Below, in pieces: positions 1-64,000 of a DNA stretch of 64,000 nt. The notes under the pieces were generated by a model. That model saw only the letters and a program-made list of their open reading frames with translations. It had not been told where the DNA came from and made no database searches. Origin of the DNA: Powellomyces hirtus (Eukaryota > Chytridiomycota > Chytridiomycetes > Spizellomycetales > Powellomycetaceae); the NCBI GenBank assembly GCA_025526995.1, contig JAHLKG010000006.1:1178001-1242000 (forward strand), written 5' to 3'. Positions within the stretch are counted from its first letter, which is position 1. Each line of letters opens with the position of its first letter. The translations under genes and the position numbers were made by a program.

Positions 1-504
1 ACTGACGGGCGCGCAGGAGCCAAATGTTATGGGATTGCGGACCTGCAGGAGACAGGAGCCGGCGGGGCAGTTCATGTCGGGGACGGTGAGGGTGATTGGG
101 ACGTCTTGGCCCTTTGAGCCTCTGTTGGCATTGTTGATTCCGAATCGGCCCGGGGCGTTGGCAGTGATGGGCGCATTGGTCCAGGTCGCTCCGTTGTCGG
201 GAGAGAATGCAGCGGTGAGTGGGCCTGCACCATCTTGGTTCACAATGTGGTAGGTAACCGTAGCGGAGGAGCCGGCAACAAAGTTGGCGCGGGGAGCCAT
301 GTCTGATCGGTCGATTGCCCCGGGATTGGCGAGGACAGTGCCACACGCATTGGCGCGGGTGACACCGATGGCAACGTCGGCTTGTGAGTTGAGGTCGACG
401 GCGGTGTTGACATTGAGGCCGAGGGGCTCTATTAGCTTGCCATGCGCGGACACGGTCGCGGCGAGGATGGCGACTTGGGCGAGGATGCAGATGGTGGTTT
501 TCAT
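1..504 (-). CDS. Egh16-like secreted protein, C-terminus cut by window edge
   Basis: Reading starts at the ATG at 504-502 and stays open for 168 codons to the window edge, so the 3' end is missing. The first 18 or so residues form a signal peptide (MKTTICILAQVAILAATVSA) ending before HGKL, so the mature protein would begin with His-Gly, as in the Egh16-like family (gEgh16/MAS) and in histidine-brace copper enzymes. Family-like features are the early ANACG stretch, and further on DMNCP followed by CLLQV and FGSC, which matches the conserved Cys pattern of Egh16-like proteins. These are secreted fungal proteins linked to host or substrate contact; their biochemical role is unsettled. The family call is from remembered motif spacing, not a search. 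A lytic polysaccharide monooxygenase-like protein is the main alternative. Confidence 0.6.
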   Translation of the reverse strand, partial: MKTTICILAQVAILAATVSAHGKLIEPLGLNVNTAVDLNSQADVAIGVTRANACGTVLANPGAIDRSDMAPRANFVAGSSATVTYHIVNQDGAGPLTAAFSPDNGATWTNAPITANAPGRFGINNANRGSKGQDVPITLTVPDMNCPAGSCLLQVRNPITFGSCAPVS

Positions 505-593
505 GTTTGTGATGTGAACTAGCTAAGTGCAAAAGAGTCGCGGGAGAGAGATGTGCGGGAGTGTGAGTGTGGGAAGAGGAGAAAGCCCCTAGG

Positions 594-601
594 TTTTTAT
601 A
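594..601 (-). promoter_or_regulatory. TATA box of the Egh16-like gene
   Basis: The minus strand reads TATAAAAA about 90 nt upstream of the ATG at 504. Position and orientation fit a core promoter for the secreted protein gene. Confidence 0.5.
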
Positions 602-1827
602 GCCGCGACGCTCTACCCACACTATTCTTCCTCCTCCGCGCAAGACAAGAAATGAAATGAAATATTTCTGGGTAAATCCAAAAATCTCGTAAACTCTATT
701 TTTGCACGTGCAGAAGGAAGGTGGGGGGGCCCGGCTCTGTTCGAGATATTGGGGAAAGCGCGATTCCATTAGCAACCGTTCTGTCACCCCAGCAAAGTAA
801 TGAAATCTACATTCGCTCCTTTTGGGGTTCTGCCCGTGCAGGCAGTCTCATCCCATTGAAACCCAAATTCGTCTCACTCCTCGACTAAGTTCACACCTCA
901 TGAAGTTCCCCACATCTGTAACAGCGTCTCTCTCCTTAAAATACAGTCAAAGCGCGACGCGTAGGTGCGACGCCACACAAGCCGCTTCAATAAGCAATAA
1001 AAAAAACTTGACCGAACTTGTCAATAATCGGCTCAATTCCACGGTTTCCTTGTGGAGTTGATAGTTCCTTGGAATGATGAGTGGATGATGTAAGGAAAGA
1101 TGGATGAGCGATTTTTGCGCCCCGACCGCAGGCGGCCGGTCAGGGAGTTCACGCTCTCGTCAACAAAATCAACAACTCGACGACCACACTCTACAAAACG
1201 TTCCTTAGAAGTGTCAGCTTGCGCTTGTGTAGATGAGTGATCGGCTCGGACGCCGGAGCCCAACCAAATATATGCCATGTGGGGCCTTTCAGCTTGTCTA
1301 CACCATTAGCCCCACGGTTTTTACAAGGCGTCCCTCGAGCTTGCACTTAAGGCAAGAGGTGATCGACAGCTACGCTTTGGTGAATCTGTCTACAATGACA
1401 TCACGACGAGCCCATCAAAGCCAACTCGACACTCTTCAAAGCGTTGCATTTGTGGACAGGGATGGTCGGCTCGGACGCTGAGCCAGTCAGGAAGCCCAGC
1501 CAACTTGATGGCCGTAGCGGTGTTTCAGTTAGCAACATCATGTGGAAAACCTTAGGTTGCCGCGCCCAAGCGCCCTCCCATACATTCCTGGAAGACGGAG
1601 ATTTTTTCACAAAGAAAAGAGCGTGGGACGAGCAGGAAAACATTTGTAGGTCTATCTCAAATGTGTCTTTAGGTGTATGATTCAGGTAAAATGTCACTGT
1701 AACTCTAACTAGATTGTACAATATGAACAAGAATGGGAGCGAAACCGGGGCGTTGTGGATGGGATGGGTGATTAGGTGCGTACCAAGTCTCAGAAAGAAA
1801 AATGTCTTTATAAACTATTTGATAAAT
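602..1827. other. Intergenic stretch, no gene seen
   Basis: Short open frames occur on both strands, but none has splice structure, a recognisable domain or a convincing start. The only notable feature is moderate GC with a few inverted words. Confidence 0.5.
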
Positions 1828-3180
1828 TTACCATCCATGGGGAATCTTTCCATGGTTGTTTCTCCTGGCCGCCTTTTCCATCGCATGGCATTGGAACAAG
1901 GCGCGGTTGATGTATTTGTGGGACTGGGACGGTTCGCACGCGATTTCGGCGCATTGAATCAGCGTGGGCGAGCCGGTGGATTTGAAGTGGTGTTTGGCGG
2001 CAGAGCAGTCAGGGGCTTTGTTGTTATGGTGCTCAGAGGTGAGAGCCTTGTAGGGAGCGGCTTCGTAGGTGGGTTCTTCGTAGTTGGGTTCTTCGTAGGT
2101 GGGTTCTTCGTAGGTGGGTTCTTCGTAGGAGGGTTCCTCGTATGATGGTTCCTCGTAGCTGGGTTCCTCGTAGCTGGGTACCTCGTAGTCGTCCTCGTAA
2201 GTGGGTTCCTCGTGGTCGTCCTCGTAAGTGGGTTCCTCGTAGTCATCCTCATATTTCTCAGCTTGGTGATGGTTGTAGTTGTTATCGTCCTCAACATCGC
2301 CCTGGTCATAGTAGTTCGCGGGGGCCGAGGCAGCCACACCATGTTTCTTGCTGGTGTCATGCTTGTTCTCATGTTCAGGGTACTCGTCTTTTTCCTCGTA
2401 CTGGTTGTCATGTTCTTGTTGCCAGTGGTGCGTCTTCTTATCCTCGTCATGCGGACGGTTTCCTCCACGTCCCTTCTGGTGACCAAAGATGGCGTTGTTG
2501 CAAATTCCATCGTCGACGAAGCGGGCGACTTTGACGTGACCGGGTGCCTCGCAGTGTTTGCTCGCGCACAGGAGCTGGCCGCGGAGGGCGCCATCCTTGT
2601 GCTTGGACGAATGCACATTAACGTACATGAGTCCCTGCGCCAGCATCTTCAATTTCTCCTCGTCAAACACCAACGGCTGCTCATTCCTCAATGGGTTCGC
2701 CGTGGTGGTGAACGCGGGGTCAGTTGTGGGGAGGACGTTGAATACTACCGAGGCGTTGTTGTGCTGGTCGGCGGGTCCGTGGATGTGGAGTTTGGTGATC
2801 GGTCCCGTGTTGAAATGGGATGCAGCAAACGCGGCCGTTTTATCCGATTTGCGGAGGACGAGGAGAGCGTTGCCGAAGGCGTTTTCACCAACAATCTTGC
2901 CGGGAACTTCTTTCTCGCCGCACATGATGGCTTTGTAGACGTCGTAGTGGGCTTCGTTCCATTCGGCGCCGTCGTGGGTTGGCCATTGATGTTCTGTTGG
3001 CTGCTTGTGGTTGTTGTTGTTGTTGTTGTGGTGCTCGTTCGTGGCGCCCGAGTAGCGTGCACCAGCAAAGTAACCCTTGTGTGGGCGCGACGCTTCGTAG
3101 GCCGGGACGGGAGCGGCGGTAACAAGGAGGAGCGATGACGCGGCTGCGAGAGCCGATGCGAGGATGATCGAGCGAGTCAT
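1828..3180 (-). CDS. Secreted CHRD-domain protein with YEEP repeats
   Basis: Single-exon gene of 450 residues. I chose the ATG at 3180-3178 because a signal peptide follows directly (MTRSIILASALAAASSLLLV, then TAAPVP); the frame is open further upstream but that part is His/Pro/Ser-rich leader. Residues about 62-185 form a CHRD domain: CGEKEVPG at its start, THLHIHGPA-like KLHIHGPAD in the middle and GLMYVNVHSSKHKDGALRGQL at its end (written as consecutive motifs). A long charged, His/Asp/Glu-rich region follows, then about a dozen YEEP[ST] or YEDDYEEP[ST] repeats, and a Cys-containing tail (positions about 395-450) with six cysteines. CHRD domains come from chordin and occur in bacterial and fungal extracellular proteins; the function is unknown. 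The Tyr/Glu-rich repeats suggest a wall-bound or adhesive protein, which is inference. Confidence 0.8.
   Translation of the reverse strand: MTRSIILASALAAASSLLLVTAAPVPAYEASRPHKGYFAGARYSGATNEHHNNNNNNHKQPTEHQWPTHDGAEWNEAHYDVYKAIMCGEKEVPGKIVGENAFGNALLVLRKSDKTAAFAASHFNTGPITKLHIHGPADQHNNASVVFNVLPTTDPAFTTTANPLRNEQPLVFDEEKLKMLAQGLMYVNVHSSKHKDGALRGQLLCASKHCEAPGHVKVARFVDDGICNNAIFGHQKGRGGNRPHDEDKKTHHWQQEHDNQYEEKDEYPEHENKHDTSKKHGVAASAPANYYDQGDVEDDNNYNHHQAEKYEDDYEEPTYEDDHEEPTYEDDYEVPSYEEPSYEEPSYEEPSYEEPTYEEPTYEEPNYEEPTYEAAPYKALTSEHHNNKAPDCSAAKHHFKSTGSPTLIQCAEIACEPSQSHKYINRALFQCHAMEKAARRNNHGKIPHGW
2065..2247 (-). repeat. Coding tandem repeat (Tyr-Glu-Glu-Pro units)
   Basis: A 15-nt unit, seen on the plus strand as variants of GGGTTCTTCGTAGGT, is repeated in frame with longer 27-30 nt variants at the right end. 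It encodes YEEPT/YEEPS units of the CHRD protein. Silent and conservative changes separate the units, so the repeat is not a fresh expansion. Confidence 0.75.
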
Positions 3181-3332
3181 CCTGGAGTGTTGATGTATTG
3201 TGAAAGAGAGGGGGATGAGAGAAGGGTGGTGGTGGTGGGGATGCGGGGAGGAGAAGGGAGTGTGGAAGGGATGTGTTGGTGTTGCTGTGTGTTGTTGTGT
3301 GAAGGAGAGGGTATCCCGAAATCGTAGTCCTG

Positions 3333-3340
3333 TATTTATA
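3333..3340 (-). promoter_or_regulatory. TATA box of the CHRD gene
   Basis: The minus strand reads TATAAATA about 155 nt upstream of the chosen ATG at 3180, which supports transcription starting downstream of it. Confidence 0.45.
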
Positions 3341-3855
3341 GAATTATGGTTGCTACTATGTAGAGATATGTAAGTAGGTATCTCTAAGTAAAGATAAACG
3401 GTGAAGCGAAGTAAAACACCGATGCGAAGCAACGGGGGAACAGCGAAACTTTTCTATCTATCAACGGCTGAATGAAGGAAGGAAATCAGCGATTCCCAAG
3501 CCGCTTGCTCCGCCGTAAACGTTCGCCCGAACTCGCCGGGCAAGCATCGTCCCGTCCCTCAGAGCGAAATCATTTTTATCTCAGCCCGCCGGTCGGAGCT
3601 CACAACAGAGTCACGGTCGCAAGTTCTCGCACCACAGACCGCCAACTTGGGAGTTTTTGCGCTACTCTCCCAAGACGCGTCGGTGGCACAGTTTTTCAGC
3701 CTTTTCACACTTTCCCATCCATCATCTCCAGCCACCACAGCCGCAGTTCGCTTTTCATGGAGACTCAGCCAGTGCACCGGTAATCAATGCGCAGCAGACC
3801 CACGTGACTGTAAAATTACTTGACAGTATTGATCTCCATTCCGTCCACGTCATCC
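3341..3855. other. Intergenic stretch, no gene seen
   Basis: Upstream region of the CHRD gene and of the tRNA. No open frame here has supporting features. Confidence 0.4.
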
Positions 3856-3928
3856 GGGGAATTAGCTCAAGTGGTAGAGCGCCCGCTTAGCATGCGGGAG
3901 GCACGGGGATCAATGCCCCGATTCTCCA
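3856..3928 (+). tRNA. tRNA-Ala (anticodon AGC)
   Basis: A 73-nt intronless tRNA. The acceptor arm GGGGAAT pairs with ATTCTCC; the D arm is GCTC/GAGC; the anticodon stem CCCGC/GCGGG encloses the loop TTAGCAT with anticodon AGC; the T arm is CGGGG/CCCCG with loop ATCAATG. A54 in place of T54 is usual for eukaryotic tRNA-Ala(AGC). Internal A box (TAGCTCAAGTGG) and B box (GGGATCAATGCC) are present. CCA is not encoded. Confidence 0.97.
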
Positions 3929-3949
3929 TTCATTTTCTGTTTGTCTTTC

Positions 3950-3956
3950 TTTTTTT
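3950..3956 (+). terminator. RNA polymerase III T-run terminator
   Basis: Seven T residues about 20 nt after the tRNA-Ala 3' end. Confidence 0.7.
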
Positions 3957-4209
3957 CTTTATGCTTAGGCTTTTGCTGTGACAATAGGCTTTTTGCAACC
4001 CCACTGGAAGATACGTTTGCTATCTAGTATAACAAACATATAGACACACGGCGATTTTTCGTGTTATGTACATGAGTAAAAGTGGGTGCAATGAGGTGGG
4101 ATGAAAGAAGGCAAGCAAAATGGAAGACAAAAAGGGGGAGAAATCGAAAGCAGCAACCCGACACAAGACTGGGGTATGCCCACTATTGCGTTGAACTGTT
4201 GTGCTTCTT

Positions 4210-6186
4210 TCACATGATGAGATGATCAAGGACATCTCTCAACTCATCGATTCCATAGAGGCCCTTCTCTGTTCCACTCCCCACCTGGGCAGCACGGACT
4301 CTCACACACCGAATCCCCAGCTGTTCAATCTGCTCCACATCGACTTTGATCGCTCCATCCTCCGGATAGAGGAGGTGGGTCATGTACGCTTGCGGGGGAT
4401 GCGGGGAGGCCAGATAAGTCCGTCTCGAGGGGTAAAGTTCGACCAGAGTCGGGGAGTTGATGCCTGGCAGATGGGTGGGAGAAAGGTGGTGGTACGGTGC
4501 AGGAGGCGGCGTAAGGCCCGAGCTTGAGGAGACGGAGTGACGGGTGTGGTTGACGCGGATGGGGCGGGGTGAGGAGGAGTAAGTGGGTGGTGAGGAGGAA
4601 GTGACGGGTTCGTCGCCGAGCCACCATCCAAGTCCTGCCGGTCGGCCGTCACAGTCGCGGTCGGCCGGATTTATGGAGAAGCCTTCCATGTCGTTGACGA
4701 TGGAGCGGGTGAAGGATTCTCTCCGGCCCGACTGTTGAGCTCTGCGTTCGTCGACCATGCACGAATAGTTAAGTGCGTCCGTGATGGCATAGATAAAGTC
4801 CAAGGCTGTGTAGCCCTCCGTTTCGCGGTCATGGGAGCCGTTGAGCAGCAGCAATTTGACGCGCGAAAGCGGTGGGCCGCCGCGGATCGGGAATGGTGCG
4901 GGTGGCGTAACGGGGATTTTGTCAGCGAGGAGGCGGCCCACGCCTGGGACAATGAGACAGGGCAGGATGGAAGTGTAGAGAGATCCACATCCGAAGATCA
5001 CAGTTCGCTTCCGCGCGAGCTGAGCGGCCACAAGTGGGTTCACGTCCGGAAAGATTTCCTGCTGTTCGCGGTTGACGTAATAGATTCTTCGGATCGGAGA
5101 GGCGAGAGGCGGACAGGTGGCCTTGTTGAAAATAAGGTTTTGACTAATGTTGCGCGTGAGCGAGTAGAATGGTTGCGTTGGTGGTTGATCTGGGTGGAGG
5201 TCGTCGGGGGAGAAGATGCTGGGTATATCCATGTCTTTGCCAAGTGACCCTGTCCGCGGTCGCGCGCCCTCGGGAGCGACCTGACCCGGATGCGAAATCT
5301 CACACTGTCCCACAATCACATTCCCGTCTCTCTGCGCCGCCGCAATTGTCACCGACCCTCGTGTGGTCGCCAACACGGGTACAACCTCGGTTCTAGGCGG
5401 GACGCGCATGATTCTCGCAAACTGGAACACGGCCGCATCAAGGTTATCGAAAAACAGCCGGGAGCCCGTCAAAAAGAAATTGCCGATCGACCCGCCTTGG
5501 AAATCAAACGGTGGACCGCGAGTGGCCGACTTGAACAGTTCGTGCTGAAAATGCGCCAGGAACGTCCGGATCGTCTCGCGGTACGGGTGCGAGATTCCTT
5601 GCCAGAGAACATGTCGACCTTCGAGCATCTCGAGCCATTCGGCTTTCGCAGACGGCCGTTTGGACGTTGGGTCGTCAAATGGGAGCCGGTAGCTCAAGAG
5701 GTCATGTACTGCTTTTGACTAAAAGACATCAGTTACACATCAGAAAACCGTCGAATGGGATCACACGTGCATGTGAAACAGAAAAGAATGCAAAGAGAAC
5801 TCACACCTCAAAAGAACTCGTCTCTGCAAGTCTGACAACCCTCGACCTCAAGTCTCCAATTCCCGGCCCTCCCAGCACCTTGATAATCTCCGACGTCGAA
5901 CCCCCTGCAATCCAAAGATACGGAAAAGGAATCAGCATACGAGAAGCACAATTCGCTCTCCTCGCCATTCTCTCAATTTTTTTTTTCTCTCACCATCGTC
6001 CGAAACCGGCATGATATACGCGGTATCATCGGTGGCACTCTGCAATAACGTCACAAACGTGTTCATTGCCGACCCGCCGGAAAACACGGCAATGGAGCGA
6101 GGACTCGACGTGGCGCTGATGGGAATGTCGTCGCGGAGGCGGTACCGCGCAGACATCGGGATGCTGATGGGTGCGGGTGCTGACAT
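4210..6186 (-). CDS. CofD/UPF0052-family protein
   Basis: Three exons, 6186-5994, 5904-5807 and 5718-4210, giving 599 residues; introns of 89 and 88 nt have GT..AG borders and keep frame. The N-terminus holds the nucleotide-binding-like motifs of the CofD/YvcK superfamily: IAVFSGGSAMN (about 32-42) and VSDDGGSTSE (about 61-70), the latter spanning the first splice site. FQGGSIGNFFLTG and PVLATT follow, and later LIVPGVG, LLLLNGSHDRET and a C-terminal segment ending RDVLDHLIM. A Ser/Pro-rich linker lies before the last 90 residues. In methanogens and actinobacteria CofD moves 2-phospho-lactate onto the coenzyme F420 precursor, while bacterial YvcK is needed on gluconeogenic carbon sources. Fungi are not known to make F420, so the substrate of this fungal branch is open. 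Confidence 0.85.
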
Positions 6187-7229
6187 TATTGCAAGCCCCA
6201 AACAAAAAAACAAAAAAACAAAGGGGAATCGCAAATGGGGCCTCAGAAAGTTTCTGTTTTTTGTCTCTTTCCAGTTTATGCCAGCCTTCTCCGTGGCTTC
6301 ACTTCCTCTTATTCGTTTTCTTTGCTATAAATAAAGTCGTGAAGTAGCCGTGTGGAATGCGAAGCAATAAATAGATAAGGAAGAGACTTGGAGGTGTCCA
6401 ATCCGTCGAAGTGACCACGCGTCGCTCTTCCCGTTATCTCTGAATCCATACATTTTGACAGGTGAAAAGTTGTATAAAAGTGTATACTGTACTCTGCGAG
6501 CCCTCCAAATCGTGGGATTGAACCCTGCGATGCTTGGCTCACTCAGACGTCGACCCTTCAAAGAGAAGACAAAAAAATTCTAAATGACACTGTTTGGCAG
6601 TTTGTCGCAGCGTTGATGGTTGCTGCCGCCTGTGTCAATACCACCGTTTTCGCCAGTAGAACTCCATGTTCCTCTTCGACCACCAATTTGAGCAGCCCTC
6701 TAGACGCATCAATGACCAAGCGTCTCTGATACATTGCTCATGTCAGCTGCGTTTCAACGGCTGCTCAGGTTCCGTCAAAAGCTGCAAACACATGTCAATA
6801 AGCGTTGTGCCAAAGTCAGAGCTTTTCCAATGTATCATTTTGTTTCATTTCTCCCATTTATCATTTACATGCACAAAAAGAAACAAAGCACAAAATGCCA
6901 ACTATCACAGACACGACAAGAAGAAAAGGTACAGATAAGGGAGGAATGTGCAAGGATAAATAAACGACAGACGCGCGGCAGCAAAGGAAGTGTGTTGATG
7001 GACATAAATAAGTCCTGCTAAGCAGGCAAGTGGATAGGATTCCGACCAACAAACAGCTTCCTTGGAAAACGTGCCCGTATAGATCGTAATGTCTTTGTAG
7101 CGATTGCAATTCAGCTGACGTACGAGGGCGCAGCGGCGCAATGCGGGAACCTTGTGCAGAGAGGGGGCGGTTGGGTATGACGGTTGTTCTTCTCGTCCAG
7201 ATCTTGGTTTCTCTTCATTGTGTACCACA
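6187..7229. other. Intergenic stretch, no gene seen
   Basis: Moderately AT-rich, with the RNR2 3' end on the right and the CofD-like promoter on the left. Open frames on both strands have no recognisable sequence and no splice support. Confidence 0.45.
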
Positions 7230-8528
7230 TCAAAAGTCAGCGTCGAGAGTAAACTCCTGATCTCCCTGCTTCTGCATGACACCCGCCATCTGGTACTCGC
7301 CAACCTTCTTCTCGAAGAAGTTGGTTTTGCCCTGGAGGGAGATGAGCTCCATGAAATCAAAGGGGTTCTCCACATTGTACTCCTTTTCGTATCCGAGGGC
7401 GACAAAGAGTCGGTCGGCCACAAACTCAATGTACTGCTGCATGAGTTTGGCGTTCATTCCAATGAGGGAAACGGGGAGAGCGTCCGTCAGGAACTCTTGT
7501 TCAATGATGACGGCTTCCCGGAGGAGGCTGCGAACGGTTTCGGCCGACGGTTTGTTGCGGAGGAGGGAGAAGAGCAGGCAGGCAAAGTCCGTGTGCAGGC
7601 CTTCGTCGCGCGAGATGAGTTCGTTAGAAAAGGTCAAGCCAGGCATGAGACCCCGCTTCTTGAGCCAGAAGATTGCGGCAAAGGAGCCGCTGAAGAAGAT
7701 GCCTTCGACAACGGCAAAAGCGACGAGGCGAATGGCAAAAGACGAGTTTTTATCACTGATCCAGCGGAGTGCCCAGTTCGCCTTTTTGGCAATGCATGGA
7801 ACTGCAAAAAATGCAAGGGAAAAGACATTAGCCAAACACGTTCTTCTGTTGCACCAAAGACTGAAGCATTAGCCATACCAGTTTCCAGAGCGTCAAACAA
7901 GAATGTCCTCTCCTTCGAGTCCTTGATGTACGTATCAATCAGCAGTGAGTACATCTCACTGTGAATGTTCTCGATCATGATCTGGAAACCGTAGAAGCAT
8001 CTAGCTTCGGCAATCTGCACGTCGTTGGAGAAGCGCTCAACCAGGTTCTCATTGACGATTCCGTCCGAGGCGGCAAAGAAGGCGAGAACGCGCGAGATGA
8101 AGAAGCGTTCATTGTCGGTCAGCTTGTTTTCCCAGTCGTGGTTGTCCTTGGAGAGATCGACTTCTTCGGCAGTCCAGAATGACGCCTCGGCCTTTTTGTA
8201 CATTTGCCAGACCTGGAATTGACATTTACCAGAATTGATGAGTTTGGGCGGGTAAACGAGGCAGAAGAATAGGAACGGAGAGGAGCCGTCGGAGAAGCAA
8301 AACAAAAAAACATACCTCCTGGTACTGTATCGGGAACAACACGAATCGACGAGCGTTCGGAGTCAAAAGAGGCTCGTTCTCGTCATCGTTGACCGTGTTC
8401 GTCGTGGTGGCGAGAATGGTGGTTGGAGAGGTGACGCTGGGGACGACAACGCTCTGCTTGAGCGGGGAGTTGGAGGCAGGGGAGGAGGAGGGGGAGGAGG
8501 CGGGACCGGTGATGTTTAAGTCGACCAT
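7230..8528 (-). CDS. RNR2: Ribonucleotide reductase small subunit (R2)
   Basis: Three exons, 8528-8316, 8212-7879 and 7801-7230, encoding 372 residues. R2 houses the di-iron centre and tyrosyl radical that the large subunit uses to reduce ribonucleotides to deoxyribonucleotides. Visible family sequence: [26 protein letters not shown] with the radical Tyr, [11 protein letters not shown] with iron ligands, the WALRWI stretch, [31 protein letters not shown], and the C-terminal FTLDADF tail that binds the large subunit. The N-terminal 55 residues are Ser/Thr/Pro-rich and not conserved. Introns are 103 and 77 nt; the codon split by the second intron gives [12 protein letters not shown], as in other R2 proteins. 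Length and motifs are those of an active class Ia R2. Confidence 0.97.
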
Positions 8529-9017
8529 TGCGTGTGTGTGTAAGTTTGTATAGAGGAAAAGAAGGCAGGAATGGAGGTTTGCGTGAGAGGCTGCAGAGGG
8601 GTACGTCGAACTTCCTTTATGTGAAAGAAGCGCTGGTGAATGGAATGGAGTGATGCAGGCGGAGAAAATGTCTCAAAAAGTGTTCTGACGGGAAGGGAAA
8701 AACGACGGAAAGGAATAATATGTGGGAGGGAATGTCCGAAAGGGGCGAACGGAAGGGATTTGGATTGGCTGGCTGTCCCTCTCTTTACAAGAATGACTCA
8801 ATAACCCCCAATGCGGATAAATGGAAGTGCTTGTCCAGTCAGTCCGGACATCGCGCTTTGTCCAGCTGACGTAATCTCGTTCCGCTCATTCTCGCGTTTA
8901 TTTATCCTTGTTTTGTTTTGGGTTTTGCGTATCGCGCGTATGCCTTGTGGCAGAAAGAGGTCGAGTAGCAGATATTCACATCGCAAACTGTGATTCTCAT
9001 AACACGAAGGTGTACAA
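8529..9017. other. Divergent promoter region between RNR2 and the GST-like gene
   Basis: 489 bp between two divergent starts. I see no clear TATA box and no additional gene. Confidence 0.4.
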
Positions 9018-10456
9018 ATGATGGGCCTCGACTACGCCAAATGGGACTCTCTCGACGTCTCGTCTTCCTCCTCTTCATCATCCGCATCCTCGCGCTCCGC
9101 CTCTCCGCAACCTCTATCCACTCGTTCCGCTTCGTCCTCCTCGTCCAAAATCGCCGCGGCTCTCCGCCTGAAAGCTCTTGCCTCCGAAAGTGATTCCCGT
9201 CCCAAAGGATGCCTGGTGACAATCCCTTGGGACTCCCATTGTGAAGCGGTCCGTTGGGCTCTTGATCGACATGGGATTTCGTATATTGAGGAAAGTGTCC
9301 CCTGGGGTCTCCATCTGTGGTTAGCTCTGGCGTACTCGGATAAGATGCCCAAGCCACAGCAAACGAGTGTTCCGGTGTTTAAGACAGGAAAGGGTGAGGT
9401 GAGTTGACACACAGGAGACTGTGATCGAGTGGTGGAATGGAGTACGAAGAACGAATGAGGTTGAGACAGACGCGGACACCCACTTCGTTAGGAGTAGTTT
9501 TCTCTAAAGCTCACCATTACCTCCTTACCTCTCTAATTCCACAGGTTCTCAAACGCTCCTCAACCGACGTCTTCACTTACCTCTTCGCGCACTCTCTCTC
9601 TTCACCCATCCGTCTCTACACTCCACCCTCAGCACTCGATCTCCAATCCTACTTTGACACCACTCTCGCGCCCGCCGCCCGCACCGTTTTCCTGCACACG
9701 CTCCTCACCGCCTGCCCATCATCGCTCGCGCGCGCGTACTTGGTCGACACGGTACATCTAAACACGTGGAGGGCATTGGGACAGGCGACGTGGTGGGCGG
9801 TGAGGATGGTCATGCGGAGGCGGTTTTGTTGCAGTGACGAGGAGGTGGAGAGTGCATGGGTTGTGGTGACGGAAGTGTATGAGAAGGTTGAAGAAGAGTT
9901 GCGAAAACAGGAACAGGCACAACAACGTAGTCATCACCACAAAAAACGCAAACAGCCGTTCTTATGTGGACCAACCGTCACTGCCGCCGACATTTCATTC
10001 GCCGCCCACAGCATCCTCGTATTGTTTGCTAGTCGTGATGACGACAGTTTCGCCTCCTGCCTGCGTCTCTCGGTACCGCCTCTTTCCTCACTCCCCAAAC
10101 GCGTGTCCACACGCATTCGGATTCTCCGCGCGACGGCAGCGGGGCAACACGCGATCCGGATGTATAAACGCGAGCGGGGCGGGAGCGATGGCGGAATGGG
10201 ATCGTTTCGCTCGCGCTATGCGAGAGCGAATAATCCGTGGTGGGCCGAGGTCGATGTGTTGAATGCGTGCGCTGCGAGTGTAACCGGAATTGTGCTCATT
10301 GTGGGGGTTTTGCTGGGGTGGCGATTTGGCGTTGTGAAAGGAGTATTGTTGGGAGCGGCCATGCTGGTGGGAGCTGCGGTTGGGGTATGGTATGGGGTTC
10401 AGGGTACGTTGTGCGAGGAACGCGCGAGACAGCTCTGGTTCGTGTGCTTTGGATGA
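9018..10456 (+). CDS. GST-fold protein with C-terminal membrane anchor
   Basis: Two exons, 9018-9398 and 9545-10456 (146-nt intron, GAG|GTGAGT ... CACAG|GTT), 430 residues. A Ser-rich N-terminus precedes a thioredoxin-like GST N-terminal half: TIPWDSHCEAVRWALD (about 67-82), GISYIEESVPWG and the cis-Pro segment TSVPVF. The C-terminal half has CGPTVTAADISFAAHSIL, matching the GST-C N-capping region. Near the end are two hydrophobic segments, SVTGIVLIVGVLLGW and VLLGAAMLVGAAVGVWYGV, which should form a membrane hairpin. The PWDSHCE motif puts the candidate catalytic residue in the usual place. Metaxin/Tom37-type import proteins share the fold and are an alternative. A second ATG at 9021 is equally possible. 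Confidence 0.65.
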
Positions 10457-10491
10457 AACAGGGGTTAGGGTTGGCAGCTACTTCGTCCGTC

Positions 10492-10498
10492 TATAAAA
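10492..10498 (+). promoter_or_regulatory. TATA box before the 52-residue ORF
   Basis: TATAAAA lies 107 nt upstream of the ATG at 10605, with a purine-rich, G-poor leader in between, typical of an expressed fungal gene. Confidence 0.4.
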
Positions 10499-10604
10499 GA
10501 GAGAGCAACGGACCTTCACCCCGCTAGATAGAAGAGACAGAGAGAATAAGGAATAACAGAGAACAGAGCTAGCGCGTCTTTTGTACTAGTTATAACAAAC
10601 AACG

Positions 10605-10763
10605 ATGACGACGCTGATTACAACGACAACCGCGAGTCCCACCGCTGCCGCGACCATCACGCCGGACATGCCCGCCACGGCAGCCCACCTGCGCCAACGA
10701 TGTACACCGCCCGCACTGGTACCGTCGCGCCCGGATCATGGAAGACCAGATTCGGCATTGTAA
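10605..10763 (+). CDS. Candidate small gene, 52 residues
   Basis: ATG at 10605 in the context ACAAACAACGATG, TAA at 10761. The peptide begins MTTLITTTTASPTAAA and is Thr/Ala/Pro-rich with one Cys; no domain is recognised. Support is contextual only: a good TATA box, an A-rich leader and a strong start context, in a gap where the flanking GST-like gene has ended and CCA1 ends on the other strand. It may instead be an untranslated transcript or a chance ORF. Confidence 0.3.
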   Translation: MTTLITTTTASPTAAATITPDMPATAAHLRQRCTPPALVPSRPDHGRPDSAL

Positions 10764-10943
10764 TACCAGGCGCACACGCTAAAACACCATCTAAAGCATC
10801 CACTACATTCTAGCGCAATTGACGTAAGTAGCAATGACTGACATGCCCGTCCGCCGCCTGGCAAGTCTATATAACGGCATTGCCAAAGTGCACCACGGGC
10901 AGAGGCAAGAAAAGGAGTTACGGAATCAATTGTGTATTCTCCA

Positions 10944-13286
10944 TCATCCGCTTTTGCGCTTCTTGGTCGCCTTGGTCATTGGTACATTGTTTGATTGCGG
11001 AGGGTGTTCTGTATAAATGTCACACAACAAAGAGAGAATAAATTTCTGATGCACGACGTGTGACTCACCGACATGAGTCTTTTTGCTTACCTTCCGCATA
11101 TGATTCCAACCATGCTACGCATTCTTCTTTGTTGGCTTGCGGCTTACCCAGCTGCCATTCGGTGAGAGCTTTCAGATATGTGCCGATCTCGATTCCGGGG
11201 CGGATGCCGAGGATGGCGGCTACTTCCTTGCCCTATGACCAAGACAGAAAGAGAAACCCAAAGTTTGATTTAGTGTTTAGGGGTGCGCGGACGCGTGGTG
11301 GGGATTGAGGGTGTGCTTACATTGAGATACGCGCGGAAATCCTGCGCGTCTTCAATCCCCATTTCCCGGATGGATCTCATGAACGAGATGAACTGTTGCG
11401 AAGCCCTCTGAACGGCACGGGCTGCCGATAAACGGGTCATCTCATCATGGGCAATGGGATCGGCCGCCAAACGGGCGTATGGGTCATGAGTGAAAGCATC
11501 GGATGGCAAAGGAAGGGCGGGCAGGTCATGAGGATGAGACGCGCCCACAGGTAAGTGAATCATCCATTCTTTCAGGGCCTCGTCCGCCCATGCGAACAAG
11601 ACTGCCAGGTACCATTTGGCATGTAATGGGGGTTTTCCGAGCTCTCGAATCAGTAGTGCTATGCATCAATCCAACACATGTTAGTTTGCGGATTGCTTCG
11701 GGAAGCGCGCATACAAAAGCGCCGATGGAATACAGCATACGAACCTAGCGTTCTCCGATCCGGATGTTCGCGTACAGCGGCGAGTACACGGGGCAAGCTT
11801 TCCAGTACCGTTGATGCGGCGTCGGCATCATGCAATCCAAGCTGTGGGACCAAAACCGCCATGTCAATCAAAAGGGTTTCTGGAAGGACAACAGTTTGGT
11901 GACAGGCGAGACTACACACCTTAAGAGACGTCAGGATTATCTCCTTGCTAAGATAATGTGTTCTCATCTTTTTATCTTCCCAAGTATGGTGAGCAAACGG
12001 GACAACCGATGCCGTCAAGAACAGCAACCGGCGGTCTTCATCGTCTATCGCAATCTTTGTCGAGTCCGCAAACATGTCTTCCAGCTCTTGTGAGGCCAGG
12101 ATGATTTCAATAAATCGGGCGTACGCGACGACCAAGCCTGGGATGATATGCACTTGCTCTACGCCGACTGGTGGTGCAAACACGAGTGGGTAGAAGCCAA
12201 AGTCGTTGATGAGCTGGAGGGCTCGGACTGGGTCCGGGCCTTTGATCATTTTGTTGAACTCGACTCCAACGCGTTCACGCGTTATTTTCCGCTCGAACGC
12301 ACGCTGGAACAGTGAGTTACCACCGGTTAGTTCTCCGTTTGTCCGCCCTCGCAGAAGCGGCCGCCACAAGGACATACCTTCACATCTTCATTTTTCACGG
12401 TCTCCAAGATATCCTCGTCAATAGTGTACCCAAACCGGGTGGCAAAGCGTATGACTCTCAGAACACGGAGTGGATCGTCAATGAATGTTTGCAGAGCGGG
12501 CAAAGGTGTCCGGACATGCCCTTGTGAGAGATCGTCAAGTCCCTAGAGAAATGCCGCTAGCGTGAGCACATAGGGACGCCATACGTCGTTCCGCCGGGAG
12601 ACGGTGCATTTCTTCTTCGTACCTTTTCGAGAAAGTCCTCCACTTGCCGCGTGCTGATGTTGTAGAACAGGGCATTGATGGTGATGTCACGACGCGACGC
12701 ATCTTCAAACGGAGTTCCAAAGTCCTGTGCATCGAAACAACGAACGAGTCAGTCGTGGATCGTATCAAAAGATGATCACATCCAGGATGCCCATCGCATA
12801 CCACATCCGGGTTCCTGCTATCGTCATTATACGTCTCCGTCCGCAAATGTACGAAATCCACCAGGTACTCAAACACGCGGGCGTTGGCCGTCTCGAGATG
12901 TTTCGACTTTTCCGGGTTGGTCTGAATCGTCGCAATGTGACCCATCTCCAGCCCTTGTTCCTTCATACACTGATTCACCCGCTGCGCGAACGGCTCCCCT
13001 TTCATTGTATCAATGGCTATGTCGATGTCATCGTTGGCCTTTCCCAGAAGCTGTTTGATGTGGTGTGGGCGTGGTTAGAAACATACATCGACTTTGTTGT
13101 TTACTCACACAACGATATGACACACACCTTGTCTCGCACCCATCCACCAGCGACCCGCAGAACAACCGGCGGGTGCTCGGGATTCTCTGCTTGAATTTGC
13201 TTCGCGCATGTGCTCAGCAATGTAAACAGTCGGTCTTCGCTGGGCGTAACTTGTATAGGTTGCAGGTTCGAGGGCAAACTGGACAT
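10944..13286 (-). CDS. CCA1: tRNA nucleotidyltransferase (CCA-adding enzyme)
   Basis: Eight exons: 13286-13128, 13050-12802, 12724-12623, 12542-12378, 12303-11745, 11658-11321, 11232-11091, 11008-10944; 592 residues from the ATG at 13286. It adds CCA to tRNA 3' ends. Class II motifs, partly assembled across introns: RVAGGWVRDK, then NDDIDIAID (catalytic DxD), RRDITINALFYN (ribose selection), DDPLRVLRVIRFATRFGY, and RERVGVEF (ERhxxE turn). Two donors are weak (GTTCGT after 11745) but frame and conservation fix them. The last intron (11090-11009, GTAAGC..TATACAG) leads to a basic tail TKATKKRKSG; without it the protein would end KQKDSCR. The frame is open upstream of 13286, and an ATG at 13529 would add 81 Arg/Ser/Leu-rich residues resembling a mitochondrial presequence. 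Confidence 0.93.
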
Positions 13287-13631
13287 TGCTCTATATCTCT
13301 CCCCCAGTCGCAAACACCTCTGTGGGAAGTGCACTCTCGTCAAAGGCACCACCAAATGACAGGGTATCCGCGGCCCCGACCTTGACCGTAAAGAGTGGCG
13401 TGAATGCAGACAACGGCGCAAAAGCGAGACTCTGAAAAACAAAGCCAATAGAGGAGAAGTGGTAGCGGGACTTAAAGATCGGATAGTTGGCGAGTGGATA
13501 AGTGACAAGCCCGCTATAATCGAATGCATTCCGGAAGTTCCATTTGACACATTTCTTTCGGAGGTTGCGCGACCCTCCGCGACCATAATTTTTTTGGCCA
13601 TTTCACAATTGTCCTCGCCATGTTGCCAACC
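13287..13631. promoter_or_regulatory. Bidirectional promoter region of CCA1 and ATP11
   Basis: 345 bp separate the divergent ATGs of CCA1 (13286) and ATP11 (13632). If CCA1 also starts at 13529, only 102 bp remain. No clear TATA box on either strand. Confidence 0.45.
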
Positions 13632-14674
13632 ATGAAATTCATACTGAGAGCTCCTGCCCGTCAACTGTTCCGTTTCCCAACGGTCCGTCCCGGGCTGCAA
13701 TGTCCTGCCTTTCGAGCCTTTGCGTTGTCTGCCATAAATGGTGAGTAGCTCTCCCCTCGGTCATGGTGATCTACAAGGGAAGTGAACTCAATCTCGTTGC
13801 TTCGTGCAGGCCAGACAATTGCAGAGAAATATGCCGAAAAGCTAAAGAAGGTTGCGGAGAGGTGCGGTTTCTCTTTTGTGTTTACGCTTGGATGCCAACT
13901 ATGTGCAGGCTACTGACCACTCTCTGGGTTTGCAGGGAAGGCGTCAAGTCCATCGATGACCTCCTGGCTCAGAAGCGTGCTGCAGCCGCCGCGGCAGCTA
14001 AGGCCGCCGCTGCCTCCTCAAAACCGGCGTCATCTCCTTCCGTCTCACCATCTACTTCCTCTCCCACATCACATCAATCGTCCGCTGCCGCGGCACCAGC
14101 ACCGAAGCGCACGGGTCTACCATCCCATGTGAGGACGCTAGACAAGATCGTCGACCTCGATTTGATGTCCGCGCTCCCAGGCACAGAAATTGCCAAGATC
14201 TGGAACACTCACCACTCGCAAAGGTCATGTCTCTCCGGAACCATGACTGGCGAGTTCTACGACAAGTTCATGCAGCGCGCCCGCGCTTTCCCTATGTTTG
14301 TCGTCCCGCTGCCGCGTCAGCAGGGCTACGAGTTCTTTGTGCTGCAAATCTCCGGCCACCAGGCGTTCTTCACATCCTTGCTAGAGTATAAGACGCATGC
14401 GGAGAATGCGAGGCCCCACCTCGTTGTTACGCATTACACTGAATTCAAGGATGACAAGGATCTGGTCCTGATGCTCGGCGAAATCACCAGAACCGAAAAC
14501 GCCTCGGGCAGCCCGGTTATGACACTTCTGGAGGCGCAAAACCTGGTATATCAGATGCAGATGTTCTATGTGACGGGTGCTCCGCACAAGCGGATACTGG
14601 TTGACAACTTTCACACCAAACCAGCGGAATTGGACTATCAAGCGCTGATCGACGCAGTGGAAACTCTCGGATGA
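13632..14674 (+). CDS. ATP11: ATP synthase F1 assembly factor Atp11
   Basis: Three exons, 13632-13740, 13810-13861 and 13936-14674, 299 residues. Atp11 is a mitochondrial matrix chaperone that holds the F1 beta subunit until it assembles with alpha. The N-terminus (MKFILRAPARQLFRFPTV) is a good import presequence: basic, amphipathic, no acidic residue. An Ala/Lys-rich and Ser/Pro-rich linker (residues about 65-115) follows. The conserved body includes IWNTHHSQRSCLSGTMTG, FYDKFMQRARAFPMFVVPLP, GYEFFVLQ, HQAFFTSLLEYK, THYTEFK and YVTGAPHKRILVDNF. All are Atp11/ATPAF1 family sequence, and the length is typical. The middle exon is only 52 nt. It shares a divergent promoter with CCA1. Confidence 0.95.
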
Positions 14675-15105
14675 GCACGAAGCCTTCCCAGTCCCTTCCC
14701 CATCCATAGACCTCTCGCTACTCTATATAAAAGCCTCCATGCCCTGCGTGCATGAATATAATCTGGTGCATCATCTGCTGACTTTCCAGCCACCCGTGGA
14801 TGACGGCCTTTCCAAAGTTTTCCAAACCGATTAGTATGTGACGTCGAGTCCATATGATCGGGTCACCGTCGGGTGTGGATTGAACTAATGTAAAGAACAT
14901 AAGAGTCCGGAAGAGACAGTACTATTATGTTACTGCCAGGTATTCCATAGACATTCGATGGGCAAACGTTGATGGGCAAACGTTGCTTGACTGACTAACG
15001 TAATCTTGAATCGATCCGATCGGGTGTGGCTGGAACTGCGCGTGCGATGATTCTCGCGCTAAAACATCTTCGCAGAACAGAACAAAACTTTTGAGAATTC
15101 CTTCG
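14675..15105. other. Intergenic stretch, no gene seen
   Basis: ATP11 3' region and transporter upstream region. Contains a short tandem duplication ATGGGCAAACGTTG near 14957-14985; no open frame is supported. Confidence 0.4.
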
Positions 15106-15141
<36 letters not shown>

Positions 15142-15153
15142 CCCCCCCCCCCC
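15106..15153 (+). repeat. Poly-C tract upstream of the transporter start
   Basis: 35 C, one G, then 12 C, ending 24 bp before the ATG at 15177. Homopolymer length may be unreliable in the assembly. Confidence 0.9.
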
Positions 15154-15176
15154 GCGCTCATTCCAAGTTCGAAAAC

Positions 15177-16490
15177 ATGACACATCTCTCCAGCAGTAGT
15201 AGCAGCAACCAACTTCCGGCGGTCATCCCCGCAGACAGCGACTTTCGCACAGACGTCTTTATGGTCCCCGGCCCCGCTGAAGCAGTCGTGCCTCCTCTCG
15301 GGGAAGGCGAACCGGGACTGAACGGCATGGATGGAGAAACCGAACCGTTGCTGGGCAGACCCGTCACGGCGGCTGTTGTGGGTGCTAGCCGGGAAGTGCT
15401 TGGACTATCGTTTATGGTGAGGCCGCCTGCCATTCACTGACCAACCATTTGGAAGACACATTGAATGACTTATCTTTTCCGCAAACAGGCTCTCTCAGCG
15501 CTCCTCTTCTCCCTCATGTCCGTGCTCGTCAAACTATCAGGCAACAACTTCCCCTTCCTCGAAATCGTCCTCGTGCGCTCCATTGTCCAGTTCTCGCTCG
15601 GAGTCGGCGGCTGCATCTATGTCGGCGTTCGGCCATGGGGACCAGCGGGATTTAACCGCTTGTGGCTCATTGCGAGAGGCACCGCCGGGGCGACGGGATT
15701 GGGACTTTACTTTTATACCATTGTGAATATGCCGTTGGGTGATGGGATGAGTAAGTCTTGTTGTGCGCAAATGGTGATGGGGATTGCAGGGGTAGTAATG
15801 CTTATTTCGGGATGTCTCCTTTCTGTTTTAGCAATCTTCTTTACGGGACCTGCATTCACGGCCTTGCTTGCTCGAGTAACGCTCGGAGAGCCGCTCAAGC
15901 CCATTGACGTTCTCGCCACTCTCGCCTGTCTCATCGGGGTCGTGCTCGTCTCCCGTCCCGAATTCATCTTTCACGACAGCGACCACAACCACCACCAGGA
16001 CGCTGATGCGCCGCACCACGGTGGGAAGCATCATGCCACGTCCCCCTGGGCTGCCCTTGCTGCACTCGGGGGCGCTCTCATGTCCGCCGTCGCCTACTGT
16101 CTCGTCCGCAAAATCGGCACCCGCGCACACTACATGGTCCATGTTACGTACTTTGGCGCCATGTCCACCCTCATCTCGGGAGTAGCCCTCTTTTACACCG
16201 CAACTCCCGTCCCGCTCCCGCAATGGACGCTGGCGGAAACGGCCATGCTTCTCGCTGTCGGTGTTTCGGCGTTCATTGCGCAGTGTTTCCTGAACGCTGG
16301 CCTTCAGATGGCTCATGCCGGACCGGCCACGTTGATGCGCAACTTGGATATTGTCTTTGCTTTTGTGTTTGGGTCGGTCTTCTTTGGAGAGACTCCCCGT
16401 GTTACGAGCATTGTTGGCGCGGCGATCATTTTGGCCTCGACGGCGTCCGTCGCCTTGTTCAAGTGGTGGACACATAAGCGTAGCCTGTGA
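15177..16490 (+). CDS. EamA/DMT-superfamily membrane transporter (SLC35G-like)
   Basis: Three exons, 15177-15416, 15489-15750 and 15832-16490, 386 residues. The first 80 residues are a soluble cytosolic tail including ETEPLLGRP. About nine to ten hydrophobic segments follow in two EamA halves: the first begins ALSALLFSLMSVLVKL and includes LEIVLVRSIVQF, RGTAGATGLGLYFYTI and, across the second intron, PLGDGM-TIFFTGPAFTALL; the second begins after a His-rich loop (HDSDHNHHQDADAPHHGGKHH) and contains GPATLMRNLDIVFAF and FGSVFFGE. EamA proteins move small solutes or nucleotide sugars; the substrate cannot be read from sequence. The His-rich cytosolic or lumenal loop could bind metal. The final segment carries a KWWTHKRSL tail, possibly an ER-retrieval or topology signal. 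Confidence 0.85.
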
Positions 16491-17660
16491 TTAACCAGGT
16501 TTGGTTATATACCCCTCTCCCGTCCCCACATACAGCACGCCACAGATCCACACCCATTAGCCGGTCACTTATGCCCCCTTCCCCCGCCGCGCGGATTTTG
16601 ATTTTCAATGACCTCCCCGTGTAGCTTCTCTCCATAAATGTTAGCTGGGAAGAAAGCACCTACCCCTTCCAGAAAAGGAAAATGTATGTGATGCTAGTCC
16701 GACCACTGGGTGGACCATCTTCAATAATATATATTCAGTTTTGGAGATACGTGTATTTGTAATGATTTTAACAATTGAACGAAAGCATCGCGCTTGTACA
16801 GTTCATCATGGTTGTCCCCATCAATCATAGAGAACGTTCTCGGTGGCAATTCCACGTAGCGGTCCACGGTATTCTATCACTCCATCGAACGCCGTTCTCC
16901 AGACGTACACTATCCCTGGGGGCCATATGTCGGCTTCCAAGTCGGTGTGGTCAGACTCTGTTAGCAGACTGACCCCCGTTACCCATGCGTCAGAGGCGGT
17001 CCCACCGTCGGCACGAAAAACGACGGGAATCCTCCACGCATCATGAGACTTTCAAACAGGGCTGATTGTCCATGATCAAAATCGATTACGTGAGTCTGCC
17101 GACGAGGACTAAGAAAAAAGAAGGAAGAGGTCGATGTTTTGTGGAAGAAGTCTTCACATAACCTATCGACGATCCTCTCGACCAGTTCTGGCGGAGAAGC
17201 GCCTTGTGAATGGAATCGGAGAATATCTATTTTCCAGTGACATATGGTTTCCTTACTGGTGTGCTCCGAGGATATGAGGGAGAACCTCCTCAGTTACAGT
17301 AGAAGGAAGTTAAGCGTGTTCCTTTAGTCACGTGGGTAATGACCGGCGGCTCACCCTGGGATCCCGATTGACACCAACACCACACCTCCTGCAAATTCCC
17401 CCCATTCATTAACTGTTCAAGGCAAACTCATTACTTGTATTATTGTATATATAAAGTGCTCTTAGCTACTACTACTGCTGGCATAGTATCCCCTCCTCAC
17501 CAACCCCTTTGCCCCGCCGGCACAGGCTACTACTATTCTGGCGACGAAGAAGAAGGAGTGACAGTTTTTACCGACGACGGGTTCAAAGCTTGGCAACAGT
17601 TTCTACCCTTTCGAGTCCACAGTTTCGAGGAGCAACAAGAAAAAGAGCAAAGCAGTAGGA
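16491..17660. other. Intergenic stretch, no gene seen
   Basis: 1.2 kb between the transporter and the Munc13-like gene, partly AT-rich near 16720-16780. A TATATATAAAG stretch at 17444-17455 may belong to the promoter of the Munc13-like gene. No supported ORF. Confidence 0.45.
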
Positions 17661-20600
17661 ATGGCGGACCCGCGGTACCGCAAAGAACCGCCACGGATTC
17701 TGCAACGGAACGCGGACGGGTTTTTTGAGACCCCGACACCAAACAACACCACTTCCACTTCAGTCGATGCCATACCCTCCCGCGCCACCCAGGTCTCGAG
17801 ATCGGCTACTACGGCAAGTGCGGGTTCCGGGACGGGCTCCTCGGCGAGACAGAGGAGTAAGAGCAGGAACAGACCATCGCCTACTGGGTAAGAAATGGAC
17901 ACCCAAATGGAATGCCGGAGCCAGAGATCACAGGGAGTTCGTGTGAAGGACACAAAAGGGGGATTGACGAGTGGGTGATATCCTTGATACTGACAGGATG
18001 TTATCTTTTCTTTGCCTTTGGTTTAGTTCGTCGAGCAACTCGGCTTATGGGCCCAGCAGCAGATCAGGGGGTAGTTCCGGGCAGTCGCGTCGTCCTTCCG
18101 AAGACGCCTACGATGGAGACCGGTATCGGCGGCCGTCTGGAGATGCAGGGAGCAATTCCGCCTACGATGATCGCCGCCGCCCGTCCAACGACTCTCCATC
18201 ATCGTCCACACGAAGCAGCCCGCCAATGAAGCGAGATCGGGATCGGCGACCCAGCTTGGGCACCGACCAGCCCATGCCCCCGCCGCGCCAGAACACCGCC
18301 TTTATGCGATCCACCAGCGGGCCCAACATGAATACTATAACGGACCCGCAACGCAGCCTCACTGCCAAGGCGGCGTCCTCGTCTTCGATGCGCTCCGCCA
18401 CCAAGGATGAGTTTGCGAGCATCCTGCCTGCCCGCATAAGAGAGGGCTCAGCGGGGCGAGACAAGGGGGATCCATCGGATAGAGACCGAGTGCGGGAACG
18501 ACAGGGCTCCGAACGGAGGACGGATCGGGCCGACCCAGACATCAGTCGATCGCGCACGCAGAGAGACGGCGTGCCCGAACGATCGGTACAACGACAACCT
18601 TCCGACCGTGACCGCGACCCGCCGAGCCGCCTCATGTCCAGCCGACGGACAGAGCCGGAAGGCAACCCCACTAGCGCCGCCTCCTCAGGCGCGCAATCGG
18701 CGAGCTTTGATGATATGTTGAAAGCGCTGGAAGACTTGCACGTCAAAACCGCGGCCAACCCCCCGCGCTCAACGCTCATGAGCCCCATGTCTCCCGCCAA
18801 TCGCAGCAGTGACCGGTTGGCGCCGGCCGACCGGCCGGCCAGTGGTCGGACGTCTAGAGAGTATGACCGCATGACCGCGAGTTTGGATCAGCTCATTGGC
18901 AATGGGAGCTCTACCAGTTCCACCCCGACGACGACGACAATGGACCGGGATGCGGAGCGTCGAGAGCGAGAAAAAGAGAGAGAGCGAGCTAGGCTGAGAG
19001 ATCGGGACAGGGACCGGAACGGGAGGGATGATCCACGATCGTCAGAACGACCCCAGGATCCGGTGCGGAGTCCTGATGCTGGCGAGTTGACACGGGAACG
19101 AACCACGACGCGTGACGCTGCGCGGGACAGAGAAGCTGCGCGTGAGCAAGCGCGCGAGCGAGCACGCGTGCAACGGGATGGAGGCGCCAAGGCTGCTTCG
19201 GCCACTAACAGAAGTGCCGCTGGCGCCGCTACTGACCCCGTCGCCACCGCCAAAGATGCTCAAGAGGCAGCTACAGATGAGGCAGCTGACCGCCACGACG
19301 CGCGGGAGGTCCAGCGTAAACGAAAAGAGCAGGAACGCATTGACGCCGAACGCCGCGATGCGGACTTGCGAGAAAACGAAATGATTGCGAAAGCGAGGCA
19401 GCGGGAAACGGCTGCAGACCGGCAGCGCGAGTCGGCGAGGAACCATGACCGTGAAGCCCGCGCTGATGAAAGTGTGAGTTGAGGAAGAGTGTCCCGAGCC
19501 AGCTATGTTTCCATAACAGCGTGTGTGATTTACACATTTGTGATTCTTTTGTGTGTACAGATCATCGTCCCCGATTACGTGAATGGCCTGATGATGACCC
19601 TCCGCTCCGACCGTGACGCATACCCTGTTCCCGACGACTTTTACACCCCAGATGGATATGCCATCTGGGAAGACTGCATCCGTCTGAGTTTCTCCGAAGT
19701 TCTGTGTGAGCTCCTCAAAGCCCGCTTCATCGACAAACGCAAACGGGAAAAGGAAAGCAGCTCGCGGTCCCAGCAACCATCATCAAAAGACGAGAAACCC
19801 GTGCAGCTGTACTTTAAGATTGTCGAGGCGCGCGATCTTATCGCCAAAGAAGGCCGCAGCCGCAGCCCTTACTGCACCATCGAGCACGGCAACATCCCGG
19901 ACGACGGCACGGAAGAAGCCCGCAAAGCCGACAAGGAGCGTAAAGAGAAACAGGTCATGCAGACGGAAACCATCAACAACACCACCAACCCGCAGTGGAA
20001 CCAGCATGTCAATATCACGGTGAACTCCATGAAAGACAAGGTCATGGTCACGGTGTACGATAAGGCTAAGGAGCAGTTTTTGGGCAGAGTCAAGATTGCA
20101 TTTGGAGAGATTGTACCGACGGCGGCTAGAGATGGAGCGCTAAGAAAATGGTACCGCCTAAACGGAGTGGGAAAGAAGGAGAAGGACAAGTATGTTGGTG
20201 GCGAAATGCTCATTGAAGTGGCCATCAAGGATGGAGGGTCGGCGTTTGGTGCATCTCAATCGTCCTCCTCCTCACTCTCGGCCCGCGAACCCATCGACCC
20301 CCTTGCGGCTCTGCAAGGTGCCTTGACTACCACCAACGTGGATTTCCGATCCATGTACAAGGTCCTCCTCCGCTCCTGCCTGGTTCTGGATATGAACATG
20401 CTTGGCAAGGCCATCAATGAGCGAACCGAAGAACTGCTCAGCGACGAATCGGCGTCGCTCTTGCTCATTATTGGCCGGAAGTGGAGATTGTCGGAGGCTT
20501 TCATGGCCATGAGCCTCCTGGAACTGCTGTTTGAACGCTATAAGCAGTATGAGATACCACAGGGTGCGCTCCTCAGAGCCTATGAACGGGTCAAGAGCAA

Positions 20601-23315
20601 CCTGAAACAGCCGGGATGGCTGAGTCGGGATGAGGTATGTGGACATAGTTCGCGGAGCAAGTGCGGTTGAAGGATGAACGACTGATTCATATGACTTTCT
20701 GTGCCTATAATATACAGAAACCGGCGCTCGTCAACCTCCTCTCGCAAATGGACACGTACTATCGCACGCAAATTAGCAAGTACAAAGAGTTCTTCCCAAA
20801 GAACACGCCCAAGGACGCATTGGAAACCACCATCATGATGCTCCGCATGATCTGCAAAGAAGCTGTCTACCGCGAAGCCAAATCCGACCTCCAACCGTCC
20901 TTCCGCGACGAGTTCCGCAGCCTCCTCACTGAAGCCGCCATTGCGCGCTACCAGAAACTCAGCGAATTGTCCCAGCCTCTGGACGATTCTGACGTCGAGG
21001 GCGTCATTGAGGGCGTCCTCAAACTGGCTGAACTGGTCACCGAGGAAATCGACCTCGATGCAAAGTACTTCCGAGCACCTTTCTTGAAGGAATTGGATAT
21101 TGTCCGTCTGACGTCGGAACAGTACCTCAAGTACTTCGTCCTTACCCTCGAATCCAACACGGAGATCATCTCGTCCGAAGTCGCGGTCACTTCTGCCAGC
21201 CGAAGCGTGTTTGACCTGTACCGCCGCGTCAAGGTCATGGACGAGCGTTACGCGAAAATGGTGCCCGGCCTCAAACGCATGTCCCTCAATGCCGGCTTCA
21301 ACGTTGAGCGCTGGTTCTCGCCCTTTGTCTTCCGCTGGCTTAACCATCTCTCATCAAGAACGGTCGAGTGGGTCAATAATGCGGTTAAAGCTGACCTGTT
21401 TGAACCCGTGCAGGGCGCGGAGTCGGTCGAGCGCGGTGGGGGCGGGTTTAGTTCGTCGGTGACGGACCTCTTTTCAGCGGTTTATCAGGAATTGGAGTTC
21501 ATCAAGGGGTTGGAGTGGAGTGATCCGGTGCAGAGCGCCGGTTTCATGCAGGGATTTGCCAAGGTTGGTTGCAGGTGTTATGTGACGTGGGAGCTATGGT
21601 CCTTGTTGCAGTCTTCTCCGGGTGCTGACGTGTCACTTCTTATCTTCTTTCAGTCGGTCAGCAAAGCGATCGAGCAGTACTGCGATGCCATTGCCCTAGG
21701 TGAAATCAAAGCCGCGCCAGAGGCCTCAGGGACATCATGGCAGGGTTTGCTAGCCACCGCGACTGCCAGTGTCGGCAAGAGCGTGTCCAACGGTCCGCGG
21801 GACATTGCCAACGAATCGTGCGTCAAGCTATGCAACATCGAGTACGCCATGACCAAACTCGACGACATGTACCGCGTCATGAACGTTCAGGAACTCAACC
21901 GCGTCCTCCGTCGCCACCGCGCCGCCCTGGCTGATTCCCCACCGGGATCAAGAAACACGTCTAGAGATAACCTCACCCCGGACGACGTGGATGATACGTA
22001 TGTCAAGGGCGCGTTCAAGATTCAGCTCTCGTATGCGGAGAACCTTAAACCTTGCAATAAAAATGGATTGGCGAATCCGTACATTATTGTCCGGGTCCCT
22101 GACGGCACTGTTGTCCCCATTGCGGCCGAACCCGCCGCCACCTCGCGGCTGTCTAATACCACCAACACCATCACCGCCCTGTCCCCCTCTGGAAAACGAT
22201 CCAGCACGGGATCCGGCTCCACCCCTGCCGCGGGCCCAACGGTCTTGAACGGCATCCACTGCGAACTGGCCCGCTCCCGCGTCATCTCCGACACCATCAA
22301 TCCGACCTGGGACGAAACCTTTGAAGTCATCCTACCCCCCGTCACCAAAATCGAAGTCGCCGTTCTGTCCAAAAACCTCCTCACCGCAGACGAAATTGCC
22401 GGAAAAGCAACAGTCGACCTCTCCCGCGGAACCCGCCTCCGCCGCAAACTGGGCGACCACCAAACCCACGACGTTTACGTCGAAATGGAGCCCCAGGGCC
22501 GCGTCCTGGTCCGTCTCACCATGGAGGGCGCTGACGAAGATGTGGATTTCTGGTTCCGCCGCTCGAAAGAACGACTCGGACGAATGAGGGACGATTTCGT
22601 CCGTGCCTTAACGGCCCGCATCATCCCGTACCCGCGCGAAGAAATCGTCCGCGTCGTCATTAAGAAACACGAAGCCGCACCTCTACCCGCCAAATCCTTC
22701 TTCTCCTCCCTCACCAATTCAACTCAGTATTCGAATGAAACCGCAGCGGGCGATTCCATCGACACGCCCATATCGGACTCGGACGCCGATGTCCTCCTTG
22801 ATCCCCTCAGTGAGTACCTGAATAAAAACCTCGCGACCCTCGATGTCTACCTCTCGGAAAAGATGTCCCAGGAAGTTATCCGTCGCTGCTGGGACGAAAT
22901 AGTGGCCGTTATTGAACATACCCTCATCCCCCCGCTCTACGGCCCGATCGAATCTACCCGCCGCGTTCTCAATACCCGTCAAGCGTCTATGGCTGCAGCC
23001 ACTTTGCGACTGCTCAAACAATTTTTCCATGCCGATGGGAATGGCGTGTCGAACCGATTACTAGAATCACGCAGATTCCAACTCGTCAAAGAACTCGTGG
23101 ATCCGGCAACGTACCATGCGGATATACCCCGCCTCCAACAAGACTATGAACGGGAATTGTTGAAAGGACGGGACCGCGAAATGATCCTGAGATTGGTGAG
23201 AGTCAAGGTGGAGAAACCGGACCCCGCGGCGCCCCTCGATGCGAGCCAAGTGGAAGAGGGACGGGCGTGGATTGAGAAGCAGTTGGCGAGGAGGAGGGAG
23301 GTTGTGAGACGGTAG
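17661..23315 (+). CDS. Munc13/C2-domain protein (fungal UNC13 homologue)
   Basis: Five exons, 17661-17887, 18027-19473, 19561-20634, 20718-21563 and 21654-23315, 1,751 residues. Munc13 proteins open syntaxin-type SNAREs and tether secretory vesicles; the S. pombe relative Ync13 acts at the division site in membrane trafficking and wall integrity. Residues about 75-560 are low-complexity, rich in Arg/Asp/Ser with long RD/RE runs, probably disordered or coiled-coil. Then come SDRDAYPVPDDFY, a first C2 domain (about 638-780, VQLYFKIVEARDL ... NPQWNQHVNI), the MUN/MHD1 region (TFFAL-like segments, CNIEYAMTKLDDMY), a second C2 (about 1317-1450, FKIQLSYAENLKP ... INPTWDETFEV) and an MHD2 region (DPLSEYLNKNLATLDVYL, RCWDEIVAVIEHTLIPP). 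The C2 between MHD1 and MHD2 matches fungal architecture. The fourth intron is 90 nt and stop-free, so retention is possible. Confidence 0.9.
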
Positions 23316-23470
23316 AGTAGAGGGCCACAACATGTATCAATAGGGTGCACACCACGATGAAGCATCTTTCCCCACCCACACTCTGCTTGTTTTTATTTCG
23401 TTTTTGTGGTTTTTTGATTTGTCTTTTTTTTTTATCTGCCCACATGATTTTGTATACTATACACAACCAA

Positions 23471-23580
23471 TACAGGAATGAAAGGGTGGCATTACCACCC
23501 CTGCACCGTTCACGTAACTGCTGTGCAGCCAGGCAAGCGTCAACCGGCCAGGAAAAGAAAACTAAAACTATAAAGGGGAA
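23471..23580 (+). repeat. Left arm of imperfect inverted repeat
   Basis: The reverse complement of this segment resembles 24241-24350: shared blocks are CCACCCTTTCATTC, GGTGCAGGGG, AGTTGACGCT-like and TTAGTTTTCTTT, in the same order. Arms are about 660 bp apart. Confidence 0.6.
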
Positions 23581-24240
23581 GGGAAAAGGGAACGTTGCCG
23601 CTTCGCGCGTTCCGTGTTGCTGCAGGTTCGCTTGCGTCACGCGGGACCGGCTCCGCTGTTAAAGAAGGTACAAGCATACAAACGTTCCTTCCGCCGTACA
23701 TGATCCATGGCAAGTTTGTGGCATTCGATTGCTCCAATATAACTTCCAGATTCCATCAATGGAACCCCAACCTGTCAACAATTTGATAACGTCTGCCCCA
23801 TCCTTCCTCGGGAGGCAATCAACATGATTTGGTGCAACACTGGTCTCGAAAACCACGGAGTTTACTTGAAAGAGCTACCAGATTTGGCCCACCATGACGA
23901 GTTCGGTCACTTACGACTCGGACGCTTCCCGGCCAGCCGATGAGTTTGCGCGTTTCCTATTTGCAATCTCGCACTTGGCGAAATCAGTTCAGAAACGGGG
24001 TCGTGGGGGAGTGTCTCGAATCCCGCTTGGAGGGTGAGTGGGGATGCAAAGGTCCTCTTCTTTTATATCTAGCGATGGCAGGCAAAGGCAGGCAGTGCAT
24101 GATTGATGGCCGCGTGATCGATGGCAGGCTTCAAGGAACTGGCCTCAGTGCGGGGCATGGAACGCAGGCAGGGCTGGCAGCGCGTGATCGAGGATCGACG
24201 GCAAGGCGGCTTCGCTTGCCTCACGCGGGATCTTCTCTGC

Positions 24241-24350
24241 CCTTTTTTAGTCTTAGTTTTCTTTCTTCCGGACCAGTTGACGCTGGCGACGCCCCCCTTA
24301 CGTCAACGGTGCAGGGGGTGGTAAATAATGCCACCCTTTCATTCTTGTAT
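24241..24350 (-). repeat. Right arm of imperfect inverted repeat
   Basis: Partner of 23471-23580 with several small indels. No flanking target duplication or transposase could be seen. Confidence 0.6.
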
Positions 24351-26199
24351 CTATCTACGTCTGACATGGTCCGTAATCTCAGCACTCCCTTTACGTTCTG
24401 TGATGTTTACAGCTGGATCACGACGCGTTTTGGGCTCCATATTCTACTGTATTGATGGCGTCCGCCGTGGCTGGCATAGAGAAATTGTGATCTGCCCGCG
24501 TGCTCGGCGTTTTTCCTCATCGTCAGCCATATGCTGATATGGTTCCTACAACACAGGGGGTCCATTGGAATTGTGCACTACTCCTTGCCTCTTCGCATAC
24601 CCATGGAACACATTCCTCATTTGATGCGGGCGCCCATGGCACCGTAACGAATTTCAAGGATGGCCATACAATTGTACTAGTATGCATTCCCAGCCGCTCA
24701 TCAAATTCATGGGCAGGGTTCCGTTGTATGCAATGAAAGGAAGGGGGGTTGTCGCCGTCACTTGTTGTCGAAGATGTTCACACAACAAGAAAATCAAGGA
24801 CGGTTCTTGGGCGGGAGTGACTTTTTTTCACGGTCCCAAGTCTGGTCTAGCCCCCTTCTAGCTAGAATGCTGACGCTGCTCAGAGTTATGTGCCATATTA
24901 GCCATTCATGACCTGCACGAACGACCTCGTTTTCTTATTGAAAGGGTGTGATGGGTTCAGCTCCATATGTGAGCTCCACTGGAATAAATCACGACTTGAG
25001 AGAGTTTGGACACGTACAGTAGAACTGAAGGATGTGCGTTTTGGCCTATTGGACAACATTGATGCGGATGGGTGCCATTGACCCCCTTGCGAGGGTCATC
25101 ACCTTTACGATACAACGACTGCCGACATGACGACTGCAAAAAAATGGCGGGCGCGTAAGACACATTGGGAAATTGCAGCAGACCAAAAAGAAAAAAAAAA
25201 AGGCAGAGATTGTACGGGGAGATTTCGCCCAGCATACCGTTATGTGAAACAGCTCTCGGAGTTTTCATCAGGCAAAACATCATTCACATTCCGGCACTTT
25301 CGTTTCTTCAACGTCACAAAGCTTCAAAGCACACACACAAAGCAGGGTCGGGCATACCGTGTCCCCCGCCGTGCTACTGTAGCACGACAAGAGGACAAAT
25401 GACGGGGTTGTTCAACACGTCTACCCATTGTGGCGGCGTTGGGCGGCATGGCGCACGTCACAAACTGGGGCCATCGCATTACTGTTCACCGGGCCGGTTA
25501 CCCCTACCCCTCCCCCCCCCCCCCCACAACGCGCACGGCACGCGGACCGCCCGCGAAACAGCTACACTCACGACGTCCCCACACGAGCTACGCAAGTCAC
25601 ACCCACACGTCAGTGTTATCGATGCGGCCAAACTTCGAGAATGGGTTAGAAAGAAAAAGAAGCAAAACCAACAACCAACGTTGAGAACAAAAGTCCAAAA
25701 TACAAAAAAGAAGCGTGGTGCAGCGCCGGGCCCAACCCCATCTTGTCTGGATGTAGACTTACACTTTTGCAAACCCACCACGATATATCGATACTGTAAC
25801 ATTTACATTACCCCACTGAACAAAAACACAGGCTGCCATTTCTGCGGATCCGTTATCGGGGGGCACAAATGGGCTCGCCAACAAAAGTATCGATAAACAA
25901 ACAAACAAAAAAAAAGCAAAACAATATCGACAACCCGTATCGCCCACGATGGTTGCGTTGCTTCCATTTCTCTTTTTTTGTGTGTCTTTTTTCCAATAGA
26001 ATGTGGTTTTTTTTTGCACACTGCATTTTTATATTTAAATGAAAAGCTGGCTGGGCCCCACCTCACCCCTCCAATCCCTCACTTTGCCCAATCTTGACCT
26101 GCGTTTTAGCATCGTCCTCACATTTCGGGACCCCTTGACACAACACACAAGCCTTCTTCAAACCCTCAACCCCCCCCCCCCCCCCGCCCCACTCACATC

Positions 26200-26466
26200 A
26201 TGTCAGCCGAACTCACGATTTTCCTCGTCGCCTCGCTCGCCAGCTGGATCGTGCGAACACGTCCAGCAACAACAACAACAACATCCCCATCAGACAACGA
26301 CCACGACGACATTGACAACGACACCGCATTTGGGTTTGGGCTGGAACGCGACCTCGCCCGCCCCGCTTCCGCCTCCCCCGCCGCAAGCCACTCCACCACC
26401 CTCTCCATCCTGCGATCGAGAATAGAGTGGACGTGTCAGGAGGGTCCTGCGCTGCTTTGTTATTAA
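26200..26466 (+). CDS. Weak candidate, 88-residue ORF
   Basis: ATG at 26200 sits 14 bp after a C16 tract, with an AT-rich TATATTTAAA at about 26029. The peptide starts MSAELTIFLVASLASWIV, a possible membrane or signal segment, then becomes Thr/Asp-rich. No homology is recognised. A genomic A26 run begins 14 bp after the stop. It could be a chance ORF. Confidence 0.2.
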   Translation: MSAELTIFLVASLASWIVRTRPATTTTTSPSDNDHDDIDNDTAFGFGLERDLARPASASPAASHSTTLSILRSRIEWTCQEGPALLCY

Positions 26467-26480
26467 AGCGGGGGCGGCCG

Positions 26481-26506
26481 AAAAAAAAAAAAAAAAAAAA
26501 AAAAAA
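26481..26506 (+). repeat. A26 homopolymer
   Basis: Uninterrupted run of 26 A residues following GGCGGCCG. Confidence 0.85.
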
Positions 26507-27482
26507 CAACAACCCAGACTCGGCCCCACGACCTGGAACCCAACACTCCCCGCAGCGACGACGCACGCCCCGATGCCCCTGCCCCCTTGGTTTGGGACCA
26601 GACACACAAAAACACAACCCGAACCCCTCATACTTCCAACCCACCTCATTTTGGCCCCCGCTTTTTATATATGTACATACTGGCTTATTTGTGCCATCAA
26701 TGAATATCTGTATATACAATCTGACCCCGCAATTTTGGCTGTTGTGTGCTCATCCATGCGCTGTCCGCGCGATCACGTCACTGTTTGTTCCCTACCGTGA
26801 AAAGATGCATCCAAAACTCCTGAAAAAATGTATGTATGTGTGTGCCCCTCTGACAAAGGCCCGTCGTATCAAACACCGCGACATGTGGCACCAAAGTCGG
26901 CTATCATAAAAAGTTAAGCAAATGTCACTATGAGTTGCATAAATCCAATATGGCTTGGATGTATAAATACAACTGTAGATTCGGGACCGCGCAGGTTGCA
27001 ACACTGTCTCCCACTGTCCCGAGTAAAGTGTTGCGCTGCAGGGTCAGTCTGATTCCAAACGGCTTTCTGCAGGCAACCCACATCCCCCGCCTCCTCCGAC
27101 CCAGGGGTTCATACCAGTTCGGGGTCAGCCCCAAACCCAAGGGTTCCCGAATTCAACGACATTCGCTTCTCCTTCCAGTCCCAGCAACAAATCACTGGAT
27201 GGGTGTGTGAGTCTTCTTCTCTTATTGCGAAGAGATATAATAACACAGAACAGCAAAATCAATCCCATTTCCACTCCTCGACACGCATCTCAGCAGCAGC
27301 AGCAACTCCCTCGCTCAAGCATCTCCAAAATCCCAACCAACCGCGCGTGGCCAAAAAGATGAGCTAGAGCCCGCAACGTTCATGGAAAAATAAAAAAAGT
27401 AAATGTATTGGTGTGTGAGGGTTTGAAGAACGGACGAAAAAAAAAGAAAAAGAAACTCGTCTTTCTTTTCGTATTTTTCGTT

Positions 27483-28230
27483 TCAAACGGCAGTGCTGTT
27501 GTTCCTCTTGAGGAGCGCGGCGGGGATAGACGTCAGAGCATCAAAGTTCTGTTTCGTCTCGATTTCGTTCTCGACCTGGGTAATCAGGGGGCTGAGGTAG
27601 GCAACGTCCTGTCGAAAATAAAAAAAAAAATACACAGAACATTAGTTTTGGTAAGAATAGATAAGATACAACGCTGCCGTCGGTGGGGGGGGGGGGGGGG
27701 GGACTGCAACCGTAGCCCGCATGGCGCTCTCTCCGACAATCTCCGCGTGGGGGGACGGGTCGGTCAGCTTACTTCCGAAGGCTTGGTCCATTCCGCAGCG
27801 TCCAGCTCTATCTGTTGACCTCCCAGGTTGATTGCTCGCCTGTGACGGAAGACACGGTCTACACCAAAAAAAGTAAAAAAGAAGCGTCCAAATGTCAAAA
27901 AAAAACCACCCCTCGAAGCCCCTTTCGCTTCCCGCATACAATTCCTATACCGTAGTGTTCCTTGGGCGGAAGACGCTTGAGCGCAGCCTGGACCAATTCG
28001 CCTTCGTCAGGGATGAGGTCGTCGTAACGGAGCCCTGATAAATAATACAGTAAAAAAAAAAAAAAATCATCTCATTAAGCCAACTGTGTGTTTCCCCGCT
28101 GCGGAGACAGCCGTGTGGAACACGCACCCTTCTTTCGGTATCCCATCAGGTTGTGGTGCATTTCCGAAAGGTTCTTGATAGCCTCTGAGTTGCGGAGGCT
28201 CCTGAGGGAGTGGAGGAGTGCTGCAACCAT
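27483..28230 (-). CDS. QCR7: Cytochrome bc1 complex subunit 7
   Basis: Four exons, 28230-28128, 28034-27951, 27858-27773 and 27608-27483, 132 residues. Qcr7 is a small matrix-side subunit of ubiquinol-cytochrome c reductase that contacts cytochrome b and is needed early in assembly. The chain runs LMGYRKKG-LRYDDLIPDE, LVQAALKRLPPKEHY-D, RVFRHRRAINLGGQQIEL, AAEWTKPSE-DVAYLSPLI and ends RNNSTAV (hyphens mark splice sites). The YDDL, ALKRLP and R-AYRIRRA-like motifs are family hallmarks and length is as expected. All four borders keep frame. The third intron (27772-27609, 164 nt) contains an 18-nt C-run on the coding strand at 27702-27685, which is unusual inside an intron. Confidence 0.9.
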
Positions 28231-28782
28231 TGCTTTTCGGTCGTCGTGGTGTGTCGCCCGTGTGTGTATGTGTGGGGGTATGAGATGTCGGGGGCTAATG
28301 TTCCGTTTCTCGTACGTTTTGGCCGGAATGGGTCATGGTCGAGAATTGGAATTGATGCGGCTGGCTGGTTTTGGCTATCTGGATCGATCCAGTACCGCTA
28401 GGACTAATACCGCGTTCCTTAGTTGCATAGAATACAAGGCTAGAGGGTCCGCTGACATTTGACCGGGCAGTGTAATGTTTAGAATATGTAGTAACAAATA
28501 AGCTGAAAGTGTCTTTGTGGTGTATTTAGACATTTCAAAAAATCCATGCTCTCTGTGTCTCATCGTCAAACAATATATCGATAGCTGTCTTCGTGCTGTC
28601 GATAATTCCCGCCGTGTGGGCCCCCCTTCCAGAACGGGAATGAAATGCAAAACTCTACAATGTATTTGATGCTCAATAAAAAAATGCACAAGTAAACCGC
28701 CTTCTACCCGTCTCCATCTCTTCACAATTGTGTCTTTGACACACACACATCCACACAGATCATCATGGCTCGTCGCGGACAA
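28231..28782. other. Intergenic stretch, no gene seen
   Basis: QCR7 upstream region and 3' flank of the L1-domain gene. No supported ORF. Confidence 0.4.
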
Positions 28783-30827
28783 CTACTTCTTAGCGGGTGT
28801 GCGGGGCGACTTCCTTGTAGTCGGGGTCTTTTTGCCCGCAGGTGTGGTGACCTTCTTGACGGGAGTGGTGGTGGTGGTGGTGGTGGCGGTCTTCTTGATG
28901 GCGGGTGAGCTCTTCACGGCAAGGGGGTCCTTGGTCGCCAGAGTCTTCTTGGCGGAGGCAGCGGGGTTCTTGGTCGCTGGGGTTTTCTTAGGTGTGAGGT
29001 TCGACTCCTTTTTGATTGGGGTCTTGACTTCGGCAGCAGGGGGGGATTCCGTTGCTGCGGTGGGGGTCACCTTCTTAACGGGAGTCTCGGGAGTTGCCGC
29101 GGGGGATTCCGTGGAAGTGCCAGAGGCGGCGGCGGCGGAAGCCTTGAGGGCTGCTGCTTTCTCACGGATAGGAACCTTTCTGCCTGACGCTGGAGTGTTC
29201 TTGGCGGCCTTGGCGGTGATGGCTTTCTTCGCGGGTGTCGCAGTTGCTTCGCCGACCGGTTCCGCTACCTCCACTCCCTCCATCACAACCGTAGTGGTGG
29301 TGGTCGTCACCGCCGTCTTCCCCTTCTTGGCGTTCAATTTCGTAACCACCTCCTTCACCATCTTGGTCACTTTCGTTTCCTCCACAGCCATCTTGTCGTA
29401 GCCCTCCTTGTCGTCTTCCCTATCCGTCATTTCCACGTCGGCTGGTTTTTGGGCGGGTTGGTCGGGCAACGAAACGTACACGGGCAGAGCGGCGGATTTG
29501 CTGGTTTTGAGAGCAATCGAGAGGATGTTGTTCCATTTTTTCGGCAGTTTGTCGACAATCGCCGGAGCCGCCATCATGATGTTCTCGACAACCTGTTCAG
29601 GGGTGAATGTGGTGGATGCTACTCTTACAGCACTAGCGAAAAGATGGAAAAAAGCATCAGTTTCAGACGACCGTGGTCTCGGCGGGTAGATACCCAACAA
29701 TGTACGCGTGGTAACGAAAGAAGGAAAAGGAAACCTACTTGCAAGTCCCCAAGTTCCTCCGCAAAAACGTGCTCTGCAACACTTTGGCAAACTCGTTCTT
29801 CAAATCCTTCTTGGTCATGTTGACGGGTGCGGGCAGCATCTTCTTGCTGAACATCTTCTTGCCAATGGCTTTGGGCAGCAGCGGCAAGATGCGCTCGTCA
29901 GCAATGAAGAGGTCAAACGAGTCCGCGAGCTGGCGTTTCGCTTCATACGACTTGAATTTGGATCGCAGGCCGGCCATGCTAAGCACCTATGCATGATGAC
30001 ACACGAGAGAACCCGCATTGATGATCAGTACTGTTGGCCCCCCAAGGATGCAAAGGCTTGCATTTTGGGGCATGAGAGGGGACGGTTTACCTTGGTGAGT
30101 CCCGTGACGCCCTTTTCCTCAAGAAGATTCTTGAATTCATCCTTGGGATCCTTTGTTATCAGACAGATATCGGCTTTGGTCCAAAGCGGGTGGGCGAGGA
30201 GACTACAGCAAGATGGAAAGAATGGAGATCCGTTGTTTAGCATGCATGGCCTGTGAACTACGTCTCAGTTCCAGCTCCCTTTGCAAGACTATACTGGGAA
30301 TGCGCAAAGTGCCGACGACAATCGCACGGCTGAATCGGCTCAGGGACACGAGTAATAGATCGTGGCCCGCCACATCGAAATCGGCACCCTTAGACTGGCG
30401 CTTGACGCATCTGCTCTTCCCCCTCCCATCCCTCGCCTACCCCATGACCCACCCCATCGCCGACGCCCACCCGTTCAATCCCCGCCCCCTCCATACACCC
30501 TCCCAACTCACATTCTCTGCGGGTTGACTTGCAATTTCTCAGGCATAAGTTTGGTCGTGACAATCAAATCAAAGTTCTCCACATTCTCCTCGTCCAGAAG
30601 TGAGTCCTTTTTGGCTGCAGCCTGTTTGGCGTTCCAGGCCAGGAGGGCAGCCACGGCTTTTTCCACCTACACACAAATACCCAAGAAAAAAAAAAAAAAA
30701 AAGAGGAAAAGAGGCATAAACATTCGGGCCGCCCACGCGCACATTCCTCGCCCCGCATGTTGAGGAAGTGACAATAGCGAAGTGGGAGGGGACGTTTACG
30801 TACCTGTGTCTGATCCAGCTGTGCCAT
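28783..30827 (-). CDS. Ribosomal L1-domain ribosome-biogenesis protein (RSL1D1/Utp30/Cic1-like)
   Basis: Five exons, 30827-30804, 30666-30512, 30202-30091, 29986-29739 and 29632-28783, 462 residues. The first exon encodes only MAQLDQTQ. Residues up to about 240 form the L1 fold: VEKAVAALLAWNAK, LIVTTKLMPEK, ILLAHPLWTKADICLITKD, GLTK-VLSMAGLRSKFK, KRQLADSFDLFIADERI, LLPKAIGKKMF, then GTC-NAVRVASTTFTPEQV and VVENIMMAAPAIV. This is the RSL1D1/Utp30/Cic1 type, which acts in nucleolar pre-rRNA processing, not the structural uL1 protein. The C-terminal 220 residues are a Lys/Ala/Pro/Thr-rich tail with repeated TPVKK, TPAK and ATK motifs resembling a histone H1 tail, suited to binding RNA or DNA. 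It ends KSPRTPAKK. Confidence 0.85.
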
Positions 30828-31324
30828 ACTTGTATGTATGCAGGGGTGTAATGTGTGTGAGGAAGTGGAAATGGACGTATGGGACGCTTGGCAAGCGAAA
30901 TCCAAAAAACGCAAACACGAAAAAGAATTCACCCCCTTTCGCCCCGCTTGGAATGCGCAGCAATGAGACACGTGACCTGCACATCACTTCTGCTCTAATC
31001 TTCAGGCAAGTGTCACAGTTGCTTCCGAAGCCATTATTGGCCTTCAATGAAAAATGAATAACAAGAAGACAATTACACTAGCTCCCGAACCCGGGTGAGC
31101 TTGGGAGCGGTGCGGGCAGTCATTGTCGGAGTATCGGAAAGCTGGAACAGTACATCCGCAAAGTGGACGAAAGACATCCGCTCACCAAGTCTTGTCCACT
31201 CATAGCCATGTTACGCTCCATGGCATTACCGTTATATGCCTTCTATTCCACGCCAATCGCTACAGAATAAAGATATTCATATGTCCCTACAATCCTACAT
31301 GCGGGATTTGGGGGGTACAGTCAT
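30828..31324. other. Intergenic stretch, no gene seen
   Basis: Between the L1-domain gene start and the MTP18 stop. No supported ORF or RNA gene. Confidence 0.4.
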
Positions 31325-32129
31325 TTAATGGGTCTTCTCCTTGTTCTTATGCTGGTTCTCCATCGGCCAGACCGTGTCAAAGGTCTTGGCGATGATGTGT
31401 TCGAGCGGGTGATCGAACATGATGGGGAGGAAGGGTACGACGAGCAGACCGGCGACGGTGGGTGTCCATCTGACGACTGGGGTTTTCGGTTTGCTGGCAA
31501 AACGAGAAACACTGGGACGTTAATAACCCGCCCGGCCCTTCACACCCCACTGCCCCCCTCTCTATTTTCGAGTCGTTGCCCCCACTCACTTCTTCAATGC
31601 CTTTCCCGTCAAATCCACAACGGTATGTATCGTAAGAGCCGGGAACAGCAGGGACGCAAGACCTTGGAAGAGTCCCCGTTCAGCAACGACTCTGGTTGTT
31701 TCCAGAGCGTCGGCGCCACGTTGGCGGGCTTTGTAGCCTTCAAAGGCAACGTCGAAACCAACGTAGGCAAACGAGATGCCGTAGGCGGCCGTGACCAGGT
31801 TTCTGTTGACGACGGGGCGGAACGCTTCACCTAAAGACCGGCAATTCAGTCATTCAGCCCTTCGATTCTCTTCCCCTGAATGAAGTGGGCTACGAGATTG
31901 CTTTTTTCTCAAACTCACCGACATCCGACGTATAAGCGAGGTACCTCGACCCTGTGATGGCCAGAGTTCTGAACCGTGCCGCATAACCGAGGAATCGCAG
32001 TGGGGTGTCGGTAGTTTCGGCTTCCTGGGGGTGCTCGTAGAGAGTGACGGGAGAGGCCTGGGCTGGGGGGTAGGCCGCGACGTCCTCCTTGACTTCTTGG
32101 ACAATGGTTTGCGTTGTAGATTGTGTCAT
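31325..32129 (-). CDS. MTP18: Mitochondrial fission process protein MTP18/MTFP1
   Basis: Three exons, 32129-31919, 31830-31590 and 31493-31325, 206 residues from the ATG at 32129; an in-frame ATG at 32195 would add 22 residues. MTP18 is an inner-membrane protein affecting mitochondrial division. Conserved parts: LRFLGYAARFRTLA, RYLAYTSDVGEAFRP (across the first intron), VTAAYGISFAYVGFDVAFEGY, RGLFQGLASLLFPALTIHTVV, and PVVRWTPTVAGLLVVPFLPI followed by MFDHPLEHIIAK. Three hydrophobic segments agree with the family. The second intron splits a codon giving LKNKPKTP. Confidence 0.9.
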
Positions 32130-32684
32130 TATGTCGGAGATCTCGTTCAACGGCGAGAAAGCTGTGATATGAGGAAGATGATACCGGAGGGCCATGACTC
32201 ATTATCATTGCGTAATGGAGCATTTTTATCGAATTGAGGAGCGCCACGCCACGCGTTACCATCGGCTCAGAAGCACGGGCGCGCAGGCCATTATTCTCCT
32301 CGACTACCATCAATTGTTCAAGAATACAAATGGAGAGTGGGGAAGGGTCAGAAGTTGTCCAGAAGTGGAGGAAGAGGGGAGGGGGGAAGGGAAAGAGAGT
32401 GTAAGTACAAGGGGGACTAAATGTACAAGTGGGAGGGTGGGGTGTTGGGGGTTGCGCCGAGTGAGCGCACTATATAAACGAGGGTGATGTGCGTGACCTT
32501 CTACAATACAAGGGGGAGCGTTTAAAAGTAAAATCGAGTGTGAGGGATAACGGGTCGAAAAGTAGGTGGTACGACCAACTAGGTTAAAGATAGGGTGGGA
32601 GTTAGATATCGCGGCGGCACCGGCTGATCGAACAGAGTGTCCCTTGAACCGCGGTGAATCAGTAGCAATGTGGCAAACGATTGT
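32130..32684. other. Intergenic stretch with TATATAAA
   Basis: Upstream region of MTP18. A CTATATAAACG stretch near 32468-32478 reads as a TATA box on the plus strand and as TTTATATAG on the minus strand, so it could serve MTP18. No other gene. Confidence 0.35.
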
Positions 32685-33857
32685 CTAAGCTTCCTGCAAA
32701 CAGGCAACGGGCAGGAGTCCTTGTTGTCCGGTCGATTCGTTGGTACCCTTGGCCCATCCTAAAGACGACACATTTCATTAGCATGATAAACCACAAAGTT
32801 AAAGGGCATTGTTTCCAAAAGCTCGTTGTTCATCACAGTCATACCATCGTTGAACAAAAGGTCCATGCGAATGCGGTCGCCAACCTTCAGCTGGACTTCA
32901 TCCTCAGCCGCGGGCTGGTATTCGTGACGGACGACTAAGAAAAAGTCCGGGGAAATGTGAGCAATTAGATCAAAGTGACGCACAATAGCAGTGTCCACAT
33001 ATGGGGACCAGCCGCTGTCGTGGTTGACTACAAACCATATTTCTTCTCAAGCACCGAGGCAACGCTGAGACCAGCGGCCGTCAATCCCGCCGAAGAAGAG
33101 GAGGATCCGCCCGGAATCGTGGCCATGCCTTCTTCCTGAGCCTTTCCAGAAGAGATAAACGCGGGAGCCGGGGGCATGGGAGTGTCGGGGTGACGAGCAT
33201 TGCTGTTGCGACGACGCCAAAAGAAAAAGAGCCCTGCCAGGAGAGCCAAGACGGCCAGCGCGCCGACAATACCTCCAGCGATGGCGCCGGCGTTGCTCTT
33301 GCTTCCACCTGAAGCCGAATCTGGGCTGCTGGCGGGGTCGGAAGACGACGGGGCGGGGGTTGGCGAGCCCCGCGGGACGGAAGGGGTTGAGGGGGTGGTT
33401 GGGGGGGTGGGAGAGGGTTGTCCTGCAGAAGTTTGAGCTGGGGTGTTGGTCGTGGCCGGGGGGCGTGGGGTAGGAGATGGTGAGGGATTAGCAGCCCCAC
33501 CTGGTCCGACTTGGGTGTTGTTGGAGCACTGGGAGGCAAACGCTGGGTTTGACAGACATTGTGTCACGCAGTCATTCTGAACGACCCAGCGTCCTAGAGG
33601 AAAGCAATTCGACGAGGGAATTGTCAGCAGAGTTGCATTTCGTAGCATGTCTTGCCTCGTAAGCTCAGAAGCGGAAGCAGGGCAAACTTTTCCCCCCTGA
33701 GAAAGATAGACCTACCGTTTTCACACGAGAGGAACTGGGTTCCCTGGCAGGCAAAGTTGTCGCCGGTTCCACAGACGCCACCGAGACTTTGAGCCGAGAC
33801 GGAAGCGGAAAGAAGGACGACTGCGGACGAAAGCACGAGTGACCGTAGGGAGGGCAT
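32685..33857 (-). CDS. Single-pass membrane protein with cytoplasmic SH3 domain
   Basis: Four exons, 33857-33716, 33593-33036, 32934-32845 and 32758-32685, 287 residues. Order: signal peptide (to about residue 22), small extracellular Cys-rich module with six to eight cysteines (GGVCGTGDNFACQG, FLSCENG, NDCVTQCLSNP, FASQC), a Pro/Thr/Ser-rich stalk, one membrane segment (AGAIAGGIVGALAVLALLAG, then FFFWRRR), a cytoplasmic linker, and a C-terminal SH3 domain assembled over three exons: KKY-VVRHEYQP, DEVQLKVGDRI, FNDG-WAKGTN and QQGLLPVACL. This is the common fungal layout for a wall-sensing or polarity-linked surface protein, like Sho1 in logic but with one membrane pass. The second donor is GTTTGT, chosen because it alone keeps the SH3 frame. 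Confidence 0.85.
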
Positions 33858-35342
33858 TATTCTTGGTGGTGGTTGTGATTATGTGCAAGTGAGGTCTATG
33901 TGCAATGGGAAGTGTATTGTACTGTGCTGAGCGGCGATGCTGAGCGAGTGAGTGAGCAGTGATGCTATGGGTGTTGGTAGGGGAGAGGGTGTAGTAGTCT
34001 AGATATGTGTGTAGTGTGTAGTGTGTATGGGTAGTCTAGATATGAGAGTCAGTGCAAAACACGAGAAAGAAAGAAGGAAAGAAGGAGGCGGCCATCCCAT
34101 TCCCAATCTAGACGATATGGTTGAGAGAGAGAACGAGGGAGGGAGGAGGGCGCGTTTGGGTTGGTTGGTTGGTTGCATGGATGGATGGCGGTTGATGCTG
34201 GATGTAGGATGGATGGAGGGATGGATTTGGGATGGCGTCGTCTTCTGCGTAACTGAAACTTAACGCGTGAGTGAGTGCCAGTCTCAGTCAGTCAGTCAGT
34301 CAAAGAAAGCCACCGCCCGCCGCGTTCTCGATCCCAGATTCAGCACACAGCTGCCTTTCTCCTCGATATCCCAATGTTAGGCACCTCTAGATCCGTGCAT
34401 GATAGATCTGAGCTGACTGTCTCACGTGATTCTGCCCTCATACTACATCCATCCATCCATGTGTGTTTTGGACGGCCGGCACCCACCTTCCCTTCCTGAT
34501 GTACGATTGAACGAACGAATGGCCTTGTTGGATTAATGGGGAAGTGCCCTGCTGACCTGCTAAACAAAACAAAACAAACTCGCACGCGTTCTCCTGACTT
34601 TGGCGAGAAACAACAACGTATCTACTGTATCGATACCTCTCGCAGGCCGCCCGCTCTTCCTCCGTCGTCGTCTCAACTGACTGCAAAAAAGAGAGAAAAA
34701 AGAAAAAGAGGACCACGAGGAAAGCCCCCTCTCACCAGAGACCTTCCGTATGCCTTGACCATGTGACCCCCAATCATCGATACCCACATATCCATATCTC
34801 TCTCCTTATATCTATACCGCAACACCCCCGTTCTTCCCCCAACGTCTGATGACACGTTTGTTGGCCATACCTCTTCCACAAGGGCGAAATAACAGTACCA
34901 TCATCATCACCACCACCATCATCGTCCTCCCGTCTGATTGATACACCTCAACTCAAGGAGGCAACCCCCATTCGAAGGCTTACCGTCGGATTGATTTGAC
35001 TTCTCCCATTTGATTGACTCACAAAGAGCCACACAAACTAGAATCCAACCCCCTTCTATTTATATCTTTTTTCTTGGCTCGGGTTCCGTCTTCCCACGTC
35101 TTACACCCGCACATTCTTTTCACGCCATTCTCTTCCGCCACGCAGTTTCGTCCACACCCCCGCCCCGGCCCCTCGCCCCCCTCCATCTCCGCTCCGCTCG
35201 ACAATGGCGTTGCTCTGAGATTCCTTTTTACCCCCCCCCCCCCCCCTATTGACGATTTTCTACTCCCTTTCTCTCTTGCGCTTCTCCCGCTTCAAAGTGG
35301 TCTCACGCTCACTTCCTTCACTATACGAACTTTCCAAAAACC
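33858..35342. other. Intergenic stretch with simple repeats
   Basis: Contains GTAGTGTGTA-type repeats near 34000, GGTTGGTTGG and GGATGGATGG runs at 34160-34230, a CAGTCAGTCAGTC run near 34284, CAT/CAC runs near 34900 and a C16 tract at 35231-35246. No supported ORF until 35343. Confidence 0.5.
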
Positions 35343-35442
35343 ATGGCTGCCACCGCCGTCTCCTCCGTCTTCAGCAACGACCACCACGCTCGCCACACGC
35401 AACCGTTTGCCAACAGTAGACCCATCACCCCGCTGCCTTACA

Positions 35443-35474
<32 letters not shown>

Positions 35475-35936
35475 CAACAGCAACAGCAGCTGGCAGTCGG
35501 ACAACATCAACAGCAACAGCAGCAACATGTCCATCCTGGTGTTCACTTGCCACAACACGACCGACACGGCTCCCAACAACACCTGTCGGTGTCATCACAC
35601 GGGGAACGGACTCTGACGCAAAGTCCCGCCGCCCGTTCCCGTCAACAACAGCAGGAGCACACCCACCACGTACTGTGCAAAGCGCTACTGGGCATCCAGC
35701 AAATCGATGATTGGAAAAAGTCTCCCTCACCGACATACAACACTGCGCTGAAAACAGTGCAACAACCTGTTCATTCAACGTCAACGCCCACTGTTCGGGT
35801 CGTGGTCAATGACCACGATCAGAGGCAACCGCAACATGCTTCCGTGGGCGGCGAGATTGCCAGTGGACCTGATGATCAAAACGTGCTGCGTTCACCTCAT
35901 GCGCAAGCTGCCCTGGCGCCGGATGAACAGCCGCCA

Positions 35937-35967
<31 letters not shown>

Positions 35968-36953
35968 AGCAGCAGCAGTACAATCACCGCGTGCAACGTG
36001 ACCCGCCGACATCCATAGCAGCATCAACCTTGTCAGCGGTGGAGCCAACAATGGCCTCCGCTGCTCAACGATTGTCGCCGTACCATCCCCCAACATGCGC
36101 CGCACCCGTAGCGCCGCCGCCGCAGCAATTCCAATACAACTACGCTCAACAACAGCTTCAACTCTCGCAGCAACAACAGTATCAACAGCTGCAACTGCAA
36201 CAGCGTCATTCACAACCACCCTCCTCTCAACACACACATCAACACCACCAGCATCAGCATACGCAACACCGGAATACGCACAACGGTCCCATCCGCAGCA
36301 CCACCACCAACACCCTCTTCCCCTCCAAACTCCATCACACGCCTCCGCCTCCGCCTCACCACCCACCACCACCACCTCACCAGCCTCCCCGGGAACGCAT
36401 CGTCACCATTGGCTTCACACCCGCCTTCCAACACCCCACGACCCTCCCGCCACCCCCTTCCGCGCAGCAGCAGTCCCGCTCCTATCCGGGATCGGGCGAA
36501 CCCTACTACAACAACCTGCGATTGCCCTGCTACGTCATGGGCGGCGGCGACCAGTACTATACGCCCGAAGACGATGGCGGGCTGGTCATGCACGCGACAA
36601 AGTCCAGCGCCCTCAACATCACCACGGGACACACACAGGAACAGCAGGCGAATGCGAAACATGACCAGCAGCAGCAGCCGCAGAACAGAGCAGCATCAGC
36701 CCCGACGCGGCTCCTCCCGCGACGCACGTTCCCGATGGCATCGTGGACCACCAACGAACACCAACACCAGCGTCAACAACTCGGCTCGGCTTCGGCAACC
36801 AAACATAAAGTCCGAACCGTGTGGCGCGCCCCGCCCCACAACAACCACCTCCCCATGCAAAACCCACAGGAACACCCACCAATGGACCCTGCGCGCGACA
36901 GGACTTGCTCGCACTCGCCCCACGCCCAGTCATCCGCGCCTCGCCAACCTTGA
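35343..36953 (+). CDS. Gln/His/Pro-rich protein of unknown function
   Basis: Uninterrupted 536-residue frame with a strong start context (AAAACCATGGC). Composition is dominated by Gln, Pro, His, Ser and Thr: a polyGln tract from a CAG/CAA run (about residues 34-50), a PPPPPPPP run (about 200-210), a second Gln-rich block and an HTPPPPPHH block. Less biased islands include RIVTIGFTPAFQHP, YYNNLRLPCYVMGGGDQYY and MASWTTNEHQHQ. No domain is recognised. Such composition is common in fungal transcriptional regulators and in proteins forming condensates, but that is inference. Undetected introns are possible because low complexity keeps frames open. Confidence 0.6.
35443..35490 (+). repeat. CAG/CAA polyglutamine microsatellite
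   Basis: Mixed CAG and CAA codons encoding about 16 consecutive Gln. Codon mixing stabilises the tract against slippage. Confidence 0.85.
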
Positions 36954-38090
36954 ATAAAATGTCCCCACGCACTCTTGTGCATAAATCCCACCCCGCCCCG
37001 CCCCCCCCCCCCCCCCGCCCGTTTTTGCATGGAGTTGACCCCTCCCCCCTCTTGTTTCTCTCTTCTGTCACTATCCTCTGAATTTCATAAATATATAACG
37101 GGACAGGCCCACACAAAACTCACACGCACACGCAAAAACCTGTCCTGTTTTCTTTTCTTGGCTTTTGAACAAAAAAAAAATGACGCTCGAGAATTTCACA
37201 CACACTGGCAGCTACTTAGATGGTGGGTTGGCATATGCAAATGCGGGGAATCGTTCCATGCGGGCTTTGCAGTTCGTTCCCGGTTCTGCATCTACAGTAT
37301 CCATCTACAATGCATCTGCGCGGTTCGTTCGGTACCATAGTTTCAACGGTACTATACCGCCGACGTCTGTACAGCATCGATACATCAACGACCCACAACA
37401 ACATTACCACCACGACCCAATCGCCGCGAGGACTTTACCACCCCCCCCGCCCCCCCCCCCCTCGTTTCGTTTCGATATTGCTCCAATACCCGCATCGGGT
37501 CGTCCATGTCAGAAAAGCTCTGGCTTACTGTAAATGTTGGAATCCCAACGCTGGATGGAACACGTGGGATCGGCGTGGGCAACAAACGTTTGGATCACGA
37601 CGACTTGACACGTTCCACAGTGCAGATCTCACGCAGAATCAAGGCCAGACATGAGAGGAGCATCTGTTTCGATATGTGATATACGCACCAAGGGAACTAC
37701 GGAACTACGTAACGGTCATACTTGCGAGATGGCGATCTGGGACAAACTGGTTGAGGCATCGCACCGGGATGGTTCAAACATTCCGGGCCATGTGGCGCGA
37801 CCACTGGCTTATAGAATCTCAGTTCTTGTCAACCGTGAGGACATTGTGTCTTCCCGGTTCAGTCATCTACTGCGGTTACAACCAATGTATAAGAACCTAT
37901 ATAGCTCTTGGGGGTTAACTCGTCTACTGTTGACGGCAGAACAGCGCTGGGGAGATGCACGTAGATGCAGTCATGTATTCAAGTCGTTAAGCCCCTTAAA
38001 ACATAGCGTTTCATGACGAGAGCTTCTTCCACTTGTGATGCACGGCAGACCTAGATCTGCGGCACACACAACCCTAACGACCGAACCGAC
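36954..38090. other. Intergenic stretch with two C-tracts
   Basis: C-runs at 37001-37016 and 37441-37460, otherwise no feature. Short frames around 37200-37650 lack support. Confidence 0.45.
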
Positions 38091-39143
38091 TCACCGGGGC
38101 GCCCAACCACTCGAAGTGTTATCTCTCCTCACCGTGCTCTCGCTGCAACATCGCCATCGCGACGACATGCACAGGCGTGGAGGGCTGAATCGCTGATACC
38201 GGTTGCTTGGTGACAGCGAGGCTGGATAGTTTGGCCGGATTGTTTCCACCAATTGGTTTGGTAGCGGGCTGTCAGTGATTTTGTCCACAATCGGAGAGTA
38301 GAACGGGTTGCAAGACGCGGGGGCGATATCAATCGACCCGGGGTACCTAGAGGATCTGCCAGCATAAACATCACCCCCCCGCGACGACCGAGAGAGTGGC
38401 GCCGACCCAGCACTTTCATAAACGAGTGGCATGGCGTTCATGCCACGGTGTCGCGGAGGTTCGCAGGGACCGTCTTGAGATGTTGACACACGTCGAGATG
38501 AGATCGCAGAGCGAGAGTTTCGGGCTGCTCGCCGGGCCCGTTGTTGCTTGATCCGATGTCGATCTCCAAGACGATGGTCCCCAAGGAGGGTCCCATACAA
38601 CAACAGATCCGCGGTCTCCCAATCATCCCAGGTGTGATGGCCGGCCGGATTGCGAGGGCCTGCGCCCGTGCGGGGGGACCGGCACGTTGACTCTGAGCAT
38701 ATCGCTTCGCTCACGAGGATCGGCCTTGGCGTGCGATGAGTCGGATCGACAACGACTCCATCTTCCCACACCGGGTCGCGCGGTCGGACAGCGTACCGTA
38801 ACGCCATGTTTGGACTGTGTGGCCGGGAGCAGCAGCACGTGTAGGATCTTGATGTCTGGACACGACGCGGCGACAGTGGCGCAAGAAGCGTGCGGATATC
38901 ACCCATTCGGGGTTCGCCCCGGTTCGGACTGTTCGAACGCGTTGATGTACAGTTGCGTGAGGCGCCGTTCACGATCAAACGGTACAGATCCGGTGGGGGA
39001 CAGGCGTCAGTGTCCATAATGAGGGGTGTGTAGAACACCGCGGGGGCATGTTCTACCAGCACCCTTGAGCAGAGCGCCGAATGATGGGACATAAGTGAAC
39101 TGGCTTCTAAATTTGCCAACGATGTAAAACTTGCCTGTACCAC
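38091..39143 (-). CDS. Unassigned 350-residue open frame
   Basis: A long minus-strand frame in an Arg/Ser/Pro-rich, fairly GC-rich stretch. It starts MVQASFTSLANLEASS and ends SSGWAPR. It has no recognised motif and contains many Arg and Cys, which can result from translating a GC-rich non-coding or wrong frame. It may be the 3' exon of a gene that also includes the Pro-rich frame 39107-39607. Low confidence. Confidence 0.2.
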   Translation of the reverse strand: MVQASFTSLANLEASSLMSHHSALCSRVLVEHAPAVFYTPLIMDTDACPPPDLYRLIVNGASRNCTSTRSNSPNRGEPRMGDIRTLLAPLSPRRVQTSRSYTCCCSRPHSPNMALRYAVRPRDPVWEDGVVVDPTHRTPRPILVSEAICSESTCRSPRTGAGPRNPAGHHTWDDWETADLLLYGTLLGDHRLGDRHRIKQQRARRAARNSRSAISSRRVSTSQDGPCEPPRHRGMNAMPLVYESAGSAPLSRSSRGGDVYAGRSSRYPGSIDIAPASCNPFYSPIVDKITDSPLPNQLVETIRPNYPASLSPSNRYQRFSPPRLCMSSRWRCCSESTVRRDNTSSGWAPR

Positions 39144-39607
39144 GACCGGGCGCCTCTGCCACGACCTCTGCTGGCGCTGTGGGATGGGTCCAAGTGGACA
39201 TAAGCGGGGATGAGATGGGGGGATGGGGGATAATAGTTGGGTGGCACTGGTGTTGTGTAGGTATGAAGCCTTGTCCGTAGGGCTGCGGTGGAGGTGGGTG
39301 GGGGCGGGTGCTGAGGATAGTGGGATGGGGGTAGGGGATAAAAGTGGGATGGGGGCAGGGTATAATAGTTGGGGGTTGGCATTTGCGTTGGCGGGATTGT
39401 GTGGGAGGGTCCGGGTATAGGACTAGGTGCCACTGGTGATGGTGTAGGCGGCATGAAACCGTGTCCGTCGGGCTGCGGTGGGGTTGGGGGCGGGTCGGTA
39501 AGGCTAGCGAGATGGGGCCGGGGGGGGGGGGGGTGTAATAGGTGGAGTGTTGCATTTGGCGTTTGCATTTGCAGAATCTGTCTAAGGGCAGCAACTTTGT
39601 AATTCAA
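39107..39607 (-). CDS. Unassigned proline-rich open frame
   Basis: A minus-strand frame with about 20 repeats of short Pro/Tyr/His words (PPSHFYP, PPSHYPQ, MPTPNYY) encoded by an imperfect tandem repeat. It opens with VAALRQILQMQTP, a short possible helix. The direct continuation of the frame upstream reads RHSDTQALNYK without a start. No homologue is recognised; it could be an exon of the 38.1-40.1 kb cluster. Confidence 0.25.
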   Translation of the reverse strand: MNYKVAALRQILQMQTPNATLHLLHPPPPRPHLASLTDPPPTPPQPDGHGFMPPTPSPVAPSPIPGPSHTIPPTQMPTPNYYTLPPSHFYPLPPSHYPQHPPPPTSTAALRTRLHTYTTPVPPNYYPPSPHLIPAYVHLDPSHSASRGRGRGARSWYRQVLHRWQI

Positions 39608-39712
39608 AGCCTGCGTATCAGAGTGTCGCCTACTAGAATCGGCGTCTGTAGCACAAGAGTCCCATTTCCGTTGGTGCAGGCTACCGTGGTCGATGTGCCG
39701 TCAGACCCCAGG

Positions 39713-40099
39713 CTAGAAGAAGAGGTCGCCATCACCGATCGATGTGGATAGAGGAGACGAGCCAGGTTCCGAAGCAGCCGATGTAGGAGGAGTCACATCG
39801 ATAAGTTCGGCATTCTTTCGTTGCTTCCGCCTCCCCTTGTGCCCTATGAAAACATCTTGAAAGAGACAAGTAACTGTGGTGACATGAACTGACGGAATGA
39901 ATTTAGGGATACCGTCGCTCCCTTGCCGCCGTAACCTCTTCCATAGAATGAAAGGGCCACTTTGCCAAAGCAAAACATCCCTCGGAACATTCGGATAGAA
40001 ATCATCCTTATGTATACATGGTAGGTTATCGGCGAAACTCAATAGTGGGCAATTTGAGACTTCATCCGGATTGTTGAACTCCATCGTTGGGGTCCTCAT
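39713..40099 (-). CDS. Unassigned 128-residue open frame
   Basis: MRTPTMEFNNPDEVS ... ends SIGDGDLFF. The stretch FYPNVPRDVLLWQSGPFILW and the basic KGRRKQRKNAEL look protein-like rather than compositional, and a Ser/Thr/Pro-rich tail follows. I cannot name a family. It may be the 5' exon of the same locus as the two frames to its left. Confidence 0.3.
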   Translation of the reverse strand: MRTPTMEFNNPDEVSNCPLLSFADNLPCIHKDDFYPNVPRDVLLWQSGPFILWKRLRRQGSDGIPKFIPSVHVTTVTCLFQDVFIGHKGRRKQRKNAELIDVTPPTSAASEPGSSPLSTSIGDGDLFF

Positions 40100-40491
40100 C
40101 CAGGATCATCGTCGGAGTTATATTCATATTTTTGTTGTGTCAACTGGCATTGTGTAAGGTTGTTGTGTGGGTGCGGATGGTTGTAGATAGGGTATCATAC
40201 TGGAAGCTGGCGATCGGTCAAGTAGGCTCCAACCCCACAAGAGTCCCAGAGAAGATACAGTACTACTCGCCTGCTCGCAATTTCATACACTATTGGCCGC
40301 AGTCTCTCGTGAAGAATACCAGATTTTCCGTTCAAGGTTTGGAGCGACGGGAGCATTATCATTAGGAAGGCCCACAGGCGGACAATGTCACGCCAAGTAC
40401 TTTATCAATGAAAGATCTGATTCAAAACTCCTGAATTACAACTCTATGAGGGGGGGAAGGACAAAGCCACAAATTTAGGCAGTAGCTCCAT
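40100..40491. other. Intergenic stretch, no gene seen
   Basis: 3' flank of GLN4; nothing supported. Confidence 0.35.
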
Positions 40492-42921
40492 TTAATTCTT
40501 GCCACTGTCCTCCTTCAACGTGACGGTGCGGTTGACGACGATTTTCTTTGCCGAAAGGTCCGAGTCCTTGTCCACGCAAAAGTATCCCGTTCTGAGGGCC
40601 TGGAACTTGTCTTCGACCTTCATCTGCTTGACGCCGACATCGGCGAGGGCGTTGGGAACGACGACAAGCGAGTGGGGGTTGATATCCGAGAGCCAGCCGC
40701 CGGGGGCGTTCTGGGGGTTTTCGTGCAGGAAGAGGTTCGAGTAGAGGCGAACTTCGATTTGGACGGGCGAGGTGTGTTTTGGCGAGTGCGCGACCCAGTG
40801 GATGTACGTCTTGGGTCGCTTTGCGGGTGTGGTGGAATCGTTTTCGTAGCGGGCCTTCACTTCGATGACTTTGCCGGCGGCATCCTTGACAACCTCCACC
40901 ACCGAAATCGGGTGGGTGATGTTGAGGAGACCGACCTGTTTGCCGGGGGTGAGGCGGTAAAAGTTGGGGTCGTCCTCTTCTCTAAAGTCGCTCTGTTCAA
41001 TGTAGATGGTGTTTGTGAAGGGGAGGACGCGGGAGCCCATGGAATCGTCGCGAGGCTTGTTGGCTACGGTAACTTCCTCAAGGTAGTCCGATGGGAGGTT
41101 GACGAGAGTGACCTTGAGGGGCTCGACGACGACCATGAGTCGCGGGGCGACGTCGTTGAGGTGTTCTCGAACAACATTTTCAAGACGGTCGGGGTGGATA
41201 GTGCTGTTGGCAGTGGTGACGCCGAGATCTCGGACGAATGCATTGACGGCTTCCGGGGTGAATCCACGTCGTCGGATGCCGACCATAGTGTACAATCGCG
41301 GGTCGTCCCATCCGCTGACCAGCTTTTCGTCCACCAGCTGCTTGAGCTTGCGCTTGGACATGACCGTGTAGGCGAGGTTCAGGCGCCCGTATTCCCACTG
41401 GACGGGTTTGTAGATCTCCAGGGCATCCACGAGCCAGTAGTAGGATTCGCGGGAGAGCGTGAACTCGGTGGTGCATAGTGAGTGGGTGATATCTTCAAAA
41501 GAATCGACCAAGCAGTGGGTAAAGTCATAGGTCGGGTATATGCACCATTCGTCGCCGGTTCGGTGGTGAGCGGATTTGAGGATTCGGTAGGCGACCAAGT
41601 CCCAGAACTGAGGATTCGGATTCTGCATGTCCATCTTCATGCGAAGGAATGCTTCTTTGGGTTCGTACTTTCCCTCCTTCATCTTCTGGAATTCGGCCAG
41701 GGATTCGGATATGGGGCGGTTGCGATGGACGCACTCCTTTCGTGGCCCACGGTCTTCGCCTCCGCGGTCGGCCTTGATCTGATCACCGGTGCAGTGGCAG
41801 ACGTACGCCTTGTCCTTTTCAATCAGCTCCACCGCCAGCTCGTACAACCGCTGGAAGTGGTCGGACGAGTATGTGATGGCATGCGGTGTGTAGCCCAGCC
41901 ACTGGACGGTTTCCAGGATGGAGTCAAAGTAGATTTTCTCCTCAGCGCCCGGGTTGGTATCGTCGTAACGCAGGTTCGTTATGCCGTTGTTGGCAGCCGC
42001 ATAGCCAAAGTTGACGTTGATGGCTTTGGCGTGTCCGATGTGGAGGAAACCGTTGGGCTCTGGTGGGAAACGGGTGATGACCTTGCCACCTGTTCGCTTC
42101 AGGTGCTCTTCCATGAGTTTGGGGTTGATCTGAGGGTTCTCTCCGGCCTTGTGCAGCTTGGCGAGTTCTCCCTCGAAAATGAAGCGTGTGCTTTTTGCAG
42201 CTTCTGCAACTCTGCTAACGGTTGGGCCGGTGCTCACCGCGGCGACCGCGGCCGCCTTGACGGGCTTGGCTGCTTTTTCTGCTGCTTTCTAGAGACGTGA
42301 ACTTTGACCGTCAGAACCCATTGATGCGATTTCGATATGCAAGCATGCCCCTACCTTTGCCTTTGGGTTGTCTCTCTCGTCTTTGGGACCCAGTACGGCC
42401 AGGATCTGCCTGTCCAGTTCCTCCTTGACGGCTAGCGCATTGGCCCAACGCAGGGATGCTCTCAGGGCACCCAGCAGCTGGCCGGTGACCTGGTAGCGCT
42501 TTTCATCGAGATCCTTCTTCTTGGAAGCAATGAGAGCCGCCACGGTGTCTCGGATGTCCTCGAGTGTGACGACCACTCCGACACCGCAGTCCACGTCGAA
42601 CGCGACATTGTTGATTGTGTCTCCGGCCTTTTCAGCGTGTTTAATTGCGGCGGTAACCTGGTCGTTGGAAGTGAGTTTTTTGTCCTGAATGGCCTTGGCA
42701 ATGTACGGCAGGTGCGGCAGGGCTTTGGGTGTTATGGTGGAAGCGAGGTGGTAGAAGAGGGCGCCGGTGGACTTCTCAACGGTGGTGCTGCTGCTGCCCT
42801 GTGCGCCGGCCGCGGAGATGACGGTGGAGAGGTTGGCCGATAGCTTTTTGTTTGCGGCGGTTTCCTTTGCCTTTGCGGCAGTGAGGCCAATGCTCTCGAA
42901 CAGGGCGGTCAGATCGTCCAT
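40492..42921 (-). CDS. GLN4: Glutaminyl-tRNA synthetase
   Basis: Two exons, 42921-42355 and 42288-40492 (66-nt intron, TCTAG acceptor), 787 residues. It charges tRNA-Gln with glutamine in the cytosol. The first 190 residues are the eukaryotic appended domain (GatB/YqeY-like, helical, aids tRNA binding), followed by a Lys/Ala-rich linker where the intron falls. The catalytic core has the HIGH box in FPPEPNGFLHIGHAKA and the KMSKS equivalent in VMSKRKLKQLV. CTTEFTLSRESYYWLVDAL and YDFTHCLVDSFEDITHSL are typical class I Gln/Glu enzyme sequence. The C-terminal beta-barrels bind the anticodon. Full length, no defects. Confidence 0.97.
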
Positions 42922-43463
42922 GATCAGCGGGGGTCGGCCTAAACTTTACAGAACAGTGAAGCGTTCAAAGTCGAATTGTTATCGCAGCCAAGTGAAGACA
43001 AGACAGACAGTTGCTGCGCAGTGGCGCGGTGGTTTTGAATGATCTCTCTCTCTCTCTGCGTCGCAAAGTGAACACCCCCCATTCGTAGCTTTCAGCTTTT
43101 GAGCCAGGTGTCCAGCCCTGCGTCGGTCCAGTCTGATGACACCGAAGGCCCTGCGGAACCCTGCAATGGTGCCACAATACGTCTGGATTTGTCTATCAAA
43201 GCCTTGAAGGACAAGTCTTGGAAGGTTGCTAATGTGGACATCATAGCCAAGCACCGGGCGCTCGCAAAAAGACCTGCTCCGACAAATCAATGATCAATTA
43301 CCATCACCAACACCACTTGTACTAATATTACTAGGTCCACCAGAATCTAGTCTAACGTTGCAGGTCTTGTAGTCGAAAATCCTTGCTGGAGTCGTCGAAC
43401 CGATACGCTTGACGGTATCACGGATGATCTTCTGGTGGGGACGTTGGCGCTAGCGACGTAGGT
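42922..43463. other. Boundary between gene region and AT-rich island
   Basis: GLN4 promoter on the left. An unrecognised open frame on each strand spans 42979-43293. GC falls to the right of about 43,300. Confidence 0.35.
43318..43360 (+). repeat. Possible diverged LTR-end fragment
   Basis: TGTACTAATATTACTAGGTCC followed by AATCTAGTCTA resembles the start of the gypsy LTR (TGTAACAATACTAGGTCC ... GTCTAGTCT). Only the first 35-40 bp match, so this is either an ancient LTR remnant or coincidence. Confidence 0.3.
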
Positions 43464-43940
43464 CTACTTTTTTGTCAGTGTTTGGATGTTAACCATGCCA
43501 GAGTAACGTCGAGGGGTTTTAATTTGCTTCCTGGTTGTAGCGCACAAAGTCCTCCTGAAGGTCGTATAGGTGTTACAAAGAATATTTCGCATCACTGGGA
43601 ACTCCTTTGCCAACAACGAGACTCGGTCCGTATCGTATTGACATTTAGGGAGTGGGACATCCACCCAGTTGTGTATGATATAGACATCTTCGTAGAGTCG
43701 TGCGCAAAGGTAGAACTTGACCGTGCCTCCGTTGACGTGAAAAAAGGGAATAACACCATCGTGATCCGGGTTTTTGTCGTGCATTGCGCAACTTTGCGCT
43801 TTTGATGCTTTCGCCAGATGAACTAAATCTTCCCTTGGATGGCAATGATGATCGGGGGCATCGTTTCCCGAGTTTTCGCCACACCCAAGCTCCACATTAT
43901 TGATATAACAAAGTGAAAGGGTAAGTAGGGGAATGCCCAA
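43464..43940 (-). CDS. Unassigned 158-residue open frame in AT-rich island
   Basis: Begins MGIPLLTLSLCYINNVELG and contains VIPFFHVNGGTVKFYLCARLY and RVSLLAKEFPVMRNILC, which read like a folded protein rather than random translation. Ends RYSGMVNIQTLTKK. No family recognised. It may be a decayed mobile-element or effector gene. Confidence 0.3.
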   Translation of the reverse strand: MGIPLLTLSLCYINNVELGCGENSGNDAPDHHCHPREDLVHLAKASKAQSCAMHDKNPDHDGVIPFFHVNGGTVKFYLCARLYEDVYIIHNWVDVPLPKCQYDTDRVSLLAKEFPVMRNILCNTYTTFRRTLCATTRKQIKTPRRYSGMVNIQTLTKK

Positions 43941-43951
43941 GAATGCGAGGT

Positions 43952-44236
43952 CTAAAGCGAGCTCATCGATATCGGTATGATTTCAAATTTTTTTGAGCAT
44001 GTCATTTGTGGTCGGAGCGAGAATTTCTGCTTGATTGAGGTTTTTGTTGAACTTATCATTCAATTCATTCAATGCGTTGTCAGATATGAAAGCGTGCACA
44101 CAAGGATCAGCAAAGTTTAGGATGCTCCACCATATGGAGTTGAAACGCCATTCTTCTTTTTTAGTTGGAATTGCTTGCACACTTTTAATGTGATTGAGCA
44201 CGGGTTTCCAAGAAGAGGCTTCGTAGGTAAGCCGCT
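43952..44236 (-). repeat. Direct duplication, copy 1
   Basis: About 285 bp that reappear at 44541-44816 with roughly 10 to 15 percent changes. The minus strand encodes the end of an unknown protein containing SSWKPVLNHIKSV, EEWRFNSIWWSILNFADP and ALNELNDKFNKNL. Confidence 0.8.
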
Positions 44237-44365
44237 TTGGCCCACAAAGTCTATGTTTCATTTTTTTCAAGGGCTTGAGGTGACAGCACTGACAACATTT
44301 TTTTTTTTTTCTTTTTTTTCTTTTTCCTCAAAAACATGCGAGATCTGACATGATTACTATCACTG

Positions 44366-44471
44366 ACATATCATTTTTTGGCATTTTTTTTGGCATTTTT
44401 GGCTTTGTTCACATTTCATTTTTTGGCATTTTTTTTGGCATTTTTGACTTTGTTCACATATCATTTTTTGC
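44366..44471 (+). repeat. 45-bp tandem repeat, 2.3 copies
   Basis: Units start at 44366, 44411 and 44456 (partial) with ACAT(A/T)TCATTTTTTGGCA. It lies between the two copies of the 285-bp duplication. Confidence 0.85.
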
Positions 44472-44540
44472 AATATCTCCCACATTCAAGACCAGGCACC
44501 GTTTTATTGATGCAATGCAGAATGTTTTAGAACCCAAGAT

Positions 44541-44816
44541 TTAAAGCAAGCTTACCAATATTAATATGATTTGAATTTTTTTTGAGCATGTCATTTGTGG
44601 TCGGAGCAAGAATTTCTGCTGAGGTTTTTGTTGAACTTATCATTCAATTCATTCAATGCGTCATCAGGTATGAAAGCGTGCACACAAGGATCAGCAAAGT
44701 TTAGAATGCTCCACCATGCAAGGTTGAAACGCCATTCTTCTTTTTTAGTTTAAATTGCGGGCACACTTTTAATGTGATTGAGCAAGAGTTTCCAAGAAGT
44801 GCCTTCGTCAGTAAGC
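44541..44816 (-). repeat. Direct duplication, copy 2
   Basis: Partner of 43952-44236. In this copy the frame is interrupted: after TSWKLLLNHIKSVPAI comes a TAA where copy 1 continues, so this copy is decayed. Confidence 0.8.
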
Positions 44817-45174
44817 ACCTTCGGGGCCGAGGGCTCTGATTTGCTATCAATCGGAGTGTTGACACAAGCACGTTTTGCCCCGTTGCATTTGCATTGACTT
44901 TGTCAGAGTCCACCTGCTTAATGGAGGTAGTCGCAGATTCTGCACTGGTTCTCGGCATTGCCTCATCACTGATGAGGAGAAAAAAGGACGCACTTCCTTT
45001 CATAATTCTGTCCCCTCCTAGAGAAATTTGTTTTGTTTTGTAAATGTTTTGAAACATGTTGGCGTTGTATGCCTTGAAGACACAAAAGTTTTTTGGACTG
45101 TAAAATATCAGTTCATCATACATCCATCGCAAGTCTGAGCGTGCCTTGGACGTAGTGAGTAAATGACAAGACAA
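44701..45174 (-). pseudogene. Decayed unknown gene in AT-rich island
   Basis: Open minus-strand frame starting MSCHLLTTSKARSDLRWMYD. Its 3' half shifts out of the frame that matches the duplicated block (VNTPIDSKSEPSAPKVLTDE lies in another frame), so at least one frameshift plus the TAA in copy 2 have broken the gene. Family unknown. Confidence 0.35.
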
Positions 45175-45588
45175 ATGACAAATTTTCCAAGAACATGATT
45201 AAAGAGAAATTAATCTCCTTCTGAATAAAGTTTGTGAGGAAGACATTTACAAATTCCAGTTTTGATCAATTACTCTTAATAATTTATTAATAATTTTGAG
45301 TGAACAAGGGTCTTGAAAATGTGAACAGTTTATTTTTTTTCATTTTATTTAATTCACATATATATATAAATTTTGCACCAAATTACTAAAAATATATCGA
45401 AAAAACTAAAATTTTATGGTTGAACAAATATGTTACAGAGTAACAAATTAATCAGAAATTTTTTTTGAATATTTTAATAAAATATGATGTTGAAAATTCT
45501 CCTTAATTAATCTGCTAAAAACTATCATGTCATGCAGAACAACAGTTTATTGTAAAGCACACAACAGAAATAGATTTACCAAAATTAA
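45175..45588. other. AT-rich spacer, no gene
   Basis: More than 70 percent A+T with many AATT and TTAATT words; sits directly beside the copia 5' LTR. Confidence 0.6.
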
Positions 45589-45827
45589 TGTTGGCATGTA
45601 CAGACTCTGTCATCGAGTCATAACTGCGCCATCGCAGGGCGTATCACGCAATCACGTGAACCCACGTGATCAACTCAGATATAAGTAGTTTTCCTTCCAT
45701 ACTTAAAATATCGGTGGGACTTTTCTCTTTTTCTCCAATAGAGCGGGATTAAGTTACTTTGTTGTTCTGCTCAGTCAACTACCCTAAAGCTTCCTCAACC
45801 ATCTACCCAGATACTCTCAGACCAACA
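45589..45827 (+). repeat. Copia 5' LTR (239 bp)
   Basis: Begins TGTTGG and ends CCAACA, a perfect 6-bp inverted terminus. Internal words CACGTGAACCCACGTGATC and a TATAAGTAG-like stretch near 45685 suggest the promoter. The flank is AT-rich (ATTAA before the LTR), but the matching target duplication is outside the window. Confidence 0.85.
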
Positions 45828-45841
45828 GGTTATAAGCCCTG
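45828..45841 (+). promoter_or_regulatory. Copia primer-binding site (half-tRNA iMet type)
   Basis: GGTTATAAGCCCTG abuts the LTR end. It lacks the TGG expected for a tRNA 3' CCA end. It instead resembles GGTTATGRGCCC, the complement of the initiator tRNA-Met anticodon loop used by Drosophila copia. Confidence 0.6.
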
Positions 45842-45843
45842 AA

Positions 45844-47088
45844 ATGGTAGGCAACGAAACAAGCCCCCGGTACACTTGTAGTATGTTAAGACGCCTAACG
45901 GGTCGGCAGACCCCAGGGTCCAATACGCTACAACGAGCTGTAGAACGTGCAGCAAAGAAAAGCGCACGAGTGCCTGGTGAATGGACATCACCAGACAATG
46001 GAGGGAAATCTGCCGGTAACGATACACTGGCAGAGCCAACACCTTTAAGTGTTGACGCCAACAAGGGCGACGACACATTGGAAGGGCGTACCCGAAACAT
46101 CGACTGACGCGATGGCAAGGTCGATACCCGTCCCCTATCAAGCAGTACGGATGATCACAGAACGATCAACTACAGTACTCCAGCGGCATTCCCAAGTGGG
46201 GAATCAGCGAACACCGTGCATGTCCGCCCGCGCGAGGCAGACGTGGATAGGATAGATCAGCTTGAGAATTCTCTAGCCCAACTAACGGAAATGCTCCAAA
46301 TGAAATGGCGCATGGATCAGGATGTGAATATCCCGGTCAACCCTCAGGTACGTACGGCGCAACGGTGCGTACGCACACCATCTCCCACTCGCAACAACGG
46401 GTTCGCTGCACCGTGGACAGAGTACAATCAGGAGATTGGAGCTCAACAGGAATACCAACGTTCTCCATTCGAACGCCGCCCTACATCACCGACATCGAGC
46501 ATACACAGCGTGACAACCAAAACCGTCGACAGTCTTGGTGCGAAGGCTTTCGTGGATGGAACACTGAAAGATATTGGATCTTACAATGGGGAAGCCAATA
46601 TGGTCAAACTTCGAACGTTCATCGAGAAGATTGAGACAGTTGTGAAGTACGAAATGGTTCCGCCCAAGTTTCTCGTGGATTTTGTGGCTACGAAACTCAC
46701 AGGATGGGCATACACTTGGTGGCAGTCGCTCTCACCAAGTAAAAGGAACGAAATTACGACGTGGCATGACTTTGAAGACGTTGATTCAGGAAGAACCAAC
46801 ACCGGTCTTAGGTCCGCCCTTCTGGTGCGGCTCGCGCCACAAAACCACACTAGGGATTCGCTGCAGAAATTACGGGAATTGCGTCCCAAAGGCCGCATGG
46901 ATGAGTACATCACTCAGTTCAACATGCTGGCATTTTCTCTGCCGAAGACACCGGATTACGTCCTTCAGGATTACTTCATCAACGCGCTAACACCAGACCT
47001 TGCGGCCTTGGTTCAGGCTAATGAAGAAAACAACAGATTTGAGCAGTTTACAGGCCGCTGCATCCAGGATCGCCGCCAACATGGCTAA
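45844..47088 (+). pseudogene. Copia gag
   Basis: The frame opens at ATG 45844, only 2 nt after the primer site (MVGNETSPRYTCSMLRRL), is broken by TGA at 46105-46107 (IDxRDG, likely from CGA) and continues through 46216 to 47088. The capsid part includes LGAKAFVDGTLKDIGSYNG, IETVVKYEMVPPKF, GWAYTWWQSL and MDEYITQFNMLAF, the retrotransposon Gag (UBN2/RetrotransGag) type. Near 47030 the matching frame jumps by +1 into the zinc-knuckle region, so the last 15 residues of this frame are spurious. Confidence 0.8.
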
Positions 47089-49110
47089 GAAACCTAGCGG
47101 GACCTCAACGGATACGCAACCAGGTGCCGCACACACTGACGCCTCTAAGAAACAAAAGGGTGGCAAGAACCACGGGGAGAAGTCAATGAACGGCAAGAAG
47201 GACAAGGAATCTACTCCATCAAACAAAGGCCAAACCCAAAAGTCAGGTTGTTGGGCCTGTGGAGACCCTAAACACCAAACACAGAAGTGCGAAGTGTTAA
47301 AGAAGTTCAAATCCGAGATGGAGAAGAACAAGACGAAGCAGTCATCTGATGGTGCTGTTAGCACAAATGCTGTGGAAGCATTACACGTCTGGGTCTGCCA
47401 AGAACAACTGTATGAAGCCCTCATCGACTCTGGCGCTACGGACCACATGACACCTCACAAAGCGACCTTGGACCACTCAACCGTGTACAGTGATGTCAGA
47501 GCTGTTATGCTTGCTGACAAAACATCACTACCCTCTACAGTTCAAGGTACAGTACAAGTAGAAGTTAGCAACTATCCAAATCCGCTCGAGTTGGGCGGAG
47601 TCCTGCATGTGCCAGGATTACGATGAGATCTCGTGTCGGTAGTGAAATGTAACGATCAAGGCGTTGACATGCTCTTCAAATCGAATGGAGACGTCATTTT
47701 CACGCGAGACGGCAAAGATATCGCCAAAGGCGTACGCCGCAACAACGTGTATTACCTGCAAGGTACGCTGCTGTCTGAAAGTCTGTGGACAGATTCAGAA
47801 GCATGCACTGTCGAAGTCTCTCCTACACGCGCTCATGCTCGTCTTGGACACGTTGGCAAACACGTCCTGGAGAAGATGGCATCGGTTACGGACGGTTGGT
47901 CCGTAGTGGGGGATCTAAGCGACTTCAAAAATTGTGAAGCCTGCGTGTTAGGAAAAGCCGCTCATCTTCCATTCTCCCTTGGTAACGTTGAAACCAGGGA
48001 GATCTGTGAGCTGATTCATTCAGACCTACAAGGACCATTTCGCATCCCTGGTTACGAAGGATCACGCTATTCGCTGGAGTTCATTGAACATACATCCAGA
48101 TACGCGACTGTTTTCCCTATTCCTTCAAAGGACTCAGCAGTCATACTCAACAAGTTTCTCATTTACAAGGCTTGGATTGAGAAACAGACTGACCGACACA
48201 TCAAGATTCTATGCACGGATCGAGGCACCGAATACTTTGGCGAGGTTCTAGAGTACCTATTGGAAAATGGTATCACACATCAAAAGTCCGCGGCCTATTC
48301 AAGTCAGCAAAACGGAATTGCCGAACGATGGCATCGCACGGCGCTGGACAGGGTCCGCGCCACCTTTGCAGATACAAAACTACCCCGAAGATTCTGGCCT
48401 GCTCTACTGATAGCGGCTGGATACATCTATTCCCTTACGTACAACCGCATCAACAAGAAGACACTGCATGAAATACTGTTTGGCCGGCGTCCTGGTGTTG
48501 CCCATCTTTGGCCTATTGGTTGCGTGGCGTATTCCATTCTAACAAGCAAAGGACGCAATAAAACGGGGAATCAAGCAAAGAAGGCTTACTTGGTAGGCTA
48601 TGCTCAACCCTCAGGTACCAAGGGGTATCTGGTTTGAGATCCTGTTACTGACAAGGTCAAAGTGTCACGAGACGTGATCTTCAAAGAAGACTTGGGACTC
48701 GAACCCAAATATCAGCAGGATCCAGCACATCTTGACCTTCTAGATGAGGAGAGTCAGGAGGATGACGTCAAATACACCGTGGAGGCGATTATTGACGAGC
48801 GCCGCAGTAAGGTGCACCCGAAAGAGTACTTGGTTAAGTGGGAGGGATATCAAGAACCTACCTGGGAGTCCCGACTTTCACTACTCAATACTACAGCATT
48901 GGATGACTGGGAGAATCAAGTAGCCGCGTACGATGTTGGCACACGACAAAATGACCCCATTGCTGCATACGCCGCCCGCGCACGGACTCAAGCAACGATC
49001 AACAAAGACGCCATGACATGGAAGCAAGCGATGAAAACACCTCAGAAGGAGGAATTTCTCAAGGCTGCACGCATTGAGTACCAATCCCTGGTCGACAACG
49101 GTACATGGGA
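47000..49110 (+). pseudogene. Copia pol, 5' part: zinc knuckle, protease, integrase, chromodomain
   Basis: One frame broken by TGA at 47624 and 48635. In order: zinc knuckle CWACGDPKHQTQKC (47252); aspartic protease LIDSGATDHMT (47424); integrase with ARLGHVGKH ... CEACVLGK zinc site, HSDLQGPF (first catalytic Asp), CTDRGTEYFG (second Asp) and QQNGIAERWHRT (Glu); then a chromodomain at about 48770-48915 with YTVEAIIDER, EYLVKWEGY and EPTWES, which keeps the three aromatic cage positions. The frame ends in the upstream part of the reverse transcriptase domain (EEFLKAARIEYQSLVDNGTW) where the gypsy element entered. Confidence 0.9.
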
Positions 49111-49385
49111 TGTAACAATACTAGGTCCGTTGCCAGAGTCTAGTCTTCTATTCAGGAATTCCCTATCTCTAATTCTACTGTAAGATCACTTCCTCTTGAA
49201 TGCGCCCTCGTCGGAGCATTCCTACTTTTCTTCTAGGCCGCGGAGCGGCCCTGGTCACGTGATGGCCATCCGTGGCCATCCCTGAGGTCTAGTACCCTTT
49301 GGGATGCTGACGCTAGCATCCATCTCGCGCGGGACCCTTCCCAACGCGTGTCTAGGCTTAGGCTGGTGAGCCACGCCTCATTACA
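49111..49385 (-). repeat. Gypsy LTR1 (3' LTR of copy A)
   Basis: 275 bp, TGTAA ... TTACA termini. Contains CACGTGATGGCC and CGCGGAGCGGCC palindromic words. Nearly identical to LTR3. Confidence 0.93.
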
Positions 49386-49394
49386 CCCCCCTTA
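49386..49394 (-). promoter_or_regulatory. Polypurine tract of copy A
   Basis: The minus strand reads TAAGGGGGG directly before LTR1, the expected plus-strand primer for reverse transcription. Confidence 0.75.
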
Positions 49395-49410
49395 GATTCG
49401 CGACTATCTC

Positions 49411-49662
49411 TTAGGCTTGAATCTCTTCAGCAAGGCGAAGGTTGCCTAAGCCGGGCGGCGGCGGGTTAACAGATGCTGACGTGGTTGTGGGAAGATGAGG
49501 CTGGAGAGGCAACCCTGGCGCGGGTCGCGTCGCGGTAGTCTCCGACGGGTAGTCTCCGCCCTTCGTGGTGCGCAAAATTGTCGGAAAGTCTATTTCTCTC
49601 TTCGCAGGGGCCCTAGATGAATCACGAGTAGCTTCCTCCATACGGATTTCAATAAGTAACAT
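49411..49662 (-). CDS. Small sense-strand ORF near 3' LTR, copy A
   Basis: 83 residues, MLLIEIRMEEATRDSSRAP at the start, Pro/Thr-rich middle, ends RLAEEIQA. The same frame, same length, occurs in copy B (54643-54894) with five substitutions and no indel. It is divergent from the antisense RING-like gene, 179 bp away. Function unknown; it may be a chance ORF preserved by the youth of the copies. Confidence 0.35.
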   Translation of the reverse strand: MLLIEIRMEEATRDSSRAPAKREIDFPTILRTTKGGDYPSETTATRPAPGLPLQPHLPTTTSASVNPPPPGLGNLRLAEEIQA

Positions 49663-49730
49663 CTGCTGTGCTCCATAGGGGATGAAACACTAACACCTGA
49701 ATTTCCGAGCGTTCCCAAGCAGGTCAAGCC

Positions 49731-49737
49731 TTTAAAA
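49731..49737 (+). promoter_or_regulatory. TATA-like box of antisense gene, copy A
   Basis: TTTAAAA lies 105 bp upstream of the ATG at 49842; copy B has it at 54963-54969. A pyrimidine stretch and a CA-rich leader follow in both. Confidence 0.45.
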
Positions 49738-49841
49738 TGGTACTGCCCGTTGGATCTCCCCCTCTTGCTCTTCTTTTCTTTGTAGCTCGACGAACTCACC
49801 ACACACACACACATACGCACACACACGCACACACACACACC

Positions 49842-50586
49842 ATGGCTGACACCCCCAACAACTCTCCTCCCCCCCCCGACACCACCACCACCACCATGGG
49901 CAAGCGCCGGCCCGCCCAACAACTTGCGAAAGGCGCAACCAAGCGGGCCCAGCCCGCCCGGGTAAGTAGGGGTCGGTGCTCATCCTTGGCTGTGGCAACT
50001 CGTCTCATGTTCCCCGTCTTCCCTTGTTGTCTCCAGGACCCCTCGGTCCATGAAAAGTCCACCCCCGAGAGGTCGGCCGGCTTGCCCGCCTGCTGGAAGT
50101 GCCGCCGCTTCCGCAAGAGCAAGATGTTTATGTCTGAATGCCACCATCTGGTGTGCCGGCCCTGCATTGTGGCGGCGGCCGACGACACGGTATGTTCCCC
50201 TTCGCTGAGAGGCGGCCTGATGTCTTCCTAACGGTATAGTTCCCTTGTTCCTTTGCTTTCCAGAACGACGGCCCTCAGGGCCAGTTGACGTGCGGCGCCC
50301 CCCACTGCAACTGGGTCCTCTTCTTTGCGGCCATCCCCGCCGGGTGCGAGTTCGCTGGCTGCAACCATGTCGGAGCGGACCTCCGCATGTTTCCATGCAA
50401 CCATCTCCACTGCATGGGCCACGTCCGCGCGTAAGTAGTACTCTTCGGCCTGCTGCTGTCTTACCTGACTAACTCAGCTCTCTTCGCAGCGAGATGAACA
50501 TGGCAAATTACACCCCCCTCCGGTGCAGGTTGGGCGACCGGTGCCACGGCAACCGGTGCCAATTCTCCTTCACCAAGATTGGTTGA
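49842..50586 (+). CDS. Antisense double RING-like zinc protein of the chromovirus, copy A
   Basis: Four exons, 49842-49961, 50037-50189, 50264-50430 and 50490-50586, 178 residues; introns of 75, 74 and 59 nt all have good GTAAGT/GTATGT donors and CAG acceptors. The N-terminus is Pro/Thr/Lys-rich with basic GKRRPAQQLAKGATKRAQ, a possible nuclear signal. A first RING-like unit is CWKC-x12-CHHLVCRPC (C-x2-C ... C-x-H-x2-C-x2-C) followed by CGAPHC. A second is CEFAGC ... CNHLHCMGH (again C-x-H-x2-C-x2-H). The tail has CRLGDRCHGNRC. It lies on the strand opposite to gag-pol, between pol and the 3' LTR. RING folds often act in ubiquitin transfer; here the spacing is atypical, so DNA, RNA or protein binding is equally possible. 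Confidence 0.7.
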
Positions 50587-50835
50587 TTAGTTCTCCCCCC
50601 CCTCCTTCTTGTACATACTTTCACTTGTTGTCTGTTGCTCCTTTGGAGCCTGGCCTTTGGCCCGTATAATCAAATTCAGTACCACAATCTCATCGCTGTA
50701 CTTGCCTTCTCATCGCTGTGCTCCCTTGAGTCTTGTGGCATTTCGTATGCGTCCGCTGTGTCCAATGTCACTTGGCTTCCTCCTGGCTATGGTGCTCATG
50801 GTAGATGCCCTGCATCACACTTCCCCGTTGGGAAG

Positions 50836-51433
50836 ACCGCCCAGCGGTTCCCCGGCCATCGTCCAACAATGCCGGTATCTCACCTAGTGAGGTCTACTGC
50901 ATTGCAGTCTTCGGCTCATCGCCCAGCGATCCCGGCGTCTTGCACTGCGAGATATGCTGCCCAGCAGCCTTCGGCCATCGTCCGACGATGCCGGCATCTC
51001 ACCTTGTGAGGTCCACTGCCTCGCAGTCTTCGGCCATTGTCCAACAATGCCGGCATCTCACCTCGTGAGGTCTACTGCCTCGCAGTCTTTGGCTCATTGC
51101 CCAGCGATCCCGGCATCTCGCCCAGCGAGGTATGTTGCCCAGCGACCTTCGGCCCATCGTCAAAAGATGCCGGTATCTTGGCCGAAACCTTTCTCTTCCC
51201 CTTCGCGTAGGTATGTACCACGGCCATGGTCCCTGCGGGTCTCGAGGTACGCCGCCATGCAAATCTGGTGCCGGTCACCTTGCATCGGCAAGCCTTCGGC
51301 TCATTGCCCAGCGATCCCGGCATCTCACCCAGTGAGGTATGCTGCCCAGCAGCCTTTGGCCATCGTCCAACGATGCCGGCATCTCGCCCAGCAAGGTATG
51401 CTGCCCAGCAGCCTCCGGCCATCGTCCAACGAT
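50836..51433. repeat. Hairpin array, copy A
   Basis: About 25 small inverted repeats in 598 bp, nearly all with a 5-bp stem and a 3-nt loop, spaced about 19-20 nt, with a higher-order period of 59-60 bp. Examples: ACCGC-CCA-GCGGT (50836), CTCAC-CTA-GTGAG (50879), ACTGC-ATT-GCAGT (50896), ATCGC-CCA-GCGAT (50918), GCTGC-CCA-GCAGC (50956), ATCGT-CCG-ACGAT (50977), ATTGT-CCA-ACAAT (51036), CTCGC-CCA-GCGAG (51117), GTTGC-CCA-GCGAC (51134). Stem arms change together between units while loops vary freely (CCA, CCG, CTC, CTT, CTA, ATT, ACT). A gap of about 100 bp (51169-51268) without hairpins interrupts the array. It lies between the stops of pol and the antisense gene. Confidence 0.9.
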
Positions 51434-51507
51434 GCCGGGATCTTGCACTATAATGTCCTCTACCTCAAGTAGCATCTCTCTTGTTAATTTACGGTACAGC
51501 TCGCTAT

Positions 51508-54342
51508 CTAGGTTCTCTTATGTCGCCTGGCCGCTAGCCTTTGGCCGCGGTCCTCTCTGGGGTGCTCCCGGAGCCATTCTTCCAATGCGGTCGTTCCCTT
51601 CACGTGTGCATACGGCTCCCACGTGTTCTGGGTGTTGTCGTAACCTGTCCACTTGACTAAGAACTGCTCGGTGTATCTGTGCCATCTGGCATTTAGGATC
51701 TTGTCCACTTGGTAGGTCTCCTGACCGTCTTTGTCCTTCTCGGGCTCAGGCGGGGCGGTGACCTGTCTGTACGGGGTACCGCCCGGGGCATGATAACGTC
51801 TCAGAATGCTGACATGAAAGACTGGGTGCAACCCGGTGAACTCCTTGGGTAGTTCGAGCTTGTAGGTGTCAGGATGCGGGCCCTTGCCGCGTACTGTGAA
51901 TGGCCCAATCCATTGTTCAGCCAGGTTTTTGTTCCTTGTGGTGACGCTGGTAATTGCAATACCCTCACGATGAAGTAAGACCTTGTCACCCTCTCGGTAT
52001 GCTTCCGTGTGCTTCTTGCGGTCATAGTACTTTGCCTGCTGGTCCTGTGCGTCTCGGAGCCGTTGCTGCACAATGCGACTCACGTCGGCAAATTCCTTAA
52101 TCCGTCTCTCCACGGCGGTTTGTGCCAATTGTCTTATCATCTCTCCGGGGTTAGGTGCTACCCATTGGTTCGGTACCCGGGGAACGCGGCCTAGGTCAAT
52201 CTCGAAAGGGGATAGTCCCGTCGACGTCTGCAGCGTTCGGTTATAGTTGTACTCGAGTGTGGGGAGTAAACTCTTCCAGTTGGAGCCGGCATAGTCAAGA
52301 AAGGGGCCCATGATTCCCTTGATCGTCTTGATGGCGTTCTCCGCCTTGCCATCGGTCTGTTGGTGTCATGCCAACAAGAGTTCTTGCTTGACGTCGAGTG
52401 CCTGCATGAGGTACCGCCAGAATTCTGATAGCCACTTGGGGTCCCGATCGCTCACAATGGTGTGGGGTAACCCCGTGTGGCGAAATGCCTGTTCCAGAAA
52501 GAGTTGAGCTGTCTCCGGAGCTGTAGCGTGTGTGTTAGTAGGTAGAAGTATCACGCGGCATGAAAGGTAGTCAACGATGAGGAGTACGGCGTCCGCCGTC
52601 TTGGTCGGTCTCTTGCCGGTGTGGTGCGAAGGGTTCTTCGTCACGTCGGGCTCTACCCGAGGTTCCCCCCCCCTTAGAGCCTGACGTGGGGAAGAATACA
52701 TCCATGCCGATTTGTTGCCAACGAGCGTCGGGGATTGGTAAGCTGCGGAGGAAGCCGATCTGCGCGGTTCGCTTGTGACGTTGGCAGGTAGGGCAGGTGC
52801 GGACATATTGGTACACATCACGTTCCATGTGGGGCCAGTAGTACAACTCCAGAAGTTTGGCGAGCGTCCGTTGGACACCGGAGTGACCACCGTTCGCGAG
52901 GGAGTCGTGATGAATCTGAAGGAGTGGCCCCCGCAAGCTGTCGGGGACGTACCGACGGTCATGGTACATCAAGAATCGGTGCGGAGGGGAGTCCACTGTC
53001 CGGAATCGGCGTGCATGGCCTGATAGGTTCTCCGGGGGACTGTTGATGGTTAGTAAGATGTTTTGGCCGAAATCATCCGATGTGAGCGCTTGGGTCCAGT
53101 CCGCATCGGTCGGCATGTGCGTCATGACGGGCTGCTCCGTCTGCACAATGGCGGTGACCACGTCAATCTTGGCCTGGCAGGTTGCACACTTGGGGGCGTA
53201 AGTCAGGTCGCGACTGAGGAAGTCGGCGATCGAATTCCATGTGCCGGGGAGGTATTCCAATGAGAAATCGAACTGTTGGAGGAACTAGACCTAGCCGGCT
53301 TGGTGACATGACAGGTGGGGTTGTTCCTGGAGGTAGATCAGGGATTTGTGGTCAACAAATGCCCGGAATGGGCAGCCGATGAGGTAATGGCGGTTGGCGC
53401 GTATGGATTTGACTAATCCCAGCAGTTCTTGTTCATGCACGGGGTATCGGGTCTCGGCGGGTTGCATCTTGCGGGAGTAGTATGTCACCAGGCAAAGTTG
53501 CGGAAGGTTGGCTAAGCCCGATTTGGTGGTTGGTAGTGGGTGAGGGTAAGGGAAATCCCCTTTGGCCGGCTGTGCCAGCCATCCGCCGTAAGCGTAGCCC
53601 AATGCGTCCGTGAACAAGTAGGTGTCGAGCGCCGGGTCGAAGTACGCTAGGGTGGGTGCCGAGGAGCATAATTCCTTTAAGCGATTGAACGCTCGGTCCT
53701 CCTCGTCACCCCACTGCCATGGGCGGTTGCCGGATTGCAGATTCGTTAGTGGTAGGGCAATCTGTGCATACTCGGGGATGTATTCCTTGACATAGTTGAG
53801 GAGGCCCATGAAGCTAAGGAGCTCCAGAGAGTTGGTCGGGCGAGGCCGTTACCGGACCGCGGTCACCTTGGAGAGGGCGATACTCAGGCCATCCTTGCTG
53901 ACTCGGTGGCCGCAGAACTCGACTTTGTCAACAGCCCATTGACATTTACTGGGTTTGACGTGAAGGCGATGTTCCGCCAAGGTCTTGAGGATCTTGTCAA
54001 CGTGCTGAATGTGCGAATTCATGTCGGTGCTGAATATGAGAATATTGTCGAGGTATGAGATCACGTAGGTGTCGTATTTGTCGCCCAAGAGTTTGTTGGT
54101 GAGTCGCTGGAATGTAGCAGGTGCATTAGTTAAGCCGAAAGGTAGAACATTGTATTCGAAGTGTCCAAAACGTGTTCGGAACGCTGTTTTCTCCCTATCT
54201 TCCGGTCGAATCATGATGCAGTGGTACGCGTCACGGATGTCGATCGCGGTAAATACCTGCATGTTGACAAGCCTGTCGCGCAGTTCCGAGAGGTTCGGAA
54301 GTGACGTGGCATCCTTGTGGGTCATCTTGTTCAGTGCCCGGA
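51508..54342 (-). pseudogene. Chromovirus pol of copy A, truncated and decayed
   Basis: Begins inside reverse transcriptase (YRALNK-equivalent junction with LTR2, then MTHKDATSLPNL), keeps the catalytic segment as YLDNILIF (second Asp changed to Asn; copy B has YLDDILIF), RNase H, integrase and chromodomain. Defects: TAA at 53849 and TGA at 52366 shared with copy B; two TAG codons near 53286-53295 where copy B has TGG and GAG; and one extra C in a C-run at about 52665-52675 that shifts the frame in integrase. The chromodomain frame (YQVDKILNARW, FLVKWTGY, NTWEPY) is intact to the stop at 51508. Confidence 0.85.
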
Positions 54343-54617
54343 TGTAATAATACTAGCTCCGTTGCCAGAGTCTAGTCTTCTATTCGGGAATTCCCTATGT
54401 CTAGTTCTACTGTAAGATCTCTAAGTCTTGAATGCGCCTTCGTCGGAGCATTCCTACTTTTCTTCTAGGCCGCGGAGCGGCCCTGGTCACGTGATGGCCA
54501 TCCGTGGCCATCCCTGAGGTCTAGTACCCTTCGGGATGCTGACACTAGCATCCATCTCGCGCGGGACCCCTCCCGACGCGTGTCTAGGCTTAGGCTGGTG
54601 AGCCACGCCTCATTACA
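54343..54617 (-). repeat. Gypsy LTR2 (middle LTR)
   Basis: 275 bp, TGTAA ... TTACA. It serves as 3' LTR of copy B and 5' LTR of copy A. It differs at about 13 sites from LTR1 and LTR3, for example TAGCTCC for TAGGTCC and TCTAAGTC for CTTCCTC. Confidence 0.93.
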
Positions 54618-54626
54618 CCCCCCTTA
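54618..54626 (-). promoter_or_regulatory. Polypurine tract of copy B
   Basis: TAAGGGGGG on the minus strand directly before LTR2. Confidence 0.75.
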
Positions 54627-54642
54627 GATTCGCGATTATCTC

Positions 54643-54894
54643 TTAGGCCCGAATCTCTTCAGCGAGGCGAAGCTTGCCTAAGCCGGGCGGCGGCGGGTTA
54701 ACGGATGCTGACGTGGTTGTGGGAAGATGAGGCTGGGGAGGCGGCCCTGGCGCGGGTCGCGTCGCGGTAGTCTCCAACGGGTAGTCTCCGCCCTTCGTGG
54801 TGCGTGAAATTGTCGGAAAGTCTATTTCTCTCTTTGCAGGGGCCCTAGATGAATCACGAGTAGCTTCCTCCATGCGGATTTCGATAAGTAACAT
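54643..54894 (-). CDS. Small sense-strand ORF near 3' LTR, copy B
   Basis: 83 residues, counterpart of 49411-49662, differing by five substitutions (for example ILRTT to ISRTT and GLPLQ to GPPPQ), no indel. See copy A entry for interpretation. Confidence 0.35.
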   Translation of the reverse strand: MLLIEIRMEEATRDSSRAPAKREIDFPTISRTTKGGDYPLETTATRPAPGPPPQPHLPTTTSASVNPPPPGLGKLRLAEEIRA

Positions 54895-54962
54895 CTGCTG
54901 CGCTCCGTAGGGGATGAAACACTAACACCTGAATTTCCGAGCGTTCCCAAGCAGGTCAAGCC

Positions 54963-54969
54963 TTTAAAA
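54963..54969 (+). promoter_or_regulatory. TATA-like box of antisense gene, copy B
   Basis: TTTAAAA 97 bp upstream of the ATG at 55066. Confidence 0.45.
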
Positions 54970-55065
54970 GGTACTGCCCGTTGAATCTCCCCCCTCTCGC
55001 TCTTCTTTCCTTTGTAGCCCGACACACACACATCACACACACATACATACATACATACAAACAAC

Positions 55066-55804
55066 ATGGCCGACGTTGCCAACAACTCTCCTCTCCCCTC
55101 TGACACCACCACCGCGGGCAAGCGCCGGCCCACCCAACAACTCGCAAAGGGCGCGACCAAGCGGGCCCAGCCCGCCCGGGTAAGTAGGGGTCGGTGCTCA
55201 TCCTCGGCTGTGGCAACTTGTCTCATGTTCCCCGTCTTCCCTTGTTGTCTCCAGGACCCCTCGGTCCATGAAAAGTCCACCCCCGAGAGGTCGGCCGACT
55301 TGCCCGCCTGCTGGAAGTGCCGCCACTTCCGCAAAAGCAAGATGTTTATGTCTGAATGCCACCATCTGGTGTGCCGGCCCTGCATCGTGGCGGCGGCCGA
55401 CGACACGGTATGTTCCCTTTTGCTGAGAGGCGGCCTGATGTCTTCCTAACGGTATAGTTCCCTTGTTCCTTTGCTTTCCAGAACGACGGCCCTCAGGGCC
55501 AGTTGACGTGCGGTGCCCCCCACTGCGACCGGGTCCTCTTCTTTGCGGCCATCCCCGCCGGGTGCCAGTTTGCTGGCTGCAACCATGTCGGAGCGGACCT
55601 CCGCATGTTTCCATGCAACCATCTCCACTGCATGGGCCACGTCCGCGGGTAAGTAGTACTCTTTGGCCTGCTGCTGTCTTACCTGACTAACTCAGCTCTC
55701 TTCGCAGCGAGATGAACGTGGCAAATTACACCCCCCTCCGGTGCGGGTTGGGCGACCGGTGCCACGGCAACCGGTGCCAATTCTTCTTCACCAAGATTGG
55801 TTGA
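55066..55804 (+). CDS. Antisense double RING-like zinc protein of the chromovirus, copy B
   Basis: Four exons, 55066-55179, 55255-55407, 55482-55648 and 55708-55804, 176 residues. Same exon phases and same intron lengths as copy A. All Cys and His of both RING-like units are kept; changes are outside them or conservative (CEFAGC to CQFAGC, HCNWV to HCDRV, CRLG to CGLG). The only length differences are two in-frame losses in the Pro/Thr-rich N-terminus. The leader differs from copy A by CA/ACAT repeat changes. Intact coding capacity contrasts with the nonsense codons in gag and pol of the same element. Confidence 0.7.
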
Positions 55805-56054
55805 TTAGTTCTCCCCCCCCCTCCTTCTTGTACATACTTTCACTTGTTGTCTGTTGCTCCTTCGGGGCCTGGCCTTCGGCCCGTATAATCAAATTCAGTA
55901 CCACAATCTCATCGCTGTACTTGCCTTCTCATCGCTGTGCTCCCTTGAGTCTTGTGCCATTTCGTATGCGTCCGCTGTGTCCAATGTCACTTGGCTTCCT
56001 CCCGGCTATGGTGCTCATGGTAGATGCCCTGCATCACACTTCCCCGTTGGGAAG

Positions 56055-56652
56055 ACAGCCCAGCGGTTCCCCGGCCATCGTCCAACAATGCCGGTATCTC
56101 ACCTAGTGAGGTCTACTGCCTTGCAGTCTTTGGCTCATCGCCCAGCGATCCCGGCGTCTTGCACTGCGAGATATGCTGCCCAGCAGCCTTCAGCCATCGT
56201 CCAACGATGCCGGCATCTCACCTTGTGAGGTCCACTGCCTCGCAGTCTTCGGCCATTGTCCAACAATGCCGGCATCTCACCTCGTGAGGTCTACTGCCTC
56301 GCAGTCTTTGGCTCATTGCCCAGCGATCCCGGCATCTTGCCCAGCGAGGTATGTTGCCCAGCGACCTTCAGCCCATCGTCAAACGATGCCGGTATCTTGG
56401 CCGAAGCCCTTCTCTTCCCCTTCGCGTAGGTATGTACCACGGCCATGGTCCCTGCGGGTCTCAAGGTACGCCGCCATGCAAATCTGGTGCCGGTCACCTT
56501 GCATTGGCAAGCCGTCGGCTCATTGCCCAGCGATCCCGGCATCTCACCCAGTGAGGTATGCTGCCCAGCAGCCTTTGGCCATCGTCCAACAATGCCGGCA
56601 TCTCGCCCAGCGAAGTATGCTGCCCAGCAGCCTCCGGCCATCGTCCAACGAT
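56055..56652. repeat. Hairpin array, copy B
   Basis: Same array as at 50836-51433, same unit order. Copy B repairs one broken hairpin of copy A (ATCGT-CAA-ACGAT against AAGAT), carries changed loops (ACTGC-CTT-GCAGT; ATCGT-CCA-ACGAT) and has a few single-arm changes (ACAGC-CCA-GCGGT, CTTGC-CCA-GCGAG). Confidence 0.9.
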
Positions 56653-56726
56653 GCCGGGATCTCGCACTATAATGTCCTCTACCTCAAGTAGCATCTCTCT
56701 TGTTAATTTACGGTACAGCTCGCTAT

Positions 56727-59700
56727 CTAGGTTCTCTTACATCGCCTGGCCGCTAGCCTTTGGCCGCGGTCCTCTCTGGGGTGCTCCCGGAGCCATTCTT
56801 CCAGTGCGGTCGTTCCCTTCACGTGTGCATACGGCTCCCACGTGTTCTGGGTGTTGTCGTAACCTGTCCACTTGACTAAGAACTGCTCGGTGTATCTGTG
56901 CCATCTGGCATTTAGGATCTTGTCCACTTGGTAGGTCTCCTGACCGTCTTCGTCCTTCTTGGGCTCAGGCGGGGCGGTGACCTGTCTGTACGGGGTACCG
57001 CCTGGGGCATGATAACGTCTCAGAATGCTGACATGAAAGACTGGGTGCAACCCGGTGAACTCCTTGGGTAGTTCGAGCTCGTAGGTGTCAGGATGCGGGC
57101 CCTTGCCGCGTACTGTGAATGGCCCAATCCATTGTTCAGCCAGCTTTTTGTTCCTTGTGGTGACGCTGGTAATTGCAATACCCTCACGATGAAGTAAGAC
57201 CTTGTCACCCTCTCGGTATGCTTCCGTGTGCTTCTTGCGGTCGTAGTACTTTGCCTGCTGGTCCTGTGCGTCTTGGAGCCGTTGCTGCACGATGCGACTC
57301 ACGTCGGCAAATTCCTTAATCCGTCTCTCCACGGCGGTTTGTGCCAATTGTCTTATCATCTCTCCGGGGTTAGGTGCTACCCATTGGTTCGGTACCCGGG
57401 GAACGCGGCCTAGGTCAATCTCGAAAGGGGATAGTCCCGTCGACGTCTGCGGCGTTCGGTTGTAGTTGTACTCGAGTGTGGGGAGTAAACTCTTCCAGTT
57501 GGAGCCGGCATAGTCAAGAAAGGGGCCCATGATTCCCTTGATCGTCTTGATGGCGTTCTCCGCCTTGCCGTCGGTCTGTTGGTGTCATGCCAACAAGAGT
57601 TCTTGCTTGACGTCGAGTGCCTGCATGAGGTACCGCCAGAATTCTGATAGCCACTTGGGGTCCCGATCGCTCACAATGGTGTGGGGTAACCCCGTGTGGC
57701 GAAATGCCTGTTCCAGAAAGAGTTGAGCTGTCTCCGGAGCTGTAGCGTGTGTGTTAGTAGGTAGAAGTATCACGCGGCATGAAAGGTAGTCAACGATGAG
57801 GAGTACGGCGTCCGCCGTCTTGGTCGGTCTCTCGCCGGTGTGGTGCAAAGGGTTCTTCGTCACGTCGGGCTCTACCCGAGGTTCCCCCCCCTTAGAGCCT
57901 GACGTGGGGAAGAATACATCCATGCCGATTTGTTGCCAACGAGCGTTGGGGATCGGTAAGCTGCGGAGGAAGCCGATCTGCGCGGTTCGCTTGTGACGTT
58001 GGCAGGTAGGGCAGGTGCGGACATATTGGTACACATCACGTTCCATGTGGGGCCAGTAGTACAACTCCAGAAGTTTGGCGAGCGTCCGTTGGACACCGGA
58101 GTGACCACCGTTCGCGAGGGAGTCGTGATGAATCTGAAGGAGTGGCCCCCGCAAGCTGTCGGGGACGTACCGACGGTCATGGTACATCAAGAATCGGTGC
58201 GGAGGGGAGTCCACTGTCCGGAATCGGTGTGCATGGCCGGATAGGTTCTCCAGGGGACTGTTGATGGTTAGTAAGATGTTTTGGCCGAAATCATCCGATG
58301 TGAGCGCTTGGGTCCAGTCCGCATCGGTCGGCATGTGCGTCATGACGGGCTGCTCTGTCTGCACAATGGCGGTGACCACGTCAATCTTGGCCTGGCAGGT
58401 TGCACACTTGGGGGCGTAAGTCGGGTCGCGACTGAGGAAGTCGGCGATCGAATTCCATGTGCCGGGGAGGTATTCCAATGAGAAATCAAACTGTTGGAGG
58501 AACTCGACCCAGCCGGCTTGGTGACGTGACAGGTGGGGTTGTTCCTGGAGGTAGATCAGAGATTTGTGGTCAACAAATGCGCGGAATGGGCAGCCGATGA
58601 GGTAATGGCGGTTGGCGCGTATGGATTTGACTAATCCCAGCAGTTTTTGTTCATGCACGGGGTATCGGGTCTCGGCGGGTTGCATCTTGCGGGAGTAGTA
58701 TGTCACCGGGCAAAGTTGCGGAAGGTTGGCTAAGCCCAATTTGGTGGTTGGTAGTGGGTGAGGGTAAGGGAAATCCCCTTTGGCCGGCTGTGCCAGCCAT
58801 CCGCCGTAAGCGTAGCCCAATGCGTCCGTGAACAAGTAGGTGTCGAGCGCCGGGTCGAAGTACGCTAGGGTTGGTGCCGAGGAGCATAATTCCTTTAAGC
58901 GATTGAACGCTCGGTCCCCCTCGTCACCCCACTGCCATGGGCGGTTGCCGGATTGCAGATTCGTTAGTGGTAGGGCAATTTGTGCATACTCGGGGATGTA
59001 TTCCTTGACATAGTTGAGGAGGCCCATGAAGCTAAGGAGCTCCAGAGAGTTGGTCGGGCGAGGCCGTTACCGGACCGCGGTCACCTTGGAGAGGGCGATA
59101 CTCAGGCCATCCTTGCTGACTCGGTGGCCGCAGAACTCGACTTTGTCAACAGCCCATTGACATTTACTGGGTTTGACGTGAAGGCGATGTTCCGCCAAGG
59201 TCTTGAGGATCTTGTCAACGTGCTGAATGTGCGAATTCATGTCGGTGCTGAATATGAGAATATCGTCAAGGTATGAGATCACGTAGGTGTCGTATTTGTC
59301 GCCCAAGAGTTTGTTGGTGAGTCGCTGGAATGTAGCAGGTGCATTAGTTAAGCCGAAAGGTAGAACATTGTATTCGAAGTGTCCAAAACGTGTTCGGAAT
59401 GCTGTTTTCTCCCTATCTTCCGGTCGGATCATGATGCAGTGGTACTCGTCGCGGATGTCGATCACGGTGAATACCCGCATGTTGACAAGCCTGTCGCGCA
59501 GCTCCGAGAGGTTCGGAAGTGGCGTGGCATCCTTGTGAGTCATCTTGTTCAGTGCCCGGTAGTCAATGCAGCAGCGTAGGCCGCCGTCCTTCTTTGGGGC
59601 AAATAGGACGGGCGCGCCCCACGGACTGCGAGAGTGTGAGATCTAACCCTTGTCCATTAAACGCTGCATCTGCTGGCCGAGCTTGTCCAGTTCGTCAGGG

Positions 59701-60656
59701 CTCAAATGCCGGAGTGGCTGCATCACGGGCTTCGAGCTGGGTTTGAGCCGAATGGTGAAATTGTCCTCGCCTCGGTCCGGAGGCATGCCTGACTGCTCGG
59801 TTAATAGCGTCGTGACGTATTTCTCTAGGGTCAGTCGGAGTGGATGGTCGGCTGCCAGCGCCTCTAGCGGGTCTTCTTGATCTGCCGCCTTGGCTTCAGT
59901 GTTGGTGTGGCGTCGTTCCTCCAAGATTGCCCTTTTCTTGGCGTCGACCGTCCGTACAAGTTGAGCCTCTGCGACTGGAATCGCATCTACAATGTGTACC
60001 TCGAAGACTCCAGTGATCTCGCCCTTCTTCATCAAGCGTTTCCATTGCTTGGCCGTGTAGATTCCCTCTGCATTGAGTGCTGGCTTCGCCGGCTGGAATC
60101 TGCGGGGCCGTACCTCTCGTGGGGAGAGTAGACGGGCGGCGCACGTGGACGGTGCTTCCCAGTGGCGGTTGGTTGATTTGGCTCGAAGGCTGAGGGTCTG
60201 GCCGTTGTGGTAGAACGTCATTGTTGGAAAGCCCCCTTGATCGAAAAGCCCTCGGACATCCAGCCCCAATATGAATGGCAAGCCCAGTATGGCATCGACC
60301 CTGATCGGCGCGACCATGAACGGTACGGTATCCTCCCGGTAGATGATCTTCTCCTCGGTGAACACTGAGAGGTCCCCACAGGTCATCTTTGTTGCCCCGT
60401 AGTTTCCCGCTCTGTCGCCCCACCGGACCTGCAGCGGAGTTGGAGAGGTGTAGGTCCGGAGGCCGTGTTTGGCGGCCCAAGTGTCGCTGATGATCAGGGT
60501 GTTACATCCGGTATCGATTAGGATGCGGGCAAAGTGCCCTTGTACCTTCCCGTGGACCACAAATGTCTTCCTGTGAATGCGGGGTCCCGGTCTGTCCGTG
60601 GGGATCTTGTCTTGCATCCGGGGTTGGGGTACTGAGATGGTGCAAGCGTTCAGCAC
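56727..60656 (-). pseudogene. Chromovirus pol of copy B
   Basis: Single frame in -1 relation to gag, 1,309 codons, with three in-frame stops (TAG 59643, TAA 59067, TGA 57585). Order: protease ILIDTGCNTLIIS; reverse transcriptase with SRSPWGAPVLFAPKKDGG, LPFGLTNAPATFQR and YLDDILIF; RNase H with YFDPALDTYLFTDALGYAYGG-type start and FVDHKSLIYL; integrase zinc site HHDSLANGGHSG ... CPTCQRHK, IVDYLSCRVILLP, VSDRDPKW and the Glu in GKAENAIKTI; then GPFTVRGKG, and a C-terminal chromodomain YQVDKILNARW, FLVKWTGYD, NTWEPYAHV. Catalytic residues are intact, so only the stops disable it. Confidence 0.9.
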
Positions 60657-61888
60657 CCGGGGCGAAAATCCGAGCTGTTGACTGAGCCCGCGTCGCTGGC
60701 CGCCTCGTCTCCGGACCCTTCGGTGATCTCTACAGGGGCGGCAAACGTCCTATGCTCACCGGTTTTACCTTTACTTGCTGGGCACCTACGGGCGTAATGC
60801 CCCTTGCCCCCGCAGTTGAAACATTCGTTGCGCTCACGGCGTTCGTTGTAGATGGTGCGCTCACGGCGTTCGTCGTAGATGGTGCGCTCACGGCGTGAAA
60901 TCCCTTGGTAGTTGTCCATACCGCGTGTGGGACGACCTGAGCCATAGGGGGTGTGGCATCCCCTTTCTCGTGCTTGATAGTTCCCTCAATGTACCTGAGC
61001 CGGCTGGACTGCAGCGTACTGACGTCTCCTCCCGTCGGGGGTTACCCGCGCGACATCGTCCGCATAGCCTCGAATCCTGTAGCATAGTAGAGCTTCATTC
61101 TGTAGCTTGGTGATCGGAATCTCGGCGCCATTATTCCTCATGATTGCGGCATAGCAGTGGTCACAAATGCGCTGGCCGACATGGTTGGTCGAGAATCCCG
61201 TCAAGAAATTGTCACGTTCTTGCCTTGGGGTAAGCCGCTCCTTGTCGTTGAGCGTCGCGATCTGGGCCCGAAGGGTATTGAACTTGGCGATATACTCCGA
61301 TATGCTATTGGTGAAAACCAACCGCTTCATCTTTGCTTCTGCGGTGTTTTGTAAGTTGGCGGGGTAGAAGCGGATGCAGAGGATCCTCGTGAATTCTTCC
61401 AATGTCGCGGGCTGGTCGCCGGCATCTCTGAGCATTTGCCACCATTCATTGGCGGTTTCCTTGAGGTACCCCGAGATGTGGTCGACGTCCCGGTGGTCCG
61501 TCCTGAAGTTGGTTGCCTCAAGGTCGCGCGTGTGGACCTTCAGGAACTCATCGACCTTCGACACCATTTCTTCACTGTTCCCTTTTCCGTCGAAATGTGT
61601 CAGCTGCTTGCGAAGGTTCTCGCGGCGTTCCTTCTCGGCTTGCATTTGTGCGCGGTTTTCTTCCGCCAGGATGATGTCGACGTGCGGTGTTGCAACCGCT
61701 GGTTGGACTGGAGTTGGAATCCTTGAGAGAAGGGCTTCGAAGCGGGCCTCTCCCATTGCAATCTGTTCCTGCAGTAGACGTTGGGTCTCCGCTAATTGTG
61801 CAGCCAACATTGCGACGGGGTTGTCGGTCGGTGTGTCGACTTCGGGTTCTCCTACCGCCATTGGGCTGTTCCTGGTGCTACGTGCCAT
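60650..61888 (-). pseudogene. Chromovirus gag of copy B
   Basis: ATG at 61888, 28 nt after the LTR3 boundary. Frame runs to TGA 60650, interrupted by TGA 60986 (VHxGNY, likely from CGA). It has an N-terminal coiled-coil-like stretch (AMLAAQLAETQRLLQEQ), a capsid with ISGYLKETANEWWQML and FYPANLQNTAEAKMKRL, short repeats RRERTIYDE, and a zinc knuckle CFNCGGKGHYARRC. Pol starts in the -1 frame with a few nt of overlap at 60656-60650. Confidence 0.88.
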
Positions 61889-61904
61889 TGTTGTCGTCTA
61901 CGGG

Positions 61905-61916
61905 GTGGTGCTACCA
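61905..61916 (-). promoter_or_regulatory. Chromovirus primer-binding site
   Basis: The minus strand reads TGGTAGCACCAC immediately after LTR3. TGGTAGC matches the 3' end of initiator tRNA-Met (Ty1 uses TGGTAGCGCC), so priming by the intact tRNA 3' end is likely, unlike the neighbouring copia element. Confidence 0.7.
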
Positions 61917-62191
61917 TGTAACAATACTAGGTCCATTGCCAGAGTCTAGTCTTCTATTCGGGAATTCCCTATCTCTAATTCTACTGTAAGATCACTTCCT
62001 CTTGAATGCGCCCTCGTCGGAGCATTCCTACTTTTCTTCTAGGCCGCGGAGCGGCCCTGGTCACGTGATGGCCATCCGTGGCCATCCCTGAGGTCTAGTA
62101 CCCTTTGGGATGCTGACGCTAGCATCCATCTCGCGCGGGACCCTTCCCAACGCGTGTCTAGGCTTAGGCTGGTGAGCCACGCCTCATTACA
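61917..62191 (-). repeat. Gypsy LTR3 (5' LTR of copy B)
   Basis: 275 bp, TGTAA ... TTACA, followed by the target duplication TGGGA at 62192-62196. Nearly identical to LTR1. Confidence 0.93.
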
Positions 62192-62196
62192 TGGGA

Positions 62197-63793
62197 GCTC
62201 ACCAAGCGTCCACGCAACAAGCGCGTGATCGGAACAACATGGGTCTTTCAAATGAAGGTCAATCCCGATGGCACCTTTAACAAGTTCAAAGCCAGAGCAG
62301 TGGCTCAAGGCTTCTCTCAACAACCCGGTCGCGACTTTGGTGATACATACTCACCGACGCTACCATTCACAGCGCTACACCTCTTCTTGGCGTATTGTGT
62401 CCAGCACGGGCTGGACATCCACAGTATGGACGCTGTCACCGCCTTCCTTAACAGTGATATTGATAAGGATATCTATATCGAGCAGTTTGAGGGATTCGAA
62501 GATCCGGATCACCCCAAAGGCGATTGGGTCCTGAAGCTACTGAAAGCTCTCTACGGCCTGAAACAATCACCTCTTCTTCGGTATGAGACCTTGAAGACTG
62601 CACCGTTGAAGCTTGGCTACAAAGCGGTTTCTGTATGCCCGTGTATCTTCTTCAAGTACGCGACAGACGACCGTACACCTCCGTCAAACAACAACTTGGT
62701 TCTTATTCTCGTCTTCGTCGACAATCTGCTTATTGCAGCAAATGACCCGAAGATTCTGGCAAACAGCAAGATGGAGCTCCATTTGAAGTTCAAGTTTACG
62801 GAACAAGGTCGCGTAACCAGTCACCTTGGTCTCGTCTACAAATATGACTTCGACTCTCCTGTTCGTACCCTCGAAATCTCAAATGTCAAGTACATCGACG
62901 ACGCTCTCGAACAATTCAGCATGAGCGACTGCCACCCTGTCTCCACTCCGTACGCCCTGTCAGCGCGTAACCAACAACCGGAGGATTCGACCCCATTCAC
63001 GAATCTGAAAATGTATCAGGAAGCAGTGGGGGTCCTCACTTGGGCCTCCATCACATGGCAATGGGATATTGCCACTGCAGTCGGTTACGTTGCGCGACGC
63101 GTGGCCGCACCTACCAACTCCGACTGGAACAATGTTAAGCGCATTTTCCGCTATCTGAAGGGTACCCGCGATTATGCCCTCAAGTTCACATCCGAACAAA
63201 ATGATCTGCGTGGCTTACGTGTATTCACGGATGTGGATTATGCAGGAGAACTCACCGACCAGACGTCCACTACAGGTATTTTGGCCCTTTACAATGGGTT
63301 TCCTGTTCTGTGGAAAAGCAGCAAGCAGAAGTGCACCGCCCAAAGTACGACCGAAGCGGAGTATATAGCTGCCAGTACCAGCCACAACAAAGCCAAATGG
63401 CTACGCCAACTCTTGGCGGAAGTTTTGGGACCTCAACCGGATTACAAATCTCGACCGGTCCCTCTAAATGTCGATAATCAGAGCGCCGGGGCCTTGATCC
63501 AGTCTAAGGCTATCAACCAACGCACCAAACACATTGACGTTTGGTACCACGCTATACGCGATTCGTTCGCGAAGCAAATTATCGAAATCATCGACACCAA
63601 TACGGACAATCAACTGGCGGACATCTTTACAAAGCCTTTCCCTGTCCTGAGGATTACGAATGGGACTCATATATTTGACAAGAGAATTTGCAATGAGGGC
63701 GCGTCTATGGAAGCACACCGAACCCAAGTGTTATTCGCTGAATGTCAGGAGCATTCCTCACAACACTGGCTTACCTTGGCATCTACACCGTAA
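62197..63793 (+). pseudogene. Copia pol, 3' part: reverse transcriptase and RNase H
   Basis: Continues the frame left at 49110. Reverse transcriptase motifs: GTTWVFQMK, FKARAVAQGFSQQPGRDF, TYSPTLPF, MDAVTAFLNSDI (first Asp kept), WVLKLLKALYGLKQSP, and FVDNLLIA at about 62716 in place of the usual YVDD, so the second catalytic Asp is Asn. The thumb SHLGLVYKYD and connection CHPVSTPYAL follow. RNase H: VFTDVDYAGE, TEAEYIAAS, LNVDNQSAGAL and TKHIDVWYHAIRD. Stop TAA at 63791. The catalytic change means this copy cannot make active reverse transcriptase. Confidence 0.92.
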
Positions 63794-64000
63794 TTGCGGA
63801 ACCCGAAGCAATGCCCCCCAAGGAGGATGGGCCTGCCCCTCCTCCATCATTCTCATCGCTTGAGGGTGAGCGTCGGCTTGATGAACCCAATGGTCTCTCC
63901 AACTCCTCGGCTGCCCCCTCCTCCTCCTCCTCTTCCTCATCATTATATGGAGCTTCACGCTCCAGGATGTCCCACATCCTCTTCACCTCCGCTGCAGACT
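63783..64000 (-). CDS. Antisense acidic open frame at the copia 3' end, cut by window edge
   Basis: Minus-strand frame open from the right edge to TAG at 63783, overlapping the copia pol stop by 11 bp. It reads AAEVKRMWDILEREAP, a Glu run, EELERPLGSSSRRSPSS and ends GIASGSAITV. The region should be copia 3' untranslated sequence. Composition bias alone could hold it open. No family recognised. Confidence 0.3.
   Translation of the reverse strand, partial: SAAEVKRMWDILEREAPYNDEEEEEEEGAAEELERPLGSSSRRSPSSDENDGGGAGPSSLGGIASGSAITV

Follow-up and report, generated by a model that had tools for sequence, protein, structure and literature searches.

A conserved, spliced antisense gene with RING-like zinc-ligand patterns in a chromovirus family of Powellomyces hirtus

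The 64,000-nucleotide stretch of Powellomyces hirtus DNA analysed here (the window) contains two copies of a short gene that lies antisense to gag-pol of a gypsy-type element, between pol and the 3′ LTR, with the 3′ LTRs upstream on the plus strand. Is this a gene of the retrotransposon, how has it kept its introns, and what could its product do? The initial annotation had described four exons with the same intron phases and lengths in both copies, as well as a TTTAAAA box, and the models agreed with this: the introns measure 75, 74 and 59 bp, have phases 0, 0 and 2 in each copy, and are bounded by GT..AG in six out of six cases. Copies 1 and 2 are both intact. At 69 gene loci fetched from the genome, a TTTAAAA sequence was found 60–200 nt ahead of the start in 54. 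We also considered intron 1 as coding sequence, as its 75 nt are open in both window copies, but this reading was rejected since the intron is 59 nt long in the second gene type (type B, see below).

The initial annotation assigned the gene to two gypsy copies. The gene is indeed present in both, between pol and a 3′ LTR, but these are not two complete elements: both copies lie inside one composite insertion with three LTRs and a TGGGA repeat, which itself sits within a copia-like element. LTR1 and LTR3 share 99.3% identity and have the 5-bp direct repeat TGGGA on their outer sides, showing that they bound one insertion; LTR2 is probably the 3′ LTR of a second, recombined element. The element is a chromovirus, with reverse transcriptase (RT), RNase H, integrase and a terminal chromo domain of pol (PF00385, E 8.2e-12, Pfam), 275-bp LTRs, a polypurine tract whose position fits the minus-strand orientation, and the short target duplication TGGGA. 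The coordinates are listed in Table 1.

Table 1 Features of the composite chromovirus insertion and its antisense genes (window positions)
Feature	Position	Strand	Remarks
LTR1	49111-49385	-	3′ LTR of outer element, TGGGA before; 99.3% identical to LTR3
TTTAAAA box, copy 1	49731-49737	+	putative promoter element
Antisense accessory gene copy 1, type A (L012)	49842-50586	+	exons 49842-49961, 50037-50189, 50264-50430, 50490-50586; 178 aa
59-bp tandem repeat array, copy 1	50853-51178	.	between gene stop and pol
Further short array, copy 1	51291-51443		
pol 3′ part beside copy 1	51508-54341	-	cut off by LTR2; copy 1 96.8% identical to copy 2 over 49108-54341
LTR2	54343-54617	-	internal 3′ LTR; ~95% identical to LTR1 and to LTR3
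Polypurine tract	54618-54626	-	adjoins 3′ LTR; CCCCCCTTA on + strand; read directly from sequence
TTTAAAA box, copy 2	54963-54969	+	putative promoter element; A/B divergence island begins about here
Antisense accessory gene copy 2, type A (L001)	55066-55804	+	exons 55066-55179, 55255-55407, 55482-55648, 55708-55804; 176 aa
59-bp tandem repeat array, copy 2	56072-56397	.	
Further short array, copy 2	56536-56665		
gag-pol of chromovirus	56727-61897	-	several open stretches; Pfam domains
SH3-like + chromo domain	56727-57584	-	
RNase H/integrase	57585-59066	-	
RT	59067-59642	-	
Protease	59643-60749	-	
gag	60986-61897	-	
LTR3	61917-62191	-	5′ LTR, then TGGGA

The gene is not confined to the window. 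A genome search with exon 2 gave 90 matches (E ≤ 1), and a DNA search for gene copies gave 40 scored rows of 77 candidates. For the pairing of gene and pol we used 90 of 136 pol rows and set aside 12 that came from shorter fragments and 34 whose identity was 44% or lower. Beyond pol, at a distance of 0.9–1.9 kb (median 1465 bp), the antisense gene was found in 75 of the 90 rows; the control, a gene in sense orientation beyond pol, occurred once. As to whether the gene always lies beside parts of the element, 75 of the 90 exon-2 matches are beside pol, six more were found with an LTR, two with a pol fragment and one with the element leader and spacer. Of the 90 pol rows, 15 had no gene at the expected place, which for one of them (C53) is past the contig end. 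Among the 69 fetched loci an LTR match was present in 64 and an opposite-strand match to pol-C in 63. Among the 84 of 90 exon-2 matches checked (E ≤ 1, this genome), none proved to be an ordinary host gene.

An ATG, an open frame and a single terminal stop were present in 45 of the 69 copies (46 rows without the ATG requirement), and all six splice sites in 35 of those 45; the other 24 copies fail the ATG/frame/stop rule. The initial annotation had proposed that a gene in this orientation can move with its introns. Among the 69 copies examined, including four truncated ones, none had precisely lost an intron, which is what one would predict if splicing of the sense genomic RNA at antisense sites is impossible. 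The three introns were kept through the spread of the family.

Selection on the spliced frame was analysed in exons 2–4; exon 1 contains a proline/threonine tract that shifts, and for this reason it did not enter the N/S counts or those for L068. Comparison of L068 with L001 gave a dN/dS of 0.162 (0.090–0.293 in 300 bootstraps), and pol-C of the same pair gave 0.140. L068 is a broken copy with a stop in exon 2, and part of its divergence therefore accrued without selection. For the same pair, four of the five other frames gave 1.27–1.65, and the fifth (minus, offset 1) 0.31, a low value that probably stems from coinciding third positions. Among 33 distinct intact copies (L033 and L053 were left out as identical to L034 and L054), pairwise dN/dS fell from 1.16 at dS <0.03 to 0.25 at dS 0.15–0.3. 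In 63 copies (six of the 69 loci, L041, L044, L050, L067, L068 and L069, were left out), the selection figures were 1.07 for changes in one copy, 1.07 for those in two or three and 0.46 for those in four or more; in the 35 intact copies they were 1.36, 0.54 and 0.54, respectively. The divergence of intron 3 among type-A copies is as low as that of exons 3 and 4. That the gene is coding is supported by the dN/dS of 0.16, by exon lengths common to types A and B despite differing introns, and by a GenBank protein with that splicing, the hypothetical protein DFJ77DRAFT_512327 (P0002), whose gap-free alignment with the L075 model shows 96.6% identity over 178 amino acids. With 90 exon-2 matches and frame-specific purifying selection, the feature is beyond chance. 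Present in most family copies, antisense to gag-pol between pol and the 3′ LTR, and conserved like other element proteins, it is a protein-coding accessory gene of the Powellomyces hirtus chromovirus family, an antisense additional ORF of the class located between pol and the 3′ LTR (aORF-3R), and purifying selection acts on it with about the same strength as on pol.

The two C-x-H-x2-C-x2-C/H units noted initially were confirmed, and each forms part of a larger RING-like set of eight ligands. Module 1 of copy 1 reads C59-x2-C62-x12-C75-x-H77-x2-C80-x2-C83-x17-C101-x4-C106, and module 2 reads C119-x4-C124-x11-C136-x-H138-x2-C141-x2-H144-x14-C159-x5-C165 (plus C170). Judged from sequence, both sets are conserved and have the cross-brace order, with x4 and x5 in the last pair; the usual RING spacing C7-x2-C8 is absent from both. 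Each of the 16 ligand positions is kept in at least 91% of the 46 ORF rows; within type A, ligand conservation hardly exceeds the average over the exon 2–4 columns as a whole (0.94). When two A proteins were compared with two B proteins, 15 of the 16 ligands were unchanged; the exception is H144, which is missing from one B row. No RING Pfam profile exceeded its curated cut-off: the top match, zf-RING_5, reached 16.7 bits (E 0.007) versus 27.9, and zf-C3HC4 16.4 versus 21. The best PDB match was the RING of PCGF5 (4s3o; E 0.0028, or 0.019 with an A+B profile), followed by RING2 (2h0d; E 0.15–0.39). The likeness to these RINGs is weak and limited to module 1, module 2 being unmatched, and the last ligand pair of the chytrid protein is C-x4-C. 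AlphaFold2 yielded no usable model, either for P0001 (a GenBank protein discussed below) alone (mean pLDDT 35.6) or for P0002, P0003 and P0001 with three window exon readings (36.5). A resemblance of the N-terminus to histone tails was considered and dropped, as it matched none of 177635 distinct PDB sequences at E ≤ 10. By eye, we noticed a conserved basic stretch, a candidate nuclear motif.

Type B is a gene form 54% identical to type A. Its exons were searched for with the guide motifs CWKC, RPC and FSFT, which gave models in five of ten loci; where alternative acceptors existed, the longest reading was taken, which is the reading shown by P0002. The five genes have exons of 120, 153, 167 and 97 nt and introns of 59, 74–76 and 62 nt. 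When two type-B elements were compared with type A part by part, pol-C was 96% and the LTR 92% identical, versus 62–68% for the gene exons and 48–56% for the introns; dS was 0.87–1.16 in the gene versus 0.09 in pol-C. Gene and pol trees of 12 chosen elements conflict (AU tests, p = 1.6e-53 and 2.6e-4), and one locus, L072, has a B-like gene beside a pol only 80% identical to the main family. The transcription unit, which extends roughly from the TTTAAAA box to the stop, therefore comes in a minimum of two old allelic forms (A and B) within almost identical backbones, with conflicting gene and pol histories. It follows that the unit behaves as an exchangeable cassette, and two very old gene versions appear to have been swapped between otherwise near-identical elements.

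We put a probability of roughly 0.7 on the following reading as a whole, its last step, the way the protein acts, being less likely than not: the gene is a conserved aORF-3R that keeps its introns through its antisense position, is exchanged as a cassette and encodes a RING-like protein that may be nuclear and favour the element. Its introns would persist because the genomic RNA contains only the complement of their splice sites, and exchange of the alleles could come about by template switching between co-packaged RNAs. Transcription of the mRNA would begin at a promoter that belongs to the gene and is situated near the 3′ LTR, and the protein might enter the nucleus via the conserved basic stretch, where its two RING-like zinc modules would bind a host or element protein to the element's advantage. 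As to the mode, our best guess, a tentative one, is that the protein counteracts silencing or restriction, either as an adaptor or in the manner of a ubiquitin ligase. An opposite role, that the protein limits its own element by copy-number control or exclusion of relatives, with A and B as exclusion groups under frequency-dependent selection, is unlikely. It would suit the two old alleles in one backbone and the gene's presence beside 75 of the 90 pol rows, and the antisense transcript could pair with genomic RNA as dsRNA, a possibility raised where PMC7264820 deals with such transcripts. However, a self-limiting gene is hard to keep under purifying selection unless crowding is costly, and only two well-populated allele classes were seen.

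Returning to the cassette, the A/B difference could instead reflect fast adaptive change in place without any exchange, given that the proteins differ by ~46% while pol differs little. We consider this very improbable, as introns and synonymous sites have diverged like those of old alleles and the B-like gene of L072 accompanies a distant pol. A different source is suggested by P0001, which lies on a record of 21,205 bases and bears the GenBank name 'oncoid, Powellomyces chytrid fungus MELD virus 1'; going by this name, the element would have acquired the gene from a midsize linear DNA (MELD) virus. But P0001 is a type-A gene with introns 1 and 2 read through, 75 of the 90 exon-2 matches in this genome lie beside chromovirus pol, and a chromovirus piece inside that record would account for the name, so that we regard a viral source as highly unlikely; the name itself seems to be based on an unspliced reading of this gene. 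No relatives outside Powellomyces were found among the 8000 candidates listed per protein search, which threonine-rich words may crowd, or among 130 candidates obtained with query residues 40–178. In viral contigs, a set that may lack entries from this genome or a close one, two stretches matched a pattern, neither encoding a relative. A search of the fungus's own genome for a viral B-type DNA polymerase gave no matches, as did its controls, and is hence uninformative.

The RING-like pattern and the spliceosomal introns look host-derived, and the gene may well descend ultimately from one of a host or a virus. That the element merely transports a captured host RING gene, a passenger of no benefit to it, is nevertheless scarcely credible: there is no host paralogue among the exon-2 matches checked, the gene accompanies most pol rows and is constrained as pol is, its two alleles have a dS near 1, and neither a dN/dS near 1 in active elements nor a single-copy host orthologue was seen. 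That the antisense RNA itself matters, as a regulatory RNA or siRNA source with the ORF incidental, accords with proposals for retrotransposon antisense transcripts in the relevant passages of PMC7264820, but is largely refuted by selection that tracks the spliced frame (0.16 versus 1.27–1.65 in four of the other frames and 0.31 in the fifth) and by A/B exon lengths that are kept while introns are not.

The initial annotation knew of no described chromovirus accessory gene of this kind. Zhao et al. reportedly described in 2011 the gene brtn, antisense in Boty-like elements of Botrytis cinerea. HBZ of the retrovirus HTLV-1 is likewise an antisense gene near the 3′ LTR with a spliced mRNA and a nuclear regulator as product; it differs from the chytrid gene in encoding a bZIP protein and in having its antisense promoter inside the 3′ LTR. 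Antisense retroviral genes are also mentioned in PMC11963269. Boty-like elements carry a CHROMO domain together with brtn, as stated in PMC4227169, and section 5 of PMC7264820 lists Boty with elements bearing antisense ORFs between pol and the 3′ LTR; by these descriptions, which are the basis of our comparison, brtn and the chytrid gene are alike in being additional genes carried antisense by fungal gypsy elements with a CHROMO domain. Antisense aORF-3R is also known from Grande, RIRE2 and Retand. The claim of no precedent therefore fails. A plant-element antisense gene from a 2013 study, as summarized in PMC7264820, shares the antisense position between pol and the 3′ LTR, has a promoter upstream of the gene and encodes a nuclear protein; it differs in its plant host, and that summary mentions neither a RING-like nature nor kept introns. 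According to PMC7264820, such ORFs have not been described as clearly similar to other proteins. The TRP28 antisense ORFs of plant Retand elements differ in being ORFs rather than a four-exon gene, in belonging to a non-chromovirus and in having another domain, with no introns mentioned in PMC11963269. This Powellomyces gene family was not described in the titles and abstract openings covered by our literature search. New here are the old A and B alleles in nearly one backbone, with conflicting gene and pol trees.

That LTR retrotransposons have antisense accessory genes is known, but what these genes do is not, according to the passages cited above from PMC7264820 and PMC11963269. The gene of Powellomyces hirtus is a compact and conserved case: it has four exons and occurs in a fungal genome of small size, in two allelic forms and in dozens of intact copies. 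This opens direct questions about the binding partner, the need for the gene in movement and why two alleles persist. It further demonstrates that spliceosomal introns can be kept through retrotransposon spread when antisense. It also suggests that an accessory unit, with fairly sharp limits, has passed between families of elements. A more far-reaching reading, which we consider doubtful, is that a chromovirus lineage carries a complete transcription unit, introns included, whose product is a nuclear tandem-RING protein acting against host silencing or determining the compatibility of elements, with two ancient alleles held by balancing selection and passed as a promoter-to-stop cassette between element families. 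If this is true, the unit would behave like a mobile resistance or identity gene inside retrotransposons.

Both four-exon antisense genes proposed in the initial annotation have good exon models in terms of splice sites, lengths and phases: all six introns are of the GT..AG type, 75, 74 and 59 bp long and in phases 0, 0 and 2, and the predicted proteins comprise 178 aa (copy 1) and 176 aa (copy 2). The chromovirus gag-pol does lie opposite to them, on the minus strand, with a chromo domain at its end (PF00385, E 8.2e-12), and the 3' LTR is bordered towards the gene by CCCCCCTTA, which in minus-strand orientation reads as a polypurine tract. However, the proposed two gypsy copies are not two complete elements: since LTR1 and LTR3 are 99.3% identical and have TGGGA flanks, while LTR2 is ~95% like them, the locus is a single outer insertion whose central part would have gained another 3' half, probably through a nested insertion and subsequent recombination. 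The frames on either side suggest that the chromovirus insertion, with its TGGGA duplication, lies in a Ty1/copia-like element, interrupting its gag-like and RVT_2 frames. In the plant element Retand, tandem arrays are also frequent in the region that holds the 59-bp arrays here. A single open frame runs from exon 1 of copy 1 through the first intron and across exon 2 (49842-50189); intron 1 is 75 nt in this form of the gene (type A) versus 59 nt in the second form (type B). The N-terminal proline/threonine codon tract (49842-49900, and homologous starts) differs in length among copies, and several go out of frame there.

Features of the chromovirus locus and its surroundings
Feature	Position	Remark
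C2 + MUN domain frames	19483-23315	presumably a Munc13-like host gene
Direct repeats	43931-44824	205 and 101 nt, ~585 bp spacing
gag-like frame	46108-47088	Ty1/copia-like element, left of the insertion
LTR1	49111-49385	outer
LTR2	54343-54617	
LTR3	61917-62191	outer
59-bp tandem repeat arrays	50853-51178, 51291-51443, 56072-56397, 56536-56665	between antisense gene and pol
RVT_2 frame	62168-63793	Ty1/copia-like element, right of the insertion

Powellomyces is a chytrid genus, and the gene is repeated in the genome of P. hirtus. A DNA search gave 40 scored rows among 77 candidates, and a protein search with exon 2 gave 90 matches at E≤1. We fetched 69 loci that hold either the main form or one of its two divergent A-like relatives (L068, L069), and 10 more from the remaining matches. 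An LTR match was found at 64 of the 69 loci and an opposite-strand match to the C-terminal part of pol (pol-C) at 63. By coordinates, the gene lay antisense 0.9-1.9 kb beyond pol for 75 of the 90 pol rows used (136 returned), and 75 of the 90 exon-2 matches were placed in this way; the sense-orientation control over the same interval gave one gene match. Nine of the 15 unpaired gene matches, the ones looked at, were traced to element sequence: an LTR at six (L030, L041, L043, L052, L067, L069), nearby pol fragments outside the pol rows used at two (C10:567193, C22:363387), and the leader and spacer of the element at C2:1611249 (L079). Fifteen pol rows were unpaired with a gene, one of them (on C53) too close to the contig end to show it. 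L068 (G000:C5:1505439) and L069 (G000:C4:575044) form a third, older A-like subgroup with a common stop at the same exon-2 codon. Further pol-C matches of 42-43% identity, spaced by ~4760 bases (G000:C34:4436, 9196, 13956, 18719), seem to make up a tandem array that belongs to a different chromovirus-like family.

Exon-2 matches at 41-57% identity revealed type B, for which a full four-exon model was obtained at five loci (exons 120/153/167/97, introns 59/74-76/62). Its exon lengths equal those of copy 1 exactly; exon 1 of copy 2 is 114. Two annotated, predicted GenBank proteins of P. hirtus belong here: the hypothetical protein P0002 has the type B splicing pattern and aligns gaplessly with the L075 model at 96.6% identity across 178 aa, and P0003 is an exact match to residues 1-105 of the L078 model.

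The ATG, frame and single terminal stop were kept in 45 of the 69 copies, and all six splice sites in 35 of these 45. Pairwise dN/dS for exons 2-4 of 33 distinct intact copies fell from 1.16 to 0.25 with growing distance, as expected if active elements are under selection and decay after insertion. In 63 copies, N/S was 1.07 for changes seen once, 1.07 for those in two or three copies and 0.46 for those in at least four; the values for 35 intact copies were 1.36, 0.54 and 0.54. Diversity at codon positions 1, 2 and 3 of the 63 copies was 0.055, 0.034 and 0.079, and that of intron interiors 0.067, with intron 3 alone (0.042) matching the low diversity of exons 3 and 4. Comparison of copy 2 with the diverged and itself broken L068 gave dN 0.112, dS 0.691 and a ratio of 0.162 (bootstrap 0.090-0.293), with 0.140 for pol-C of the same pair; among the other five frames, four gave 1.27-1.65 and one minus frame 0.31. 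The antisense gene is a conserved accessory gene, predicted to be spliced.

In keeping with the proposal that the introns survive retrotransposition, precise intron loss was found in none of the 69 copies, four of which were truncated (L044, L050, L067, L069) and several of which had a mutated splice site. Given the known retrotransposon cycle, this retention fits antisense carriage, in which the genomic RNA would show the splice sites of the gene in reverse and the introns would be kept.

At every one of the 16 RING-type ligand sites, at least 91% of the 46 ORF rows retain the ligand (mean of all exon 2-4 columns, 0.94). The comparison of types is stronger evidence: 15 of the 16 ligands do not vary among the four proteins compared (two of each type), in which about half of all positions differ, and H144 (copy 1 numbering) is missing in one B row. 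The first module matched PDB RING structures weakly (PCGF5, E 0.0028; RING2, E 0.15; PCGF5 with the A+B profile, E 0.019). Scores against Pfam RING profiles stayed under the curated cut-offs. From its sequence, the predicted product may fairly be called a tandem RING-like zinc protein, though not yet a ubiquitin ligase. A basic stretch, recognized by eye (GKRRPAQQLAKGATKR in A, AKRRSNQQLQKAAAKK in B), resembles a bipartite nuclear signal; our best guess is that the protein would benefit the element as an adaptor or ligase of the RING type acting in the nucleus.

A single protein came back from the first homologue search, the 'oncoid' of 'Powellomyces chytrid fungus MELD virus 1' (P0001). It is probably an unspliced reading of the type A gene labelled as a DNA-virus protein, and the most likely reason for its viral name would be that the GenBank record behind it contains part of a chromovirus.

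The initial annotation knew of no described chromovirus gene of this kind, but such accessory genes are known in fungi, including a chromodomain element: Boty-like elements are described with a CHROMO domain (PMC4227169) and carry brtn in antisense (Zhao et al. 2011, as cited). Antisense ORFs between pol and the 3' LTR (aORF-3R) are reported for Grande, RIRE2, Retand, PvRetro13 and Boty (PMC7264820; PMC11963269). The open-licence papers that we searched yielded no description of an antisense gene that has several exons and keeps its introns, of a tandem RING-like product, or of old alleles exchanged as a cassette.

Proteins of types A and B share 52-55% identity, whereas the surrounding elements hardly differ. 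Set against two B elements (C4, C29) part by part, the element of the window showed 92% identity in its LTR, 84-88% between the LTR and the TTTAAAA box, and 65% from there to the ATG. Exons gave 62-68% and introns 48-56%; directly past the stop identity was 71-84%, rising to 91-95% across the spacer and to 96% for pol-C. The control, copy 1, gave at least 84% in all parts. Between A and B, dS was 0.87-1.16 for the gene versus ~0.09 for pol-C. Fast adaptive protein change is an unlikely cause, since it would not lift dS and intron divergence about tenfold. In unrooted trees of 12 chosen elements, L072 grouped with B genes in the gene tree (support 100) and with L071 in the pol tree (support 100), where A and B elements were intermixed with low support inside the main family; pol of L071 and L072 is 77-80% identical to that family. 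Gene and pol data each rejected the other's tree in AU tests (p = 1.6e-53 and 2.6e-4). The simplest route to the proposed exchange of the two alleles as a cassette would be template switching. The presence of two old alleles within one backbone is the most unexpected result of this analysis.
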